Shown in pieces: positions 1-64,000 of a stretch of DNA of 64,000 bases (its first letter is position 1; every line of letters begins with the position of its first letter). The notes under the pieces are model-generated. The model saw only the letters and a program-made list of their open reading frames with translations, made no database searches and was not told the DNA's origin. Source of the stretch: Gemmatimonas phototrophica (lineage in GTDB: Bacteria > Gemmatimonadota > Gemmatimonadetes > Gemmatimonadales > Gemmatimonadaceae); assembly GCF_000695095.2 (NCBI RefSeq), contig NZ_CP011454.1, positions 1,426,001 through 1,490,000 of the forward strand. Direction: 5' to 3'. Made by a program: the position numbers and the translations under genes.

Positions 1-94
1 GGATCAGACCAACCTGCTGCATATGACATCGGGGACCGTGAAGCGCAGCGGGTTGCTGCGCCGTGGTACCGAGCGGGTCACCTTCCAGTTCTAA
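1..94 (+). CDS. C-terminal fragment of a protein with an outer-membrane-like terminus (partial)
   Basis: An open frame enters from the left edge (first full codon at position 2) and stops with TAA at 92-94, giving the last 30 residues of a protein. The fragment ends in RVTFQF, alternating hydrophobic residues with a terminal phenylalanine, which is the pattern typical of the last strand of an outer-membrane beta-barrel recognised by the BAM machinery. Nothing more can be said about function because the body of the gene lies outside the window. Confidence 0.45.
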   Translation, partial: DQTNLLHMTSGTVKRSGLLRRGTERVTFQF

Positions 95-127
95 GGGGCG
101 CGCACGCGTGCCCCGTTCTTGCCGAGA

Positions 128-1447
128 ATGACGACCCGACCTTTGCGACACTTCGGCTTCGCCTCGTCCACCGCCGTGCTCATTGCGAACATGGTGGGGA
201 CGGGAGTGTTCACGTCGCTGGGCTTTCAGGCCCTCGACCTGCACAGCGGTGGCGCGCTGTTGTCGCTCTGGATTGTGGGCGGGGTGGTGGCGCTCTGCGG
301 CGCCGTGTCGTACGCCGAGTTGGGCGCGATGCTCCCCCGCTCGGGGGGCGAGTACGTGTACCTGGGGCAAGCGTGGCACCCGGTGGCCGGTTTCCTGGGC
401 GGGTGGGTGTCCATGACGGTGGGTTTTGGTGCGCCCATTGCGCTGTCCAGCATGGCGTTTGGGCGCTACCTGTCGGCCATTGTCCCGGTCAATCCGCAGG
501 TTGCGGCGTTTGCCATGCTGCTGGTGGTGGTAGGGGTGCACCTGGCCGGCTTGCACACCGCCAAACGGTTTCAGGTGGCCATTACCGCCACGCAGTTGCT
601 GCTCGTCGCGGCCTTCATAGTAGCGGGGATGATGTATGCGCGAGCGCTGGCGTTGCCCATGGGGTTGAACGACGGGGTGGCCGTGCGGGAAGTGTTTTCA
701 GCCCCGTATGCGGTGTCGCTGGTGTACGTGTCGTTTGCGTTTACCGGCTGGAATGCCGCCGGATACATTGCCGGCGAAATTGTCGAGCCTGAGAAAACGA
801 TTCCGCGCGCGGTGGTGGCGAGCACGCTGTTGGTGACCGCGCTGTACCTCCTGCTCAACTTCGCCTTTCTTCGGACCGTCCCAATAGCAGAGCTCGCTGG
901 AAAGGTTGAGGTCGGCGCATTGTCGGCGACAGCGATGTTTGGCGTTCGGGGCGGGCAGGGGATGAGCGCCATCATTGCGGCGGTGCTGGTGGCCTCCATC
1001 AGCTCCATGGTGATTGGCAGTTCACGAGTCACGCATGCCGTGGCTGAATCGCTCCCCCAGTGGAAGGTGCTGGGAAAGCGCAGTGCCGATGGGGTGCCCC
1101 GCAACGCCATTCTGGCGCAGGGGGCACTCATTCTGGTGTTGCTGCTGACCAACTCCTTTGAAGCGGTCATGCTGTACGCCGGGTTCACCCTCAACCTCAT
1201 GTCGTTGCTGACCGTGTTGGGGATGATGCGTTTGCGCTCAACGGCCGCCGCGACGCCAAGGCCATACCATGCCTGGGGCTTCCCCATCACGCCGCTCATC
1301 TATGTAGCGCTGAGCCTGTGGACCCTTGGCACGCTGCTCATGCAACGCCCCGTGGCGTCGCTGGCAGGGCTGGGAACGGTGCTCATCGGGCTCGTGGTGT
1401 GGTGGGTGGGCAACCGGTCGGTGCGCCCCCAACACGGGGAAGGTTGA
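128..1447 (+). CDS. APC-superfamily amino acid permease
   Basis: A 439-residue polytopic inner-membrane protein with about 12 hydrophobic segments. The first segment carries the broken-helix glycine motif GTGVF, and mid-protein there is a conserved stretch GEIVEPEKTIPRA followed by a helix, both typical of amino acid/polyamine/organocation (APC) transporters of the LAT/basic amino acid type. It probably imports or exchanges an amino acid; the substrate cannot be read from sequence. The ATG at 128 was preferred over an in-frame TTG at 119. It stands alone, 33 bases after the upstream partial gene on the same strand. A second, distinct APC permease lies at 7956-9272. Confidence 0.88.
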   Translation: MTTRPLRHFGFASSTAVLIANMVGTGVFTSLGFQALDLHSGGALLSLWIVGGVVALCGAVSYAELGAMLPRSGGEYVYLGQAWHPVAGFLGGWVSMTVGFGAPIALSSMAFGRYLSAIVPVNPQVAAFAMLLVVVGVHLAGLHTAKRFQVAITATQLLLVAAFIVAGMMYARALALPMGLNDGVAVREVFSAPYAVSLVYVSFAFTGWNAAGYIAGEIVEPEKTIPRAVVASTLLVTALYLLLNFAFLRTVPIAELAGKVEVGALSATAMFGVRGGQGMSAIIAAVLVASISSMVIGSSRVTHAVAESLPQWKVLGKRSADGVPRNAILAQGALILVLLLTNSFEAVMLYAGFTLNLMSLLTVLGMMRLRSTAAATPRPYHAWGFPITPLIYVALSLWTLGTLLMQRPVASLAGLGTVLIGLVVWWVGNRSVRPQHGEG

Positions 1448-1476
1448 GCCAGGGGCAGCAACGTAAGTCGTTGTGT

Positions 1477-1546
1477 TGCAACATCAGCAAAGCGTTTCGC
1501 GCCTGATGCAACCAATTCTGCAACGTGGCTGGTATTGATCTGCAAC
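1477..1546. promoter_or_regulatory. Cluster of four TGCAAC direct repeats
   Basis: The 186-base gap between the permease and the degenerate-receiver gene contains TGCAAC at 1477, 1507, 1519 and 1541, all in the same orientation, with a related AGCAAC just upstream near 1456. Spacing is 30, 12 and 22 bases, so the copies are not strictly helically phased. They could be binding sites for a regulator of the gene at 1634, or chance in a GC-rich leader. No clear -10/-35 pair was identified. Confidence 0.25.
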
Positions 1547-1633
1547 ATCCGTGGTACATGGCATAGTGGCCTCGTTCCTATCATCGTGGCGTCCCCATTC
1601 CGCCTACCGATGTCGGTCCAGGAGTGCCCCGCC

Positions 1634-2140
1634 ATGATTCAGGTCAACAGCTCCACCTCGCCGTTCCCTTCCGCATATACCCCGACGCCGGGCTATGGCC
1701 GCCCCAAGCGCGGCACGCCGGACTACGCGGCCAAGGTACGTCAGCAGATCGCCCGCCTGGCCGCCCTGCATGCGGCGTCCATTGTGGAGGCGCCGCCAAT
1801 GGCGCCGGTGGCTATCAAGTCGGTGCTGGTGGTTGCGGGCTGTCCCTCCATGCGCGACTGCATCCGCGAAGCGCTTCGCAGCACCTCGTGGATGCAGGTC
1901 ACGGAGGCCACGAGTGTAGAGGAAGGGCTGCAGCAACTGGCCAAGGAAGCTCCCTCGCTCATGATCGTGGACAGCGCCTGCGCCGACGTGCTGTCATCAC
2001 CCGCCGCCGAACGCGCTCTGCTGGTCATGGGCCAGGTCCCGCGGGAAAAGGCCTTCCCCGCTCAGGTGGTAGGGGTGCTGGCCCAACCGCTCAAGGCGGA
2101 CCGGGTGACGCGGTTGGTGCTGGAGCAGTTTGATAAGTAA
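1634..2140 (+). CDS. Degenerate response-regulator receiver-like protein
   Basis: A 168-residue protein whose first about 55 residues are Pro/Ser/Arg-rich and unstructured-looking, followed by a CheY-like alternation of beta strands and helices starting at IKSVLVVAGC. A strand ending MIVDS supplies an aspartate at the position of the phospho-acceptor, and QPLKADRV near the C-terminus resembles the conserved KP region. The acidic pair that binds Mg2+ in true receivers is absent (VVAGC replaces the usual VDDD). No output domain is present, so it may be a phosphorylation-independent pseudo-receiver or adaptor. The ATG at 1634 is preceded by AGGAG at 1619-1623; an in-frame upstream ATG at 1610 is possible but less well placed. 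Confidence 0.6.
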   Translation: MIQVNSSTSPFPSAYTPTPGYGRPKRGTPDYAAKVRQQIARLAALHAASIVEAPPMAPVAIKSVLVVAGCPSMRDCIREALRSTSWMQVTEATSVEEGLQQLAKEAPSLMIVDSACADVLSSPAAERALLVMGQVPREKAFPAQVVGVLAQPLKADRVTRLVLEQFDK

Positions 2141-2203
2141 CGCGGCGTTCACACGCTGACCCACGTCGGCCACGGCCCACGTGGGGCTGGAAAAACGCAC
2201 TGG

Positions 2204-2265
2204 GTCACGGATGACCGGCCATGAAACCGCCATCCGTGACTGCAACCGGGTCTCTACCGGACCCG
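2204..2265 (+). terminator. Two adjacent stem-loops between convergent genes
   Basis: GTCACGGATG at 2204-2213 pairs perfectly with 2231-2240 (10 bp, 17-base loop). A second short stem (CGGGTC 2247-2252 with 2260-2265) follows. They lie 64 bases past the stop of the receiver-like gene and before the convergent amidase stop, so they could end transcription from either side. A short T-run occurs only at 2289-2295. Confidence 0.35.
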
Positions 2266-2293
2266 ATTGATGGGATTGAATGTGTGATTGTTT

Positions 2294-3508
2294 TTAATTT
2301 GTGCCACGAGGGGAGGAGTCTGCTGACGCCTCCAGTTGCCGCGCCAGCGCCAACAGCCACTCGTCGCGACCCCGCGCCGCCACGAGTGACAATCCAATAG
2401 GGCAGCCATCGCGGGAGGCCAACGGTAGCGACAGCTGCGGCAGTCCGCCAAGGCCCGCTACACACAACAGCGCCAGCGCACGCTCACGGACCGCCACGGT
2501 CTCCTGTGGTGGCAGTTGCAGCAAGGGCGCAATGGCCGGAGCGGTCGGCATAAGCAGTACCGTATTGCCCGCCAGCAGCGCATCGAGTCGCGCGCGAATA
2601 CCTTCGCGCTGCGCAGATGCCCACGTCACTTCGCTCATGGTGGTCTTGGCCACCGCGGCAAATCGCGTGGCGACCTGCGGACCAAAGTGTGGTTGCACCC
2701 TCTGCACCCACTCGCGGTGCGTCTCCCAGATATCGTGGTACTGCAACACCCGGAACACATCAAACCACGCCGGCAGCCCCTTGTCTGACAGCACCACCGG
2801 TTCGGCGTCCCCCAGCAGCTGCGTGACCTGCTGCACCGCGGGCGCCAACGCCGCCGCCCCTTCCGGGGTGGCCTGGGCAAAGGCATCCGTGGCGAGCAAC
2901 ACGCGTACTGCGCCGCTCGACGCAACCACCGGTGACTGCAGCAACACTTCGCCCACCTGCGCTAGCAGCGCGGCATCGCGGGTGAACCAGCCGCAGGTGT
3001 CAAAGATGGGGGCCAGCGGGCAGGCGCCCGCCAGCGAGATGCGCCCATGTGTCGGGCGCAGGCCGTAAATGCCGCAGAAACTCGCCGGCGCGCGTACTGA
3101 TCCGCCGGTGTCGCTGCCAATGGCAAAGTCCACCAGACCACCGGCAACGGCTGCGGCTGACCCACTCGAGGAGCCACCCGGCACACGTCCTGTCGCCGCC
3201 GGATTGATCGGCGTGCCGTAGTGGGCGTTTTCGCCGGTCAGACTGAAGGCCATCTCCTCCGTGTGCGTCTTGCCCACCATGGAGGCTCCGGCCTGCAGCA
3301 GCTGCTCCAGCACCCAGGCGTGTCGCGGTGCCGCGTGGTGCGTACGCAGCCAATCCGGGCTGCCAAAGCCCGTATGATGCCCCGCAACGTCGAAAATATC
3401 CTTGAGGCCAAACGAAAGGCCGTCCAAAGGACCGCCTGAGGTACCACTCACACTCACATGGGTGTGACGGCAGAAGGCGTTCAGGCTGTCGTGGTCGAGG
3501 ATGCTCAT
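2294..3508 (-). CDS. Amidase-signature family amidase
   Basis: A 404-residue amidase of the Ser-cisSer-Lys class (GatA/AtzF-like fold), which hydrolyses amides to acid and ammonia. The catalytic lysine is in FGLKD (about residue 36), the cis-serine in GGSSSGSA (about 114) and the nucleophilic serine in DTGGSVRAP (about 137). The rest of the signature region is intact, so it should be active. There is no signal peptide, so it is probably cytoplasmic. It is shorter than GatA (about 480) and has no gatB/gatC partner nearby, which argues for a stand-alone amidase, not the tRNA amidotransferase subunit. The ATG at 3508 was chosen over an upstream in-frame start at 3562 because the family alignment begins close to it. 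Confidence 0.85.
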   Translation of the reverse strand: MSILDHDSLNAFCRHTHVSVSGTSGGPLDGLSFGLKDIFDVAGHHTGFGSPDWLRTHHAAPRHAWVLEQLLQAGASMVGKTHTEEMAFSLTGENAHYGTPINPAATGRVPGGSSSGSAAAVAGGLVDFAIGSDTGGSVRAPASFCGIYGLRPTHGRISLAGACPLAPIFDTCGWFTRDAALLAQVGEVLLQSPVVASSGAVRVLLATDAFAQATPEGAAALAPAVQQVTQLLGDAEPVVLSDKGLPAWFDVFRVLQYHDIWETHREWVQRVQPHFGPQVATRFAAVAKTTMSEVTWASAQREGIRARLDALLAGNTVLLMPTAPAIAPLLQLPPQETVAVRERALALLCVAGLGGLPQLSLPLASRDGCPIGLSLVAARGRDEWLLALARQLEASADSSPRGTN

Positions 3509-3581
3509 GTGCAGGCGAGGTAGGGGATCACCGAACATACCGAACCCGGAGCCTTGTCGCACACCGCACTATCTTTCCCGC

Positions 3582-4112
3582 ATGTCCCGGTTTTTTGCGT
3601 CTTTGCTGGCCATTGTTCTGCGCGGTGCCCCGCCTCGGAACAGCACGCGCGCTCCCGGTCGCGCGCGCCGATATCTGACGCGTGCCCTCGAAGGCGCCGC
3701 TGCGCGTGCTATTGAGGTAACGGTGCGCTCCCGCTCCGTGGCCCGCCGTCCGCGCTTTGCGTGGCCTGGCGAGATTACCATCGCCAGCGCGACGGAGCAG
3801 ATCATTGTGCCTGGCACGTGGGCGCTAGAGTGGCAGCCATCTGCGGGCACCGACCGTTCGGGCGCATCCATGGCCGTTGATGCGCCGTCGTTCCGTGATC
3901 ACGCCGCATGGGCACACTACATGCGGCGGCTCGTTACCCTGCAATTGCCGGGTACGCAGCTGCGGGTGCAACGCAACAACGCCAACGGGTGGGACACGCT
4001 GGAAGTGCGTGTGCCCACCCGTCCCACCACCGCTGTGGAGTTCGACCGCGACGCCCTGCAGCAACTGCTTGGTGATGCCAACGCCACGGTCACCCTGCGC
4101 GCCTTCGACTAA
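3582..4112 (+). CDS. Hypothetical protein, arginine-rich N-terminal half
   Basis: A 176-residue protein I do not recognise. The N-terminal 70 residues are rich in Arg and Ala (RARRYLTRALEGAAARA) and could be basic amphipathic helices. The C-terminal half alternates hydrophobic residues (VTLQLPGTQLRVQ, LEVRVP) as in a beta sandwich. It has no clear signal peptide, transmembrane helix or metal motif. It is divergent from the amidase (73-base gap) and convergent with the chemotaxis gene. The ATG at 3582 was taken as start because the upstream in-frame extension overlaps the amidase promoter region and start codon. Confidence 0.5.
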   Translation: MSRFFASLLAIVLRGAPPRNSTRAPGRARRYLTRALEGAAARAIEVTVRSRSVARRPRFAWPGEITIASATEQIIVPGTWALEWQPSAGTDRSGASMAVDAPSFRDHAAWAHYMRRLVTLQLPGTQLRVQRNNANGWDTLEVRVPTRPTTAVEFDRDALQQLLGDANATVTLRAFD

Positions 4113-4183
4113 CACCGAAGTCTACGCGTGTGCCCTCTCGTCCGCTCCACTCGAGTGGTGCTGGACAGACGGCCACCGCCGCA

Positions 4184-6166
4184 TCAGGCCGCGCGCGGCA
4201 GGGGCGTAGCCCAGCGCGGTTCGTCGAGCACAAACTGCGCCACCATATTCTGCAGCCGCTGCGCCTGACCGGCCAATTCCTGCGAACTGGCGGAGGTCTC
4301 TTCGGCGCTGGCCGCCACGCCTTGCGTGGTGGACTGCATCGAACCGATCGACGTATCTATCTCCCGAACGCTGGCCAACTGCGCCTGCGTGGCATCGGCC
4401 ACGTCCTTGAGCACCTTCGACACCCGATCGACGCGCTGATCGATCTCCTGCAGCTTGCCTGCGGCCGCCACGGCCAGTTGGGCACCGCTCGTGGTGTGCG
4501 CGAGCTGGGCTTCGATCAATGCCGACGTGTCCTTGGCGGCGCTGGCCGCCCGCATGGCGAGCGTTCGCACCTCGTCGGCCACCACGGCAAAGCCGCGTCC
4601 GGCGTCTCCCGCGCGCGCTGCTTCAACGGCGGCGTTCAGCGCGAGCAGATTGGTTTGGAAGGCAATCTCATCGATCGTGCGAATGATCCGCGCGGTATCG
4701 CTGCTGGCGGTCTTGATGCGCTCCACCGCGTCCCGCAGCCGATGCATCTCCGCCATCCCTTCGGTGGCGCTCTGCCGTGCTTCGTCAGCCAGTGCATTGG
4801 CGGTGGTCACATGCTGCGCGTTGCGGTCGGCTGTTCCACCAAGCTCCGTGACCGAGGCGCCAATCTGCTCAAGCCCTGCGGCCTGCGAACTCGCCCCCTG
4901 GGCAACACTCTCGCTCGCACTGGCAATCTCCGAACTCGCGGACGTGACTTCGGCGGACGCGTTGCGGGCTTCTGTCATGGTCCGATTCAGTGCGTCGGCC
5001 GCACGATTGAAGGCTTCCTTCACCTGTGCGTGATCACCGACATAGCCGCCCTTGACGCGGACCGTCAAATCGCCGTCAGCCAGGCGGGAGAGCACCTGCG
5101 CTGTTTCGGTCGCCGGCGCCGTGGTGGCATCGAGCGTGGCATTCACCCCTTCCAGCAGGGTGGCAAACGCCCCCTGGAAACGACTGGCGTTGGCGCGCGC
5201 GGTCAGATGACCAGACCGTGCTGATGCCGTGAGTTGATCGGCTTCCGCCAATAGCGTCCGAATGGATGACACGGAGGACGCGAAGGCCGCGGACGTGGCG
5301 GTGCAGGCGTCTACCATGCAGTCGAGCGTGTCCGCCAGCATGCCAATTTCATCGTGACGCGCCAGGCGTAACGGTGGCAAAGTGGCCACCGATGCTTCGG
5401 TCAGTTCGCCTTCCGCCATCCGGGTGCCGACTTCGGCCAGCGGGGCCAGCACCTGCGTCCGCACGGCTTCCGCCCGCGTGACGACTTGCTGAATGGTGCT
5501 GCCGATGGCGCGCACCCGCACGTAGCCTACCCCAAGAATGAGCACCCCGGCAATAACCAGGGTGAGTGACGACATGACGAAGGCGCGGGCGGATTCAGCT
5601 TCGATACCTTTCGATGCCGCCACCACTTGCAACTCAGCGATGGATAGGAGTTCGCCCACGAGTGTTTCGTAATGCTCCTGTGCCGGCGTGTACTCCCGGA
5701 AATAGAGCGCTGTCGCGGAATCACCAGACCCACTGGCCACCAGCTCCAGGATCGTGGTGCCGAGCGGTTGCAGGCTCGTGGAATCGGCGGCATTCAACTG
5801 CAAGAGCACATCATGCAGTGCGGCAGATTTCCCGAGGCTATCCAACTGCGCATACACCGCGCGGGTCGAATCGTAGGCCTCGACCCGCTGCATTGACTGA
5901 ACAGCAATCTGCTCGGAGTTCAACAGCATGGACTTCGTCGCCGCGTCCTCTTCGCGAAGGAACCCGAAGGCACGAAGCGCCAATTCCTTTACCTGGCGGG
6001 CTCGTAGGAGCTCACCCGTGAGTGCAGACTGCTGTTGCTTGGATCGGAAGGCCAGGCCAGTGCCCACCACGACCAGTGGAATGAGCAGGGCGGCAAAGAG
6101 TACGATGATACCAGACGCCAGCGTACGTGGACGCAGGCGCTGCCGGAATTGTGCCAAGGAGATCAT
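4184..6166 (-). CDS. Methyl-accepting chemotaxis protein
   Basis: A 660-residue transmembrane chemoreceptor. Transmembrane helix 1 is near residues 17-41 ([19 protein letters not shown]) and helix 2 near residues 195-218. They bracket a helical periplasmic sensor of about 150 residues like a four-helix bundle/CHASE3-type domain. A HAMP domain and further HAMP-like helices follow, then a long coiled coil with the hallmark signalling hairpin ([17 protein letters not shown] followed by [13 protein letters not shown]), which contacts CheA/CheW. No C-terminal CheR-binding pentapeptide is visible. The start at 6166 (MISLAQF) places TM1 correctly; the open frame extends further upstream into the cupredoxin gene. 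It is 29 bases downstream of the cupredoxin gene on the same strand, so the two may be cotranscribed. No che genes are in the window. Confidence 0.93.
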
Positions 6167-6195
6167 GGTCCCGCGGGTTAACGTGACGGGATCAA

Positions 6196-6510
6196 CTACT
6201 TGGTCACAGTGACTTTGACCTTCATGGCCGGATGAAAGGCGCACCGCACATCAAACGAGCCGGTCTTGGTAAACGCGACTTCGTGATTGGCGCCCGGCTT
6301 CATGGCCACCACGTTGAACGCGAACCCGGGGGCCGCGCTGAAGACGTTGTGGGTTACATCATCATCATTGTTGAAGACGAGCTTCTCGCCAACCTTGACC
6401 GTGACTTCGCTCTGGGAAAATTTCTTCCCCTTCTGGCCAACGACGACAGGGGCGAGGGGCGCGACGATGAGCGCAACCGCGAGCGGGGCAAACAAAAGAC
6501 GAGCAGACAT
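6196..6510 (-). CDS. Small cupredoxin (plastocyanin/amicyanin-like blue copper protein)
   Basis: A 104-residue exported protein with an N-terminal signal peptide ([21 protein letters not shown]). The mature part has plastocyanin-like strands and a type 1 copper site: His in DDVTHNVFS, then Cys, His and Met in the C-terminal loop CAFHPAMK. This spacing (Cys-x2-His-x2-Met) is that of short-loop cupredoxins such as amicyanin/pseudoazurin relatives. It should carry single electrons in the periplasm. It lies downstream of the PufC-like cytochrome gene on the same strand (235-base gap) and directly upstream of the chemoreceptor, so an electron-transfer partnership with the cytochrome is plausible but unproven. 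The start at 6510 is set by the signal peptide. Confidence 0.85.
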
Positions 6511-6745
6511 GAGAGAGTCTCTCCGGCAACGTCGGTCACGCAGGGAGGCGGCGAGTCCGACAACGATTCTACAGTGCTGGGCACGCAGGCCCACTGGAAA
6601 AACGGCGTCGTCTCTTCCAGTTCCTGTTATCGTCCTGTCCCGCTCCGGTCTTGAGTTCCGGATTACGCGCGTCGCGGTTGTTACAGACGAAACCGCATGC
6701 CCGGGTGTGAGTACAACGTTGCCGTTCGCCAGTCACACGACAGCG
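6511..6745 (-). other. Non-coding gap between cupredoxin and pufC-like genes
   Basis: This 235-base stretch has no credible gene. It contains one 7-bp stem (ACTGGAA at 6593-6599 pairing with 6615-6621, 15-base loop), which could end pufC transcription or sit in the cupredoxin leader. A cupredoxin promoter is expected here but no convincing -35/-10 pair was found. Confidence 0.4.
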
Positions 6746-7750
6746 CTACTGTCCTTCGGTCGGGATGACCATCGGGACAGGAAATGCCCGGCCGTTCCAG
6801 ACGGCACGTCCCCACAACGCCGGATACTCCACCGTGAGCTGGCGGCCGAACAGCGGCTTGTAGTTGCCATTGTGGCACGTGATGCACTGCGCTTTCGGTG
6901 CATCGCCCATGGCGCCGAGGCGATGGGCGGGCAGGACGGTGTTGAGGGGAGCGAGGTAGTTGGAATTGACGTCGCGGAGCATCTGAATGCCGGCGTATGC
7001 CACTACTCGCTGCGGCGGTGCCTCACGCCAACTGGCAAACTGCCGCGTATTATGGCAGTAGGTGCAGTTGACCCCCAGTGATCGTGACTGGGAAATCATG
7101 AGTGCGTAGGTCCACTCCGCCTGCTTCACCGAACTGCGGTTTGCCATGCCCGGTGCGACCGCCTGCGTCATGACCCGGGCGCCGTCACGATCGAGATAAT
7201 GCCGCAGATAATCGTTGGGGCTGTTGTAGAACCACAGGCCATTCGGCAGGGCCTTCCCCAGGTGGCAGGTGTAGCACGTGACGCCGGTGTTCTTCACGTG
7301 ACTGGCATAGGTGCCATTGATGGTGCGCACCATCTGCAGCATGCGTCGCGCTGTCAGCTTGCGGTACAGCGGCTCCCCGGTCGCCGTGGTATCCGACCAG
7401 GGCTGATCCACCCAATGGCAGAAGGCACAATTGCCTTGGGACCCACCAACCCACAGGGCCATGGCATCCATGGTTCTCAGGAGTTCAACGACGGAAACAT
7501 CGGTGAGCACCTGAACATTCTGCCACGGCAAGGGCCCGGCGGGCATCGGATCCGCCGGTGGAGCGGGCGCGGGTAACGTTGTCGCGACGGCGCGGTAGCG
7601 CTCCAGTGTTGCATCCCGACGATACACCTGCGTCATGGCCGTGCCGCGATACCCCACCTGCACGGTATCTACCCGCTGCTCACCAACACATGCGCTGAGC
7701 AAAACCGCGCTTGCCAACCACAGGCCGGGCCGATTTATCGGGAGCGCCAT
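6746..7750 (-). CDS. pufC: Tetraheme cytochrome, PufC-like photosynthetic reaction-centre cytochrome subunit
   Basis: A 334-residue lipoprotein (signal peptide ending LLSA-Cys21) with four c-type heme sites: CAFCH (108-112), CYTCH (159-163), CTYCH (229-233) and CITCH (289-293). Distal ligands match the Blastochloris viridis reaction-centre cytochrome by spacing: Met137, Met218 and His151 at the expected offsets from the heme 2, heme 3 and heme 2 histidines, and Met94 with a one-residue shift for heme 1. Flanking blocks (WTYALM, NTRQFASW, GDAPKAQC, YKPLFG) are also PufC-like, and length matches the family. The protein should pass electrons at the periplasmic face. No pufL, pufM, puhA or bch gene is in the window, so it is an orphan here, next to a cupredoxin. 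The start at 7750 is fixed by the lipoprotein signal. Confidence 0.88.
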   Translation of the reverse strand: MALPINRPGLWLASAVLLSACVGEQRVDTVQVGYRGTAMTQVYRRDATLERYRAVATTLPAPAPPADPMPAGPLPWQNVQVLTDVSVVELLRTMDAMALWVGGSQGNCAFCHWVDQPWSDTTATGEPLYRKLTARRMLQMVRTINGTYASHVKNTGVTCYTCHLGKALPNGLWFYNSPNDYLRHYLDRDGARVMTQAVAPGMANRSSVKQAEWTYALMISQSRSLGVNCTYCHNTRQFASWREAPPQRVVAYAGIQMLRDVNSNYLAPLNTVLPAHRLGAMGDAPKAQCITCHNGNYKPLFGRQLTVEYPALWGRAVWNGRAFPVPMVIPTEGQ

Positions 7751-7883
7751 AATACGTCCATCGTACGAGGAAGACATCCGCGCACTGCGGCGTCGCATTG
7801 CTGACTGGAACATGCATCGGCTTGCGCTCAGCCGCAAATATCCGTTGCTCGCACAGTTTCGACGGCACATGATCCCCACGCAA

Positions 7884-7917
7884 CAGAGCGCACCACGCGG
7901 TAGCGTGGTGCGCTCTG
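7884..7917 (-). terminator. Perfect 15-bp hairpin, likely terminator of the permease/hppA transcript
   Basis: Positions 7884-7898 (CAGAGCGCACCACGC) pair without mismatch with 7903-7917 around a GGTA loop. It lies 39 bases past the permease stop on the minus strand and before the pufC-like gene. There is no U-tract (TTGCGTGG follows on the minus strand), as with other hairpins in this window. Confidence 0.6.
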
Positions 7918-7955
7918 CGGTTACCTGACGTTCCCTTCATGCAGCAACACCCTGC

Positions 7956-9272
7956 TCAGCGAGCGGCGTTCCCGGAGACCTTGGTCGCCACTGCAAAAAA
8001 TGTGGACGCTACCACCAGTGTTGCGACAAGCACGATCCACTCGGCTTGAGTAATGCTTGTCAGCAGCCAGGCAATGAGTCCAATGGTAATGAATGGCACG
8101 AGCGGGCCACCCGGCACCGAGAAGGGGACGGCGCCGTCCTGCCGAATGCCGCGCTTGCGCAGCATAAAGGTGGCCGCGGCACATCCGGCATAGAGCAGCA
8201 GGGCCGCCAGATTGGAAATGACCGCCAGCTGCTCAAACGAATTGAAGACAGCCAGTGAGCCCACCAGGAAGGTTTGCAGCACAATGGCCACGTGCGGCGT
8301 GCGATACTCCGGATGCACCGAGCCTACCACCTTGGGCAGCAGGCCATCTTCGGCGAACCGGAACAGCGCGCGCGGCACCGCCAGCGTCATTCCGCTCACG
8401 TACCCGAACATCGAGATGGAGGCGCCAATCAGCAGCAGCAACCGGCCCGGCGTACCAAGGAATGATTCCGCGGCAAACGCGAGCGGCGCCGCGGTACTGG
8501 TGGCCAGCGAATCACCAAGCAGACCAGCCGCCACGAGATGCACAGCGAGATAGAGCAGTGTCACGCCAATCATGGCGATGGCGAGCGCCCGTGGCACCGT
8601 ACGCGCGGGGTCCCGTACTTCACCGCTGGGCACGAGTGCCGTTTCTACCCCGCTGAAGGCAAACACCAGTACAATGGCCGCACGCGCGAGGCTGGACGGC
8701 CCCGGCATCTCGGTGATCGCGAGATTCTCCGGCTGGATGAAGAACACGCCAATGGCTACGAAGGCAATGAGTGGCAGCAGCTTGGCGATGGAGGCCACCA
8801 CAATGAGCTTCGTGCCTTGTTCAACGCCGCGAATGTTCACGAGCGCCAACACAATGAACATGGCCACGATCACCGGCACGCGCAGCGACGGCATGTTGAA
8901 CAGCGCGCCCAATCCTTCGGCGAACGCACTCGACACACCCGCTACGGCGGTGGTACCAAGCATCCACAACAACACACCGGCGAGGAAGCCCACATAGCGG
9001 CCAAAGACCGCCTCCACGTAGGCGTATGGGCCACCGGTGAGCGTGATGCGACTGCCCGCTTCGGCGAAGCACAATACCACGAACCCCATGACGGCCGCGC
9101 AGATGAGATACACGAACGGCGCCGCGGGACCGGCCGCAGCGGCGGCTCCGGCAGGAAGGCGGAAGATGCCGCCACCCACGGTGACGTTGAAGATGCTGGC
9201 CGCGAGGGCCCAAACGCCAACCGCGCGGACCAGTTCTGGTCCGCGCGGTGACGTTGCTGTCGTTGAAGTCAC
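7956..9272 (-). CDS. APC-superfamily amino acid permease
   Basis: A 438-residue, 12-helix inner-membrane transporter. The first helix has the APC glycine-rich break (NVTVGGGIFRLP), and mid-protein the blocks FAFSGVETALVPSGEVRDPARTVPRA and GNAAR-ending tail are typical of the family. Substrate unknown. The start is a GTG at 9272, only three bases after the hppA stop, so it is likely translated from the hppA transcript. A close association with a proton-pumping pyrophosphatase may simply be transcriptional, or pump-generated proton motive force could drive this symporter. A strong hairpin follows the gene at 7884-7917. Confidence 0.87.
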   Translation of the reverse strand: MTSTTATSPRGPELVRAVGVWALAASIFNVTVGGGIFRLPAGAAAAAGPAAPFVYLICAAVMGFVVLCFAEAGSRITLTGGPYAYVEAVFGRYVGFLAGVLLWMLGTTAVAGVSSAFAEGLGALFNMPSLRVPVIVAMFIVLALVNIRGVEQGTKLIVVASIAKLLPLIAFVAIGVFFIQPENLAITEMPGPSSLARAAIVLVFAFSGVETALVPSGEVRDPARTVPRALAIAMIGVTLLYLAVHLVAAGLLGDSLATSTAAPLAFAAESFLGTPGRLLLLIGASISMFGYVSGMTLAVPRALFRFAEDGLLPKVVGSVHPEYRTPHVAIVLQTFLVGSLAVFNSFEQLAVISNLAALLLYAGCAAATFMLRKRGIRQDGAVPFSVPGGPLVPFITIGLIAWLLTSITQAEWIVLVATLVVASTFFAVATKVSGNAAR

Positions 9273-9275
9273 GTA

Positions 9276-11315
9276 TTACGCCTTGGTGAGCAACGGAATG
9301 AGCAGCAGTGCCACGATGTTGATGATCTTGATGAGCGGGTTGATGGCCGGACCCGCCGTGTCCTTATACGGATCGCCCACCGTGTCGCCGGTCACGGCGG
9401 CCTTGTGGGCTTCGCTGCCCTTGCCGCCGTGGTGTCCTTCTTCGATGTACTTCTTGGCGTTGTCCCACGCGCCGCCGCCCGTGCACATCGAGATGGCCAC
9501 GAAGAGGCCCGTCACGATCGTTCCCATGAGCAGACCGCCGAGCGCCGCGCCACCGAGCACCACGCCCACGATGATCGGAATCACCAGGGGCAGCAGCGAC
9601 GGAAGGATCATCTCGCGAATGGCGGCCTTGGTGAGCAGGTCCACCGCGCGATCGTACTGCGGCTTCTGCGTCCCCTTCATGATGCCCGGCAGTTCGCGGA
9701 ACTGACGACGCACTTCCTGCACGACCGCACCGGCCGCGCGACCCACGGCCTGCATGGCCGCGGCGCCGAACAGATACGGAATCATGCCGCCAATGAGCAG
9801 GCCGATCACGACCTTGGGATCGTCGATCGAGAAGTTCACCGGCCCGCCCAGATGTTCGCCGAGCTTGCTGCTGTAATCGGCGAAAAGCACGAGCGCCGCG
9901 AGACCGGCCGAGCCGATCGCGTAGCCCTTCGTGACGGCCTTCGTGGTGTTACCCACCGCGTCGAGCGCGTCGGTGATCTTGCGGATTTCCGGACCAAGAT
10001 GGCTCATCTCGGCAATACCACCGGCATTGTCGGTGATGGGGCCGTAGGCGTCGAGTGCGACGATCACACCGGCCATGGAGAGCATGGAGGTGGCCGCAAT
10101 CGCGATCCCGTACAAGCCAGCGATTTCAAAGCAGAAGTAGATCGCCGCCGCCACGACCAACACCGGCGCTGCCGTCGACTTCATGGAGACCGCCAAGCCG
10201 GCAATCACGTTCGTACCGTGACCGGTCTCGGACGCCTTCGCGATCTGACGCACCGGGCCGTACTCCGTGGCCGTGTAGTACTCGGTGATCACTACCAGCG
10301 CTGCGGTGAGGGCCAGGCCGATCATCGCGCAGATGAACAGGTTCGTCCCCAGTTCACCCGGGAACATGGCCTGCGTCACGAAGAAGAACGCGATGGCCGC
10401 CAGCACACCGGCGACGATCAGCCCACGATAGAGCGCGTTCATGATCTTGCCGCCCGGCTTCACGCTCACGAAGAACGTGCCGATGATCGAGGCCGGAATG
10501 GAGACAGCGCCAAGCACCAGCGGATACATGACCCCGGTGTTGCCGTAAGTGGCGAAGCCGAGGCCGGCCACGAGCATCGCCGCAATGACCGTCACGGCGT
10601 ACGTCTCGAAGAGGTCGGCCGCCATGCCGGCGCAGTCACCCACGTTGTCACCGACGTTGTCGGCGATCACGGCGGGGTTACGCGGATCGTCTTCGGGAAT
10701 GCCCGCTTCGACCTTGCCCACCAGGTCGGCGCCGACATCAGCCCCCTTCGTGAAGATGCCGCCGCCCAGTCGCGCGAAGATGGAGATGAGCGACGACCCG
10801 AAGGCCAGGCCGATCATCGGTTCGAGCGCCGCCTTGACTGCCGCTTCACCGGTGTTGTTCCCGATGACGACCATGTAGAAGCCGGCCACACCGAGGAGAC
10901 CGAGGCCGACCACCAGCATACCGGTGATAGCGCCGCCCTTGAAGGAAATGTTGAGCGCGGCGTTGAGACCGATCGTGGCCGCCTGCGCCGTGCGCGAGTT
11001 GGCGCGCACCGATACGAACATGCCGATGAAACCGGCCGCGCCGGAGAGCACCGCGCCAATCGCAAAGCCGATGGCAGTCATCCAACTGCCTAGGCCAGCG
11101 CCGACGGCGACGAAGAGGACGGCACCAACCAGGGCGATGGTGGTGTATTGACGCTTGAGGTAGGCGTCCGCGCCAACCTGAATGGCGCCAGCGATCTCCT
11201 GCATGCGCTCATTGCCGGCAGGCTGGGCAATGATCCAGCGCGCCGAAACAATGCCATACACAATGGCGATTGCGGCGCAGCCAAGCGCGAGGATGAGGGC
11301 GTACTGCTCGAGCAC
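9276..11315 (-). CDS. hppA: K+-independent proton-translocating membrane pyrophosphatase
   Basis: A 679-residue, about 16-helix integral membrane enzyme coupling pyrophosphate hydrolysis to proton export. The substrate site is intact: [15 protein letters not shown], then [21 protein letters not shown], and the later [10 protein letters not shown] block. The potassium-dependence determinant reads [17 protein letters not shown], with Lys followed three residues later by Thr, the signature of K+-independent H+-PPases; K+-dependent enzymes have Ala at the first position. The predicted start is GTG at 11315 with no strong Shine-Dalgarno sequence (a pyrimidine-rich leader precedes it). The permease gene follows 3 bases downstream. 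It salvages energy from PPi made in biosynthesis. Confidence 0.95.
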
Positions 11316-11577
11316 GTAGGGGAGGGTGGAGGGAAAGGGAGCGCGCCCCGGCGAGCGGGGCGATTCGGGGATATCCTGTGGAAAATCACCGTCTGAGCCG
11401 GATGTTGCCAGTAGCCAACACTATATGGAGGCAATCCGGAGCCGGAAGAGGGCTCCCCGTGGGCAGGGACGTGACCGAACCCGATGGGGGAGACGTTAGA
11501 TTTGCCCCGTCAGCGTCAGCTCCCGGTGCCCCCGGACGGGCCGGCGCCCCGAACCTCCCCCCCGTTCCTCCCCGTCG
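11316..11577. promoter_or_regulatory. Divergent promoter region of hppA and the dipeptidyl-peptidase gene
   Basis: 262 bases between divergent genes. In the hppA leader a 7-bp stem (CGCCCCG 11344-11350 with 11356-11362, 5-base loop) is present. Further up, a small inverted repeat (TGTTG/CAACA near 11403-11420) is next to a TATATGG-like AT-rich patch, which on the minus strand reads as a possible -10 (TATAGT). These are candidates only. Confidence 0.3.
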
Positions 11578-13449
11578 ATGCACATCCCACCGCGCGTCAC
11601 CGTCGCACCGGCCCTGCTGGTCCTCGGCCTGTTTTCAGCGTGCCGGCCCGCTCAGACCCCTGGCAGCGGCACGGTTGCTGCCGCTGCGGTACCGGCCCTG
11701 TATGTCATTGCCGATGGGCAATCTCAGGTGGTGCCGGCCTTCGCCGACACGACCGCCTGGATTCGCGAGCGGCTCTGGGTAGAGACGGAGTTCGACTCCG
11801 ACTACGACGGCAAGCGCGATCGGGTGCACGTGGATGTGACCCGGCCCGGCCCCACGGCCACCGGGCTCAAGGTGCCCGTGGTCTACGAAACCAGCCCGTA
11901 CTTTGCCGGCACTGATCCCGACGATGGCATTTTCTGGCCGGTCAAGCAGGAGCTCGGCGATAGTGCTCCCACCCGCAAGCTGGGCAAGGGCGCCACGTTC
12001 AATCCGAATCGAACCCGCATTTCCAATTCGCAGATCCGAAACTGGGTCCCGCGCGGCTTTGCCGTGGTGCACTCGGAGTCGCCGGGGACTGGGCTGAGCC
12101 AGGGGTGTGTCACCATTGGTGGCATGAACGAATCGCTGGCCCCCAAGGCGGTCATCGACTGGCTGAACGGGCGCGCCAAGGGCTTTACTACCATAGACGG
12201 CACCACCGAAGTGAAGGCTGCCTGGGCGACCGGCAAGGTGGGCATGACGGGGACCTCGTTCAATGGCACCTTGCCGGTGGCTGTGGCCACCACGGGCGTG
12301 AAGGGGCTCGAGGCCATTATTCCGGTGTCACCCAACAACTCGTACTACCGCTACTACCGGTCCAATGGCCTCGTGCGCAGCCCGGGCGGGTACCTGGGCG
12401 AAGATGTGGACGTGCTGTACGACTATGTGCAGAGCGGCAAGACGGACACGCGCGCCCTGTGTCATCAGAAGGTTCGCGCCGACATCATCTGGAAGGGATT
12501 GGATCGGCGGACCGGCGACTTGAGCGACTTCTGGACCAAGCGGGATTACATCGAGCAGGCCAAGGGCATTCGCGCCGCCATGCTCACGGCGCACGGCTTC
12601 AACGACTGGAACGTGATGCCGTCGCACACGACGATCATGGCCGACGCGGTGCGGGCCAACGGCGTTCCGGTGCAGATGTACTTTCATCAGGGCGGCCACG
12701 GCGGCGAACCACCCCTTGGCATGATGAACAGGTGGTTTACCCGGTACCTGTTGGGTGTACAGAACGGGGTGGAGCAGGACCCGCGCTCGTTCGTGGTCCG
12801 AGAGGGCGCTTCACGCCAGAGCCCCACGGCCTATGCCGCGTATCCGCATCCCGAGTCGCAGCCGGTAGCGCTGTTCCCGCTCAAGGGAGGCGGACAGGTC
12901 GGTACCCTCGGGTTTGACAAGCGGACCGGGCAGGGCACCGAGTCGCTGACCGACGATGTCAACCAGAGTGGCGCGCAGCTCGCGCTCGCCACGTCGTCCG
13001 CGCATCGGCTGCTCTACGCCACGCCGGAGCTCAAGGCGCCGGTCCACCTCAGCGGTACGGCGCGGATCAGCATCCGGGTGGCCTCCAGCAAAGCTGCCGC
13101 CAACCTGTCGGTGTGGCTGGTGGAGTTGCCCTGGCCTGCCAATACGCGTGGCGCGATGGATCCCAACGGCATCATCACGCGCGGCTGGGCCGACCCGCAG
13201 AACGCCAAGTCGCTGCGCACGAGCGAACCGCTGGTCCCCGGTCAGCCGGTCACGGTCACCTTCGACCTCGAACCGGATGATCAGATTGTGCCAGCCGGCA
13301 AGCGCATTGGCCTGATGATTTTCTCCAGCGACAAGGATTTCACGCTGTGGCCGGCGCCCGGCACCGTCCTTACGGTGGATCTCGATGGCACCTCATTGGT
13401 ACTTCCCGTGGTCGGTGGCTCGGCGGCGCTGATGCGGGCGCTGCCGTAG
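11578..13449 (+). CDS. Exported Xaa-Pro dipeptidyl-peptidase-like serine peptidase (S15/CocE-NonD type)
   Basis: A 623-residue alpha/beta-hydrolase peptidase that should cleave X-Pro dipeptides from peptide N-termini, or a related acyl bond. The catalytic serine is in GMTGTSFNG (about Ser227), Asp343 in GFNDWN and His374 in HQGGHGG. The C-terminal 200 residues form the jelly-roll domain typical of the X-Pro DPP/cocaine esterase group. An N-terminal signal with a lipobox (LGLFSAC) predicts a lipoprotein, unlike the cytoplasmic PepX of lactic acid bacteria. It starts at ATG 11578. The following GH3 gene begins 32 bases after its stop, so the two are probably one transcript. Confidence 0.85.
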   Translation: MHIPPRVTVAPALLVLGLFSACRPAQTPGSGTVAAAAVPALYVIADGQSQVVPAFADTTAWIRERLWVETEFDSDYDGKRDRVHVDVTRPGPTATGLKVPVVYETSPYFAGTDPDDGIFWPVKQELGDSAPTRKLGKGATFNPNRTRISNSQIRNWVPRGFAVVHSESPGTGLSQGCVTIGGMNESLAPKAVIDWLNGRAKGFTTIDGTTEVKAAWATGKVGMTGTSFNGTLPVAVATTGVKGLEAIIPVSPNNSYYRYYRSNGLVRSPGGYLGEDVDVLYDYVQSGKTDTRALCHQKVRADIIWKGLDRRTGDLSDFWTKRDYIEQAKGIRAAMLTAHGFNDWNVMPSHTTIMADAVRANGVPVQMYFHQGGHGGEPPLGMMNRWFTRYLLGVQNGVEQDPRSFVVREGASRQSPTAYAAYPHPESQPVALFPLKGGGQVGTLGFDKRTGQGTESLTDDVNQSGAQLALATSSAHRLLYATPELKAPVHLSGTARISIRVASSKAAANLSVWLVELPWPANTRGAMDPNGIITRGWADPQNAKSLRTSEPLVPGQPVTVTFDLEPDDQIVPAGKRIGLMIFSSDKDFTLWPAPGTVLTVDLDGTSLVLPVVGGSAALMRALP

Positions 13450-13481
13450 TGCGCACTTCCTCTTTCTCGGGCCACATTGCC

Positions 13482-15401
13482 ATGGCGAAGGGCTGGCTTG
13501 TTCCACTCAGTACGGTGTTGGCTGTCGGCTGTGTTGCCGCCGCGCGACCCCGCCCCATTCCGACCGTCAGTACGCCGGGCACGGCAGCGGCCACTACGTC
13601 GATTTCTACTTCGCCAGCATCGCCGACGCGCGGGGCATCGTCACGCCGCGCGCTCTCGCGTGAAGCGTGGGCCGACTCCGTGCTCGGGGCGCTCACCATG
13701 CGTCAGAAAGTGGCGCAAATGGTGTGGGTGTGGACACTGGGCGACTATACCGCCGTGGATGCGCCCGGCTACTTGGCCATCGAGAAGCAGATTTCGGAGC
13801 TTGAGCTTGGCGGCATCATCGTGTCGGTGGGTGGACCGATGGACATCGCGACCAAGGTGAACGCGTTACAGCGTTCCGCCAAACTCCCGCTGCTGGTGGG
13901 CGCCGACCTTGAAACCGGCGCGGCGTTTCGCGCGCGCGGCGGCTGGTTTCTGCCCAACGCCATTGAGCTGGGCGGTGCCACCTCGTTCCCGTATCAGATG
14001 GGCATAGGCGCCACGCGCGACCCCAAGCTGGCATATGAAATGGGGCGGGTGACGGCACAAGAAGGGCGCGCCATGGGCATCCATATGGCCTTCGCGCCGG
14101 TGCTTGACGTCAACAATAATCCCAAGAATCCGGTCATCAGCGCTCGTTCGTTTGGCGAAGATGCCTCGCTGGTTGCCGAAATGGGTACGGCTCTGGTGCG
14201 CGGCATTCAGGAGCATGGCATGCTGGCCACCGGCAAACACTTTCCCGGGCATGGCGACACTGAACAGAACTCACACCTGGAGTTGTCGCGCGTGAATGTG
14301 TCGCGCGCTCGACTCGACAGTGTAGAGCTCAAGCCGTTTCAGGCTGCCATTGATGCCGGCCTGCGCGGGATGATGACCTTTCACGGCGATCTGCCGGCGC
14401 TGGATACCACGCACACCGCCGCCACGTTGAGTGTGAAGGTCATGACCGACCTGCTCAGGACGCAAATGAAGTTCAACGGACTGCTGGTCACCGATGCCCT
14501 CGACATGAACGGGGTGTTGGGTGGGGTTACCATGGGCGAAGCCACCATTCGCGCCGTGGAAGCCGGCAACGATGTCCTGCTCATGCCTACCGATGCGAAA
14601 GTATCGATTGAGGCGGTCGTGGAAGCGGTGGCCAAGGGGCGCCTGTCGGAAGCCCGCATCGATGCGTCCGTGAAGAAATTGCTTATGGCCAAGCACGAGT
14701 TTGGTCTGCATACCGCGCGGTACGTGGACCTTGAGGCGGTACGGAGCACGGTTGGCTCTGCAGCCAATCAGGCCGCGGCTCGTGAGGCCGCGGCGAAGGC
14801 CATCACGCTGGTGCGGGACACGCTCTCGCTGGTGCCTTTCAAGCTGCCGCGCCAGGCCAAGGTGGTCAGCATTACCGTGTCATCGCGCGTGGATCTGAGC
14901 GCGGGACGCGGCTTTGACGCTGAGTTGCGCAGCGCGTTTCCCAACCTGCTGTCGCTCACACTCACACCGGAAGTCGTGGCCGAAGCCACGGCCGGCGCGG
15001 CGGCGGGGAACGCCGGTGGTTATCGCATCACGCCTGACCCCACCATTCTCCCGGCCTCGGCGGAGAATGCGCTGGCCATTGCCCGCGGGGCGGATGTGGT
15101 GCTGGTGTCGAGCTACATCGGTGCGGCGACCAATACCGCTTCGATGGTGCCAACCCAAGGCCTGCCAGAACTGCTCACCGCGTTACGTGACGCCAATACC
15201 AAGGTGGTGCTGGTGAGCTTCAATAATCCGTACCTGCAGCTTGGCCTACCGCTCACGGAAGCGCATCTCATTGCGTGGAGTCCGTGGACGAGCGCACAGC
15301 GCGCCGCCGCGCGCGCGTTGCTGGGCCGGGCGCCTATCACCGGGAAACTGCCCATCACGCTGCCCGGCGTCGCATCGTTCGGGGCCGGACTCGTGCGATA
15401 A
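13482..15401 (+). CDS. Glycoside hydrolase family 3 (beta-N-acetylhexosaminidase-like)
   Basis: A 639-residue exported glycosidase. After a signal peptide (possibly a lipoprotein, LAVGC) comes a GH3 TIM barrel at about residues 65-400. It has the KHFPGHGDT block (252-260) that in NagZ-type enzymes carries the His-Asp dyad used as acid/base, and the nucleophile Asp338 in TDALDMNG. A C-terminal alpha/beta sandwich-like domain follows. This composition suits removal of N-acetylglucosamine from peptidoglycan fragments or other glycans, outside the cytoplasm. The start at ATG 13482 was chosen for the signal peptide; a GTG overlapping the upstream stop (13449) is possible. Confidence 0.88.
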   Translation: MAKGWLVPLSTVLAVGCVAAARPRPIPTVSTPGTAAATTSISTSPASPTRGASSRRALSREAWADSVLGALTMRQKVAQMVWVWTLGDYTAVDAPGYLAIEKQISELELGGIIVSVGGPMDIATKVNALQRSAKLPLLVGADLETGAAFRARGGWFLPNAIELGGATSFPYQMGIGATRDPKLAYEMGRVTAQEGRAMGIHMAFAPVLDVNNNPKNPVISARSFGEDASLVAEMGTALVRGIQEHGMLATGKHFPGHGDTEQNSHLELSRVNVSRARLDSVELKPFQAAIDAGLRGMMTFHGDLPALDTTHTAATLSVKVMTDLLRTQMKFNGLLVTDALDMNGVLGGVTMGEATIRAVEAGNDVLLMPTDAKVSIEAVVEAVAKGRLSEARIDASVKKLLMAKHEFGLHTARYVDLEAVRSTVGSAANQAAAREAAAKAITLVRDTLSLVPFKLPRQAKVVSITVSSRVDLSAGRGFDAELRSAFPNLLSLTLTPEVVAEATAGAAAGNAGGYRITPDPTILPASAENALAIARGADVVLVSSYIGAATNTASMVPTQGLPELLTALRDANTKVVLVSFNNPYLQLGLPLTEAHLIAWSPWTSAQRAAARALLGRAPITGKLPITLPGVASFGAGLVR

Positions 15402-15413
15402 ACTGTCCGGCGG

Positions 15414-16391
15414 CTACTCGAGCTCCAGTTCAAGTTGGGCCGGTACCGCCTGCGTCCGTCGTACCTTGGCGGCGCGCACCAGTTGCTCCATGATGTCCAC
15501 AATGGCTTCCGGCTGCTCTTCATGGAGCATGGTTCCGGCGTGCCTGATCGTATCGACTGCGAAAAGCCGTACGGAGCGGCGTAGCATATCAATCTGGACC
15601 AGTGTGGGAGAGCTGGGGGTTGGTGTATCTCCCAGCAGGAGACGGACCGGGGCGGCAACGAGCGGCAGACGGGTGGCAATGGAGATGCGTTCGCTGGCGC
15701 CGGCCATGGCTCGCAACGAACGGAACACACCGCGCAGATCCCGTTCCAACGGATTGACGTAGGCCTGCACCACGCTGTCGGTCATCCACGCTGTGTTGGC
15801 GCTCTGCGCTTTCATGGAGGCGATGAACCGTCGACGCGCCAAACCACGTCCCAGTCGATTGTCGAGTAATGGCGCCACAGCAAGTGCCAGTTTCAACATT
15901 TTGGTGCCTTGCTGATCCACGGGGCCTCCCGCGATCGACACAACCCCGCCCACTTGCTCCGGCGCGATAGCCGCCATGTGCATGGCAATGGTGGCGCTCG
16001 TCCCGATCGCGGCGATCACCACTGGGGCGCCCGGCGTATCGCTGCGAAGTACCTGCAACAGCCGGACCGCCTGTTGCCCGAGGGAGTAGTCGGCAGAATC
16101 GGGACGGCTGGAGGCGCCCATGCCCAACGGATCAACGATCCGAACGGCATACCCCCGTGACGCCATGTGCGCCGCGAGGTGGCGCATGCTGTGCATGGAC
16201 CCCACCGGCCCCGGGATCAGCAGGATGGCGGGTTGCCCCGGTACACTGGGCGGGCCCAGCGCCAGTACCGCCAACGATTCTCGCGGGGCCACCGCACGCC
16301 GATCCACCCGTCCCACGGTCGGATCGGTGGGAGGGAAGACAATGCTCAACGTTACGGAGAGCACCATCAGAAGATACGTCGCCAGCGGCAT
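15414..16391 (-). CDS. Alpha/beta-hydrolase fold protein, membrane-anchored
   Basis: A 325-residue protein with an N-terminal hydrophobic segment (signal anchor) followed by an alpha/beta-hydrolase domain: oxyanion strand ILLIPGPVGS, VDPLGMGASSRP, nucleophile elbow IGTSATIA and a C-terminal RHAGTMLHEEQPE block that supplies the catalytic histidine. The elbow reads G-T-S-A-T and departs from the canonical GxSxG, so activity may be altered. The C-terminus ends in a run of Glu and Leu. It is convergent with the GH3 gene (12-base gap). Substrate unknown. Confidence 0.72.
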   Translation of the reverse strand: MPLATYLLMVLSVTLSIVFPPTDPTVGRVDRRAVAPRESLAVLALGPPSVPGQPAILLIPGPVGSMHSMRHLAAHMASRGYAVRIVDPLGMGASSRPDSADYSLGQQAVRLLQVLRSDTPGAPVVIAAIGTSATIAMHMAAIAPEQVGGVVSIAGGPVDQQGTKMLKLALAVAPLLDNRLGRGLARRRFIASMKAQSANTAWMTDSVVQAYVNPLERDLRGVFRSLRAMAGASERISIATRLPLVAAPVRLLLGDTPTPSSPTLVQIDMLRRSVRLFAVDTIRHAGTMLHEEQPEAIVDIMEQLVRAAKVRRTQAVPAQLELELE

Positions 16392-16514
16392 GCAGTAGAT
16401 TACCCGTTATCGGTCTCAGTGCACTACCGCGGGCGTCACACCTCTGCAACGGTGTTCCATCAGATTGATACCGACGATGCCATCTGTCCCCGAACTTCTA
16501 TTCCGAGTACGATC

Positions 16515-16898
16515 ATGCCATCACGATGGATTCTGCCAGTTGCCGCCGTCGCCAGCGTTGCTGCCCTTGCCTCAAACAGCCTGGTGGCCCAGCGCGTGGC
16601 CACTGACCTCACCGGCAACTGGAGTTTTCAGGTCGTCACGGAAAACGGCACCGGAACCCCTACGGTGACCATGACGCAGAAGGGTGACTCGCTGTCCGGT
16701 ACCTACGAATCTGCACGGATGGGGGCGCTCCCTTTCAAGGGGACGGTGAAAGACAAGAGTTTCACCTTTGCCGTGAACACCAGCGGCGGGGCAACGCTCA
16801 CCTTCAACGGCACGATTGTCGACAACGATACGGTGAAGGGCGACGTGGACTTTGGTGGTCAGGGCGGCGCGACATTCACCGGGGCGCGGAAGAAATAG
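16515..16898 (+). CDS. Small exported beta-rich protein of unknown function
   Basis: A 127-residue protein with a signal peptide (PVAAVASVAALASNSLVAQ) and a mature part of about 100 residues made of short alternating strands: DLTGNWSFQV, TVTMTQKGDSLSGTY, LPFKGTVKDKSFTF, ATLTFNGTIVDND. This resembles a lipocalin/avidin-like small barrel seen in many exported hypothetical proteins of soil phyla. The ATG at 16515 was chosen because the open frame upstream lacks a signal peptide. Its 3' end overlaps the convergent gene at 16876 by 23 bases. No catalytic motif is visible. Confidence 0.65.
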   Translation: MPSRWILPVAAVASVAALASNSLVAQRVATDLTGNWSFQVVTENGTGTPTVTMTQKGDSLSGTYESARMGALPFKGTVKDKSFTFAVNTSGGATLTFNGTIVDNDTVKGDVDFGGQGGATFTGARKK

Positions 16899-17946
16899 TC
16901 TCATTGTCGTGCGTGGCCGTGGTACCGCACTGCGGGCAATACGGGTAGAACGCATTCTTTTTCGATGTGCACGTGGTGCACGAATCGAACAACCGTAGCC
17001 CGCAGTGCACACAAAAGTTGGCGGGACCGTTGGGGCCTTTGGTAATGGCGCGCTCACACCCGGGACAGACGCCCCCATCAATCCGTTTCACGGCGTCTTC
17101 ATACGGCATCGCCCGTCGCCGTTCCGCTTCGCTCCGCTGTTCCACCCGCTGGCGCTCCGCCAGGTAGCGACGCATGGCGCGAATGATGTACACGCCCACG
17201 ACGGCCGACGCGAGAATACCCACCCCATAGCGCACATAGCCGCCGTAGCTCGGCAGGTACGGAACCAGCTCCACGAAGAACGCAAAGACGGCGAAGAGGA
17301 CGAAGCCGCGGAGCAGCGGCCAGTAGTCACTCTTGCGTTTGCGTGCGACCAGCCATCCGGCCACCAACAGCAGTGGCAGCGTGAGTGCCAGACGTATGCC
17401 GAACGTGCGAAGCTCCTGCTGCAATCGCGACCGCTCAAACGGTGCCCGCGCGGCCAGGTCCAGCTCCACTTCCTGCTCGCGCACGAATTCCTGCGCCTGA
17501 CTGATCGCCAGCAGCGTGGCATCCAGTCGCTCCACCACCGACTCCGCAGTGCGTTCCACGGCTTTGAGGGAATCGAGAGCGCGGGTGCGCGATACCACTT
17601 CCGGATCCTGCTGCGGATCCGTGGTGGCCGTACGGGTGGCAATCCAATTGTTGAACTGCTCCTGCTGCGCACTGTACGCATTGCGGGCAACCGCGTGGTC
17701 CTGAATGGCGCGATCGCGCAGATCCTGCGTGCGTTTATTCTCCCCCAGCAGGGAATCCCGTCTGGCACGCAGCGGGGCCGCGCGCACCGGATCGACAAAG
17801 TCGGTAAGCGACAGCGTGGTGTCCACGCCGGGCAATTCACCCACGATTTTTCCGCCCAGGCCAATGAGGAACCCCGAGAAGACCAGGGAGACCACCCACA
17901 TGGCAATGGCAAAGAGCCGCTCGGGGACCCGCAGGAAACGGAACAT
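16876..17946 (-). CDS. Membrane protein with coiled coil and C-terminal double zinc ribbon
   Basis: A 356-residue protein of unknown function. Order: one N-terminal transmembrane helix (about 10-35); a 150-residue helical/coiled-coil extracytoplasmic segment rich in Glu, Arg and Gln; two or three further transmembrane helices (about 180-250); a basic helical stretch; and C-terminal zinc ribbons with CPGC, CVHCG, CTTC and CPQCG pairs. Such ribbons often act as regulatory or docking modules. It sits 3 bases downstream of the alpha/beta-hydrolase at 17950-18690 on the same strand, so the two are probably coexpressed. Confidence 0.68.
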   Translation of the reverse strand: MFRFLRVPERLFAIAMWVVSLVFSGFLIGLGGKIVGELPGVDTTLSLTDFVDPVRAAPLRARRDSLLGENKRTQDLRDRAIQDHAVARNAYSAQQEQFNNWIATRTATTDPQQDPEVVSRTRALDSLKAVERTAESVVERLDATLLAISQAQEFVREQEVELDLAARAPFERSRLQQELRTFGIRLALTLPLLLVAGWLVARKRKSDYWPLLRGFVLFAVFAFFVELVPYLPSYGGYVRYGVGILASAVVGVYIIRAMRRYLAERQRVEQRSEAERRRAMPYEDAVKRIDGGVCPGCERAITKGPNGPANFCVHCGLRLFDSCTTCTSKKNAFYPYCPQCGTTATHDNETISSAPR

Positions 17947-17949
17947 CGA

Positions 17950-18690
17950 TCAGACTCCAGCCGTGAGTTGTGCCGTCAGATCACTGACCTCGCGCGCCAC
18001 CACGGCGAGGTCCACCTTTTCAATGGGATGCGGTATGTCCGGCAACAACGAGGCGCGGGCCCGCGGCAAATGCGACGCGGCGGTTGTCGCGTCTTCGAGT
18101 GAAACACTGTCGTCGCGGCCGCCCACCAGCAGATGTACCGGGCAATGCACCGCACCCAAGGTCTCGCGCGTCAGCAACGGTTGCTCGCCCAGTTCGCACA
18201 ACATGGACGCGGTACGCTCCAGCAACAGTTCCCACCCGCCGGCGTGCATATGCCGTGCCGCCAACAGCTCGGCATACGCCGGCACCTTGGCGCGGATCAC
18301 CTCACTGTTCAATCGCGCGGCGGCCTGCTGCGCAATGGTTGGTGTCCAGTGCAACATGGTGCCCAACGTGACAATGCCACCAATGGTGCCTGGGGCCAAA
18401 TGTTCCAGCAGCAAGGCAACGTATCCCCCCATGGAGTAGCCAAACACCACCGGGCGAACCAGCGCCTTCGCGTGAACGTATTCCTGCAGCGCCATGGCAA
18501 ACGTACGCATGGAGAAAAGAAGGCCAGCCGGTAATTCGGTTCGACCATGCCCGGGCAATTCCAGGTTCAGAACTGAGGCATATTGCCGCTGGGCCTGCAA
18601 CGCCTCGGCAACGGGGCGCATCTGCTCGGCGCTGCCCAGCGCGCCGTGCAGTACGATCACCGACGGAACAAGCGGTTGAGGGGAAGTCAT
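17950..18690 (-). CDS. Alpha/beta-hydrolase (esterase/lipase-like)
   Basis: A 246-residue soluble alpha/beta hydrolase. The oxyanion block VLHGALGS is near residue 14, LPGHGRT near 46, and the nucleophile elbow GYSMGG puts the serine at about residue 86. An acid in GGRDDS and a histidine in IPHPIE complete the triad. Length and motifs fit the MenH/BioH/haloperoxidase-like group, but the substrate is not predictable. It begins at ATG 18690, divergent from the FHA-kinase operon with 139 bases between the start codons. Confidence 0.8.
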   Translation of the reverse strand: MTSPQPLVPSVIVLHGALGSAEQMRPVAEALQAQRQYASVLNLELPGHGRTELPAGLLFSMRTFAMALQEYVHAKALVRPVVFGYSMGGYVALLLEHLAPGTIGGIVTLGTMLHWTPTIAQQAAARLNSEVIRAKVPAYAELLAARHMHAGGWELLLERTASMLCELGEQPLLTRETLGAVHCPVHLLVGGRDDSVSLEDATTAASHLPRARASLLPDIPHPIEKVDLAVVAREVSDLTAQLTAGV

Positions 18691-18829
18691 GCGGCAGAGA
18701 TACCGCCCCGGCTACCGGTTTCGCCAGCCAGCCCGGCCAGCCGGTGCGCTGACTCCGGGGGCGAGGTTGTGTAGATTGTCCCTGTGATCCCACGCCGAGT
18801 GATTGTCCACCTGCGTCCGTGAATCCCGC
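18691..18829. promoter_or_regulatory. Divergent promoter region of the FHA-kinase operon
   Basis: 139 bases separate the hydrolase start (minus) and the FHA gene start (plus). Transcription of the plus-strand operon must begin here. I could not identify a convincing sigma-70 type promoter or operator; the stretch holds no gene. Confidence 0.35.
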
Positions 18830-19663
18830 ATGACCCCCGAGCTTTCGACTCTGCTGGCCATCCTGGCGGCGGGGATGGTCATCATTGCGGGCGGCGTGTA
18901 CTGGTGGATCAGCCGAACGCCCACGATTGAGCGACTCCCCGATGAGCCGCTGCCTCTCTTTGGTGGGCTGACCCCAGAGGAGCGGATGAGGTCGCCTTCG
19001 GCCGCCGCCGCCGCGGTGACGGCACAGGCAGCCGAACCCCGTCCGAGGACGCCACGCCCTGAGCCACCGCAGCCCCAACGGCCTGCAGTGCCTGCCGCGC
19101 CTGCTGCGTCGGCTCCTGTCCCTCCAGCCGACGTGCTCACGCGTTCCACGCCAGTGATACGCGAGTTCGTCACTGGGGCGCCGGCACCGTCATCGCCGTC
19201 CGCGGCAGCTGCTCCAGGCGCGTCGGTGCCGAGGGCGCCCAGCGAGGGGGTGGTGAGCAGTGCTGGTGTACCGGGGACCATGGTGGAGGGGCACGCGCTC
19301 CGCTTCAGTGTGCCCGCCGAAGGCACGCTTCAGTTTCTCCCCGGGCGACTCGAAATAGGCGCCGGGCTCGACGCCGGGCGTGAAATTCGCTTCGTGCGGG
19401 TCGACGGCCCCAACGGCATCGAAGTGACCTTCGGACGGGCTGAGGGCGAGTTGTACCGGCACATTCAGTTGCGCGACAAGACCGTGAGTCGGTCGCACGC
19501 GCGCCTGCAGTGGCGGGATCAGGTGTGGTATCTGCAGAACCTGTCACACACCAATCCGGTTGTGCATAACGGAGTGGAAATGGCCGGCGATGCGGTGCAG
19601 CCTCTGGCCGACGGTGACTCCCTGGAGATGGGCGAAGTGCTGTTCACGTTCCGGAGTCGCTGA
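18830..19663 (+). CDS. Membrane-anchored FHA-domain protein
   Basis: A 277-residue protein with one N-terminal transmembrane helix (about residues 3-27), a cytoplasmic Pro/Ala-rich linker (about 40-150) and a C-terminal forkhead-associated domain (about 185-277). The phosphothreonine-binding residues are present: FGR, SRSHA and the NLSHTNP...HNG loop. FHA domains dock phosphorylated threonines on partner proteins. The next gene, 3 bases downstream, is a Ser/Thr kinase, so the FHA protein probably reads its output, perhaps its autophosphorylated juxtamembrane region. The ATG at 18830 was preferred over an upstream alternative start at 18803 because it places the helix at the N-terminus. Confidence 0.85.
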   Translation: MTPELSTLLAILAAGMVIIAGGVYWWISRTPTIERLPDEPLPLFGGLTPEERMRSPSAAAAAVTAQAAEPRPRTPRPEPPQPQRPAVPAAPAASAPVPPADVLTRSTPVIREFVTGAPAPSSPSAAAAPGASVPRAPSEGVVSSAGVPGTMVEGHALRFSVPAEGTLQFLPGRLEIGAGLDAGREIRFVRVDGPNGIEVTFGRAEGELYRHIQLRDKTVSRSHARLQWRDQVWYLQNLSHTNPVVHNGVEMAGDAVQPLADGDSLEMGEVLFTFRSR

Positions 19664-19666
19664 GGC

Positions 19667-22237
19667 ATGGAGCCGCAACACGAAGCACAGGATGTCGGCG
19701 ACCTGGCCGACGAATACACGTTGCTCGGTGAACTGGGGCGCGGCGGCAATGCCATTGTGTACAAGGCCCGTGATCGTGCGCTCTTTCGCGACGTCGCCAT
19801 CAAGGTGGTCCGGCCGCGATTCGCCGCCACCGCCGACGAAGCGATTGCGCGTCTCGAACGCGAGGCCCGAACGGTTGCACGGCTGCAGCATCCCAACATC
19901 GTCACCGTGTATGCCGTCAAGCGTCTCAACGACGGCGGCCTGGCGCTGGTCATGCAACTGGTGCCCGGGCGTACCCTCAAGCAGGCCATACAGGATGATG
20001 GCCCCTTTGAGCCGGAGCGGGCGGAACGGGTCATCAAGGACATTGCGGAAGCGCTGGCATTCGCTCACGCCAATGGCGTGGTCCACCGGGATGTGAAGCC
20101 GGAGAATGTCTTCATGGACTCGGTGAGTGGCCGCGCCCTCCTCAGCGACTTCGGCATCGCCCACAACAACGAGTTCGATTCGCGTCTCACCATGACGGGA
20201 TCGGCAATCGGGACGCCTGCGTACATGGCGCCGGAGCAGATTGACGGTGCGCCCGCCAACGCGCGCTCCGATCTGTACAGCCTCGGACTGGTGGCGTGGG
20301 AGATGCTTTCGGGCGAACGGCCGTGGGCCGGTGATGCGCTGTACAACGTGATCTACAAGCAGAAGCACGAAGAGTTGCCGGCGATTGACTCCCTGCGTCC
20401 CGGTGCGGTCCCCGCCCGTCTGCAATACATCGTCGAACGGATGCTGCAAAAGCGCCCCGGTGCCCGATGGGCCGGCGCCGACGGGTTGCTGGCCGCGCTG
20501 AACGCCTGGGTTGTCCCCAGCGATTGGAAGCAGTGGGAAGAGTCGCACAAGCGGCGCCGCGACCGGGAAAAAGCTGCGCCCAAAATGCCGGTGAGGCGCG
20601 GTGACGCCAGCGAGGACGCGACGGTGCGATTTGCCCGTCCCACGTCCGGCGTGTCGCCCGCCGTCGTTCCCGAAGCGGACGTGGCGCTGCTCAAGGTGCC
20701 CACCGCGCCGTCGGTGCCCGTGGTGGATGACGACGCCGCGCCTTCGTGGGCCACGGACGCCGACGCCTCTTCAACTGGCCGTCGGTCCCGCTGGGTAGCC
20801 GTGGTCGCTCTGCTGGGGATCACCCTCGCCGGAGCCGCCTATGCCATGTACATGCGGCAGATGGGGCCCTTTGCGACGGTGTCGGGCAATGCGCTGGCCA
20901 TGACCGACGCCGCGACCGTGGAACTGCCGATTGTCAGTGATACCGCGCAGAGCGCGCCGTCGGTGCCAGTACCCACGTCGATGCCGACCGATAGCGGTGT
21001 CGCCGCTGCCGCTGCCGCCGATTCACAAGTGGTGGCCCAACGTCGGATCGACTCGCTTCGCGTTGACTCACTGGTTGCGGTGGCCCGCCGGGCAGAGCGT
21101 CGCGCGGCGCGGGCGGCCATTGGCGTTGCTCCACCAGCCGAAGCACGAGTGGCGGTTGCCGCGCCCACGGTGCGCGCCACCGACGACCCCGGAATCATCG
21201 CGGCAGGGGGGCGTCATTCGTGTGCGCTGGTGTCCTCCCGCGTTTTGTGTTGGGGGGCCAACGACCGCGGGCAGTTGGGTGACGGTGACGCCGAAGCGCG
21301 GAGCACCCCCGCGCCGATTGTGGGCGACCTCGAGTTTGTGCAGGTCACCACGGGACTTTCGCACAGTTGTGGCGTGGCCCGTGGGGGTGATGCGTATTGC
21401 TGGGGCGCCGATGATCGCGGGCAACTTGGCGACGCCACGTTTACCTCACGGTCCGCACCGGTCCGCGTGGCTGGCAACCAGACCTTTCGGTTGCTGCGGG
21501 CGGGGCAATACCACACGTGCGGGCTGACGACCGCCGGCGACGTGCTCTGCTGGGGCGCCAATGCCAACGGCCAACTCGGCGACGGGGGTACCAGCAATCG
21601 CTCGTCGCCGGTGTCGGTTGGCGGTGGGCTGCGCTTCGTGTCGTTGTCAGCTGGATGGAATCACAGCTGCGCCATTGCCTACGACGGGAAGGCGTATTGC
21701 TGGGGGGCCAACGCCAGCGGACAGCTGGGCAACGGCACCCGGACCGATACCCGCACGCCAACGGCGGTGAGCGCAGAGCAACGCTTTACCAGTATGGCGG
21801 CTGGTGCCACCCACACGTGTGCCACCGCCGATGGTGGAGAGACGTTCTGCTGGGGACGGAACAGCTACGGGCAATTGGGCACCGGTGGGACCGGCGATCA
21901 GGCCGTGCCAGCGCCCGTGTTCGGTGGTACGCGTTTCGCATCAGTGACCGTGGGCGGTGTGCATTCCTGCGGGCGCACACGCAGTGGCCAGGTCTTCTGC
22001 TGGGGGCGCAACGTGTACGGACAATTAGGGGACGGCACCAACGCCACGCGCGATGTCCCAACGCGGGTGGCGGGGAGTACGACATTCTCAGCGGTGCATG
22101 CCAGTGGTGCGCATACCTGTGCCACCGGCGGTGAAGACACGCTGTGGTGCTGGGGATTCAATGTGGAGGGGCAGTTGGGTGACGGCACGCGCAATCACCT
22201 GTCGCGCCCCACCCGTGTCGTGATGCCGGCCCGGTGA
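19667..22237 (+). CDS. Transmembrane Ser/Thr protein kinase with seven-repeat RCC1 beta-propeller
   Basis: An 856-residue receptor kinase. The N-terminal PknB-type kinase has GRGGNAIVYK, Lys46, HRDVKPEN (Asp142), DFG (161-163) and APE (188-190), so it should be active. A charged linker leads to one transmembrane helix (about 376-395), placing the rest outside the cytoplasm: an Ala/Ser-rich stalk, then seven RCC1 repeats of about 50 residues (508-856), enough for a complete seven-bladed propeller. Every repeat has a Cys in the H-[ST]-C motif and a second Cys in CWG about 9 residues later, so each blade could hold one disulfide. It likely senses an envelope or extracellular ligand and signals to the FHA protein encoded upstream. 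Its stop overlaps the next start. Confidence 0.92.
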   Translation: MEPQHEAQDVGDLADEYTLLGELGRGGNAIVYKARDRALFRDVAIKVVRPRFAATADEAIARLEREARTVARLQHPNIVTVYAVKRLNDGGLALVMQLVPGRTLKQAIQDDGPFEPERAERVIKDIAEALAFAHANGVVHRDVKPENVFMDSVSGRALLSDFGIAHNNEFDSRLTMTGSAIGTPAYMAPEQIDGAPANARSDLYSLGLVAWEMLSGERPWAGDALYNVIYKQKHEELPAIDSLRPGAVPARLQYIVERMLQKRPGARWAGADGLLAALNAWVVPSDWKQWEESHKRRRDREKAAPKMPVRRGDASEDATVRFARPTSGVSPAVVPEADVALLKVPTAPSVPVVDDDAAPSWATDADASSTGRRSRWVAVVALLGITLAGAAYAMYMRQMGPFATVSGNALAMTDAATVELPIVSDTAQSAPSVPVPTSMPTDSGVAAAAAADSQVVAQRRIDSLRVDSLVAVARRAERRAARAAIGVAPPAEARVAVAAPTVRATDDPGIIAAGGRHSCALVSSRVLCWGANDRGQLGDGDAEARSTPAPIVGDLEFVQVTTGLSHSCGVARGGDAYCWGADDRGQLGDATFTSRSAPVRVAGNQTFRLLRAGQYHTCGLTTAGDVLCWGANANGQLGDGGTSNRSSPVSVGGGLRFVSLSAGWNHSCAIAYDGKAYCWGANASGQLGNGTRTDTRTPTAVSAEQRFTSMAAGATHTCATADGGETFCWGRNSYGQLGTGGTGDQAVPAPVFGGTRFASVTVGGVHSCGRTRSGQVFCWGRNVYGQLGDGTNATRDVPTRVAGSTTFSAVHASGAHTCATGGEDTLWCWGFNVEGQLGDGTRNHLSRPTRVVMPAR

Positions 22238-25200
22238 TGCGCCGTGTTGCCACGCGCCTCCGGCGTGGGCTGGTGTACGTTGCCGCGCTATGGGCGACAA
22301 CCGCCTGCGCGGGGCTCTCGGAGATCACGGAGCCCAAGCCGCTCCTTGAACCAGTGGGATCGGTGAGTGTGACGCCGACGACGGCATCTGTCGTGGAAGG
22401 CAATACGACGGTGCTGCAGGCGCAGGTGTTTGACGAATTGGGAGGGGCGCTGACCGGACGCCCCTTGTTCTGGTCGAGTAGTGACAGTACGGTCGCTCGT
22501 GTGGCGCCCAACGGCGAAGTCACTGCACTGCGTGTCGGCAACGCGCAGGTGGCGGTGACGGCCGACGGGAAGAGTGCCGTTGCCGCGATCACCGTCTCCC
22601 GACGGGCCGTGGCGAGTGTACAGCTGTCGCCGCCAAGTCCCACGCTGTTTGTGAATGGGACCTTGTTGTTGCAGGCCAGACCGCTGGATGATCGCGGACA
22701 GCCGCTGAGCGACCGCTCCATATCGTGGCAAAGCAGTGACCCACGCATTGCCATTGTCGATCTCGCCGGGGTGGTGACTGGCCTCGCCCCCGGGACGGCG
22801 ACCATTACCGCCACCAGCGAACTGCGATCGGCAACGATCGGGGTGACCGTGGTGCCGGTCCCTACCGCGTCGGTGCAAGTCACACCCGGTCGAGACACGG
22901 TCATTGTCGGACAGTCCACGCAGCTCAGTGCCGTGGCACGTGATTCAGCGGGCAATGCGCTGGCTGAACGAAGTATTGGCTGGAGTACCAATGCCGGCAC
23001 CATTGCGACCGTGTCATCCACAGGACTGGTGCTGGGAGTGGCCCCAGGGACGGTGATCGTCACGGCGTCGAATGGTGGGCGGAGCGGTACGGCCGTGCTT
23101 GATGTCCTGCCGCGTCCCGTTGGAGCGGTCATCGTGTCGCCGTCGCAATCCGTTCTCACGGTGGGCCAGACACTCCGGCTCACTGTCCAGGTGACCGACC
23201 AAAACGGAACGCTGCTTCTTGGCAGACCGGTTGTATACGAGAGCAGTAACCCTACGGTTGCGCGAGTGGCGGCTGACGGCACCGTGTCTGCTGCGGCGGC
23301 TGGTACGGCTGTCATAACCGCCGTGAGTGAGGGGCGAACAGGTACAGCCTCGGTGTCCGTGTCGCCGTCGCCGGTGGCCCTAGTGCGTGTCTCACCGGCC
23401 AGCGTGAACGTGCTGGCCGGTACCACGACTCGACTGACCGCTGATGCGCTGGATGCGTCAGGGGCCGTGCTGGCGCAACGGGCCGTGACGTGGCTGAGCG
23501 GAGCGCCCGCTTTCTTTTCTGTGCGGGCCGATGGCACGGTGACGGCGCTGAGTCCGGGCGCCGGCGTGGTGTTTGCGTCGGCCGAAGGGCGCATCGGAAC
23601 GGCCGCAGTGGTGGTGCGCGGTGTGGCCGTCAATGCGGTGGTGCTTTCCCCGGCCGCTCCCGCGCTGTTTGTGGGCGATCTCCGCGACTTCACCGTAGCC
23701 GTACGTGATGTCAATGGCGCCGAGATCAGTGGGCGTGTGGTACAATGGGCCACGAGTGATCCAACCGTCGCGGTGGTGTCGAGTACTGGACGCGTGCGCG
23801 CGGTGGCACCAGGGACCGCCGTCATCAGCGCCACCGTTGACGGCGTTGCCGGGACGACCTCCGTCGTCGTGAGCGCGCTGCCGGTCGCCACGGTCAGCGT
23901 GGCGCTCACCGCCTCGACCCTGTTGCCGGGGCAGACGACTACCGCCACCGTCGTGGTGCGCAGTGCAGGCGGTGACGTCTTGACCGGACGCGCGGTGACG
24001 TGGACGAGTCTGACGCCGGCGGTGGCAACCGTTTCCGCCACCGGTACGGTCTCCGCCGTGGCGAATGGCACTGCGGTGATTCGGGCGACGGTCGAGGGGG
24101 TGAGTGGGCAGGCCACACTTACCGTAAGCCCAACGCCTGTGGCGTCGGTCTCAGTATCGCTGGCAGCCAGCAGTCTTTTTGTCGGTCAGACCACGCAAGC
24201 GACGGCCGTCACGCGCAGTGCGGCCAACGAGGTGCTGAGCGGTCGCGCGACTGCGTGGAGCAGTTCGAATGCAGCGGTGGCGACGGTATCCGCGGCTGGC
24301 GTGGTGACCGCGCTGTTGCCAGGGAGCGCCACCATTACCGCGACGAGTGAAGGGCAAAGTGGCACCGTCGTGGTGACGGTCTCGCTGGTGCCGGTAAACA
24401 GCGTGACGGTGGCGTTGGCCGCCAGCACGATAACGGTGGGGAGCAGTACCCAGGCGACGGCCACCTTGCGCGACACGTCCAACGCCACACTGACCGGTCG
24501 TGTGGTGGCGTGGAGCAGCAGCAACAGCAGTGTGGCTACGGTCAGTGGCGGCGGCGTCGTGTCGGCGGTGGCTCCCGGAACGGCCAGTATCACGGCGACC
24601 AGTGAGGGAAAGAGCAATGCGGCCACGGTGACCGTCACGCTGGTGCCGGTGGACTCGGTGGAGGCGCGCCTGGCTGACTCCACCGTCACCGTAGGTAGCA
24701 CGGTGCAAGGCACGGCCGTGCTCCGGGCGCTGGGCGGAGCCGTGCTCTCGGGTCGCCCCGTCACATGGGTGAGCAGCAACACGGCGGTCGCCACGGTGAA
24801 CAGCAGCGGGTTGGTGTCTGCAGTGAGCCCCGGCTCCACCACCATTACGGCCACCAGTGAGGGGAAGAGTGATGCGGTGACATTGCTGGTGGCCGCCGTC
24901 CCGGTGGCGTCGGTCACGGTGACGCTCAATCCCGGCAGCATTCAGGTGGGGGCGACCTCCACCGGCAGCGCGGTGACACGCGACGCCAGCAACAACGTGC
25001 TGACAGGGCGCACGGTCACGTGGGCGAGCAGCAACACCGGCGTCGCCACGGTGAACAGCAGCGGTGTCGTGACCGGCGTCAGCGCCGGCACGGCGACCAT
25101 TACGGCAACGAGTGAAGGGATCAACGGTACCGCGGATATCACCGTGACCGCGGTCCCCGTCGCCAGCGTGAATGTCACGCTCAATCCCACCAGCATCCAG

Positions 25201-25371
25201 GTGGGGGCGACCTCCTCCGGCAGCGCAGTCACACGCGACGCCAGCAACAACGTGCTCACGGGGCGCACCGTCACCTGGGCCAGCAGCAACACCGGCGTCG
25301 CCACGGTGAACAGCAGTGGTGAAGTGACGGGCGTGAAGCGCCGGCACGGCCACCATTACCGCGACGAGTGA
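22237..25371 (+). CDS. BIG2 Ig-like repeat surface protein, 5' part of a frameshifted gene
   Basis: This open frame encodes an N-terminal signal (lipoprotein-like, ending near TTACAG) followed by Ig-like group 2 (BIG2) repeats, each exactly 85 residues (255 bp), starting at 22351. Repeats 1-11 and most of repeat 12 are here. In repeat 12 one extra A at 25336 shifts the frame, so this reading ends in an unrelated 11-residue tail at 25371. The same repeats continue one frame over to 26092. The intact protein would be about 1,285 residues with 14 repeats. BIG2 domains usually form rod-like adhesins or spacers on the cell surface. The ATG at 22237 overlaps the kinase stop (TGATG), so it is translationally coupled. 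Confidence 0.8.
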   Translation: MRRVATRLRRGLVYVAALWATTACAGLSEITEPKPLLEPVGSVSVTPTTASVVEGNTTVLQAQVFDELGGALTGRPLFWSSSDSTVARVAPNGEVTALRVGNAQVAVTADGKSAVAAITVSRRAVASVQLSPPSPTLFVNGTLLLQARPLDDRGQPLSDRSISWQSSDPRIAIVDLAGVVTGLAPGTATITATSELRSATIGVTVVPVPTASVQVTPGRDTVIVGQSTQLSAVARDSAGNALAERSIGWSTNAGTIATVSSTGLVLGVAPGTVIVTASNGGRSGTAVLDVLPRPVGAVIVSPSQSVLTVGQTLRLTVQVTDQNGTLLLGRPVVYESSNPTVARVAADGTVSAAAAGTAVITAVSEGRTGTASVSVSPSPVALVRVSPASVNVLAGTTTRLTADALDASGAVLAQRAVTWLSGAPAFFSVRADGTVTALSPGAGVVFASAEGRIGTAAVVVRGVAVNAVVLSPAAPALFVGDLRDFTVAVRDVNGAEISGRVVQWATSDPTVAVVSSTGRVRAVAPGTAVISATVDGVAGTTSVVVSALPVATVSVALTASTLLPGQTTTATVVVRSAGGDVLTGRAVTWTSLTPAVATVSATGTVSAVANGTAVIRATVEGVSGQATLTVSPTPVASVSVSLAASSLFVGQTTQATAVTRSAANEVLSGRATAWSSSNAAVATVSAAGVVTALLPGSATITATSEGQSGTVVVTVSLVPVNSVTVALAASTITVGSSTQATATLRDTSNATLTGRVVAWSSSNSSVATVSGGGVVSAVAPGTASITATSEGKSNAATVTVTLVPVDSVEARLADSTVTVGSTVQGTAVLRALGGAVLSGRPVTWVSSNTAVATVNSSGLVSAVSPGSTTITATSEGKSDAVTLLVAAVPVASVTVTLNPGSIQVGATSTGSAVTRDASNNVLTGRTVTWASSNTGVATVNSSGVVTGVSAGTATITATSEGINGTADITVTAVPVASVNVTLNPTSIQVGATSSGSAVTRDASNNVLTGRTVTWASSNTGVATVNSSGEVTGVKRRHGHHYRDE

Positions 25372-25921
25372 AACGATCGACGGCACTGCCGACATAACCG
25401 TGACCGCCATTCCGGTGGACTCGGTCGAGGCCACGCTCGCCGACTCCACGATCGCGGTTGGACAAACCGTACAAGCGGCGGCCATCACGCGCGCCGCCGG
25501 CGGCGCCGTGCTCACCGGCCGCACCATCACCTGGGTCAGCAGCAACACCAGCGTGGCCACGGTCAACAGCAGCGGTCTCGTCACCGCACTCGACGTCGGC
25601 ACAGTGACCATCACTGCGACGAGCGAAGGAAAGAGCGATGAGGTCACGCTGGCGGTTGCTGCAGCCGTTGGCGCCTCTGTGGCGGTCACACTGAATCCCC
25701 CCACGATTCAAGTGGGCGAGACTTCCATGGGCACCGCAATCACCCGTGACGCAGGCAACAGTATGCCCAGCGGGCGCGCGGTGAAGTGGCGCAGCGACGA
25801 TACGGCCGTGGCTACCGTGTCCAATAGCGGCACCGTAACAGGCGTAGGTAGTGGCAGCGCTACCATCACCGCAAGCAGCCAGGGCGTGGATGGCCGTGCC
25901 GATATCACGGTCACGGCCACG
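24901..25921 (+). repeat. Near-identical 255-bp tandem repeats within the BIG2 gene
   Basis: Four 255-bp units begin at 24901, 25156, 25412 (after the extra base) and 25667. Units at 24901 and 25156 are almost the same at DNA level (long shared blocks such as GACGCCAGCAACAACGTGCT). The unit at 25412 resembles the one at 24646 instead (both PVDSVEA...LADST), and the 25667 unit resembles 24901. The pattern suggests block duplication within the array, creating sequence that could recombine. Confidence 0.75.
25336..25336 (+). other. Single-base insertion causing a +1 frameshift
   Basis: At the start of codon 61 of repeat 12 the sequence reads GTGAAGCGCCGG. The sister repeat (25079-25089) reads GTCAGCGCCGG, coding V-S-A-G. 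Removing one A restores the 85-residue phase with the downstream frame exactly. There is no homopolymer longer than two and no slippery heptamer, so a sequencing/assembly error or a real inactivating mutation is likelier than programmed frameshifting. Confidence 0.8.
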
Positions 25922-26092
25922 TCAGTCGAAGTACTCGAGGTTGCGTACTCCGAACTCCGGATTCCAGTGGGGCCGTCCGGGGTGAGTCGCGCGGTCACTC
26001 AACGCGAAGACGCAGCGAGTCGAGAGGGTCGCCTTGATGCTCTGACTCCCATGTCGGTAGCGGTCCCACCCGGTGCGGTGAATCATCCATGA
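25400..26092 (+). pseudogene. 3' remainder of the frameshifted BIG2 protein gene
   Basis: This frame continues the repeat array after the insertion at 25336: the end of repeat 12, repeats 13 (25412) and 14 (25667), and a unique 57-residue tail rich in Arg, Ser and Pro, ending at 26092. It has no ribosome-binding site or signal peptide of its own. As a separate protein it would be an incomplete Ig domain array, so it is best seen as the C-terminal part of the gene at 22237. Its stop overlaps the next gene's start (ATGA at 26089), which supports a once-continuous, coupled operon. Confidence 0.75.
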
Positions 26093-27732
26093 CCATGCAC
26101 CGCGCCATACGCCGTCACTACGGGGCCCTGTTCCGGGCCATTGCGACGGTGGCACTCCTCGTCGTGAGCCTGGCCCAATGCGGTGATAACACCGCAGTCA
26201 CCGTGGACGTGGCCACGCTCGAGGTGACACCGGCAACCGCCATCGTACAAGGAGGAGGCACTCTCACCCTGGGAGTGCGTGCGCGTGACGCCAGCGGCTC
26301 TCCCATTGCCGCCCCGGTGCTCCGCTGGTCCACCAGCGACAACACCATCGCAACGGTGTCTGCGGCGGGTGTGATTACGGCGGCTGCGCCGGGTACGGCC
26401 CGCATTGCCGTTTCGAGCATGGGAAAGAGTGCCATCGCCACGATCATTGTGGCACCGCGTCCGGTGGCGTCACTGCTGATCACGCCGTCCCAGACGTCGG
26501 TACTGGTCTCCCGCACAACACAACTGTCGGCTCAAACGCTCGATGCCACCGGCACACTGCTGACTGGGCGGACGATCACCTGGTCCAGCAGTGATGTCAC
26601 CGTGGCACGCGTGGATGGCGCTGGCATCGTGACGGGTGTGGCGCCGGGCGCCGCCACCATTATTGCCACGAGCGAAGGGCGCTCGGCACAGTCGGCCGTC
26701 ACGGTGACGTTGCCGCCGGTCCAGTCAATCACGATCTCGCCGACGCGCGACACACTCGCCGTAACGGGCGGACGGCAATTCACCGCTGTCGTACGCAGTG
26801 CCGAGGGCACGGTACTCACCGGGCGGACCATTGCCTGGAGTTCCACCAACGTGGCGGTTGCGATTGTCTCCGCCACCGGAGCCGTTACGGCACTGACGCC
26901 AGGGACCGCAACCATCACCGCTACCAGCGAAGGGCGCAGCGCTTCGGCCACGCTGGTCGTGTTGGCGCGCCTGGCCAGTGCTGTCATCGTGACGCCCGGA
27001 GTTGCGTCGTTGATTGCCGGCACGACCCTCGCGCTGGCAACGCAAATCACCGACGATGCGGGCAATGTGCTGTCGGGACGACCGGTCACCTTCAGTAGTG
27101 AAGCGCCGGCCGTGGCCAGCGTTTCCACCGCTGGCGTGGTGACAGCGCTGACGCCGGGCACGACACGAATCGTGGTTTCAAGTGAAGGCAAGACAGGATT
27201 CTCCACGATTCAAGTGGTGCCGGTCCCAGTAGCCACACTGGAGCTGACTCCCACTACGGCGGCGCTCCTGATTGGCGAAACAGTGCCACTGGCCGCGACG
27301 ACGCGTAGTCTGACGGGTGCCGTTCTCACGGGGCGCATCATTGAGTGGCGTACGGGCGCTCCCAATGTGGCGACCGTGTCGTCGTCCGGTGCCGTGACGG
27401 CCATCGCACCAGGAACGGCCATCATTCTGGCCACTGTAGAAGGCGTCAGCGCCACGGCGAGCATCAGCGTGCGGCAACCACCCGTCACGTCCGTCGTGAT
27501 AACGCCTCCCACGGGGGACATCACGGTTGGCCAACAGCTTCAGCTGACGGCAACACCCCGAGGCACTGGGGGGACGATTCTCACGAATCGGGTCATCACG
27601 TGGAGCTCGTCCAATGAACAGGTGGCATTTGTGAGCAGCACCGGCCTTGCAGTTGGTGTGCGTGCAGGAACCGCGATCCTTACAGCTACTTCCGAGGGCG
27701 TCAGTGCCTCCATCACCATTACGGTACGCTGA
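26089..27732 (+). CDS. BIG2 Ig-like six-repeat lipoprotein
   Basis: A 547-residue exported protein. A signal peptide with lipobox VVSLAQC is followed by six BIG2 repeats, the first starting at 26206 and each 85 residues except the last (83, ending at the C-terminus). Each has the family core: a strand with V-x-P, a hydrophobic-Gly turn, W-S-S-S, VATV and PGTATI. The fold is a rigid Ig rod, often an adhesin or stalk. It overlaps the previous stop by four bases (ATGA), and the TPR gene begins one base after its stop. It clearly shares ancestry with the 14-repeat protein next door and uses the same unit length. Confidence 0.88.
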   Translation: MTMHRAIRRHYGALFRAIATVALLVVSLAQCGDNTAVTVDVATLEVTPATAIVQGGGTLTLGVRARDASGSPIAAPVLRWSTSDNTIATVSAAGVITAAAPGTARIAVSSMGKSAIATIIVAPRPVASLLITPSQTSVLVSRTTQLSAQTLDATGTLLTGRTITWSSSDVTVARVDGAGIVTGVAPGAATIIATSEGRSAQSAVTVTLPPVQSITISPTRDTLAVTGGRQFTAVVRSAEGTVLTGRTIAWSSTNVAVAIVSATGAVTALTPGTATITATSEGRSASATLVVLARLASAVIVTPGVASLIAGTTLALATQITDDAGNVLSGRPVTFSSEAPAVASVSTAGVVTALTPGTTRIVVSSEGKTGFSTIQVVPVPVATLELTPTTAALLIGETVPLAATTRSLTGAVLTGRIIEWRTGAPNVATVSSSGAVTAIAPGTAIILATVEGVSATASISVRQPPVTSVVITPPTGDITVGQQLQLTATPRGTGGTILTNRVITWSSSNEQVAFVSSTGLAVGVRAGTAILTATSEGVSASITITVR

Positions 27733-27733
27733 G

Positions 27734-28876
27734 ATGCTACGTGCGCGGCGCTCTGTGCGTGTTATTCCGATGGTCCTAGCAGTTTTCGGCCTGTTGGCGG
27801 TACTGGCGACCACCCCCGCCAACGCCCAGCAAAGCGCTGCGCCACGTCTTGCACCGAAACGTGCACTCACGGTTGGCCCGGCCCCCGGTTGTGCCATTCC
27901 GCCTTCCGGTCCGCCGGCGATCCGGCGTGACAACGCGGAAGCCCGTCGATTGGCGTTGGCCGGTCAGGAATCAGCGTTGATTGGCGATCAGGCCGCAGCG
28001 CGTGACGCCTTCGCACGGGCCGCAGTGCTCAACCCGGGCGACGAGCGCATCGCCTATGATCTGGCGCGGGCACACGAAGAACTTGTCGACTCCACCCGCG
28101 CCATCTCGGAATACTGCCGATACCTCACGCTGTCCCCCGGTGGACGAGAAGCCACCGACGTACGCGATCGACTCACACGGCTGGTTCCGGCCCTGTCACA
28201 ACGCCAGGCCGCCGATGTGCAGGTTGCCTTTCGCCTCGGGCTCGCCCTCTTTGATGACGGGCGCTACGCCGCTGCCGAACGCGCCTTTGATGACGTGATC
28301 CGTGGTGCCAGAGAGTCGCCGGAAGGTTACTTCAATCGCGGACTGGCGAGAGCAGCCTCTGGCAATCGTTCGGTGGCCTTGCAGGACCTCGAGCAGTATC
28401 GAGTGAACGCCCCCAGTGTTGATGACCGCGTGGAAGTGGGACGGGCCATTGAAGTGCTGCGTCGGCCGGTCTACAGCACCGGTGGGGCGTTTGCGCGCTC
28501 GCTGTTGCCCGGCGTCGGGCAGCTGTACACCGGCCATACCACCCGCGGCATCATCACCATGCTTGGGGTGGGCGCCGGCGTTGCTGCCGCTGTCATGCAG
28601 CAGAGTACAACGGAAACGATTGCCTACACGGATCCCAACGGGGTACCGGCACCGTTCACCCGCACAACGCGCGAACGCGCCTACTTCATTCCTGGTGCGG
28701 GCGCGGCGGTTGGGTTCACGCTTATCGGGCTCATCGACGCGGTAGTCTCGGCTAATCGATCGCAGCGTGACGCCGATATTGTTGCCCGGTCCACGCGACG
28801 CACCGCGATTGCACCGGTGCTGCCGCGATCGTTCCGCGGAGAGGCCACCGGTGTGCAATTCTCGGTGCGCTTCTGA
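27734..28876 (+). CDS. TPR-repeat membrane protein
   Basis: A 380-residue exported or membrane protein closing the kinase operon. A signal peptide (LAVFGLLAVLATTPANAQ) precedes several tetratricopeptide helices (about residues 65-260: ESALIGDQAAARDAFARAA, LGLALFDDGRYAAAERAF, YFNRGLARAASGN). The C-terminal part has the SLLPGVGQLYTGHTTRG motif and two hydrophobic segments, like the small membrane domain found at the end of many envelope TPR proteins. TPRs bind partner proteins, so it could link the BIG2 proteins or the kinase ectodomain. It starts at ATG 27734, one base after the BIG2 stop, and is convergent with the crotonase gene (7-base gap). Confidence 0.78.
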   Translation: MLRARRSVRVIPMVLAVFGLLAVLATTPANAQQSAAPRLAPKRALTVGPAPGCAIPPSGPPAIRRDNAEARRLALAGQESALIGDQAAARDAFARAAVLNPGDERIAYDLARAHEELVDSTRAISEYCRYLTLSPGGREATDVRDRLTRLVPALSQRQAADVQVAFRLGLALFDDGRYAAAERAFDDVIRGARESPEGYFNRGLARAASGNRSVALQDLEQYRVNAPSVDDRVEVGRAIEVLRRPVYSTGGAFARSLLPGVGQLYTGHTTRGIITMLGVGAGVAAAVMQQSTTETIAYTDPNGVPAPFTRTTRERAYFIPGAGAAVGFTLIGLIDAVVSANRSQRDADIVARSTRRTAIAPVLPRSFRGEATGVQFSVRF

Positions 28877-28883
28877 TCACTCT

Positions 28884-29666
28884 TTACTTGCCCTTGAACG
28901 ACGCGATGGCGTTGCGGGTGAAGTCAGAAAGCACCAGCGTCCCACTCATGGCTGCTCGCTCGGCGAGCAGAGTGTCCCACCCTTCCGTACCCTGCCAGAA
29001 GACGCGCTTCAGCATGGCCATGGCGTCGGGATTGGATGCGGCGAGGGTGCTCGCCAGTGTGTCCACGCCGGCGTCGAGTGCCGCCGTATCCGCCACGACC
29101 TTCGCGTAGAGCCCGCGCCGCTCGCACCAGCTGGCGTCACGCCAGTCGGCGTCCACCGCCATCTGACTGAACGACGCCAACCCGATTTTCTGTTGGATTA
29201 CCGGTCCTACCACAAACGGGCCGATTCCCACAGCGAGCTCACTCAACTTGGCGGAGGCTTTTTCCACCGCAATGCTGAAATCGGAGGCGGCGATCAGGCC
29301 AACGGCTCCTCCCGCGGCTTTGCCGTGCACTCGGCTGATCACGAACTGTGGTGCACGGATCATGGCCAGAATGACACCGGCGAACCCGCTGAAGAACCGT
29401 TGGCCCTGTTCCCGGTCGCCAATGGCGGCGAGTTCGTCGAACGACGCCCCGGCGCAGAACGGCCCGGTACCGCCACTCTGCAGCACAATGACCCGCACTG
29501 CCGGGTCCTGGCTCACGCGGGCGATGGTGGCGGCCAGTTCCTGTAACACGGCGCTCGGCAGGGAATTGCTCTTCGGGTGGAAGAACTCCACGCGGGCAAT
29601 GCCGTCGGTCTGCTGGGTACGAACGTATCCGTCCGGACCGGATTCGATGGGGGAAAGAGGCGTCAT
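28884..29666 (-). CDS. Enoyl-CoA hydratase/isomerase (crotonase) family protein
   Basis: A 260-residue crotonase-fold enzyme acting on acyl-CoA thioesters. The oxyanion-hole segments GPFCAGASFDE and HGKAAGGAVGLIA are present. The second catalytic region reads SELAVGIGPFVVGPVI, a variant seen in a subgroup of bacterial crotonases and unlike the usual GGTQRL form. It is divergent from paaA and may take the role of the absent paaF or belong to another acyl-CoA pathway. The ATG at 29666 was chosen because the in-frame starts at 29711 and 29726 leave almost no room for the divergent paaA promoter. Confidence 0.82.
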   Translation of the reverse strand: MTPLSPIESGPDGYVRTQQTDGIARVEFFHPKSNSLPSAVLQELAATIARVSQDPAVRVIVLQSGGTGPFCAGASFDELAAIGDREQGQRFFSGFAGVILAMIRAPQFVISRVHGKAAGGAVGLIAASDFSIAVEKASAKLSELAVGIGPFVVGPVIQQKIGLASFSQMAVDADWRDASWCERRGLYAKVVADTAALDAGVDTLASTLAASNPDAMAMLKRVFWQGTEGWDTLLAERAAMSGTLVLSDFTRNAIASFKGK

Positions 29667-29728
29667 GGCTGCAAGATAGCGTGCGGTTCCAATTGTCGAA
29701 TCTGCGGTCATCCCAGTAGCTTTCATTC

Positions 29729-30700
29729 ATGGACCAGACCATGCCCGTCCCCGCCGAGGATCCGGCCCTCCTGGCCGCCTTCGAAGCCCGTATCGCCGCT
29801 GGCGAAAGCATCGAGCCGAAGGACTGGATGCCGGAACGATATCGCAAGCAACTCACCCGGATGATGTCGCAGCATGCGCACTCCGAGATCGTGGGGATGC
29901 TCCCTGAAGGCAACTGGATAACGCGGGCGCCCAGCCTGCGTCGAAAGCTGTCACTCATTGCCAAGGTGCAGGATGAAGCCGGTCACGGCTTGTACATCTA
30001 CTGCGGCACCGAGACACTCGGGGTGGATCGCCACGAGTTGGTGGAGCAGTTGCTGGACGGCCGCGCCAAGTACTCCAGCATTTTCAATTACCCTACGCTG
30101 GCTTGGGCCGACATGGGCGTGATTGGCTGGCTGGTAGACGGCGCGGCCATTGTGAACCAGACGGTGCTGGCCAAAGCCAGCTACGGGCCCTACGCGCGGG
30201 CCATGGTTCGCATCTGCAAGGAAGAAAACTTCCACAAGCGCCAGGGTTACGAAATCTGTACGGTGCTGGCCAATGGCACGCCGGCGCAGAAGGCCATGCT
30301 GCAGGACTCCGTGAACCGCTTCTGGTGGCCGGCGCTCATGATGTTCGGCCCCAGCGACACGAATTCGCCAAACAGTGCGGAGCTGCTGCGCTGGCGTGTG
30401 AAGCGCAAAACGAACGATGAGCTGCGTCAGCGCTTTGTGAATCTCACGGTGCCGCAGGCCATTGCGCTGGGGCTCACCATTCCCGATCCCGATCTGCATT
30501 TCAACGAAGCGACCGGCGACTGGGAGTTTGGTGAGATCGACTGGTCGGAGTTCTACGAAGTGGTCAAGGGGAACGGCCCGTGCAATCAGGAACGCATGGA
30601 GACTCGCCGTGCGGCGCATGAAAACGGGGAATGGGTGCGGGCGGCAGCCACGGCGCACGCCGAGAAGCAGCGCGCCCGTCGTGACACGGCGGCCGCATGA
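29729..30700 (+). CDS. paaA: Phenylacetyl-CoA 1,2-epoxidase, catalytic subunit PaaA
   Basis: A 323-residue ferritin-like di-iron oxygenase subunit that epoxidises the ring of phenylacetyl-CoA. Carboxylate and histidine ligands for iron lie in helices such as [24 protein letters not shown] and the [12 protein letters not shown] region. The length matches the family. It is the first gene of a four-gene block, overlapping paaB by four bases (ATGA). No strong Shine-Dalgarno sequence precedes ATG 29729. PaaA works in a complex with PaaB and PaaC, with PaaE as reductase; paaE is not in this window. Confidence 0.96.
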
Positions 30701-30993
30701 GCACGAACGACGACAGCCAGTGGCCACTCTGGGAAGTGTTTACACAGGGAGCGCGTGGCGAACCCTTTGAGCATGCCGGCAGTATTCATGCGGCCGATGC
30801 GGAGTTGGCGCTGCAGAACGCCCGCGACGTGTACACCCGTCGCGGTGAAGCGGTGAACTTATGGGTGGTGCCCAGCAATGCGATTGTGGCATCGGCGCCC
30901 TCTGATGCCGGGCCGTTCTTCGATCCCGGGAACGACAAGCCTTATCGTCATCCGCAGTTCTACGTCGCGCCGCGCGGCGTGCGCATTTTCTGA
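30697..30993 (+). CDS. paaB: Phenylacetyl-CoA epoxidase subunit PaaB
   Basis: A 98-residue small subunit of the epoxidase, bridging PaaA-PaaC assemblies. The family blocks [37 protein letters not shown] and VVPSNAI are all present, and the length is standard. It starts at ATG 30697 overlapping the paaA stop, which implies coupled translation. Confidence 0.96.
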
Positions 30994-31001
30994 GGCGCCC
31001 G

Positions 31002-31850
31002 GTGGCTCAAGACGAAGACCGCACGACAATTGGCGGCAAATCGGGGGTGGTGAACAAGGCGCCCGACTATCCCATTGCGGCGCCCCGCCACACGGCCGTG
31101 GCGAACCCGCTGGCCGAGTATCTGCAGCGGCTGGGCGACGATCGACTGGTGCTGGGGCACCGACTGTCGGAGTGGTGTGGCCACGCTCCCATCCTCGAGG
31201 AAGACATCGCCCTGTCGAACATGGCGCTTGACCTCATTGGGCATGCGACCAGCATTCTCGCGCTGGCAGGGGCCGTAGAAGGGCAGGGACGCGACGAAGA
31301 CGCCCTCGCGTTCTTTCGCGACGGCACTGCCTTCCGCAACGCCTTGCTGGTGGAGCAGCCGAACGGCGATTTCGCCGTGACACTGGTGCGCCAGTTCCTG
31401 TTTGATGCCTACAGTGTCCTGCTGTGGGATCAGCTGTCGCACTGTGGCCATGAGGGATTGGCCGCCATTGCCGCCAAGTCGCTCAAGGAAGACAAGTATC
31501 ACCTGCGCCACAGCAGTGAATGGGTCGTACGGTTGGGCGACGGGACGGATGAAAGTCACGCCCGCACGCAGCGTGCCCTCGACACGCTGTGGAAATACAC
31601 CGCAGAGTTGTTCGAACGCGATGCCGTGGACGATGCCGTGGCCGCCATGGGCATTGCCGTGGATACGGCCGCACTGCGCTCCTTGTGGGATGGTCTCGTG
31701 AACGATGTGCTGCAGCGCGCCACGCTCACGCGTCCGCCGGAGACGGGGCCCCGTCGTGGTGGTCGCACAGGAAGACATTCGGAGCATCTGGGGCATATGT
31801 TGGCCACAATGCAGAGCGTGGCCCGCGCGCATCCCGGCGCACGCTGGTAG
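31002..31850 (+). CDS. paaC: Phenylacetyl-CoA epoxidase structural subunit PaaC
   Basis: A 282-residue ferritin-like subunit that stabilises PaaA. It has RLGDDRLVLGHRLSEWCGHAPILEEDIALSNMALDLIGHA, and SSEWVVRLGDGTDESH further on. It carries a longer N-terminal extension than usual (about 35 residues before the conserved NPLAEYLQ). The apparent start is a GTG at 31002, eight bases after paaB; a later start would lose only non-conserved sequence. It is followed 7 bases later by paaD. Confidence 0.94.
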   Translation: MAQDEDRTTIGGKSGVVNKAPDYPIAAPRHTAVANPLAEYLQRLGDDRLVLGHRLSEWCGHAPILEEDIALSNMALDLIGHATSILALAGAVEGQGRDEDALAFFRDGTAFRNALLVEQPNGDFAVTLVRQFLFDAYSVLLWDQLSHCGHEGLAAIAAKSLKEDKYHLRHSSEWVVRLGDGTDESHARTQRALDTLWKYTAELFERDAVDDAVAAMGIAVDTAALRSLWDGLVNDVLQRATLTRPPETGPRRGGRTGRHSEHLGHMLATMQSVARAHPGARW

Positions 31851-31857
31851 CCCAGGC

Positions 31858-32346
31858 ATGCTGACGCGTGACGAGGTCTTCGGGGTTCTGCAGACAGTGC
31901 CGGATCCCGAGGTCCCGGTGATCAGTGTGGTGGAGTTGGGCGTTGTGCGTGACGTCGAAATTACCGGCCGGCACATTACGGTGACCATGACGCCGACCTA
32001 TTCCGGCTGTCCTGCCATGCGGGAGATGGAGGCCGACGTGAAGGCCGCGCTGTTGTCGCGCGGCGCCGACTCCGTGGAAGTGCGCATGGTACTCACGCCC
32101 GCCTGGACAACCGATTGGATTGGCCCCGATGCGCGCGAAAAGCTCCGGCGCTACGGCATTGCACCGCCGGGTAAGGCAGACACGGGTGGATTTGTCACGC
32201 TGACGCGTGCCCGTCCGGCAGTGCCTTGTCCGTTCTGCGGCTCCGCGGAAACGCGCCTGCAGAGTGAATTCGGGTCCACGGCATGCAAGGCCATTCATAC
32301 CTGTTCGGCCTGCGGGTCGCCCTTCGACGAATTCAAGGCGCACTGA
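31858..32346 (+). CDS. paaD: Phenylacetyl-CoA epoxidase maturation protein PaaD (SufT/MIP18-like)
   Basis: A 162-residue protein with an N-terminal MIP18/SufT domain (VPDPEVPVISVVELGVVRDV and the cysteine-bearing TYSGCPAM) and a C-terminal zinc ribbon (CPFCGS...CSACGSPFDEF). PaaD is needed for epoxidase activity, probably for Fe-S insertion into PaaE. Its retention here suggests that a PaaE-type reductase exists elsewhere in the genome. It ends the first paa block, and a 23-bp hairpin follows 13 bases after the stop. Confidence 0.95.
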   Translation: MLTRDEVFGVLQTVPDPEVPVISVVELGVVRDVEITGRHITVTMTPTYSGCPAMREMEADVKAALLSRGADSVEVRMVLTPAWTTDWIGPDAREKLRRYGIAPPGKADTGGFVTLTRARPAVPCPFCGSAETRLQSEFGSTACKAIHTCSACGSPFDEFKAH

Positions 32347-32359
32347 CCTGAGGCCTTGG

Positions 32360-32409
32360 CACAACAAGCGGCGCCCGCATCCTTCCGGATGCGGGCGCCG
32401 CTTGTTGTG
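32360..32409. terminator. Perfect 23-bp hairpin between paaD and the OmpA-like gene
   Basis: Positions 32360-32382 pair without mismatch with 32387-32409 around a TTCC tetraloop. It lies between the convergent ends of paaD (32346) and the OmpA-like gene (32467). With no U-run it could still act as a bidirectional terminator or RNA 3'-end stabiliser. Confidence 0.72.
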
Positions 32410-32466
32410 GTGCACCGGGTGCCGTGGCGCTCAGACGATCGAGCGCCACCACACCACTGGAGTGCC

Positions 32467-34056
32467 TTACTTCAGCGAACCGAACGGCACATGGCCCGCA
32501 CGCTCGTCGGCCGAACGGCAGCCCGTGGGAGCGCCCTTGCCATCAACCAACTGCCACACTTCCACGCGGCGGTTGCCGCTCTGCGCGGCACGATCGCCCT
32601 TGGCAATACGGCCACGGTTGGCTGGCGGCGGCTCGCTCTCATCGGCACCGGCCGTGGTCACGAGGCACTGTTCGCCAAAGCTCGACGTGAGGATGCGATC
32701 CTTGATGGACGCGCCATCCTTGCCGGCCAGCCTGATGAGCTGCTTGGTCACCGCTTCTGCACGGCTCTTGGCCAGCTTGCTGTTGTACGCTTCCGAGCCG
32801 TAACGGTCGGTGTGGCCTTCCACCGAGATCCGGAGCGTCGGGATACGCATCATGGCGTCCACCACGGTGCGCAGGGTGTCCATGCCGGTCTTGAGCACGA
32901 TCGCACGGTCAAAGTCGAACAGCGCTTCGTCGAGGGCGATGTTGGCCATCTTCACGGCCACGCATTCCACCGACGCCGATTCGCTCTTTGAGCTGCCATA
33001 CGCCGTCTTGGTCACCGTGATGGTCGTGGTGCCCGCCGCGTTGCACGTCACGGTGCCGTTGCTCACCGAGGCGATCGACGCGTTGGCCGAGCTCCAGGTG
33101 ATCGCGCCAAGGTCCACGTTATCCGCGTCCACGGCCTTCGAGCTGAAGGAGAGCGTCTTGCCCACATCCGTGGAGCCACTCTTCGGCGTCAGCGAAAGCG
33201 TCCACGCTGGCGGCGGTACCGTCACCGTCGACTGCGCCGAACGCTCCAGCTTTTTCACGAGTCCCTTGCAGGTGATCGTGGCGGTGCCGTACTTCACGGC
33301 CGTGACCTTGCCCATGTTGTCCACGGTGGCCACCGACGCATCGCTCGACGAGCAGGTCAGGTTCTGCACCTTGCGCATCTCGATCATCTTGCCCTTGGCA
33401 TCCGCAGCGCTCAGCGCGAACTGGCGATCACTGCCACGGTTCACCGTCGCACTGGCCGGATCCATCTTGAGGGCCCAGTCAAACTTTTCGGCCGAGGCAC
33501 AGGCGCCGCGCAGCGCGTACGTCACGCCGGCACGCAGGCCGAGGTTGTTGGACGTGCCAGTGAGTTCCTGCTCATTCGGTGACGGATTACGGTCCATCAG
33601 TCCATCAATGCGAGCGCCCCACTTGCCGCTGGAGCACAGCTTGAGGCCGAGCAGCGCCGAAAAGCCGTCTTCGAACTCGTTGGCCGTGGAACGTCCATCA
33701 TAGATGGAGTTCACATATCCGGCACCGAGAATCACCGACGCCTTCTTGGAGGGCGTGACGGGGACCGTGACCGTTCCGAGCACGCGCGCCGGACGATACG
33801 TGATGTCCTCGAACGGATTGCGCGTCGCCTTGGTCTTGCCAATCTGGACGTCGCCTTCAACACCGAACCAGCGATAAACCGACACACCAAGACGGCCACC
33901 AACGCCAAGGACGTTGTCCATCTTGATCTTTTCGTCGAGCTTTGTGAACTGCCCGAAGGCGCCTACTTCGATGCGTTCACCAAGGCCCTGAGCGTGGGCC
34001 GCCGGTACTGCGGCCACTGCGGCCAGCAGCGAAATTCCGACCAGCTTTTTGTTCAT
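32467..34056 (-). CDS. OmpA-family outer-membrane protein with two Ig-like domains
   Basis: A 529-residue protein. A signal peptide (residues 1-22) is followed by an outer-membrane beta-barrel of about 150 residues. Two BIG2-like Ig domains come next (about 185-275 and 275-360; SSDASVATVDN and SSANASIASVSN are the hallmark strands), then a C-terminal OmpA peptidoglycan-binding domain (FDFDRA, VEGHTDRYGSEAYNSKLAKSRAEAV, NRRVEV). It anchors outer membrane to peptidoglycan. Ig domains between barrel and OmpA_C would lengthen the periplasmic reach. Paired cysteines in the Ig part suggest disulfides. ATG 34056 has AGAGGA upstream. It interrupts the paa genes and is probably unrelated to them. Confidence 0.88.
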   Translation of the reverse strand: MNKKLVGISLLAAVAAVPAAHAQGLGERIEVGAFGQFTKLDEKIKMDNVLGVGGRLGVSVYRWFGVEGDVQIGKTKATRNPFEDITYRPARVLGTVTVPVTPSKKASVILGAGYVNSIYDGRSTANEFEDGFSALLGLKLCSSGKWGARIDGLMDRNPSPNEQELTGTSNNLGLRAGVTYALRGACASAEKFDWALKMDPASATVNRGSDRQFALSAADAKGKMIEMRKVQNLTCSSSDASVATVDNMGKVTAVKYGTATITCKGLVKKLERSAQSTVTVPPPAWTLSLTPKSGSTDVGKTLSFSSKAVDADNVDLGAITWSSANASIASVSNGTVTCNAAGTTTITVTKTAYGSSKSESASVECVAVKMANIALDEALFDFDRAIVLKTGMDTLRTVVDAMMRIPTLRISVEGHTDRYGSEAYNSKLAKSRAEAVTKQLIRLAGKDGASIKDRILTSSFGEQCLVTTAGADESEPPPANRGRIAKGDRAAQSGNRRVEVWQLVDGKGAPTGCRSADERAGHVPFGSLK

Positions 34057-34350
34057 GGCGTCCTCTGGATTTAAGCCTGAAAAGCGGGCATAGCACCGCC
34101 CGCGTCCCTCCCGGGGTACTCGCCGCAGGGGGACACTCAATAGTAAGTGATGCCTCACACATTCGATACATCACGCACTGCTGACGGCTGACAGACTCAG
34201 CCGTAACGATCGTCAACTTTCCAGTAATCGAAATGCGCTGTTGGGAGGACGAATCGTGCGTGCCTGAGGGCATAGTGACAGCCAGAGTCGTCTCAGCTGT
34301 CACCACCATTTCTGCCCAACTGAATCTGCCCTGCTGATGAGATTGGTCAG
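34057..34350 (-). promoter_or_regulatory. Leader/intergenic region upstream of the OmpA-like gene
   Basis: 294 bases on the minus strand between the E1 stop (34351) and the OmpA start (34056). It contains two perfect 8-bp inverted repeats: ACGGCTGA at 34184-34191 with 34197-34204 (5-base loop), and GTGACAGC at 34275-34282 with 34296-34303. The latter is 48 bases past the E1 stop and may be its terminator. The former could be an operator for ompA. No gene is seen. Confidence 0.4.
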
Positions 34351-36486
34351 CTACACCGACAGGAGTGCAGATGCCCGTTCCCGAATAAGGGCAACTGTTG
34401 GGACTACCGCGTCCAAAAGATCGGGGTGATACGGCACCGGGATGTCACGCGGAGCGAGTCGCTCGATCGGGGCGTCCAAATGCCAGAACGCCTCCTGCGC
34501 CAGCGTCCCCGCAATCTCGGCGCCAAAGCCGGCTGTCAGATTGTCCTCGTGAACAATCAGGCAGCGCCCCGTCTTCCGCACCGACGCCAACACCGTGTCA
34601 CGATCCCATGGTGCAATGGTTCTCAAATCGATGAGTTCCACCGCATCGCCCAGCGGCGCCACCGCGTCGGTGCACCGATGCACCATGGCCCCCCAGGTTA
34701 CCACGGTCATGCTGTGGCCTTCCTGTACGATGCGCGCGCGCCCCAGCGGGAGCACATAGTCGTCACCAGGGTACCGGGCGCTGCCATCGCCGGTCATGAG
34801 CAACGAACGATGCTCAAAGAAAATGCTGGGGTTGGGACTGCGCATGGCCGCCCGCAACAGTCCCACAGCATCGGCCGCATTGGATGGCATAATCACCTGC
34901 CACCCATAGGCGTGCGCAAACCGCACTTCGTCACTCAGGGAGTGCCACGGGTCGCCCACATCTTTTCCGAAGCCGCCCGGCATGCGCACCACAATGGGCG
35001 CGGCAAAGCGATTGGCCGTGCGCCAGCGCATGGTGCCGCAATTGTTCAACTGTTCGGCAGCGGGATCCGCGTATTTGCGGAACTGGATTTCCGCCACCGG
35101 CATGAGTCCGCTGATGGCCATGGCGACTGCGCGCCCAATGATTCCTTCTTCGCTAAGGCTCGTATCAAACACACGCTCGGCGCCGAACTGTTTTTGCAGT
35201 CCTTCCGTCACGAGGTGCACGCCACCCTTTTTGCCTACATCTTCGCCAAACACCACGACTTTGGCATTCACCGCCAGTTCGTGACGTAGGGTGCGGCGGA
35301 TGGCCTCGGCCACCCGCATCAGCTCGCCACCTTCCTGTGGAACATCCGTTCCCCCCAGGGTCGCGCGTTCGCTGCGACTGAGTCCACCCATGGGTTCTGT
35401 CGGCGCGGTATCGTCGGCATAGACATGGCGCGCCACGCCGGCGGGATCGGGCATGGGGCGTGCCCGCGCCGCGTCGAGCGCCGCCTGCACATCGCGGGCG
35501 ACTTCTCCTTCAAGAGCCGCCCATTCGCCTTCGCTCAGGACCGCGGGTACGAGATATTCGCGCAGCTTGGGGAGAGGATCCCGCGCCTGATCGGCGGCGA
35601 TTTCCGCATCGCTGCGGTACCCCTTCTGATTGTCCGGCCCCGAGTGGCTGGACAATCGCGGTACGGTGAGCCGGACGAGCGCGGGACCAGCACCGCTGCG
35701 AACATGCGCGGCGGCCTCCTGCAGCAACCCCGACGCTTCGTGAGGATCGGTACCACTGCCGTTGCGGATCAGCAGATTGGCAAAGGACGCCAGATTGGCC
35801 GCAATGTCGCCGCCGGGGGTTTGCATGCCGCCACGGACGCTGATGCCGAGATCATTGTCTTCGATGTAGAAGAGCATTGGCAGCTTGAGCGTCGTGGCCA
35901 TGGTGAGCGCGGCCCAGAAACCGTTGGTTGCAACAGAGCCGTCACCACCGAGGGCCACACTCAGCGACTGCGCGTAGCTGGCATCGTTCAACGTGTCCCG
36001 ATGGTAGACGATGCTTTGCGCCCATCCGGCGGCTGGTGTGTACTGCGATCCCACATCACCGGCCATAGGCAGGACGGTGCATCCCTCTCGATTCGGAAGA
36101 TTGCACACCACGCCGATGTCGCGGCCATCGCTGAAGCCGCCGGCTCGTCCGAGTGGACTGCCCAATGCGTCTTCGATGCTGAGGCCAATGGAAAGCAGGA
36201 GCGGTCGTGAGCGGTAATAGGCTCCCACGCCGTCGTGCGTCCCCGTGAGCAAGGCGCCGAGGATGCTTTGCGACATGTCGTGGCCGCGCGCCGAGAACTG
36301 GTATAGCACCAGATGCTCACGCGGCACATGAGCGCGCTGCTTGTTGGTTTGCTCTTCGACGTCGTCGAGAGCACGGGATACGAGCGTATGGTAGGCGATG
36401 CGGCGCCAGTCGAATCCGGCGCGCGGCGTCACGGGGGACGTCGCAGATTCACGGACGACTGGCCGCACGGCAGTCTTGGCAGGCAT
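34351..36486 (-). CDS. Fused 2-oxoacid dehydrogenase E1 alpha-beta component (ThDP)
   Basis: A 711-residue thiamine-diphosphate enzyme joining, in one chain, the E1 alpha part (about residues 25-340; GDGSVATNGFWAAL...EDND cofactor motif) and the E1 beta part (about 385-711; GEDVGKKGGVHLVTEGL, SEEGIIGRAVAMA, HEDNLTAGFGAEI). Such fusions are typical of branched-chain 2-oxoacid (or related 2-oxoacid) dehydrogenase complexes, feeding an acyl-CoA-producing E2. E2 and E3 genes are not nearby. The gene sits between the two paa blocks. It starts at ATG 36486, 6 bases from the small membrane protein gene upstream on the same strand. Confidence 0.88.
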   Translation of the reverse strand: MPAKTAVRPVVRESATSPVTPRAGFDWRRIAYHTLVSRALDDVEEQTNKQRAHVPREHLVLYQFSARGHDMSQSILGALLTGTHDGVGAYYRSRPLLLSIGLSIEDALGSPLGRAGGFSDGRDIGVVCNLPNREGCTVLPMAGDVGSQYTPAAGWAQSIVYHRDTLNDASYAQSLSVALGGDGSVATNGFWAALTMATTLKLPMLFYIEDNDLGISVRGGMQTPGGDIAANLASFANLLIRNGSGTDPHEASGLLQEAAAHVRSGAGPALVRLTVPRLSSHSGPDNQKGYRSDAEIAADQARDPLPKLREYLVPAVLSEGEWAALEGEVARDVQAALDAARARPMPDPAGVARHVYADDTAPTEPMGGLSRSERATLGGTDVPQEGGELMRVAEAIRRTLRHELAVNAKVVVFGEDVGKKGGVHLVTEGLQKQFGAERVFDTSLSEEGIIGRAVAMAISGLMPVAEIQFRKYADPAAEQLNNCGTMRWRTANRFAAPIVVRMPGGFGKDVGDPWHSLSDEVRFAHAYGWQVIMPSNAADAVGLLRAAMRSPNPSIFFEHRSLLMTGDGSARYPGDDYVLPLGRARIVQEGHSMTVVTWGAMVHRCTDAVAPLGDAVELIDLRTIAPWDRDTVLASVRKTGRCLIVHEDNLTAGFGAEIAGTLAQEAFWHLDAPIERLAPRDIPVPYHPDLLDAVVPTVALIRERASALLSV

Positions 36487-36492
36487 AGCCTA

Positions 36493-36801
36493 CTAATCTG
36501 CCAGCATCACCCGCGCTTGGGGAGTTTCGCCCGGAAACCAGTTCACCCCCGGGGTGACCGCCCGCGCACCCATGACCGCCAGCCGCGCCACGGCGGTCAC
36601 GGTGGGCACCCCGACGCCGATGGCGACGAGCAGCAGATTGACCGCCAGCCACAGCGAGGTGTAGCGCTGGACCAGCGACCGATCACGCTTCGTGATCCAG
36701 AGGGCGACCGCCAGACCATTGACCAGCAGCAGCCCGCCCAGGGCCCAGGTGAACGCAGTCCATCCAATGCCGGTCAGCCACTGCAGTAATGAGGATTCCA
36801 T
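36493..36801 (-). CDS. Small integral membrane protein
   Basis: A 102-residue protein with two strong transmembrane helices (about 13-35, WTAFTWALGGLLLVNGLAVAL, and 47-70, LWLAVNLLLVAIGVGVP) joined by a basic cytoplasmic loop (ITKRDRSLVQRY). A soluble C-terminal tail follows. Function unknown. It lies 6 bases upstream of the E1 fusion on the same strand and probably shares its transcript. It is divergent from paaG. Confidence 0.65.
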   Translation of the reverse strand: MESSLLQWLTGIGWTAFTWALGGLLLVNGLAVALWITKRDRSLVQRYTSLWLAVNLLLVAIGVGVPTVTAVARLAVMGARAVTPGVNWFPGETPQARVMLAD

Positions 36802-36935
36802 GTGGTCGGCTCAGTGGGGGGTGGGACGACAGGTCCACTTTACGGCGTGAACCGCCGGAACGCGAGACGGAATTGCATGAGGGAAACACCACGTGAAACA
36901 GTCCGCGGGTGGTCGCGGCATGCTACCTTTCGCCC

Positions 36936-37733
36936 ATGTCTTCCCCCTCCGATACCCTCCTCTCCGAGCGGGCGAATGGCGTGCTCACGCTGACGCTGCA
37001 TCGCCCCGACGTTCTGAACAGCTTTACTCGCGAAATGGCCCTGGCCCTCCAGGCGGCCCTGGCCGATGCTGCGACCGATGATCAGGTACGGGCCGTGGTG
37101 ATTACCGGGGCGGGGCGCGGGTTTTGCGCAGGGCAGGATCTCGCTGAAGCCTTGCCACAGGACGGTGGTCCGATTCCCGATATCGGGGAGATCGTCAAGG
37201 CCAGCTACAATCCCATCATTCGGGCGATTCGTACGCTGGAAAAGCCGGTCCTCTGCGCCGTGAATGGTATTGCCGCCGGCGCCGGTGCCAATCTGGCGTT
37301 TGCCTGCGACCTCACCATTGCCGCCGACGATGCCAGCTTTGTCGAGAGTTTTGCCAAGCTGGGGCTGATTCCCGATACCAGCGGGACGTTCTTCGTGCCG
37401 CGGTTGGTCGGGATGCAGCGTGCTACCGGCATGTTCTTTCTCGCCGGAAAAGTCCCCGCCGCGCAGGCCAAGGAGTGGGGGCTGATCTGGGACGTCGTGC
37501 CCAAGGCCGAACTGATGACCACCGTCATGGCGATGGCGACCCAGTTGGCGTCGCAGGCAACCCGCGGGTTCGGCCTGACAAAGCGCGCCCTCAACGCCAG
37601 CTTTGCCAACGGCCTCGATGCGCAGCTCGATGTCGAGGCGCAGGCCATGCACGAAGCCGGGAAAACGGCGGACTATGAAGAAGGGGTGCGGGCGTTCCTT
37701 GGGAAGCGCGCCCCGGTGTACCAGGGGAAGTGA
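36936..37733 (+). CDS. paaG: 1,2-epoxyphenylacetyl-CoA isomerase PaaG
   Basis: A 265-residue crotonase-fold enzyme that isomerises epoxyphenylacetyl-CoA to oxepin-CoA and later shifts a double bond in the ring-opened chain. The oxyanion segments GRGFCAGQDL and NGIAAGAGANLA are present, and GLIPDTSGTFFVPRLVG carries the PaaG-type aspartate. Length is standard. It starts the second paa block at ATG 36936 and is closely followed by paaH (start within 6 bases). The 134-base gap upstream must hold the block's promoter. Confidence 0.93.
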   Translation: MSSPSDTLLSERANGVLTLTLHRPDVLNSFTREMALALQAALADAATDDQVRAVVITGAGRGFCAGQDLAEALPQDGGPIPDIGEIVKASYNPIIRAIRTLEKPVLCAVNGIAAGAGANLAFACDLTIAADDASFVESFAKLGLIPDTSGTFFVPRLVGMQRATGMFFLAGKVPAAQAKEWGLIWDVVPKAELMTTVMAMATQLASQATRGFGLTKRALNASFANGLDAQLDVEAQAMHEAGKTADYEEGVRAFLGKRAPVYQGK

Positions 37734-37738
37734 CCGTC

Positions 37739-38938
37739 ATGACTTCACCACGTTTGCCAATCGGTGTGGTCGGCGCAGGCGCCATGGGCGCAGGCATTGC
37801 CCAGGTCGCTGCCGTGCACGGTCATGAGGTCGTCGTCGCCGACGCCTTGCCGGCGGCCCTCGCGCGTGCGCGCAGTGGGCATGAAAAGGCCATGGCGCGC
37901 GAAGTGGAAAAGGGTCGGCTGACCCCGGACGACGCCAAGGCGGTGTTGGCGCGCCTGACGTATGTGCACGGGGTGAGCGATCACGAGCTGTCGCCCATGG
38001 CGGGGTGTGCCATGGTGATTGAAGCCATCGTCGAGCGGCTCGATGCCAAGCAGGAACTGCTGCGCACGCTGGAGCGGGTGGTTGCGTCGGAGTGCATTCT
38101 TGCCTCCAACACCTCGTCGCTCTCCATTGCTGCACTGGCAGGGGCCTGTACGCACAAGCATCGCGTGGTCGGTGTCCACTTTTTCAATCCGGCGCCGGTC
38201 ATGCCGTTGGTGGAGATCATTCCGGCCATCACGACCACGACGGCGGTGGCCTCCGCCGCCCAGGCGCTGGCGGTGTCGTGGAAGAAGACAACGGTTATGG
38301 CCGCCGACACGCCGGGCTTCATCGTGAATCGTGTGGCACGACCATTCTATGGCGAGGCGTTGCGTCTGCGCGAAGAAGGCGCTGCCGACTGCGCGACCAT
38401 TGACTGGGCCATGCGCACCGTTGGCGGTTTTCGCATGGGCCCGTTCGAACTCATGGACTTTATCGGTCACGACGTGAACTTCGCCGTCACCCGGTCGGTG
38501 TTCGACAGCATGTTTCACGATCCGCGCTATCGGCCAAGTCTGCAGCAACAGCGACTGGTGGAAGCCGGTTGGCTCGGGCGGAAAACCGGGCGCGGGTTCT
38601 ACGACTACGCCGAGGGCGTGCCCACACCGGTGCCGGTGGAAGATCCCGTGCTGGCCCAACGGATTGTGGACCGCGTGCTCGCCATGCTGGTGAACGAAGC
38701 GGTGGAGGCGGTCCATCTGCGCATTGCCTCCGTGGCCGACGTCGAACTCGCAATGACCACCGGCGTCAACTATCCCAAGGGGCTGTTGGCGTGGGGTGAT
38801 GCCATTGGACCGGCGATCGTGCTGGATCGTTTGCAGGCCATGCAGGATGACACCGGCGACGATCGCTACCGCCCCAGTGTGCGCCTGCGGCGTGCCGTGC
38901 AGACCGGTGCATCGCTTCTTGATGAGCGGCGGTTCTGA
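37739..38938 (+). CDS. paaH: 3-hydroxyacyl-CoA dehydrogenase PaaH
   Basis: A 399-residue NAD-dependent dehydrogenase oxidising 3-hydroxyadipyl-CoA in the phenylacetate pathway. The N-terminal Rossmann fold has GAGAMGAGIAQ; the HFFNPAPVMPLVEII and GFIVNRVARP blocks and two 3HCDH C-terminal domains follow. It is shorter than the E. coli enzyme (475) but complete. The start is taken as ATG 37739; a GTG at 37730 overlapping the paaG stop is also possible. Its stop overlaps paaI (TGATG). Confidence 0.92.
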   Translation: MTSPRLPIGVVGAGAMGAGIAQVAAVHGHEVVVADALPAALARARSGHEKAMAREVEKGRLTPDDAKAVLARLTYVHGVSDHELSPMAGCAMVIEAIVERLDAKQELLRTLERVVASECILASNTSSLSIAALAGACTHKHRVVGVHFFNPAPVMPLVEIIPAITTTTAVASAAQALAVSWKKTTVMAADTPGFIVNRVARPFYGEALRLREEGAADCATIDWAMRTVGGFRMGPFELMDFIGHDVNFAVTRSVFDSMFHDPRYRPSLQQQRLVEAGWLGRKTGRGFYDYAEGVPTPVPVEDPVLAQRIVDRVLAMLVNEAVEAVHLRIASVADVELAMTTGVNYPKGLLAWGDAIGPAIVLDRLQAMQDDTGDDRYRPSVRLRRAVQTGASLLDERRF

Positions 38939-39360
38939 TGGCGGCGTCTCCTGACGTGGTGGTGTGCTATCTGCTGGAGCGCGACCGCTTCTCCCATCTC
39001 CTCGGCATGCAGGTCGTCTCCTGCGCCGCTGGACAGGCGGTGGTGCGCATGACGGTGCGGGATGACATGCTGAACGGCTTCGGCACGCTGCACGGCGGCG
39101 CGCTGTTCTCCCTGGCCGATAGCGCGTTCGCTTTCGCCACGAATGCGGCGGGAACGTTGAGCGTGGCGGTCGATTGTACCCTGAGCATTCCCGCGGCTTC
39201 ACACCCTGGTGATGTGCTCACCGCCACCGCCATCGAACAGAGCACCACCAACCGTCTGGCCTTTGTTGACGTCACCGTACGCAATCAGGATGACGTGGCG
39301 GTGGGCTACTTTCGCGGCACCGTGTACCGTACGACCCGCACGCATGTGCCTGACGCATAA
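38938..39360 (+). CDS. paaI: Hotdog-fold thioesterase PaaI
   Basis: A 140-residue hotdog thioesterase that hydrolyses aberrant or stalled phenylacetate-pathway CoA thioesters and frees CoA. The catalytic and substrate helix region has NGFGTLHGGALFSLADSAFAFA, with the family Asn/His-Gly-Gly and Asp. ATG 38938 overlaps the paaH stop by one base; paaJ follows after 29 bases. Confidence 0.93.
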   Translation: MAASPDVVVCYLLERDRFSHLLGMQVVSCAAGQAVVRMTVRDDMLNGFGTLHGGALFSLADSAFAFATNAAGTLSVAVDCTLSIPAASHPGDVLTATAIEQSTTNRLAFVDVTVRNQDDVAVGYFRGTVYRTTRTHVPDA

Positions 39361-39389
39361 CCCCCGAACTTTGCTTTCGGAGATTTGAT

Positions 39390-40640
39390 ATGTCTGCAGT
39401 AGTCGCCGCTGGTGGCTCCTCGGCCTGGTTGATCGAAGGTGTGCGTACCCCCATTGGCAACATTGGCGGTGCGCTCAGTGCCGTGCGTGCTGATGACTTG
39501 GGGGCCACGGCCATTGCGGCCTTGCTGGCCCGCGTCACGGAGAGTGCGCCGGCCTTCGACGTGGCGTCCATCGCCGATGTCGTACTTGGCTGCGCCAATC
39601 AGGCCGGGGAAGACAATCGAAACGTGGCGCGCATGGCCGCGCTGCTGGCCGGGCTACCGGTGTCGGTGCCGGGTGAAACGGTGAACCGGTTGTGTGCCTC
39701 CGGTCTGTCGGCGGTGGCCGGTGCGGCCCGTGCCATTCGGGCCGGTGAGGGCGATGTGTACGTGGCGGGGGGCGTGGAAAGCATGACGCGCGCGCCGTAT
39801 GTCATGAGCAAGGGCGCCACGCCCTTCGCGCGTGACGTGCAGCTGTTTGACACCAGCCTTGGCTGGCGCTTCGTGAATCCGAAAATGAAAGCCATGCACG
39901 GGACCGACAGCATGGGCGAAACCGCGGAGAACGTGGCGGCACAATATGGCGTTTCGCGGGCTGATCAGGATGCCTTTGCCGTGCGATCGCAGCAGAAGGC
40001 GGCGGCGGCGCGTGCCGCGGGCCGCTTGGCGCTGGAAATTGCGCCGGTCTCCATAGCGCAAAAGAAGGGCGAGGCGGTGCTGGTGTCGCAGGATGAGTTT
40101 CTCCGCCCCGATACCACCATGGAAACACTGGCCAAGCTCAAGCCGGCGTTCCGCCATGACGGGCAGGGGAGTGTGACCGCCGGCAACGCCAGCGGGCTCA
40201 ACGACGGTGCGGCGGCGTTACTGCTGGCCGGTGATGCTGCCGTGCGCCGCTTCGGTTTTTCCCCGCTGGCCCGCGTGGTGGCAAGCGCTGCCGCGGGCGT
40301 GGAGCCGCGCATCATGGGCATGGGCCCCGTGCCGTCAACGCGGCTGGTGCTGGAGCGCGCCGGGCTCACGCTGGACCAGATGGATGTCATTGAGCTGAAC
40401 GAAGCGTTCGCGGCCCAGGGGCTGGCGTGCCTGCGCGAACTTGGCGTCGCCGATGACGACCCGCGCGTAAATCCCAACGGCGGTGCCATTGCGTTGGGGC
40501 ATCCCCTGGGAATGAGTGGCGCTCGACTCGCACTGACCGCGGCCCGGCAGCTGCAGGTCACGGGCGGACGCTACGCCCTGTGCACCATGTGTATCGGGGT
40601 AGGACAAGGCTTTGCCCTCATCCTCGAGCGGGCCAACTGA
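39390..40640 (+). CDS. paaJ: 3-oxoadipyl-CoA thiolase PaaJ
   Basis: A 416-residue thiolase performing the two thiolytic steps of the pathway. The nucleophilic Cys is in NRLCASGLSA; the second Cys is in CTMCIGVGQG; the His of GGAIALGHPLGMSGAR and NEAFAAQ complete the site. GGAG(ATTTGAT) upstream gives a good ribosome-binding site for ATG 39390. It closes the tightly coupled paaGHIJ run; a 213-base gap separates it from paaY. Confidence 0.93.
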   Translation: MSAVVAAGGSSAWLIEGVRTPIGNIGGALSAVRADDLGATAIAALLARVTESAPAFDVASIADVVLGCANQAGEDNRNVARMAALLAGLPVSVPGETVNRLCASGLSAVAGAARAIRAGEGDVYVAGGVESMTRAPYVMSKGATPFARDVQLFDTSLGWRFVNPKMKAMHGTDSMGETAENVAAQYGVSRADQDAFAVRSQQKAAAARAAGRLALEIAPVSIAQKKGEAVLVSQDEFLRPDTTMETLAKLKPAFRHDGQGSVTAGNASGLNDGAAALLLAGDAAVRRFGFSPLARVVASAAAGVEPRIMGMGPVPSTRLVLERAGLTLDQMDVIELNEAFAAQGLACLRELGVADDDPRVNPNGGAIALGHPLGMSGARLALTAARQLQVTGGRYALCTMCIGVGQGFALILERAN

Positions 40641-40853
40641 GATGTGTGATCTTGAGACGGGTGAGATGTGGACGGTGAGAGTTGCGAGGCCCGAACGTGT
40701 GATGGATATCGAGTGTGAGAAGCCAGACCACCTCTCATCGTCGTGGTTGTCTCGACCCTCTCACCTTCGATTTCCATCGCAACTTCTGGAGTCCCACGCT
40801 CTCACTTCCCTGTCCCACCTCGAAAGCCGGATACCTCAAGCGATCGCCGCACA
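40641..40853. repeat. Imperfect inverted repeat in the paaJ-paaY gap
   Basis: GATGGATATCGAGTGTGAGA at 40701-40720 matches the reverse complement of 40759-40778 at 17 of 20 positions, and a shared GTTGCGA lies further out on both arms. GTGAGA/TCTCAC motifs recur several times in the 213-base gap. No gene is visible. It may form a structured RNA or be a degenerate mobile repeat. Confidence 0.35.
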
Positions 40854-41465
40854 ATGATCTACGCCTTCGACGACTTCATCCCCGTCGTGCATGAGACGGC
40901 GTTTGTGCATCCTCAGGCTGCGGTAACGGGCAACGTGGTCATTGGGCGCGACGTGTATGTGGGGCCCGGTGCGGCCATTCGTGGCGACTGGGGCGGCATC
41001 GTGATCGAAGACGGCTGCAACGTGCAGGAGAACTGCACCATTCACATGTTCCCCGGCGTGGTCGTGACCCTCGAAACGGGGGCGCACATCGGCCACGGGG
41101 CCATTGTGCATGGCGCGCACATTGGCGCCAACACCTTGGTGGGAATGAACGCCGTCATCATGGATAACGTGGTGGTGGGCAGTGGCTGCATTGTGGGCGC
41201 GCTCTGCTTCGTGCCCACGGACATGATCATTCCCGATCGCAAGGTAGTGGTGGGTAACCCCGCAAAGATCGTGAAAGATGTGAGCGACGAGATGCTGGCC
41301 TGGAAGTCCGATGGCACGGCGCTGTACCAGCAATTGCCCGCCGCCATGCGCGCATCATGGCGCCCGGTGGAACCGTTGCGTGACATACCGGCCGATCGCC
41401 CGACGCAGTCGGCCATGTTGAAGAATTGGAAGGATACCCAGCGTACCCGCACGGAGACCCGTTGA
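40854..41465 (+). CDS. paaY: Gamma-carbonic-anhydrase-like thioesterase PaaY
   Basis: A 203-residue left-handed beta-helix protein with hexapeptide repeats (PGAAIRGDW, NVQENCTIH, HIGHGAIVHGAHIG, NTLVGMNAVI). Histidines at the repeats form the trimer's zinc site. PaaY is a thioesterase that helps rescue CoA in phenylacetate catabolism. It starts at ATG 40854; paaZ overlaps its stop (TGATG), so the two are coupled. Confidence 0.93.
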   Translation: MIYAFDDFIPVVHETAFVHPQAAVTGNVVIGRDVYVGPGAAIRGDWGGIVIEDGCNVQENCTIHMFPGVVVTLETGAHIGHGAIVHGAHIGANTLVGMNAVIMDNVVVGSGCIVGALCFVPTDMIIPDRKVVVGNPAKIVKDVSDEMLAWKSDGTALYQQLPAAMRASWRPVEPLRDIPADRPTQSAMLKNWKDTQRTRTETR

Positions 41466-43537
41466 TGTTGCTGCTTCAGAACTTTGCCCTCGGTGAGTGG
41501 GCGGAAGGGCTTGGCCCCAAAACCGATCTCATTCACGCCGTGACCGGCGAGAAAATCGGCGAAACGTCCAGCCACGGCCTCGATTTCAAGGCCATGCTGC
41601 AGTACGCGCGCCGAGTCGGTGGTCCGTCGCTTCGCGCGTACACGTTTCACCAGCGTGCCCTGATCCTCAAGCGCATCGCCATTGCGCTCATGGAACGCAA
41701 GGAGGAGTTCTACCCGCTGTCGTACATGACGGGTGCCACGCGTGCCGATTCGTGGGTGGATATCGAAGGCGGTATTGCCACGTTCTTTGCGTACGCCAGC
41801 CGTGGCCGCCGGGAGTTCACCAATGAGCGTTTCCATGTGGAAGGCCCCACGGAGCCGCTGTCGAAGAACGGCACGTTTGTGGGTCGGCATATCCTGGTGC
41901 CCATGGAAGGGGCGGCGGTGCACATCAACGCCTTCAACTTCCCGGTGTGGGGCATGCTGGAAAAGCTGGCCCCGGCGCTGCTGGCGGGTGTGCCGTGCAT
42001 TGTGAAGCCCAGCACCACGGGCAGTCATCTGACCCACGCGGTGTTCAAGGCCATCCTCGAAACCGGCGAACTCCCCAAGGGCGCATTGCAGCTGATCTGC
42101 GGTGAAGCGCGCACGCTGCTGGAGCACGTGGAAGAACAGGACATCGTGGCCTTCACCGGATCGGCGGCCACAGGGCAGAAGCTCAAGTCGTCCCCCAGCA
42201 TCATGCAGCACTCGGTGCGCTTCAACATGGAAGCGGACTCCCTCAATTGCTCCATCCTTGGCCCGGACGCGGTACCGGGGACCGAAGAGTTCGATCTCTT
42301 CATCAAGGAAGTCACGCGCGAGATGACCACCAAGGCGGGGCAGAAGTGCACGGCCATTCGTCGGACCATTGTCCCGGCCGGACTCGAGGAGGCGGTCATT
42401 GAGGCGCTGTCCAAGCGGCTGGCGAGCACCAGCATTGGTGACCCTACCGTTGAGGGAGTGCGTATGGGGCCGCTGGCGTCGCGTGGACAGCGAACGTCGG
42501 TGGCGTCGAGTGCCGAAGCCATTCGTGCCGCCGCCGAACGCGTGTACGGCGGCGGAGACTTTGCGGTGGTAGGTGCCGATCGGGAGAAGGGAGCGTTTTT
42601 TGCGCCCGAACTGCTGTACTGCGCCGACCCGCTTACGCGCCTGGAGCCGCACGACATTGAAGCGTTCGGGCCGGTCAATACCATCATGCCGTACCGGGAC
42701 CTGTCGGAGGCGGTGCAACTCGCCCGCATGGGACGGGGATCACTGGTGGGGTCGCTTATCACGCACGATCCCAAGGTGGCACAGGAGGTCATCCTCGGCG
42801 CCGCCTGCTACCACGGGCGCATGCTGGTCCTCGACCGCACAAGCGCCAAGGAAAGCACCGGTCATGGGTCGCCGCTCCCCAATCTCGTGCACGGCGGTCC
42901 CGGTCGGGCTGGCGGCGGAGAGGAAATGGGTGGTGCGCGTGGGGTCACGCACTACTTGCAGCGGGTGGCATTGCAGGGGAGCCCCAGCATGATCACCGCG
43001 ATTACTCGCGAGTGGACCAAGGGCGCCGAGGAGCACACGGATCCTGTGCATCCCTTCCGCAAAACGTTTGATGAACTGGCGGTGGGCGATACGCTCATCA
43101 CCAAGTCGCGTACGATCACGCTGGATGACGTGGAAGCGTTTGCCAAACTCAGTGGCGATACGTTTTACGCCCACATGAACGACGAAGAGGCTCGCAGCAA
43201 CGGCGTGTTCGAGGGGCGCGTCGCCCACGGGTATTTCATTGTCTCAGCGGCCGCCGGTCTGTTCGTCGATCCCGATCTCGGGCCTGTCCTCGCCAATTAC
43301 GGCCTCGAGAAGCTGCGCTTCACCAAACCGGTGTACCCCGGCGATACCATCCATGTGCGGCTGACGGTGAAGCAGAAGACCGCCAAGGACACGCCGGAAG
43401 GGACCATTCCTCAGGGTGTGGTGGAGTGGGATGTGGAGGTCATGAACCAGCTCAATGAGGCGGTGGCCGTCTACTCCATTCTCACGTTGGTCCGGCGCAG
43501 CCTCACGGCCGCGCCAATCGCCCCACAGGCTGCCTGA
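41465..43537 (+). CDS. paaZ: Bifunctional ring-opening enzyme PaaZ (aldehyde dehydrogenase / MaoC hydratase)
   Basis: A 690-residue fusion. The N-terminal aldehyde dehydrogenase domain (about 1-515) has GPVNTIMPY and GQKCTAIRR with the catalytic Cys. The C-terminal MaoC-like hotdog (about 555-680) has the hydratase motif FAKLSGDTFYAHMNDE. Together they hydrolyse oxepin-CoA and oxidise the resulting semialdehyde. Both domains are complete, so no separate paaZ-type dehydrogenase is required. ATG 41465 is coupled to paaY. Confidence 0.94.
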   Translation: MLLLQNFALGEWAEGLGPKTDLIHAVTGEKIGETSSHGLDFKAMLQYARRVGGPSLRAYTFHQRALILKRIAIALMERKEEFYPLSYMTGATRADSWVDIEGGIATFFAYASRGRREFTNERFHVEGPTEPLSKNGTFVGRHILVPMEGAAVHINAFNFPVWGMLEKLAPALLAGVPCIVKPSTTGSHLTHAVFKAILETGELPKGALQLICGEARTLLEHVEEQDIVAFTGSAATGQKLKSSPSIMQHSVRFNMEADSLNCSILGPDAVPGTEEFDLFIKEVTREMTTKAGQKCTAIRRTIVPAGLEEAVIEALSKRLASTSIGDPTVEGVRMGPLASRGQRTSVASSAEAIRAAAERVYGGGDFAVVGADREKGAFFAPELLYCADPLTRLEPHDIEAFGPVNTIMPYRDLSEAVQLARMGRGSLVGSLITHDPKVAQEVILGAACYHGRMLVLDRTSAKESTGHGSPLPNLVHGGPGRAGGGEEMGGARGVTHYLQRVALQGSPSMITAITREWTKGAEEHTDPVHPFRKTFDELAVGDTLITKSRTITLDDVEAFAKLSGDTFYAHMNDEEARSNGVFEGRVAHGYFIVSAAAGLFVDPDLGPVLANYGLEKLRFTKPVYPGDTIHVRLTVKQKTAKDTPEGTIPQGVVEWDVEVMNQLNEAVAVYSILTLVRRSLTAAPIAPQAA

Positions 43538-43552
43538 GTACCCTTACGTCAC

Positions 43553-44962
43553 GTGGCCACGCCCTCCGCACCAACCAGCCGCAAGATTGACCGGTCCATT
43601 GTCGAAGGGCCGGTTGGCCCCGCGGTCTGGAAGGTGGCGTGGCCTACCGTGTTGCAGAACGTCATCAGCGGTCTGCAGGGAATGATCGACCACGCGCTCG
43701 TGGGAAACTTCGTGGGCTTCGCTGGCAACGCGGCCATTGGGGTGGGGTTCCAGATCTTTCTGGTCGTGATGGTGTTCATCTCGTCGCTCTTCAGCGGCAT
43801 GGGTGTGCTGGTGGCACGGTTCGCCGGGGCCGGCGATGAGGCGGGCGTCAACAAGGCGGCTTCACAGGCATTTCTGCTGGCGCTCATGTTGTCGGTGGGG
43901 GTCCTCGCCCCGGTGGGCTACGTCTTGTCACCCACCCTGCTGGGGATGGTGAACGCCTCGGCGGCCGTGCAGGCCGAAGCGTTGCCGTATCTGCGCATCA
44001 TGTTCGTGTTTGGTTTCGGCCTGATGATGTTCTTCATGCTGGGCGGCGCACTGCGCAGTGCCGGCGATGCCAAGACGCCGCTGCGATTGGGCGTTGCACT
44101 GACGATTGGCAACATCGTGTTCAACGTGTTGCTCATTCGTGGCTACGGCCCGTTCCCGGAAATGGGCACGGCCGGCGCGGCCGCCGGCATGATGATCTCC
44201 AGTGCGCTGGTGTCGGTCTACGCCATCTGGAAGCTGTTCAGTGGGGCGTGGGTCATCGACTTCCGGGGCATGTCGTGGAAGCCCGACTGGGAAATCATTC
44301 GCGCACTGTTCCGCTTTGGCTTGCCCACCGGCGTGCAGGGCATTGCGATGAACATTGCCGGCGTGCTGCTGCTCCGCTTCATTGGTTCAACCGCGCAGAG
44401 TGCCGAAGCGCAGGCGGCCTATGCCGTGGGATACACCGAGCTGTTTTCGTTGGTGACCTGGACATCCGTCGGACTGATGGGCGCAGCCGCCACGGTCGCC
44501 GGCCAGAACCTCGGGGCAGGGTTCCCCGATCGCAGCCGCGATGCCGTACGTATTGCGGCACGCTTCGGCCTCGGGATCGCCATTGTGGTAGGGGCACTGT
44601 TCATCACCATCCCCGATGTGCTGTTGGGACTCTTCGGGATGACCGAACCGGGGGTGCTGCGCATTGGGCGCGAGCTGTTGCTGTTCCTCAGTCTCTCCGG
44701 CTTGTTCATCACGGTGGCACTCACCTTTACGGGGGGGCTGCAAGGCACCGGCGATACGCGGAGTCCGCTGTACATCACGCTCGTGTCGCAGTTTGCCCTG
44801 CCAATTGGCTTTCTCACCTTCATGCAAAGCACGCAGCAACTGCAAACGTGGCACGTCTGGAGTGCCATCCTCATGGGTCACGCCATGCGGTGCCTGTTAA
44901 GTGTGTGGCGCTTTGAGCAGGGGAAGTGGCGAAAGATCGAGCTGGGACTGCAGCGGCGCTGA
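43553..44962 (+). CDS. MATE family efflux transporter
   Basis: A 469-residue, 12-helix membrane protein of the multidrug and toxic compound extrusion family. The two halves each show the MATE repeat: KVAWPTVLQNVISGLQGMIDHALVG in the first, and IRALFRFGLPTGVQGIAMNIAG in the second. GTGDTRSPLYITL near the C-terminus is typical. Likely a Na+ or H+ antiporter exporting a drug or metabolite. It starts with GTG at 43553, 15 bases after the paaZ stop, so it may be read with the paa transcript. A hairpin follows. Confidence 0.9.
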   Translation: MATPSAPTSRKIDRSIVEGPVGPAVWKVAWPTVLQNVISGLQGMIDHALVGNFVGFAGNAAIGVGFQIFLVVMVFISSLFSGMGVLVARFAGAGDEAGVNKAASQAFLLALMLSVGVLAPVGYVLSPTLLGMVNASAAVQAEALPYLRIMFVFGFGLMMFFMLGGALRSAGDAKTPLRLGVALTIGNIVFNVLLIRGYGPFPEMGTAGAAAGMMISSALVSVYAIWKLFSGAWVIDFRGMSWKPDWEIIRALFRFGLPTGVQGIAMNIAGVLLLRFIGSTAQSAEAQAAYAVGYTELFSLVTWTSVGLMGAAATVAGQNLGAGFPDRSRDAVRIAARFGLGIAIVVGALFITIPDVLLGLFGMTEPGVLRIGRELLLFLSLSGLFITVALTFTGGLQGTGDTRSPLYITLVSQFALPIGFLTFMQSTQQLQTWHVWSAILMGHAMRCLLSVWRFEQGKWRKIELGLQRR

Positions 44963-44967
44963 GGCCT

Positions 44968-44997
44968 GCGCCACACGTCGTCCCGCGATTGTGGCGC
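44968..44997. terminator. Hairpin between convergent MATE and plug-protein genes
   Basis: GCGCCACA at 44968-44975 pairs perfectly with 44990-44997 around a 14-base loop. It lies in the 56-base gap between the two convergent stops, a suitable place for a bidirectional terminator. Confidence 0.5.
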
Positions 44998-45018
44998 TAT
45001 GACACGATGTCCGGCGGA

Positions 45019-45804
45019 TTATTTCCGCCGCGGCTCCCGACCGGCGGTGGTCCAAATCACGATCACGCCGCACCCTGAATTCCGTCCGGCAAATTCGCCG
45101 GGGACATCGGTCACGCCCGTGTAGACTTCCAGCGCCTGAATGTCGCGCACGGGAATGAGTGGCCCAAAGGTGTTGTCGATCCGTTCATCCACCACGTATT
45201 CCGGGGGACAGCCAAGAGGCGCGCGGGCCATCTGGGCGCGACAGACGCCTCCCGTACAGTTGAATTTCACGCCGCGCATGTTCCGCATCGCGTCCTGCAG
45301 CGTGTAGATGTTCAGCTCTTCCATTTCAGCGCGGGTCATGTACTGCCCGCGCCCGGTGGCCCGTCGTCGCTCAAAGTCGGTGAACCGTCGCCCCAGCGCC
45401 GGATCGGCGGTCACCGGGACCTTGGGGAGCAGCTGGGCTCGGCCGGTATCGGTGCTTGCCGCCACCGCGGCCGGTGTCCCCGGCGCGGGCACCGGCTCAA
45501 TCTCGAGGTCGCGCTCCATGCGCTCCTTGGCGGCGAACGCGAGGGTAACGCTGCCGCGGGAGTACCCGGGGGCGCTGACAAGGAACCGGTGGATCCCCAC
45601 CTTCAGCCCCTCAAGCCGGTAGCGACCAAGGGAGTCGGTGCGGGCGCTGGCCCCAGTGGTGGTGACGGCAATGGTGGCGTCGGCTACGGGGCCACCGGTG
45701 GCCGCATCGAGGATTCGACCGCTCAGCGTTGCCGACGACTGGGCCGCCAACGGCGCACCCCACAACGCAACCAGTACGCCGAAAATGGGACGAACCGTTC
45801 GCAT
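45019..45804 (-). CDS. Carboxypeptidase-like plus TonB-plug domain protein without a barrel
   Basis: A 261-residue exported protein with a signal peptide (PIFGVLVALWGAPLAAQ). A carboxypeptidase-regulatory-like beta sandwich follows at about residues 25-105 (SGRILDAATGGPVADATIAV). The C-terminal part resembles a TonB-receptor plug (AEMEELNIYTLQDAMRNMRGVKF, YVVDERIDNTF, IQALEVYTGVTDVPGEFAG) and contains several cysteines, but no beta-barrel follows. It stands divergent from the SusC-like gene with a 227-base shared promoter region. It may regulate or plug receptors, or be a reduced receptor. Confidence 0.72.
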   Translation of the reverse strand: MRTVRPIFGVLVALWGAPLAAQSSATLSGRILDAATGGPVADATIAVTTTGASARTDSLGRYRLEGLKVGIHRFLVSAPGYSRGSVTLAFAAKERMERDLEIEPVPAPGTPAAVAASTDTGRAQLLPKVPVTADPALGRRFTDFERRRATGRGQYMTRAEMEELNIYTLQDAMRNMRGVKFNCTGGVCRAQMARAPLGCPPEYVVDERIDNTFGPLIPVRDIQALEVYTGVTDVPGEFAGRNSGCGVIVIWTTAGREPRRK

Positions 45805-46031
45805 TGTATCGAAGAATTGTCTCAGCACTGGAGGGTTCCGGCTGGCTGTTGAGAGGAGGTTCCCAAGAATTGGACTCGACGACGACTTACGTGAGGAATC
45901 TGTTACGAAACCGACATGAAGTGATTGCAAACTGGCGCGAAATGCCGCACTTTGGGCCCGGTCGGCGCGACGGGTCGTCAAGCCGCATTACACCGGGACG
46001 AACAATTCGTCCCAACGAGCCAGGAGCATGA
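45805..46031. promoter_or_regulatory. Divergent region with a perfect hairpin in the SusC-like leader
   Basis: 227 bases between divergent starts. GGGACGAA at 45995-46002 pairs perfectly with 46006-46013 around CAA, ending 18 bases before the SusC start and just ahead of its AGGAG (46022-46026). It could be an operator or an RNA structure controlling translation. No gene is seen. Confidence 0.4.
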
Positions 46032-49000
46032 ATGTTTCACCAGATGCGTCGGTTGGTCGCCGTCGCTGCGCTGGCCGTGATTCCCGCTGCGGGACTCTCG
46101 GCCCAACAAAACGCGACCGTGACCGGTCGGGTCAGCACGAACGGAGCTCCCCTTGGCGGTGCGCAGGTCGGCATCGTGGAGTTGGGCGTCGGGAGTGTCA
46201 CGGATGCGCAGGGTCGTTTCACCTTCACAGTGGACCCTGCGCGCGCGGGAGGCAAGCAGGTCACGGTACTTGCCCGCACCATCGGGTATCGCCCCGTCAA
46301 GCATATCATCACGCTGACGGCTGGCCGGATTGAGCAGAACTTCAGCCTCGAGAAGGACGTTCTGAATCTCGAAGCCGTCGTGACCACCGGCGTGTCGGAT
46401 GCAACGTCGCAGAAGAAGACCACCTTCTCGGTGGCGGCCGTGGACAATGCGCAGATCAAGGAAGCGCCCGCGTCGTCCCCGCTCGGTGCCCTCAGCGGTC
46501 GCGTGGCCGGCGCCAGCGTGACGGCCGTGAACGGTGAGCCCGGTTCGGCCCCCCGAATTCGCCTGCGTGGCCCCACGTCGCTGACCGGGTCGCAGGATCC
46601 GCTCATCATCGTGGACGGCACCATTTCCCGTATCTCGCTCGCCGACATCAATGCGCAGGACATCGAGCGCATCGAAGTCATCAAGGGCGCTGCGGCCAGC
46701 TCGCTGTATGGCTCCGACGCCGCCAACGGTGTGGTGCAGATCTTCACCAAGCGTGGCGCCAACCTTGCGGCCGGGTCCACGCAGATCACGGTGCGCAACG
46801 AGTTCGGCTCCAACGACCTGCGCAAGTCCATCCCGAACAACTTCTCGCACCCCTACAAGGTAACCGCGAACGGCGACTTCCTGCGCGATGGCAACGGCAA
46901 TCGCGTGCAGGAAGACGACCGCATTTCGGATAATTCCTACCGGGAAACGTTCGACCAGTTGGGCGAGGTGTTCCGTTCCGGCCAGTTCATGACCAACTAC
47001 ATCTCGGTTGGTCAGCGCAACGCGAACTCGAACTTCAACGCGTCGTTCGAAAACTCCAAGGATCAGGGCATCGCGAACATTCTGAGCGGTTACAACCGTC
47101 AGAATTTCCGCCTGAACCTGGACATGGAGCTGCACCCCAAGCTCGACTTCCAGACGGGCGCGTTCTACGGCCAGTCCAAGGCCGACCAGGCCGATGACAG
47201 CTCAGGCGATGCCTGGTTCGGGCTGCGCTTCCTGGAGCCGAACATCAACCTGAACGGCACCAATCCGGATGGCACGGAGTATCTGGCGGCCATTCGTCAG
47301 TCGCCGGCGTCGGGCAACGTGAGCAACCCGTTGTATCGCTGGAACACGATCAAGAATTCCGCTGATCGGGCGCGCTTCACGGGGCTCATCAAGGTGCGCT
47401 ACCGTCCCACCAACTGGTTGACGGCGGAAGCGAACAGCAATTTCGACCGTGGCTCTCGGACCTTCCGTTCGTTCGTGCCGCTGGGCTACATCGGCTCCAC
47501 CGGTACGGTGAGCAAGGGCAGCATCTCCAACAACGAGACGCTTACCCGCGCCTACAATCTGGGCGGTACGCTGACGGCCACGAAGAGCACGTCGTGGTTT
47601 ACCAACACCACGAAGCTGGCCTGGGTGTACGAAGACCAGATGAATACGCAGACCTCGGTGGCGGCCACGGCTCTTACGGTACCCCGCGTCACGGAGTTCT
47701 CGGCGGCCTCGCGCGATCCCGAAAACCCGGTCATCCCGGGCTCGTTCTCGCAGCCTATTCGCAACCAGAACTTCTTCGCGATCACCACATTCGATATCAA
47801 GGACAAGTACATCATTGACGGTCTGATCCGTCAGGACCAGTCGTCGCTCTTTGGTAACGACCAACGCTCCAAGACGTTCAAGCGCCTCTCCGGCGCCTGG
47901 CGCGTCAGCGAAGACATCACGCTTCCGGGCGTGGACGAATTCAAGCTGCGGGCGTCGTACGGCGAAGCGGGGCTCCGCCCGGTGTTCGACGCGCAGTACG
48001 AGCAGTTTGCCATTCAGGGCGGCAGCCCGGTCAAGATCACCCTGGGCAATCCCAATCTTCGCCCGGCGTTCTCCCGCGAAATTGAAGGTGGTTTCAACCT
48101 CAATTTCCTGAAGAACTTCAGCTTCGAGTACAGCTACTCCAGCAAGATCACGGACGACCAGATTCTGAACGTGCCGGTGTCGTCGGCGACCGGTTTCCGG
48201 AACCAGTGGATCAATGCCGGCTCGCTGGAAGGCAAGACGCACGAAGTGTTGCTGGGAGCCGTCCTGGCCTCCAAGAAGGACTTCCTGTGGCGGGTCAACG
48301 TGGCCGGTGATCGCACGCGCCAGAAGGTGCGCAGCCTCGCTGTGCCGCCGTTCCTGGTGGGTCCCGTGGCCAACACCACGATCTTCCGTCTCGCGCCGGG
48401 CCAGCCGTTCGGCATTGTGTACGGCAGCTCCTGGGTGCAGTCGGCCTCGCAGCTCGAGTCCATGGTTGCCGCGAAGCGCCTGAGCGGCACCGCCGCCGAC
48501 TACGTGCTGAACGAAGAAGGCTACTACGTCTCCAAGACGGCGTGGCGGACCATCAACGAGCGCCCCATCAAGTTCCTTGATGCCGACGGCAACTCGCTGC
48601 GTCAGATTGCCGACGTGAACCCCGACTTCAACCTCAACTTCAATACCCAGCTCAACTGGAAGAAGTTTGCGGTGACGGCCGTGGTGAACTGGGTGCAGGG
48701 TGGCCAGATCTACAACTATACGCGTCAGTGGCCGTTCTTCGACCAGCGTGACCCGGCGTTCGACCAGCGTGGCAAGCCGGAAGTGGAGAAGAAGCCCACC
48801 ACGTACTACGCCACGTTCTACAACAACTTCGACGCGAACTCGTACTTCGTGGAAGACGGTTCCTACGTGCGTCTGCGTGAACTGGCCGTGAACTACGAAA
48901 TCCCGTCGGCGATCACCAAGCGGTTCGGTATGAGCGATGGCCGTACCGCGCGCCTCGGCGTGGTTGGACGGAACCTCTTTACCAGCACCAAGTACAGCGG

Positions 49001-49112
49001 TTACGATCCCGATGTGTCCGGTGGCGGCAGCAATCCGTTTGCCTACCGCGTGGACTACTTCACGTATCCGATCTTCAAGACGTTCACGTTCATGCTGGAG
49101 CTCGGTCTGTGA
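46032..49112 (+). CDS. SusC/RagA-family TonB-linked outer-membrane transporter
   Basis: A 1,026-residue outer-membrane receptor. After a signal peptide (about 1-25) comes a carboxypeptidase-D-like regulatory domain (27-110), a plug (about 118-240; SPLGALSGRVAG, PLIIVDGTIS, IERIEVIKGAAASSLYGSDAANGVVQI) and a 22-strand barrel to the terminal FMLELGL. SusC proteins import oligosaccharides or peptides with a SusD lipoprotein lid. The partner overlaps its stop (GTGA at 49109), so they form a complex. ATG 46032 has AGGAG five bases upstream. The downstream peptidase cluster suggests a peptide substrate, but no glycoside hydrolase accompanies it, so substrate is inferred only. Confidence 0.92.
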   Translation: MFHQMRRLVAVAALAVIPAAGLSAQQNATVTGRVSTNGAPLGGAQVGIVELGVGSVTDAQGRFTFTVDPARAGGKQVTVLARTIGYRPVKHIITLTAGRIEQNFSLEKDVLNLEAVVTTGVSDATSQKKTTFSVAAVDNAQIKEAPASSPLGALSGRVAGASVTAVNGEPGSAPRIRLRGPTSLTGSQDPLIIVDGTISRISLADINAQDIERIEVIKGAAASSLYGSDAANGVVQIFTKRGANLAAGSTQITVRNEFGSNDLRKSIPNNFSHPYKVTANGDFLRDGNGNRVQEDDRISDNSYRETFDQLGEVFRSGQFMTNYISVGQRNANSNFNASFENSKDQGIANILSGYNRQNFRLNLDMELHPKLDFQTGAFYGQSKADQADDSSGDAWFGLRFLEPNINLNGTNPDGTEYLAAIRQSPASGNVSNPLYRWNTIKNSADRARFTGLIKVRYRPTNWLTAEANSNFDRGSRTFRSFVPLGYIGSTGTVSKGSISNNETLTRAYNLGGTLTATKSTSWFTNTTKLAWVYEDQMNTQTSVAATALTVPRVTEFSAASRDPENPVIPGSFSQPIRNQNFFAITTFDIKDKYIIDGLIRQDQSSLFGNDQRSKTFKRLSGAWRVSEDITLPGVDEFKLRASYGEAGLRPVFDAQYEQFAIQGGSPVKITLGNPNLRPAFSREIEGGFNLNFLKNFSFEYSYSSKITDDQILNVPVSSATGFRNQWINAGSLEGKTHEVLLGAVLASKKDFLWRVNVAGDRTRQKVRSLAVPPFLVGPVANTTIFRLAPGQPFGIVYGSSWVQSASQLESMVAAKRLSGTAADYVLNEEGYYVSKTAWRTINERPIKFLDADGNSLRQIADVNPDFNLNFNTQLNWKKFAVTAVVNWVQGGQIYNYTRQWPFFDQRDPAFDQRGKPEVEKKPTTYYATFYNNFDANSYFVEDGSYVRLRELAVNYEIPSAITKRFGMSDGRTARLGVVGRNLFTSTKYSGYDPDVSGGGSNPFAYRVDYFTYPIFKTFTFMLELGL

Positions 49113-50713
49113 GCCCCCTCAATCCGATGTTCTCATTCAAGTTCCGCGGGGCCGTCGGCCTCGCGATGGGCGCCATGCTCCTCGCCGGGTGCAATTCGCT
49201 CGACGTGGAGAATCCGAACGCGCCGGACGCCAACCGCGCGCTCGCTGATCCCAATGCCATTGAGGCGGTGGCTGGCGGGACCATGCGTTCCTGGTACAAC
49301 ACCTGGGAAGGCATGGAGGGCGGCGGCCCGCTCAGCACCATGGCGCAGGCCTATTCGGCGTCGTGGAACAACTTCAACATGAACTTCTACAGCTCGATCG
49401 ATGGCGATGGTACGCGCAACACGCGCGCCTACCAGAACGATCTGGCATCGGCTGGCCGCACCACCATGATCGCCTACTGGGAAGGGTATTACTCGACCCT
49501 GTCGTCGGCGGTGGATGTACTTACGGCCATCCGCAAGAACAACCTCGTCATCAGCAACGCGTCCAATACCAAGCGTGCCGAGACCGTGGCGCAGCTGATG
49601 CACGGTGCCGCCCTCATGGGCATCGCGCTTAACTACGACAAGGGCTACGTCATCGACGAAACGTCCGACCTCGCGCTGCTGGAATACAAGACGCGCAAGG
49701 AAGTCCGTGATGCGGCCGTTGCCTCGTTGGAGAAGGCGGCCACGCTGGCCGCGGCCAATACGTTCACCACGCCCTCGGGATGGACGAACGGAACGGCCTA
49801 CACCAACGTGCAGATCGCGCAGATTGCCCGCACGATGGCGGCCATGACGCTCGCCTACTATCCGCGCACGGCGACCGAAAACGACGCCGTGGATTGGGCG
49901 AAGGTCTCCACGTTGGCGGCCGGGGGTATCTCCTCCACCGGTGCCGGCTTTGACTTCAACTTCAGCGGCGACGGCTGCAACTCGTGGTGCCACGAGATCC
50001 TGTACTGGTTCAATGCCTTCGACGGCGGGCGCGTCAGCACCCGCGTTGCGGCGCTCATGGACCCGGCCACGCAGCGGCACCCGTACCCGGCTGGCGGCAA
50101 CCCGGCGCCAAACTCGCCGGACAAGCGGCTTGGCGACGGGTCGTTCGGGCCGGATGATGAAGACTTCGCCGGCTACTTTGGGACCAATCCCAAGACGGCG
50201 CGCGCTGGCACGGACTTCGTGTACTCGCGTGAAGAAATCTTCCGTCCGGATCGCGGCATGTACCACCAGTCGAACCTTGGTCACATTCGCTACGATCGTT
50301 CCGGCGAACAGTCACCGCAGGCGATCTACGGTGGGTTCGGTGCGGCGCCGGTCATCTCCAAGCACCAAAACGATCTGATCTGGGCGGAAGCCGAGCTGCG
50401 TCGTTCGGGCGGAAACCTCGCCACGGCCGCGTCGCTCATCAACAAGACTCGCGTCGATCGTGGTGGCCTCTCGGCCGCGACGGCTGGCGAGGGCGCTCCC
50501 GCGCTCATCACCAAGCTCATTTACGAGCAGGAAGTGGAACTCCTGGGCTTGGGTCCGTCACCGTTCTACCAGCGCCGTCGTGTTGCCGGTGGCCTGTTGG
50601 CCGGCACCCCACGCGAAATGCCGGTGCCTGCCAAGGAACTCGGCGTGAAGGGCGATGCCTTCTACACCTTCGGTGGCTCGGGTAACCCGGCCAACAGCCC
50701 GACTCCGCCGTGA
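49109..50713 (+). CDS. SusD/RagB-family nutrient-binding lipoprotein
   Basis: A 534-residue outer-membrane lipoprotein (lipobox MLLAGC) with the TPR-rich SusD fold, the lid of the SusC channel. It is diverged from Bacteroidetes SusD, but the AQAYSASWNNF region, the helical repeats and the C-terminal KTRVDRGGL/IYEQEVELLGLGPSPFYQRRR blocks are typical. GTG 49109 overlaps the susC stop; an ATG at 49127 would give a cleaner signal peptide. A 12-bp hairpin follows at 50756. Confidence 0.85.
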   Translation: MSPLNPMFSFKFRGAVGLAMGAMLLAGCNSLDVENPNAPDANRALADPNAIEAVAGGTMRSWYNTWEGMEGGGPLSTMAQAYSASWNNFNMNFYSSIDGDGTRNTRAYQNDLASAGRTTMIAYWEGYYSTLSSAVDVLTAIRKNNLVISNASNTKRAETVAQLMHGAALMGIALNYDKGYVIDETSDLALLEYKTRKEVRDAAVASLEKAATLAAANTFTTPSGWTNGTAYTNVQIAQIARTMAAMTLAYYPRTATENDAVDWAKVSTLAAGGISSTGAGFDFNFSGDGCNSWCHEILYWFNAFDGGRVSTRVAALMDPATQRHPYPAGGNPAPNSPDKRLGDGSFGPDDEDFAGYFGTNPKTARAGTDFVYSREEIFRPDRGMYHQSNLGHIRYDRSGEQSPQAIYGGFGAAPVISKHQNDLIWAEAELRRSGGNLATAASLINKTRVDRGGLSAATAGEGAPALITKLIYEQEVELLGLGPSPFYQRRRVAGGLLAGTPREMPVPAKELGVKGDAFYTFGGSGNPANSPTPP

Positions 50714-50755
50714 TGCGGTAACGGCTGGCTGAAGAACATCCAGCAGGCAGGAAAC

Positions 50756-50783
50756 CGGAGGCCGGGCGTTTGCCCGGCCTCCG
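50756..50783 (+). terminator. Perfect 12-bp hairpin after susD
   Basis: CGGAGGCCGGGC at 50756-50767 pairs with 50772-50783 around GTTT, 43 bases after the susD stop. It likely ends the susCD transcript; only a weak T-rich stretch follows. Confidence 0.65.
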
Positions 50784-50851
50784 TGTCGTTGGGGGCTACC
50801 CTTCGCCGCCAGCTAATGACTTTTGTGGCCGACATCATTTTCTTTGTGCGT

Positions 50852-51832
50852 ATGAGATGTCTACGAGCTGCGTGGGTTGCCGGAATCAGCCTGCTGGCCT
50901 GTTCCCCGGAAGGAAAGTCGTCAACGCCTGCGACGATCGCGACGCCGGTACGCCTGCGGAATGTCCCAGCTCAACTGGCGATCTCGCTCGACAGCGGAGC
51001 AACGGTGCAATACGGCCGAGTCGCTGGCGATTCCGGTGCTCGGCTGGTAATTCGGCCAATGATGGATTCCGCGGCCGACTATCGGCTGTGCGGTGTGGTG
51101 GCTGGCGCCTCCCGGATACCACCAACCCTGCTGGCGCGCTGGCCGGTAGATACGAATGCCCCGGTATTGGCGTGGCGAGCGTTGGCTACGCCGTACGTAC
51201 AGGGGGTGCGATTCCTCATGCCCGGCCAAGCGGCGTATTACTACTTTGAGGGGGTCACCCGTGAAGGTACACGCCGCGTAAGCCTGCGCTGGCCCGTGAC
51301 GGCCGATCCCGCCAATCCCGTGCCGGTTGGCGCCCCCGACTCGCTGCTGGAATCGCTGCTGTCTCCGCATCCGCGCGCGGTGGACTCCGTGGTGGCCGCA
51401 TTGACCGTCGGCGACAGCTCGATGGCACAATTCCCCACGCAAAGTGCCAACCGTCCGGTGCAACGCGAGCATGCGGTGCTGCTACTGCGCGATTTGCCGC
51501 TGTACGAAGTCGCTCTGTCTCCGGCTTGCCCTACGGCAACCGTGGCCGTGCCGGTGCTGGCTCGAACTGATGTGATGGTGCGCATCCCCACCATCCCGGG
51601 CGACGTGGTTCGTGCGCAGGCCGTAGTCACTGACGGCACGGTGCGCATTGGATTTGATGAAGCGCCGCCGCGAGAGGAACTCCGCGAGCGGGCCTCCATG
51701 CCGGAGGCGGTGATCGAAGCGGGGGCGATGCCTCGCGTGACGCTGCGGGTTCGGGTGCAGGTGGTGCCTCGGGCCCAGAGTAGCCAACAGGTCGTGTACC
51801 TCACGGTACAGAAGTCACGGCCCGCTCCATGA
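50852..51832 (+). CDS. Lipoprotein of unknown function (paralogue 1 of a tandem pair)
   Basis: A 326-residue lipoprotein (lipobox ISLLAC). The mature protein is largely beta, with paired cysteines (RLCGVV and the later SPACPTATV). The block YYFEGVTREGTRRVSLRWPV also occurs, with few changes, in the next gene (YRFEGFTRDGATRVSLRWPV), and both have a LCGV motif and the same overall order, so they are tandem paralogues. No enzymatic motif is visible. ATG 50852 was chosen to fit the signal peptide. Its stop overlaps the next start (ATGA at 51829). Confidence 0.68.
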   Translation: MRCLRAAWVAGISLLACSPEGKSSTPATIATPVRLRNVPAQLAISLDSGATVQYGRVAGDSGARLVIRPMMDSAADYRLCGVVAGASRIPPTLLARWPVDTNAPVLAWRALATPYVQGVRFLMPGQAAYYYFEGVTREGTRRVSLRWPVTADPANPVPVGAPDSLLESLLSPHPRAVDSVVAALTVGDSSMAQFPTQSANRPVQREHAVLLLRDLPLYEVALSPACPTATVAVPVLARTDVMVRIPTIPGDVVRAQAVVTDGTVRIGFDEAPPREELRERASMPEAVIEAGAMPRVTLRVRVQVVPRAQSSQQVVYLTVQKSRPAP

Positions 51833-52899
51833 CGCCGCGTCCCCCCGGCCATTCTGCACGACACGAACATTTTTCTGACCGCATGCTGACCGCTGGTGCT
51901 ATTTTCATCCGCCCTGTATCGGCGGCGTCACGTGCCGCGACCTGGTTTGCCTTCTCGGCCACGTTGCTTGCCTGCGGCAAGGCAGTTCCCTCAGGGGACC
52001 GTACGGATTCCGGTGAAACGTCCCGTACGGCCTCGTTGCAACTGTTGCAGCCTCCAGCGTCATTGCCGCTCACCCTGCAAACGGCCAACGGCGCGCAACG
52101 CGGGGTGGTGCCCCCCGCAGGCGACGAGCGTTTCCGCACCGCCCTGCGGACAGACGACGAGGCCACTGCTCGCCTCTGCGGCGTTTTGGTCGGTCGGAGT
52201 CGGTTCAGCGAAGTCTTGCCGTTCGGTTGGCCCGTGGATTCTCTGATGCCGCAGTTGGCGCCAAAAATTCTGACGGGCGCCGATGTGTACGGACTGCGCG
52301 TGCTGGTCCCGGGAAAGGAGGCGTCCTACCGATTTGAAGGATTCACGAGGGACGGCGCTACACGCGTGAGCCTGCGATGGCCCGTGCGTTCGGAGCGGAG
52401 CGTGCCTGCTACTGCCTCTGATCCGGAAATTGAAGCCGTGATCCAACCGTCGCCCGCGTCACTTGATTCGCTGGTGATGGCCTTGCGGTATGCCGATACC
52501 ACCGCGCGCCCCCCGGGAAATGTCCCGGCCACGACCGTGTCCGCCCCCGACATCGCCCGCGCGGTACGTCTCGTTCGGGATGTGCCCTACTTCCCCATTG
52601 GTTTCTCAGCGCCGTGTCGGGACGCGCATTTTTTTCTGACGGTCGGGGCCGGTATCGACAAGGTGATTCGGGTATTGGTCAAGAAAGACGAGCGCATCAC
52701 GGCCACCGTTGCTTCGTCCACCGGCAAGATCGCCGTATCCGTGGTGGCCGGACCCGGTGATGCCCCACTGGCCGCATCAGCCACGGCAACCGCGACCGCC
52801 GATGGTTACGTGGTCGTGCGCGTACGCTATACCACGACCGCGCCCGGCGATCCCATCCAGCAGACGATCCTTTTGCGCGTCATGTCCGAACAGCGCTGA
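51829..52899 (+). CDS. Lipoprotein of unknown function (paralogue 2 of a tandem pair)
   Basis: A 356-residue probable lipoprotein (ATLLAC), overlapping the upstream paralogue by four bases. An in-frame ATG at 51883 gives a more compact signal. It shares the RLCGVLVG, FEGFTRDGATRVSLRWPV, and C-terminal strand-rich regions with its neighbour. Divergence between the two is high, so the duplication is old. Function unknown; position between the SusCD pair and secreted peptidases suggests a surface or periplasmic role. Confidence 0.68.
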   Translation: MTPRPPGHSARHEHFSDRMLTAGAIFIRPVSAASRAATWFAFSATLLACGKAVPSGDRTDSGETSRTASLQLLQPPASLPLTLQTANGAQRGVVPPAGDERFRTALRTDDEATARLCGVLVGRSRFSEVLPFGWPVDSLMPQLAPKILTGADVYGLRVLVPGKEASYRFEGFTRDGATRVSLRWPVRSERSVPATASDPEIEAVIQPSPASLDSLVMALRYADTTARPPGNVPATTVSAPDIARAVRLVRDVPYFPIGFSAPCRDAHFFLTVGAGIDKVIRVLVKKDERITATVASSTGKIAVSVVAGPGDAPLAASATATATADGYVVVRVRYTTTAPGDPIQQTILLRVMSEQR

Positions 52900-52921
52900 T
52901 CACCCTTTCGTGGAGTTGAGC

Positions 52922-55231
52922 ATGTTGTCTGCGCACGCGTTCCGTTGGTCTACTACACAGCTCAGTCGTGCCGTTACGGGCATGACCTCGTGCGCTGTGC
53001 TGGCGGCAAGCACACCGGTGGCTGGCGAGGCGCAGCAAGAGGTGGTCATCCCCAGTATTGCACCCTGGATGTCACCAGCCTCACCGCTATCGCTGGTGTC
53101 GGCCCGCAAAGCGGATCGCGTGGCGTTCATGGTGTACGATCGCGGATTGCGCAATGTGTACAGCGCCGCCGCCCCTGACTTTCGTCCGCGGCGCCTCACG
53201 AATTTCACGCGCGACGACGGCATCGATCTCACGGATGTCGAGATCTCCGATGATGGGCGAATGGTCGTATTCGTGCGCGGATCGGCCCCCAATCGATGGG
53301 GATGGGTGGCCAACCCCAATCATGATCCACGTGGCGCCGAGCGCGCCATCTGGGCCGTACGCACCGCTGGCGGGCCAGCGTGGCGCGTGGCGGAGGGTGC
53401 ATCGCCGGAGCTATCGCCTGACGGTCAGTGGGTGCTCTTCACGCGCGACGGGCAGATCTATCGAGCCCGCGTTTCGCGCACCGGGCCGGTCACCGCCATG
53501 GATACCGGCGGAGTCCCGCTCATCCGGTTGTGGGGGCGTAACGGGTCGCCACGCTGGTCACCGGATGGCAAGCGCATTGCCTTTGTGAGTGACCGCGAAC
53601 ATCACGCGTTTGTGGCGGTGTACGATGTCGCGTCGCGCACCGTGCAGTACGTCGCGCCCGGTGTGGACTGCGACGGTACGCCGGCGTGGTCTCCTGATGG
53701 ACGCTCTCTCGCGTTCTCGCGCCGTCCCGGCACGCCGTTCGGAATGCAGCAACGCACGCCAGCGGGCGTGGCCAATCCGGCGGGTGGCTGCGGTGGCAAC
53801 AGCGGGGCGCCAACCTCCACGCCCATCACGGCTGGGCAGAACAATCTGGTGCGGTCGCCGGGGTTCTTTACCTCAGCCTTGCCAGGTGGCTATCGACTGG
53901 CGCTCATGATCGCGGACATTGGTGGCGCTAGAGACATCACGTCGCCCATGGTTGCCGCGCAGATTCCGGCGCGCGAAGTGTGGCACAACGCGGTGGGCGA
54001 TAGTGTCTTCACCACGCTCGCCAACATGACGTGGGCCGGTGACCACATTGCCTTCCCCGTGAATGTGCCGGGCGATGAGTTTGAGCGGTGGTACGCGGTG
54101 CGTGCTGCCGGTGACACCACTCCGGTGCGTCTCACCACGACCAATGGACTGATCGAAGACGCCACTTCAGTGGCGTGGTCGCGCGACGGCGGGAGCACCA
54201 TGTTCTACACCACGAACGCCGGTGACATTGAGCGTCGGCATATCTGGAGCGTGCCAAGTACGGGAGGCCCCCCGGTGCAACTGACCAGCGGCGACGGCGT
54301 GGAAACACACCCACAGCCGCTGGCGAGCGGCAAGCACGTGGCGGTGTTGGCCTTTGGTGCGCGCACGCCGGCATCGGTGGCGCTCGTCCCCGCGTCGGGC
54401 GGTTCGCCACGCATCATCTACCCCACGCTCGGAGCCGACTTTCCCACCACGTCGCACGTGGTGCCGCACATCGTGAAGACGAAGGCCGAGGATGGGCTGG
54501 AGATCAGTAATCAGCTCTTCCTGCCGCGCAATCTGAAGCCGGGAGAAAAGCGACCGGCCATTGTCTTTGTGCATGGTGGGCCGCGACGCCAAATGCTGCC
54601 GGCGTATCACTACATGCAGTTCTACCATTGGTCGTACGCGGCCAATCAGTGGCTGGCCGATCAGGGGTACATCGTGCTGTCGGTGAACTATCGTCGCGGC
54701 GTGGGATACGGCAAGAGCTTTCGCGATGCGCCCAACGCCCGCGACAAGGGGAACAGCGAGTATCTCGATGTGGTGGCCGGCGCCAAATATCTGCAGCAGC
54801 GCCCGGACGTCGACCCGTCGCGCGTGGGCATCTGGGGGCTGTCGTACGGTGGCCTGCTGGCGTCACAGGCGCTGGCGCGCAACAGTGATATCTTCGTGGC
54901 CGGTGTGGATATGGCCGGCGTGCACCACTACGACTACATGCTCGACTCCACCAGTTCGGCGTTCAAGTCTGCCGCCATTGGCGCCATTGAAGGCTGGAAG
55001 AGCCCGGTCTTTCTGGTACACGGCGACGATGACCGCAACGTGGACTTCGCGCAAACCGTGGGGCTCGTGCAGCTGCTGCGCGCCCGCAAGATCTACCACG
55101 AATTGATGGTGGTCCCCGACGATCTGCACGAGTCCATGCTGCACGCCAACTGGATCGATACTTTCGATCGTATGGGGGTGTTTCTCAAGCGCTTCGTGTG
55201 GAACCGTGAGACGGTGCCGGCTGGTCGGTAG
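52922..55231 (+). CDS. Exported S9-family dipeptidyl/acylaminoacyl peptidase
   Basis: A 769-residue prolyl-oligopeptidase-family enzyme with a signal peptide, an N-terminal seven-bladed TolB/WD40-like propeller (about 60-500; SPRWSPDGKRIAFVSD, TPAWSPDGRSLAFSR) and a C-terminal alpha/beta-hydrolase domain. The nucleophile Ser641 is in GLSYGG; the acid is in HGDDDRNV and the histidine in PDDLHES. It should cleave short peptides in the periplasm. ATG 52922 has GGAG upstream. It is 22 bases after the lipoprotein gene and so may be in the same operon. It is convergent with the GGT fusion gene (stops adjacent). Confidence 0.9.
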   Translation: MLSAHAFRWSTTQLSRAVTGMTSCAVLAASTPVAGEAQQEVVIPSIAPWMSPASPLSLVSARKADRVAFMVYDRGLRNVYSAAAPDFRPRRLTNFTRDDGIDLTDVEISDDGRMVVFVRGSAPNRWGWVANPNHDPRGAERAIWAVRTAGGPAWRVAEGASPELSPDGQWVLFTRDGQIYRARVSRTGPVTAMDTGGVPLIRLWGRNGSPRWSPDGKRIAFVSDREHHAFVAVYDVASRTVQYVAPGVDCDGTPAWSPDGRSLAFSRRPGTPFGMQQRTPAGVANPAGGCGGNSGAPTSTPITAGQNNLVRSPGFFTSALPGGYRLALMIADIGGARDITSPMVAAQIPAREVWHNAVGDSVFTTLANMTWAGDHIAFPVNVPGDEFERWYAVRAAGDTTPVRLTTTNGLIEDATSVAWSRDGGSTMFYTTNAGDIERRHIWSVPSTGGPPVQLTSGDGVETHPQPLASGKHVAVLAFGARTPASVALVPASGGSPRIIYPTLGADFPTTSHVVPHIVKTKAEDGLEISNQLFLPRNLKPGEKRPAIVFVHGGPRRQMLPAYHYMQFYHWSYAANQWLADQGYIVLSVNYRRGVGYGKSFRDAPNARDKGNSEYLDVVAGAKYLQQRPDVDPSRVGIWGLSYGGLLASQALARNSDIFVAGVDMAGVHHYDYMLDSTSSAFKSAAIGAIEGWKSPVFLVHGDDDRNVDFAQTVGLVQLLRARKIYHELMVVPDDLHESMLHANWIDTFDRMGVFLKRFVWNRETVPAGR

Positions 55232-58168
55232 TTACCGGATCGCTCCCGCCGCGCCAGCCCGCCGGGGATCGGCACCAGCCGTTACCGTGCGTCCGCCAAT
55301 GCGAATGGCGCCGCCGTAGCCTTCGCGCAGTTCACCTCGGGCGGAGACAAACGACAGGTCGTACCCCAGTGTGCGCAGGCGCTGCATGACCTGCGGGGCA
55401 AAGCCGTCTTCGAGTTGGATGGTATAGGGCGGATTGGCGGCGGCACTACCGGGTGTGGCCGGTCCAAACCCACCGCCCGGCAGAAAGCGTGGCAGCTCCA
55501 AGGCCCGCTGAGGGCCCAGTCCGAAGTCGAGCGCGCCAATAAGCGTCTGGTACACCGCACTGGTTATCCAGGCATTGCCGGCGGCACCCACCGCAAAGAC
55601 GGGGCGATCGCCCTTGAACGCGATGGTAGGGGCCAACGTGCTGCCATGCCGCGCGAACGGCAGACGTGATCCGTACTGCGTGGGGTCTGTACCGTACGAC
55701 GTGAGCTTGTCGTTGCTGAGAAAGCCCAACCCAGGAGTCACGTAGAAGTTGCCGCCCCAGGTGCCTAGTGTCTGCGTGACCGCTACCGCGTTGCCGTCGG
55801 CATCCGCCACGGTGTAGGCCGTTGTCCCGGCCGCGTGACACACGGTCATCTCTCTCGCGTGTTCATCACCGCAGGGCGATGCGTCAGACAGCGCCGTGTT
55901 TTCCTCTGCGGCGGCATCAGAAGGCGCTCCAGTCGCGGCCTTCGCACGATCCTTGAGGCACTCCAGCGTATCGCCCCGGACGGCGCGTGGGGTGAGCGCC
56001 TTGTCGGCGGCGTAACACTGCCACCGTACTTTGGCGGTATCCTTGTCCACGATGGTCGCCACATCGACAGGCCAGAGCGCGGGATCCGCGATCTTGTTAC
56101 GCGATGACGGCGTCAGGAACCATGCGCTCAACATGGCGTGCAGTGTGGGGGCGTCGTCGGTATACGGCTTGGGAGCCGGGAATTGCTCAAGCAGGTTGAG
56201 GCGAGCCACCAGGTCGGCCCCACCACTCACCGGCGGTGCACCGGAGCACAGGCGATACGTGCGGTACGTGCCACACACCGGCGCGCGCTCGTTGGCAAAG
56301 TAGCGCGCCAGATCGCTCACCTTCATGGCGTTCCCCTTGGCGCGCAAATCCCCGGCGTATTTGGTCGCCACCTCGCCTTTGTAAAAGCCATCGGCACCCT
56401 TGGCGGCAATCTGCTCCAACACCCACGCGAGATCCGGATTCTTCACCGTGTCACCACGCTGCATTGGCACGCCGTTCCGGAAGAAGAGCGCTCGGCTCCC
56501 CTCGTACTTGGCAAAGTGTTCGCGTTCGGTCGCCAACGTGGTGGCGAGTCCATCGCTCACCGCGTAGCCCGTGCGTGCCGCGCGAATGGCTGGGGCGATC
56601 AGCTCCGCCCAGGTGACCTTCTTGCTGCCATGCTGCTGCCACGCGAGATACATACCGGCCACAGTCCCCGGCACATTCACCAGGACCGGGCCGTCGCTCG
56701 GGTACCGCCCATTCGTGAGCAACGAGGTGTTGCTCAACCCACCCTCCTCCGGTACACGGCTCATGAATTCAATGAGCGTCGGCTGCTTTCCCTTGAGGGC
56801 AATGACCATTTCGCCGTAGCCACCAATGCCACTGGCGTCCGGTTCCACCACGCCGAGTGCAAAGCTCACCGCCACGGCGGCATCGACCACGTTGCCACCC
56901 TTTCGGAATATCTCGAGCCCGGCGTCTGTGGCCACGGGATGCGCGCTCGATACCGCGGCCTTTCCGGTGGCCTCCACGCGCAGCGGCGGCCGGGCCTGCA
57001 GCAGCCGATAGATCACATCCTGCACGCTGCTGTCTGTCGCGGCGGCCACTGCCATCGGGCGCAGCCGAGCCCGGACGGCGTCCCACACCGTGCGCGAGGC
57101 CGCCATGGTCGGCGTTCCGAAATAGAGTCGCGCACTGCGCTCCCACACGCGATCAAAGGCGGCGGCGTTCAGCTGTGCGCGCGGTTCCGGCAGCGGACCC
57201 GCCACCAGAATGCGTCCGGCATCCGGTGCCAACGGCGCCGGCAGTCGCAGCATCTGCGGCGCGGTGACCGACTGCGCCATGGATACCCGTTCGTGTGCCG
57301 CACGGTCTACGCCGCGATCCGGGTCCCCATTGTAGCTCATCGCCGTTTCGCGAAACTCGGCGATCGTGACCAAGGTGCCGTCGGCCGACCAGTCCACATC
57401 ACCGTGGGTGCGGGAGAGCAGGTTGCTGAACGGCTCACCGGCCACGGGAACAACAAAGACGCCGTTGCGTGTCGACACTGCCAACTGCGTACCCGCTGGT
57501 GCCAGCGCAATATCTTCGATGCTGTTGTCAGTAAAAATCGTACGACCGTTGGCGACGACGCGGCGGGTCGTCTCCGTATGCACGATATACGCCACCACCG
57601 TACCGTTCGCCGACACGCGGGGGCGCTTTTCCGTCTGCTCTGTGGTGTTGAGGCGGCGTTCGGTGGCCGTTCCCTCGCGGACCCAGATACGGGAGTCGTT
57701 GCCCAGCCCGCGCTGGAAATACACGCGCCCTGCGGAGGCGGCCGGTGATACATCATGAGCGACGCTGTTGGTCAGGCGCTTTACCGGTGCGGTGAACGCG
57801 CCCGTGGCGTCGTCTGTCGTGCGTGAGTAAATCGCATACCGGCCACCGGAGTCGGCGGCCCAGTACAGGGTGCTGCCTTCCCATGATGGGTCGCGATGGA
57901 AGGCACTGCCTTCGGAGATGACGACGGCCGGTTCGCCGGCGCGCTGCCGGTAGAGCTGGCCGTCGCGTTGAAACACCAGCAGCCCCAATGCCGAAGCACT
58001 TGGACGGCGTGCTCCCCGCACCAGCGTGTCAGCGGTGGGCGCTGTCTTGCGCGCCGCGTCGGCACCGGCTGGTGCACTCTCTTGTGCACCGACGTGTTGC
58101 GCGACGAACAGCCCGGGGCTCACACCGAGTACCAGCACGAGGGCAGCGACCGTAACGGATGGTTGCAT
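55232..58168 (-). CDS. Beta-propeller / gamma-glutamyltransferase fusion protein
   Basis: A 978-residue exported protein. After a signal peptide, a TolB-like beta-propeller region covers about residues 55-330 (GDVDWSADGTLVTIAE; VSANGTVVAYIV). The rest (about 395-978) is gamma-glutamyltranspeptidase: AVSSAHPVATDAGLEIFRKGGNVVDAAVA, GIGGYGEM, and the self-cleavage/catalytic threonine at about 782 in GTTAYTVADADGN. GGT processes to two chains and cleaves glutathione or gamma-glutamyl peptides in the periplasm. The fusion is about 400 residues longer than a typical GGT. Its ATG overlaps the upstream cyclophilin stop (TGATG). Confidence 0.85.
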   Translation of the reverse strand: MQPSVTVAALVLVLGVSPGLFVAQHVGAQESAPAGADAARKTAPTADTLVRGARRPSASALGLLVFQRDGQLYRQRAGEPAVVISEGSAFHRDPSWEGSTLYWAADSGGRYAIYSRTTDDATGAFTAPVKRLTNSVAHDVSPAASAGRVYFQRGLGNDSRIWVREGTATERRLNTTEQTEKRPRVSANGTVVAYIVHTETTRRVVANGRTIFTDNSIEDIALAPAGTQLAVSTRNGVFVVPVAGEPFSNLLSRTHGDVDWSADGTLVTIAEFRETAMSYNGDPDRGVDRAAHERVSMAQSVTAPQMLRLPAPLAPDAGRILVAGPLPEPRAQLNAAAFDRVWERSARLYFGTPTMAASRTVWDAVRARLRPMAVAAATDSSVQDVIYRLLQARPPLRVEATGKAAVSSAHPVATDAGLEIFRKGGNVVDAAVAVSFALGVVEPDASGIGGYGEMVIALKGKQPTLIEFMSRVPEEGGLSNTSLLTNGRYPSDGPVLVNVPGTVAGMYLAWQQHGSKKVTWAELIAPAIRAARTGYAVSDGLATTLATEREHFAKYEGSRALFFRNGVPMQRGDTVKNPDLAWVLEQIAAKGADGFYKGEVATKYAGDLRAKGNAMKVSDLARYFANERAPVCGTYRTYRLCSGAPPVSGGADLVARLNLLEQFPAPKPYTDDAPTLHAMLSAWFLTPSSRNKIADPALWPVDVATIVDKDTAKVRWQCYAADKALTPRAVRGDTLECLKDRAKAATGAPSDAAAEENTALSDASPCGDEHAREMTVCHAAGTTAYTVADADGNAVAVTQTLGTWGGNFYVTPGLGFLSNDKLTSYGTDPTQYGSRLPFARHGSTLAPTIAFKGDRPVFAVGAAGNAWITSAVYQTLIGALDFGLGPQRALELPRFLPGGGFGPATPGSAAANPPYTIQLEDGFAPQVMQRLRTLGYDLSFVSARGELREGYGGAIRIGGRTVTAGADPRRAGAAGAIR

Positions 58169-60087
58169 CAGCGGCTCCGCGTGCTGCTTCGGCGAATCAC
58201 CACCGACTCAATCACGTCCCCTTCCTGTATCGTATCCATGACGTCGAACCCGCGCGACATGGTGGCGAACACGGTGTAGTCATGATCCAGCCGCATGTTG
58301 TTGACGATGTTGATGTACAGCTGTCCATCGCCCGTGTCGCGCCCGCGCGTCGAGATGCCAAAACTGCCACGCACGTTGCGCGCCCCCACTTCATCGCGCA
58401 TGAAGTAGGTCGTGGCAGGGTCGTACTCGTTCGCGCCAGGACTGCCGCCTTGCACCACAAAATTCGGGACAATCCGGTGCCATGTCTTGCCCGCATACGC
58501 GCCGCGTTCGGCCAGCGTGGCAAAGGCGTGCACCGCCGCGGGCGCCACGTCGGGGAGCAGCTGTAGCTCCATGCGACCACGGCCACGCACGGTGACCACA
58601 GCCATCGCTCCATCGAGCGCGCGCAGCTGCGCCTCCGACGGAAACGGAGGCGCTTGGAGTGGTGGAATGAACACCGTCCCGCCGGGGGGCTGCCTGAAGC
58701 GGAACGCTGGCACGGCTTCCGTGGCAATGCGTTGAATGACCGGATCTCCATCGCGCACCCACTGGGTGAGCCAGGCGCCGCCATAGCTCATGTGCGCCTG
58801 ATCGGCTTCGATGATGAAGGGCAGCAAGACTTCCCGTGCGTCCCGCCAGCGGAGCGGTTTGGTGCGACTGATGCGTTCAAAACTGCGCACGGCGGCATCC
58901 AGTTCTTTGCGGGTGGCCCCCGCGCCGACCTTCTTCAGCATGGTGGCCGCCTGCAGCAGCAACCCCGCATGGTTGGCCTGCAGCGCCTGCACCGCTTCTT
59001 CGCGCGTGGTGATGGCATCAACGCGCACGTTGGGGTTCACATCGTTCGCCAGGCGACGGAGCAGTGCCTCGTCATTCAGGCGACGAGCCGCGCGGGCGGC
59101 CCAGGCACGGGCCTGCCACGTGGGGCTGGCGGCCAGGGCGCGAACTGCACGGCCAGCCTTCGCGCTATCGGCGTAGGTGAGGGCGAACACCGCATGGGCC
59201 CGTGGGCGCCAATGCACGGCGTCACGGCTCAACGCGTACAGCGGGGCGGGATCGCACCGCAACGTGCCCAACAGGTCAATCGCCAGCAGACGCACATGTT
59301 CACTGCGGTCACGCACATGCTGTACGGCGCGATCGCAGGTGCCGGCGGCACGCAGCGCCTGCCAGCGCACCATGGGCGAGCGGTCGTCTACCCACGTGCG
59401 TCCCAACATCACGGCGACACGTCGAATCTCCGGGTCAGCATCCGCCAGCCCAACACGGATCGCCGCACTGTCACGATACGCCGCCGCGTTCAGGGCCAAC
59501 AACAGCGTGAGTCGCAGCTCGGGATCGGTTGTACGTACCGCCGCCGCCGCGACGGCATTGAGCGTTGCGGGCGATGCCTTGGATGTGCGCGCTCTCCGCC
59601 GAAGGTACGATTCCATGCCCCGTGCGGCCCCGCGTTGTACGTCCAGCGACTCGTCTGTGAGCCCCGTCAGCAGCGCCGTTTCCACTCGGCTCGAATCAAA
59701 TCCGCCACGTCCGAACGTTTCATACAACTCGGCGCGCACCGAGGGATCCCGCTCTTTCGTGAAAGGAAAGCTGCGAGCGTGGAGCACCATGCCGGCACTC
59801 TGCAGCTGGGCTGCCGCGCGCACCGCCTCCCGACGCACCGAGGCGGCAGGGTTGTCCATGAGGCGGTCGAGCATCAGCGCCCACCCTTCGTCATCGGTGC
59901 GCCCCAGTGCCCGCGCCGCCAGCCGTTGCAACACGGAGTCCCCGGACGCAATGGCCCGCTCTATCGTGACCGCGTCCGTCAGCCGGGCGTGTTCGGCGAC
60001 CATGACCTGATACGGCGTGGGAGGCGGCTGCACCTGCGAGTGGGAAACCGTCGCGACGGTGAGCAGCTGGAGAGCCAATGACCACAT
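58168..60087 (-). CDS. HEAT-repeat / cyclophilin-type peptidyl-prolyl isomerase fusion
   Basis: A 639-residue exported protein. A signal peptide (QLLTVATVSHS) precedes a long run of HEAT-like helical pairs (about residues 35-420; SVLQRLAARALGRT, ASVRREAVRAAAQL, EIRRVAVMLGRTW), then a cyclophilin domain (about 490-635; HRIVPNFVVQGG, catalytic Arg and Phe, and IVNNMRLDHDYTVFATM). It should catalyse proline isomerisation in the periplasm, with the HEAT part as a docking arm. It is the first gene of a coupled pair with the GGT fusion and may assist folding of large exported enzymes. Confidence 0.86.
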   Translation of the reverse strand: MWSLALQLLTVATVSHSQVQPPPTPYQVMVAEHARLTDAVTIERAIASGDSVLQRLAARALGRTDDEGWALMLDRLMDNPAASVRREAVRAAAQLQSAGMVLHARSFPFTKERDPSVRAELYETFGRGGFDSSRVETALLTGLTDESLDVQRGAARGMESYLRRRARTSKASPATLNAVAAAAVRTTDPELRLTLLLALNAAAYRDSAAIRVGLADADPEIRRVAVMLGRTWVDDRSPMVRWQALRAAGTCDRAVQHVRDRSEHVRLLAIDLLGTLRCDPAPLYALSRDAVHWRPRAHAVFALTYADSAKAGRAVRALAASPTWQARAWAARAARRLNDEALLRRLANDVNPNVRVDAITTREEAVQALQANHAGLLLQAATMLKKVGAGATRKELDAAVRSFERISRTKPLRWRDAREVLLPFIIEADQAHMSYGGAWLTQWVRDGDPVIQRIATEAVPAFRFRQPPGGTVFIPPLQAPPFPSEAQLRALDGAMAVVTVRGRGRMELQLLPDVAPAAVHAFATLAERGAYAGKTWHRIVPNFVVQGGSPGANEYDPATTYFMRDEVGARNVRGSFGISTRGRDTGDGQLYINIVNNMRLDHDYTVFATMSRGFDVMDTIQEGDVIESVVIRRSSTRSR

Positions 60088-60188
60088 GAGGCGAATCTCG
60101 ACCAGAGGGTGATAAACTCCCGCAAATATGCCCCTGCGCGGGCTCTTCGCGTAACTTTCTCCTTCGCCTTGTCTCCAGGAGAACGTTG

Positions 60189-61988
60189 ATGCGGTTATAC
60201 CTGCCTCGGGGCGCCTTTATCGGCGCCATACTGCTTCCCCTCGTCAGCGCCTGTACCGCTGGCGCGGGAAGAGTGGGCCCTCTCAACCGGTTCGGAAACC
60301 CCGAGAGGCTCACACCGGCCCCTACGGCGCCGGCCATCACGCCGCGTGATCTCCAGATCCGTCTCTACCAGTTTGCCGACGACTCGATGATGGGGCGGCA
60401 GGTCGGGCGGGTGGGCAATCAGAAGGGCACCGACTTCATTGCCGCTGAGCTCAAGCGCCTCGGGCTGGAGCCGGGCGGGGTAAATGGCACGTACTTCCAG
60501 AATCTGCCCTTTCATTTGCGCAAGTTTACGGAGCACTCCCGGATAACGGCTGACGGCAACCCCCTGGCGTGGAACACCGACATTGTGGCCGTTCCGGGGC
60601 TGCGAGCGCCGCGCATGGTGGTTGATGCGGAAGTGGTCTTTGGCGGCACGCAGGGCGACACCGCGCAGCAGATCCCGGCCAGCGCGGCGGCGGGCAAGTT
60701 TGTCGTGTTACTGCCAGCGCCGGGTGGGCGCGGAGGGCAGGGGCAGGGGTTCGCGGTGCGACAGAACTTCGCACCGGCGCCGTCGCGGTTTGCCGATGCG
60801 GCGGCCGTCGCGATTATCGATCTCGACAATCTTGCGCCGGCGCAGCGCATCGCGATCAATGAGCCCACGGTGGCGCAGCAAATCGCGCCACCGCGCGTCG
60901 CGCCCGCTGCATCCGGACCGGTGGATTCGCTCGCGATGCTCAAACGCGAACTCGCCGCACTGCAGCCGCAGGCGAGCTTCCGTCTCACGCGAATGGGGGC
61001 GGCGCAGCTGTTCAAGGGCCAGGCAGTCGAGGCGCTGGCGCCCGGTACGCGTGGCGCCGTGGTGAACGCCGCCCTCGATTTCGTGGAGCTGCCCACCGAA
61101 TTCGGACGCAACGTGATCGGTATCATTCCCGGCAGCGATCCCAAATTGCGGCAGCAGTATGTCGCCATTGGCGCGCACAATGATCATGTCGGCTTCACCA
61201 CGCCAATCGACAAGGATTCCCTCAAGGCCTTCAACGAAGCCCGCAATCGTCTGCTGCTGGCCAACAACATGAAGCCGCTGGGACCCGAGCAGGTGACGAG
61301 GATTCGCGTGAACATGGACAGCATTCGGAAAATGCACCCCACGCCGCGTCTCGATTCCATCAACAATGGCGCCGACGACGACGGGTCAGGATCGATGGGC
61401 GTGCTGGAGATTGCCGAGGCCATCATGGCCATGCCGGTGAAGCCCAAGCGCTCGCTGCTGTTCGTGTGGCACACTGGTGAGGAGGCCGGCTTGCTGGGCG
61501 CTGCGCACTTCACGCGCAATCCGACGGTGCCCATCGATTCCATTGTGGCGCAGCTCAATATCGACATGATCGGACGCGGACGTGCCGAGGATTTGCCGGG
61601 GGGCAGCGACGACTACGTCGCCGTCATTGGGTCGCTGTTCGACTCCAAGGACCTTGGCGAGACGGTCGCCAAGGTGAATACGAAGCAGGCCAAGCCGCTG
61701 GCGCTCGACTACAAGTTTGATGAGCCCAGTGATTGGTCGGGCTACAACAATATTTATGGTCGCAGCGATCATTTCCGGTATGCGCAGCAGGGTATTCCCA
61801 TTGCGTTCTTCTTTACCGGACTGCACGGCGACTACCACCAGCGTACGGACGAACCTGAGTGGATTGACTATCCGCACTACGCGCGGATTGCCAACTACAT
61901 CCGGGACATCACGGTGGAAGTGGCCAATGGGCCCCGCCCGCGGCTGAACGGCTCGAAGCCGGCGAAGCCCAAGGTCATCGTGCCGTAA
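60189..61988 (+). CDS. Exported M28-family zinc metallopeptidase
   Basis: A 599-residue lipoprotein-like exported peptidase (signal ending LVSAC). A PA-like insert is suggested in the middle. The M28 dizinc site is intact: His330 in GAHNDHVG, the bridging Asp in GADDDGSGS (about 396-398), catalytic EE in GEEAGLLG (431-432), NIDMIGR, and the last His near HGDYHQRTDEPEWIDY. It likely removes N-terminal amino acids from peptides. AGGAGA 7-12 bases upstream supports ATG 60189. It is divergent from the HEAT-cyclophilin gene. Confidence 0.9.
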   Translation: MRLYLPRGAFIGAILLPLVSACTAGAGRVGPLNRFGNPERLTPAPTAPAITPRDLQIRLYQFADDSMMGRQVGRVGNQKGTDFIAAELKRLGLEPGGVNGTYFQNLPFHLRKFTEHSRITADGNPLAWNTDIVAVPGLRAPRMVVDAEVVFGGTQGDTAQQIPASAAAGKFVVLLPAPGGRGGQGQGFAVRQNFAPAPSRFADAAAVAIIDLDNLAPAQRIAINEPTVAQQIAPPRVAPAASGPVDSLAMLKRELAALQPQASFRLTRMGAAQLFKGQAVEALAPGTRGAVVNAALDFVELPTEFGRNVIGIIPGSDPKLRQQYVAIGAHNDHVGFTTPIDKDSLKAFNEARNRLLLANNMKPLGPEQVTRIRVNMDSIRKMHPTPRLDSINNGADDDGSGSMGVLEIAEAIMAMPVKPKRSLLFVWHTGEEAGLLGAAHFTRNPTVPIDSIVAQLNIDMIGRGRAEDLPGGSDDYVAVIGSLFDSKDLGETVAKVNTKQAKPLALDYKFDEPSDWSGYNNIYGRSDHFRYAQQGIPIAFFFTGLHGDYHQRTDEPEWIDYPHYARIANYIRDITVEVANGPRPRLNGSKPAKPKVIVP

Positions 61989-62000
61989 GCGTGCTGTCCG

Positions 62001-62030
62001 CGAGGAGGCGCTGATGTCAGCGCTTCCTCG
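62001..62030. terminator. Hairpin between convergent M28 and PagL-like genes
   Basis: Positions 62001-62014 pair with 62017-62030 except for one G:T pair, with TG at the tip (practically a larger loop). It overlaps the stop of the PagL-like gene and follows the M28 stop by 12 bases, so it may end both transcripts. Confidence 0.5.
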
Positions 62031-62691
62031 TCCAACGCAGGAACAGGAGGTGCGAATTCATTCCCGGATTCGCGCCTCCCATGCTGGCATTGGAGAGGTG
62101 GTGCAGCGCGTAGCCCACCGCCATGGCACTCTGGCTCCCCACGTCCTGCTGGAACGCTACGCCGGGGGCCACGGTAAAATTGGCCTGCGTAGCCTTGCCG
62201 TACGGCACGACCTGGCTGAACCACGCCCCGCCCGAGGTCACATTGACAATGAGGTGCGTGTGGGCCGCCAGCGGCATTTGCGCTTCCGCCCCGAAGGGCG
62301 CGATACCCACCCCGACACTGCGCCGTAGCGAATACCGGGCAAGACGTTCCGGGTTTCCCGCTTCCGCCGGGTCATTGGCCAAGGTTGGTACGCGTTCCGG
62401 TGGGGCACCGGACAGGACCCGAATGACGGGTTGGATTTCCACCAACCACGAAAACGTCGCCCCGCGCCACCGCACCAACGGCTTGGCGACCTGCACCGCG
62501 ACGGTGCTGAAATCGCCGTCGATGAATTCGTTGTGCGACGCGGTGCGGGTGGACACCGCGTCGCTGAGCGCCACCTGCCACTGCAGGGCACTGCCGCGCA
62601 GCAGTTGTGGCTGCGCGACCGCCGGCGTGGGGGCCACCATCGCCCCCACGCTGACGGCCAATACCTGAGTGCCTCGTTTGATGCGCATCAT
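62017..62691 (-). CDS. Lipid A 3-O-deacylase (PagL)-like outer-membrane protein
   Basis: A 224-residue exported protein forming a small barrel. The C-terminal LHHLSNASMGGANPGMN carries the PagL His-Ser pair and following Asn/Gly residues that define the deacylase active site. PagL removes a 3-position acyl chain from lipid A and alters immune recognition and permeability. The signal peptide fits an ATG at 62691 (a second ATG at 62688 is adjacent). It is convergent with the M28 gene. Confidence 0.75.
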   Translation of the reverse strand: MMRIKRGTQVLAVSVGAMVAPTPAVAQPQLLRGSALQWQVALSDAVSTRTASHNEFIDGDFSTVAVQVAKPLVRWRGATFSWLVEIQPVIRVLSGAPPERVPTLANDPAEAGNPERLARYSLRRSVGVGIAPFGAEAQMPLAAHTHLIVNVTSGGAWFSQVVPYGKATQANFTVAPGVAFQQDVGSQSAMAVGYALHHLSNASMGGANPGMNSHLLFLRWTRKR

Positions 62692-62724
62692 TGTCGAAAC
62701 GGCCTTACGCCACAAACGACCGCA

Positions 62725-64000
62725 TTACATTGCCGCCGGCTTCTTGGGCGCGTTGGCGTTCTTCACGTACTTGTCGAGCCACGCCACCCAGCGCCCCCAT
62801 TGATCGAGCACGGTCTCGCGCGCGATCGGACCGTGATCCTCATAGGGATACATGTACAGCGAGGTCGTCTTGCCGAGCCCCATGAGCGCGTGGTACAGGC
62901 GCGTGGAGTTGATGGGATCGGTGCCCACGTTCTGGTCTTCGGTGCTGTGGTACATGAGGAGCGCGCCGTTCAACTGGTCGGCATACAGGAACGGTGACAT
63001 GTCCAGATAGGTCTGCCGGCCGGCCCAGAGGTCGCGACGTTCGGACTGGAACCCATTCGGCGTGAGTGTCCGATTGTACGCGCCGTCGCCGGCAATGCCC
63101 GCCTTGAAGAAGGGCGTATGCACCATGGCGTTCACGGTGCTGAAGGCACCGTAGCTGTGACCACCGAGGCCGAGACGGTGGCGGTCGATGATGGCCAGCG
63201 TGTCGAGCGCATCGATGACAGCCGACAAGTTGTTGCGCAGGTCTGCCACGTAGTTGTCGTTGGGCAGCTGGCCTTCGCTGGCAAAGATCGGCGCGTCGGG
63301 TTCGACCACCGCATAGCCCTGCGTGACCAGGAACGCCAACGAGCGCGGGCCGTACGTGGCGTACCGGCGTTCGCGCTGAGCGTTCTGTGTCGCGGCCCGA
63401 TCGTACGCGGCCTGATTGTCGTACTCATACGGATAGAACCAGAACATGGCCGGAAGACGAGTGCCGTCCTTGTAATCGGCCGGCAGCGTGACCTTCACGT
63501 TGAACGTGTAGCCGTCGGCACGACGCGCAATGACGGTCTTCTTTACTGCTGCCGACAGTTCGGGCATGATGTCCACGTTCTGCGTAAGCTGCTTGGCGTC
63601 CTTCGTGGCCAGCGTCAGCGCAAACGATTGCGGAATCATCGTCGCCGATTCGCGCTGCACGACGGCTTTCGAGAAATCATCGTCGAGAGGCGCCGAAATC
63701 GACTCGACCATGGAGCCGTCACTTTCGTACAGGCGGGAGATGCTCCCGGTCTTGATCTCGATCTTCTCCACCCATGTGTTCTGCACCTTGGCCGTGTCGG
63801 GTGCTGTTCCGGTACGGAAGACGAACTTCCCATCGGTGGAGACCATCACCACGGGAACCCCCTTGCGTCCGGGACGCGTGACCAACCCGTCGGGTTGCCG
63901 TCCCCCGAAGCCGCCGCGCACTTGCGTGGTGTCGGCGCCACGGCGCGGCGTGAGCACCGTGTACTTGGTGTTGTTCTCGGTCAGGAAGATGGCCTGCTCA
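62725..64000 (-). CDS. S9D glutamyl-endopeptidase-like peptidase (N-terminus outside window)
   Basis: At least 425 residues of a prolyl-oligopeptidase-family enzyme; the frame continues past the right edge without a start. The C-terminal catalytic domain is complete: nucleophile in GGHSYGAFST, then GAYNRTLTPNGFQSERRDLW, MSPF, and the His in YEDHGPIARE. These blocks match the glutamyl endopeptidase (cGEP, S9D) subgroup, which prefers cleavage after Glu. The visible N-terminal part is the end of a beta-propeller. It probably acts outside the cytoplasm with its neighbours. It lies 33 bases upstream of the PagL-like gene on the same strand. Confidence 0.86.
   Translation of the reverse strand, partial: EQAIFLTENNTKYTVLTPRRGADTTQVRGGFGGRQPDGLVTRPGRKGVPVVMVSTDGKFVFRTGTAPDTAKVQNTWVEKIEIKTGSISRLYESDGSMVESISAPLDDDFSKAVVQRESATMIPQSFALTLATKDAKQLTQNVDIMPELSAAVKKTVIARRADGYTFNVKVTLPADYKDGTRLPAMFWFYPYEYDNQAAYDRAATQNAQRERRYATYGPRSLAFLVTQGYAVVEPDAPIFASEGQLPNDNYVADLRNNLSAVIDALDTLAIIDRHRLGLGGHSYGAFSTVNAMVHTPFFKAGIAGDGAYNRTLTPNGFQSERRDLWAGRQTYLDMSPFLYADQLNGALLMYHSTEDQNVGTDPINSTRLYHALMGLGKTTSLYMYPYEDHGPIARETVLDQWGRWVAWLDKYVKNANAPKKPAAM

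Follow-up and report, generated by a model that had tools for sequence, protein, structure and literature searches.

Reaction-centre cytochromes are usually encoded by a single gene in the puf operon, an arrangement that is not itself defining for the protein. In PufC, heme 1 takes electrons from soluble donors, along a path that is lined by five residues in Thermochromatium tepidum (PMC7889895), and heme 3 hands electrons to the special pair (PMC10715153). Additional reaction-centre genes have been described in Citromicrobium sp. JL354, where an incomplete second cluster, pufLMC-puhCBA, lies on an integrating element and pufC is missing from the main cluster (PMC3338782). The closest described protein to the one considered here is the operon PufC of Gemmatimonas phototrophica (chain C of 7o0u and 7o0v), which is encoded beside pufLM and is present in the solved complex. 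In the window, by which we mean the whole 64,000-nucleotide stretch that was analysed (C1:1426001-1490000 of a single-contig, 4.717-Mb genome), we found a second gene of this type, pufC2, which lies ~150 kb from pufLM. Its product resembles the operon protein in family, fold, four hemes, sixth ligands and lipobox. The gene (C1:1432749-1433750 in genome coordinates) and its heme sites are as follows.

6746-7750, minus strand: pufC2, gene for a second tetraheme cytochrome of the PufC type; 334 aa from the ATG (translation, PF02276, NF040706, model and PDB match)
7415-7429, minus strand: heme 1 site, C108-A-F-C-H112, carrying Y110F and followed by W113
7262-7276, minus strand: heme 2 site, C159-Y-T-C-H163
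7052-7066, minus strand: heme 3 site, C229-T-Y-C-H233
6872-6886, minus strand: heme 4 site, C289-I-T-C-H293

All sequence and fold tests that were run identify the product of 6746-7750 as a genuine PufC. It scores 302 bits against Pfam PF02276 (cut-off 22.4) and 301.9 bits against the NCBIfam PufC equivalog NF040706 (cut-off 150). The model for the Chloroflexus cytochrome c-554 Puf2C, NF043009, gives 53.5 bits, far below its cut-off of 800, and the 87 bits obtained with NF033196 (cut-off 70), a model for a c-type cytochrome of non-phototrophs, are matched by canonical PufCs, which likewise pass (85-87 bits). The N-terminus has a signal peptide with the lipobox LLSAC21, followed by the segment VQVGYRGTAM, which is missing from the diheme relatives of non-phototrophs that were inspected. 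PufC2 is predicted to be exported, lipid-anchored at Cys21 and loaded with four c-type hemes.

An earlier, sequence-only reading of this DNA had placed the four CxxCH motifs at PufC-like positions and had named Met137, His151 and Met218 as sixth ligands. Both assignments hold: the motifs begin at C108, C159, C229 and C289, and the ligands M94, M137, M218 and H151 all fall in columns that are invariant in an alignment of 85 PufCs. That reading was also correct in finding Met94 offset by one, since the M94-H112 distance is 18, as against the usual 17 seen for M93-H110 in the operon PufC of the same genome; the other offsets are 26 (M137-H163) and 15 (M218-H233). The shift comes from a single additional residue (S104/Q105) in the loop that precedes heme 1, and because the length of this loop varies in other PufCs, the extra residue is unremarkable. 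Among the 52 residues invariant across the compared PufCs, PufC2 keeps 51, the sole exception being Y110F; W113 is N in every Gemmatimonadaceae PufC compared. The region CAFCHWVDQPWSDTT is an example of peptide sequence found in PufC2 only.

The AlphaFold model used was built from 85 sequences (pLDDT 82), a model from 33 sequences (pLDDT 51) having been set aside. Its significant matches in the PDB are reaction-centre cytochromes only, the closest being 7o0v_C (Z 31.8) and 7o0u_C (Z 31.7; VIA-align, rmsd 2.8 over 294-295 residues). Foldseek gives E 4e-35 against 7o0u_C, and the model also superposes on 1prc_C with Z 27.7. The heme ligands align in the model, so the misalignment that had been raised as a possible objection did not appear.

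The gene had been described as an orphan, either a paralogue in a strain with a photosynthesis cluster elsewhere or a PufC with a respiratory job in a non-phototroph. Locally the description stands: pufC2 is not inside a puf operon, its neighbours being a permease gene and a gene for a methyl-accepting chemotaxis protein (MCP), and none of pufLM, puh or bch was noticed among the window ORFs scanned. Genome-wide it is wrong. The search for pufLM that had been proposed, run with PF00124 over the whole genome, located pufL and pufM at C1:1585157-1586812, and a whole-genome search with PF02276 found another pufC directly adjoining them at C1:1583982-1584917. This operon PufC contains the aligned residues of the G. 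phototrophica chain 7o0u_C letter for letter and, counted from its second Met, has 354 residues, the exact length of that chain; PufC2 is 69% identical to it over residues 14-329. By this match the genome is almost certainly that of G. phototrophica AP64, or of something nearly identical. With PufLM and a PufC matching 7o0u_C in the same genome, the window gene is a paralogue in a phototroph. The idea that PufC2 is the sole PufC of a non-phototroph, which the scanned window ORFs by themselves would support, fails because the host is a phototroph, with pufL, pufM and another pufC on the same 4.717-Mb contig; we give it practically no chance. The PF02276 search also returned a third match, at C1:4319150-4319599, a diheme lipoprotein of ~200 aa of the non-phototroph type.

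To place the second copy within the genus, we surveyed 30 Gemmatimonas genomes, 23 of which have PF00124 (PufL/M) matches. The phototrophic members have one PufC each (the copies in G146 and G433 are truncated or fragmented), and two full copies were present in this genome only, 1 of the 30. Several genus genomes without pufLM have at most diheme PF02276 proteins of ~200 aa and no tetraheme PufC. Two other cases were observed in passing. G146 has an intact pufLM, and its pufC frame, on contig C301, ends after ~155 residues, by a frameshift or a real loss. A genome from another family of the same class, G395, has two PufC matches on contigs C38 and C235, which could be a second two-PufC case or a mixed MAG.

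The gene lies in a short strain-specific block with the following elements.

3501-4112, plus strand: small conserved flanking gene, family not assigned (synteny)
4113-7955, no strand: strain-specific block of ~3.9 kb holding the MCP gene and pufC2 (tblastn synteny, blastn break points)
4184-6244, minus strand: methyl-accepting chemotaxis protein (HAMP and MCPsignal), in the pufC2 block
7884-7917, no strand: perfect 15-bp inverted repeat 3' of the permease gene, probable transcription end
7956-9272, minus strand: amino-acid permease, a conserved gene flanking the block, with 82-94% identity across 11 other Gemmatimonas genomes

In G436, G439 and G098, the genes around the block come in the same order as here (perm0, amidase, the small gene at 3501-4112, permease, H+-pyrophosphatase, peptidase), and the identity of the flanks reaches 94-99%. 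These three genomes have ~0.2-0.8 kb between the small gene and the permease, and both the MCP gene and pufC2 are missing from that interval; in G433, where the amidase adjoins the permease, the two genes are again absent. Since they are missing between the same neighbours in four relatives, the block is specific to this genome within the set. No convincing direct repeats were found at its borders. A broken or recently moved puf operon, one of the two circumstances that the sequence-only reading had named as refuting it, can be ruled out because the insertion consists of pufC2 and the MCP gene alone, with no other gene of the operon nearby. Judging from the inverted repeat at 7884-7917, pufC2 probably has its own promoter; a promoter scan found no site. 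The MCP itself has no orthologue in the genus, the best match being 42% to its N-terminal part, in another genus. Elsewhere in the window, a protein kinase fused to RCC1 repeats is followed by two proteins of many Big_2 Ig-like domains (19667-27732), and phenylacetate-type genes (PaaA/PaaC, thiolase, an aldehyde dehydrogenase-MaoC fusion) are interspersed with unrelated genes (29729-43537).

PufC2 is under purifying selection. Compared with the operon copy, dN is 0.304 and dS, which is near saturation, is 1.294, giving dN/dS of ~0.24, and the differences by codon position number 86/82/167. The frame has no stops. When random change was simulated at half the observed number of differences, 0.7% of the trials kept an open frame, and about one of the four CxxCH motifs survived. 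This pattern indicates that selection has acted on PufC2 through most of its history, and with the intact frame and dN/dS of ~0.24, a pseudogene is unlikely; silencing of the gene could have occurred very recently. These results bear on the possibility that PufC2 is a spare copy, out of use or silenced not long ago, that was gained or duplicated together with the chemoreceptor and is heading to loss. Its presence in 1 of 30 genus genomes, its long branch and its GC3 of 0.754, against 0.844 in the operon pufC, would all fit such a fate, which we nevertheless consider unlikely, given the intact frame, the low dN/dS and the retention of all hemes and ligands and of 51 of 52 invariant residues over that long branch.

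The origin of the second copy is less clear-cut. In the tree, PufC2 stands on its long branch at the base of the genus clade, a placement that can be due to long-branch attraction, and a recent duplication with the operon PufC is not rejected by the AU test (p 0.33-0.34). Two of the four residues specific to the AP64 and G098 clade are common to PufC2. At shared residues, codon identity is 0.50 between PufC2 and the genus PufCs and 0.62 among the latter; together with the GC3 difference, this would favour an old or foreign origin, and relaxed codon use could explain the codon identity. The likely clade of origin is the Gemmatimonas PufCs. No closer relative of PufC2 was found among genome contigs (best 70%), plasmids (<60%) or viral contigs (40%). 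The last figure refers to the end of an IMG/VR 'viral' contig (L225:4-729) that codes for the last two thirds of a PufC and is possibly a mislabelled bacterial contig.

To see where PufC2 has changed, we took as reference the 196 residues that are invariant in 17 genus PufCs. PufC2 changes 25 of them, comparable to the 23-25 changed in three sister-lineage PufCs. The changes in PufC2 are placed differently, above all in the following segment.

7397-7468, minus strand: heme-1 segment, residues 95-118, some of which correspond to the T. tepidum donor-docking site

This segment is altered at 7 of its 17 genus-invariant residues in PufC2, as against 0-2 in the three equally diverged sister-lineage PufCs and at most 3 in any outgroup. 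By contrast, the reaction-centre-proximal heme-3 segment (residues 204-245) is conserved, with none of its 29 genus-invariant residues changed (1-7 in the three sister-lineage PufCs). The clustering at heme 1 gives a Fisher p of 0.002, which is post hoc because the region was picked after looking, and a scan permutation p of 0.05. At the five T. tepidum donor-contact positions, PufC2 has W76, L91, D95, A98 and P117 where the operon PufC has W75, N90, I94, S97 and F115. Four of the five therefore differ in kind (N90 to L91, I94 to D95, S97 to A98, F115 to P117), with one charge gained and one aromatic lost. This mapping is an analogy: the genome has no PF01355 match that would point to a HiPIP, so the organism's own donor may differ and the docking map from T. 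tepidum may fit it inexactly.

A changed donor surface could also mean that PufC2 has left the reaction centre altogether, and hence has been released from the puf operon, and that it now acts by itself in the periplasm as a membrane-anchored tetraheme electron carrier, say for respiration or for storing electrons. The position of the gene, away from all photosynthesis genes and adjoining a chemoreceptor gene, is consistent with this, as is the loss of the C-terminal tail of ~30 residues found in the genus PufCs. A protein freed from the reaction centre should, however, first lose the constraint on its heme-3 and N-terminal parts, and in PufC2 the heme-3 segment has changed less than any other part and the N-terminal PufC motif is still there. 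In addition, genus genomes without pufLM keep at most the small diheme PF02276 proteins. On balance we regard a free carrier as rather unlikely.

The explanation that we favour, with a probability of about one half, is that PufC2 serves as an alternative cytochrome subunit of the reaction centre, one whose electron entry has been re-tuned. Conservation of its N-terminus and heme-3 end speaks for a protein that can still serve the reaction centre, and the rebuilding of its heme-1 end for a different entry of electrons. PufC2 would bind to the PufLM reaction centre that also takes the operon PufC and would re-reduce the special pair via its unchanged heme-3 end. In view of the rebuilt heme-1 end, we propose that it takes electrons from a different donor, or with a different affinity or potential. 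One point against this reading is that the published G. phototrophica complex contains the operon PufC; we infer that the second copy would be expressed, and would act, under conditions unlike those of the published isolation. As a more specific and tentative suggestion, which we think possible though doubtful, the strain may switch its electron-entry module, with PufC2 replacing the operon copy under some conditions and using a different periplasmic donor via the rebuilt heme-1 docking site.

Extra reaction-centre gene sets are already known, whereas we found no report, in the open literature searched, of a solitary second pufC whose donor end is rebuilt. Nor is a second pufC mentioned in the searched portions of papers on the gene regulation and structure of G. 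phototrophica. The significance of the gene is that a second PufC, kept by selection in an organism with a solved reaction-centre complex, offers a clean experiment of nature on what determines how electrons enter a reaction centre, and on whether the donor-side subunit can be exchanged in phototrophs. The view of 6746-7750 as a PufC in a non-phototroph is corrected as well.

Among known systems, the operon PufC of the same genome differs from PufC2 in lacking the extra residue before heme 1, in its heme-1 segment, which is rebuilt in PufC2, and in having an Ala/Pro/Thr-rich C-terminal tail. The PufCs of Gem. groenlandica TET16 (9h19 chain C) and other Gemmatimonas are 64-70% identical to PufC2 and share its architecture; unlike the host of PufC2, those genomes have a single PufC each. 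The more distant PufCs of Blastochloris viridis (1prc) and T. tepidum (1eys, 5y5s), at ~41% identity, show the same Met/Met/Met/His pattern and the same fold (Z 27.7-29.2), while the T. tepidum protein differs in character from PufC2 at 4 of the 5 donor-contact positions. The diheme PF02276 cytochromes of Gemmatimonas, for example the protein at C1:4319150-4319599, match the first half of PF02276, which makes the family link to PufC2, but they have two hemes and no N-terminal PufC motif, where PufC2 has four hemes and the motif. Citromicrobium JL354 is like the host of PufC2 in having extra reaction-centre genes, including pufC, outside the main cluster; there, however, a whole pufLMC set is present, whereas PufC2 is encoded by a lone pufC that duplicates an existing one.
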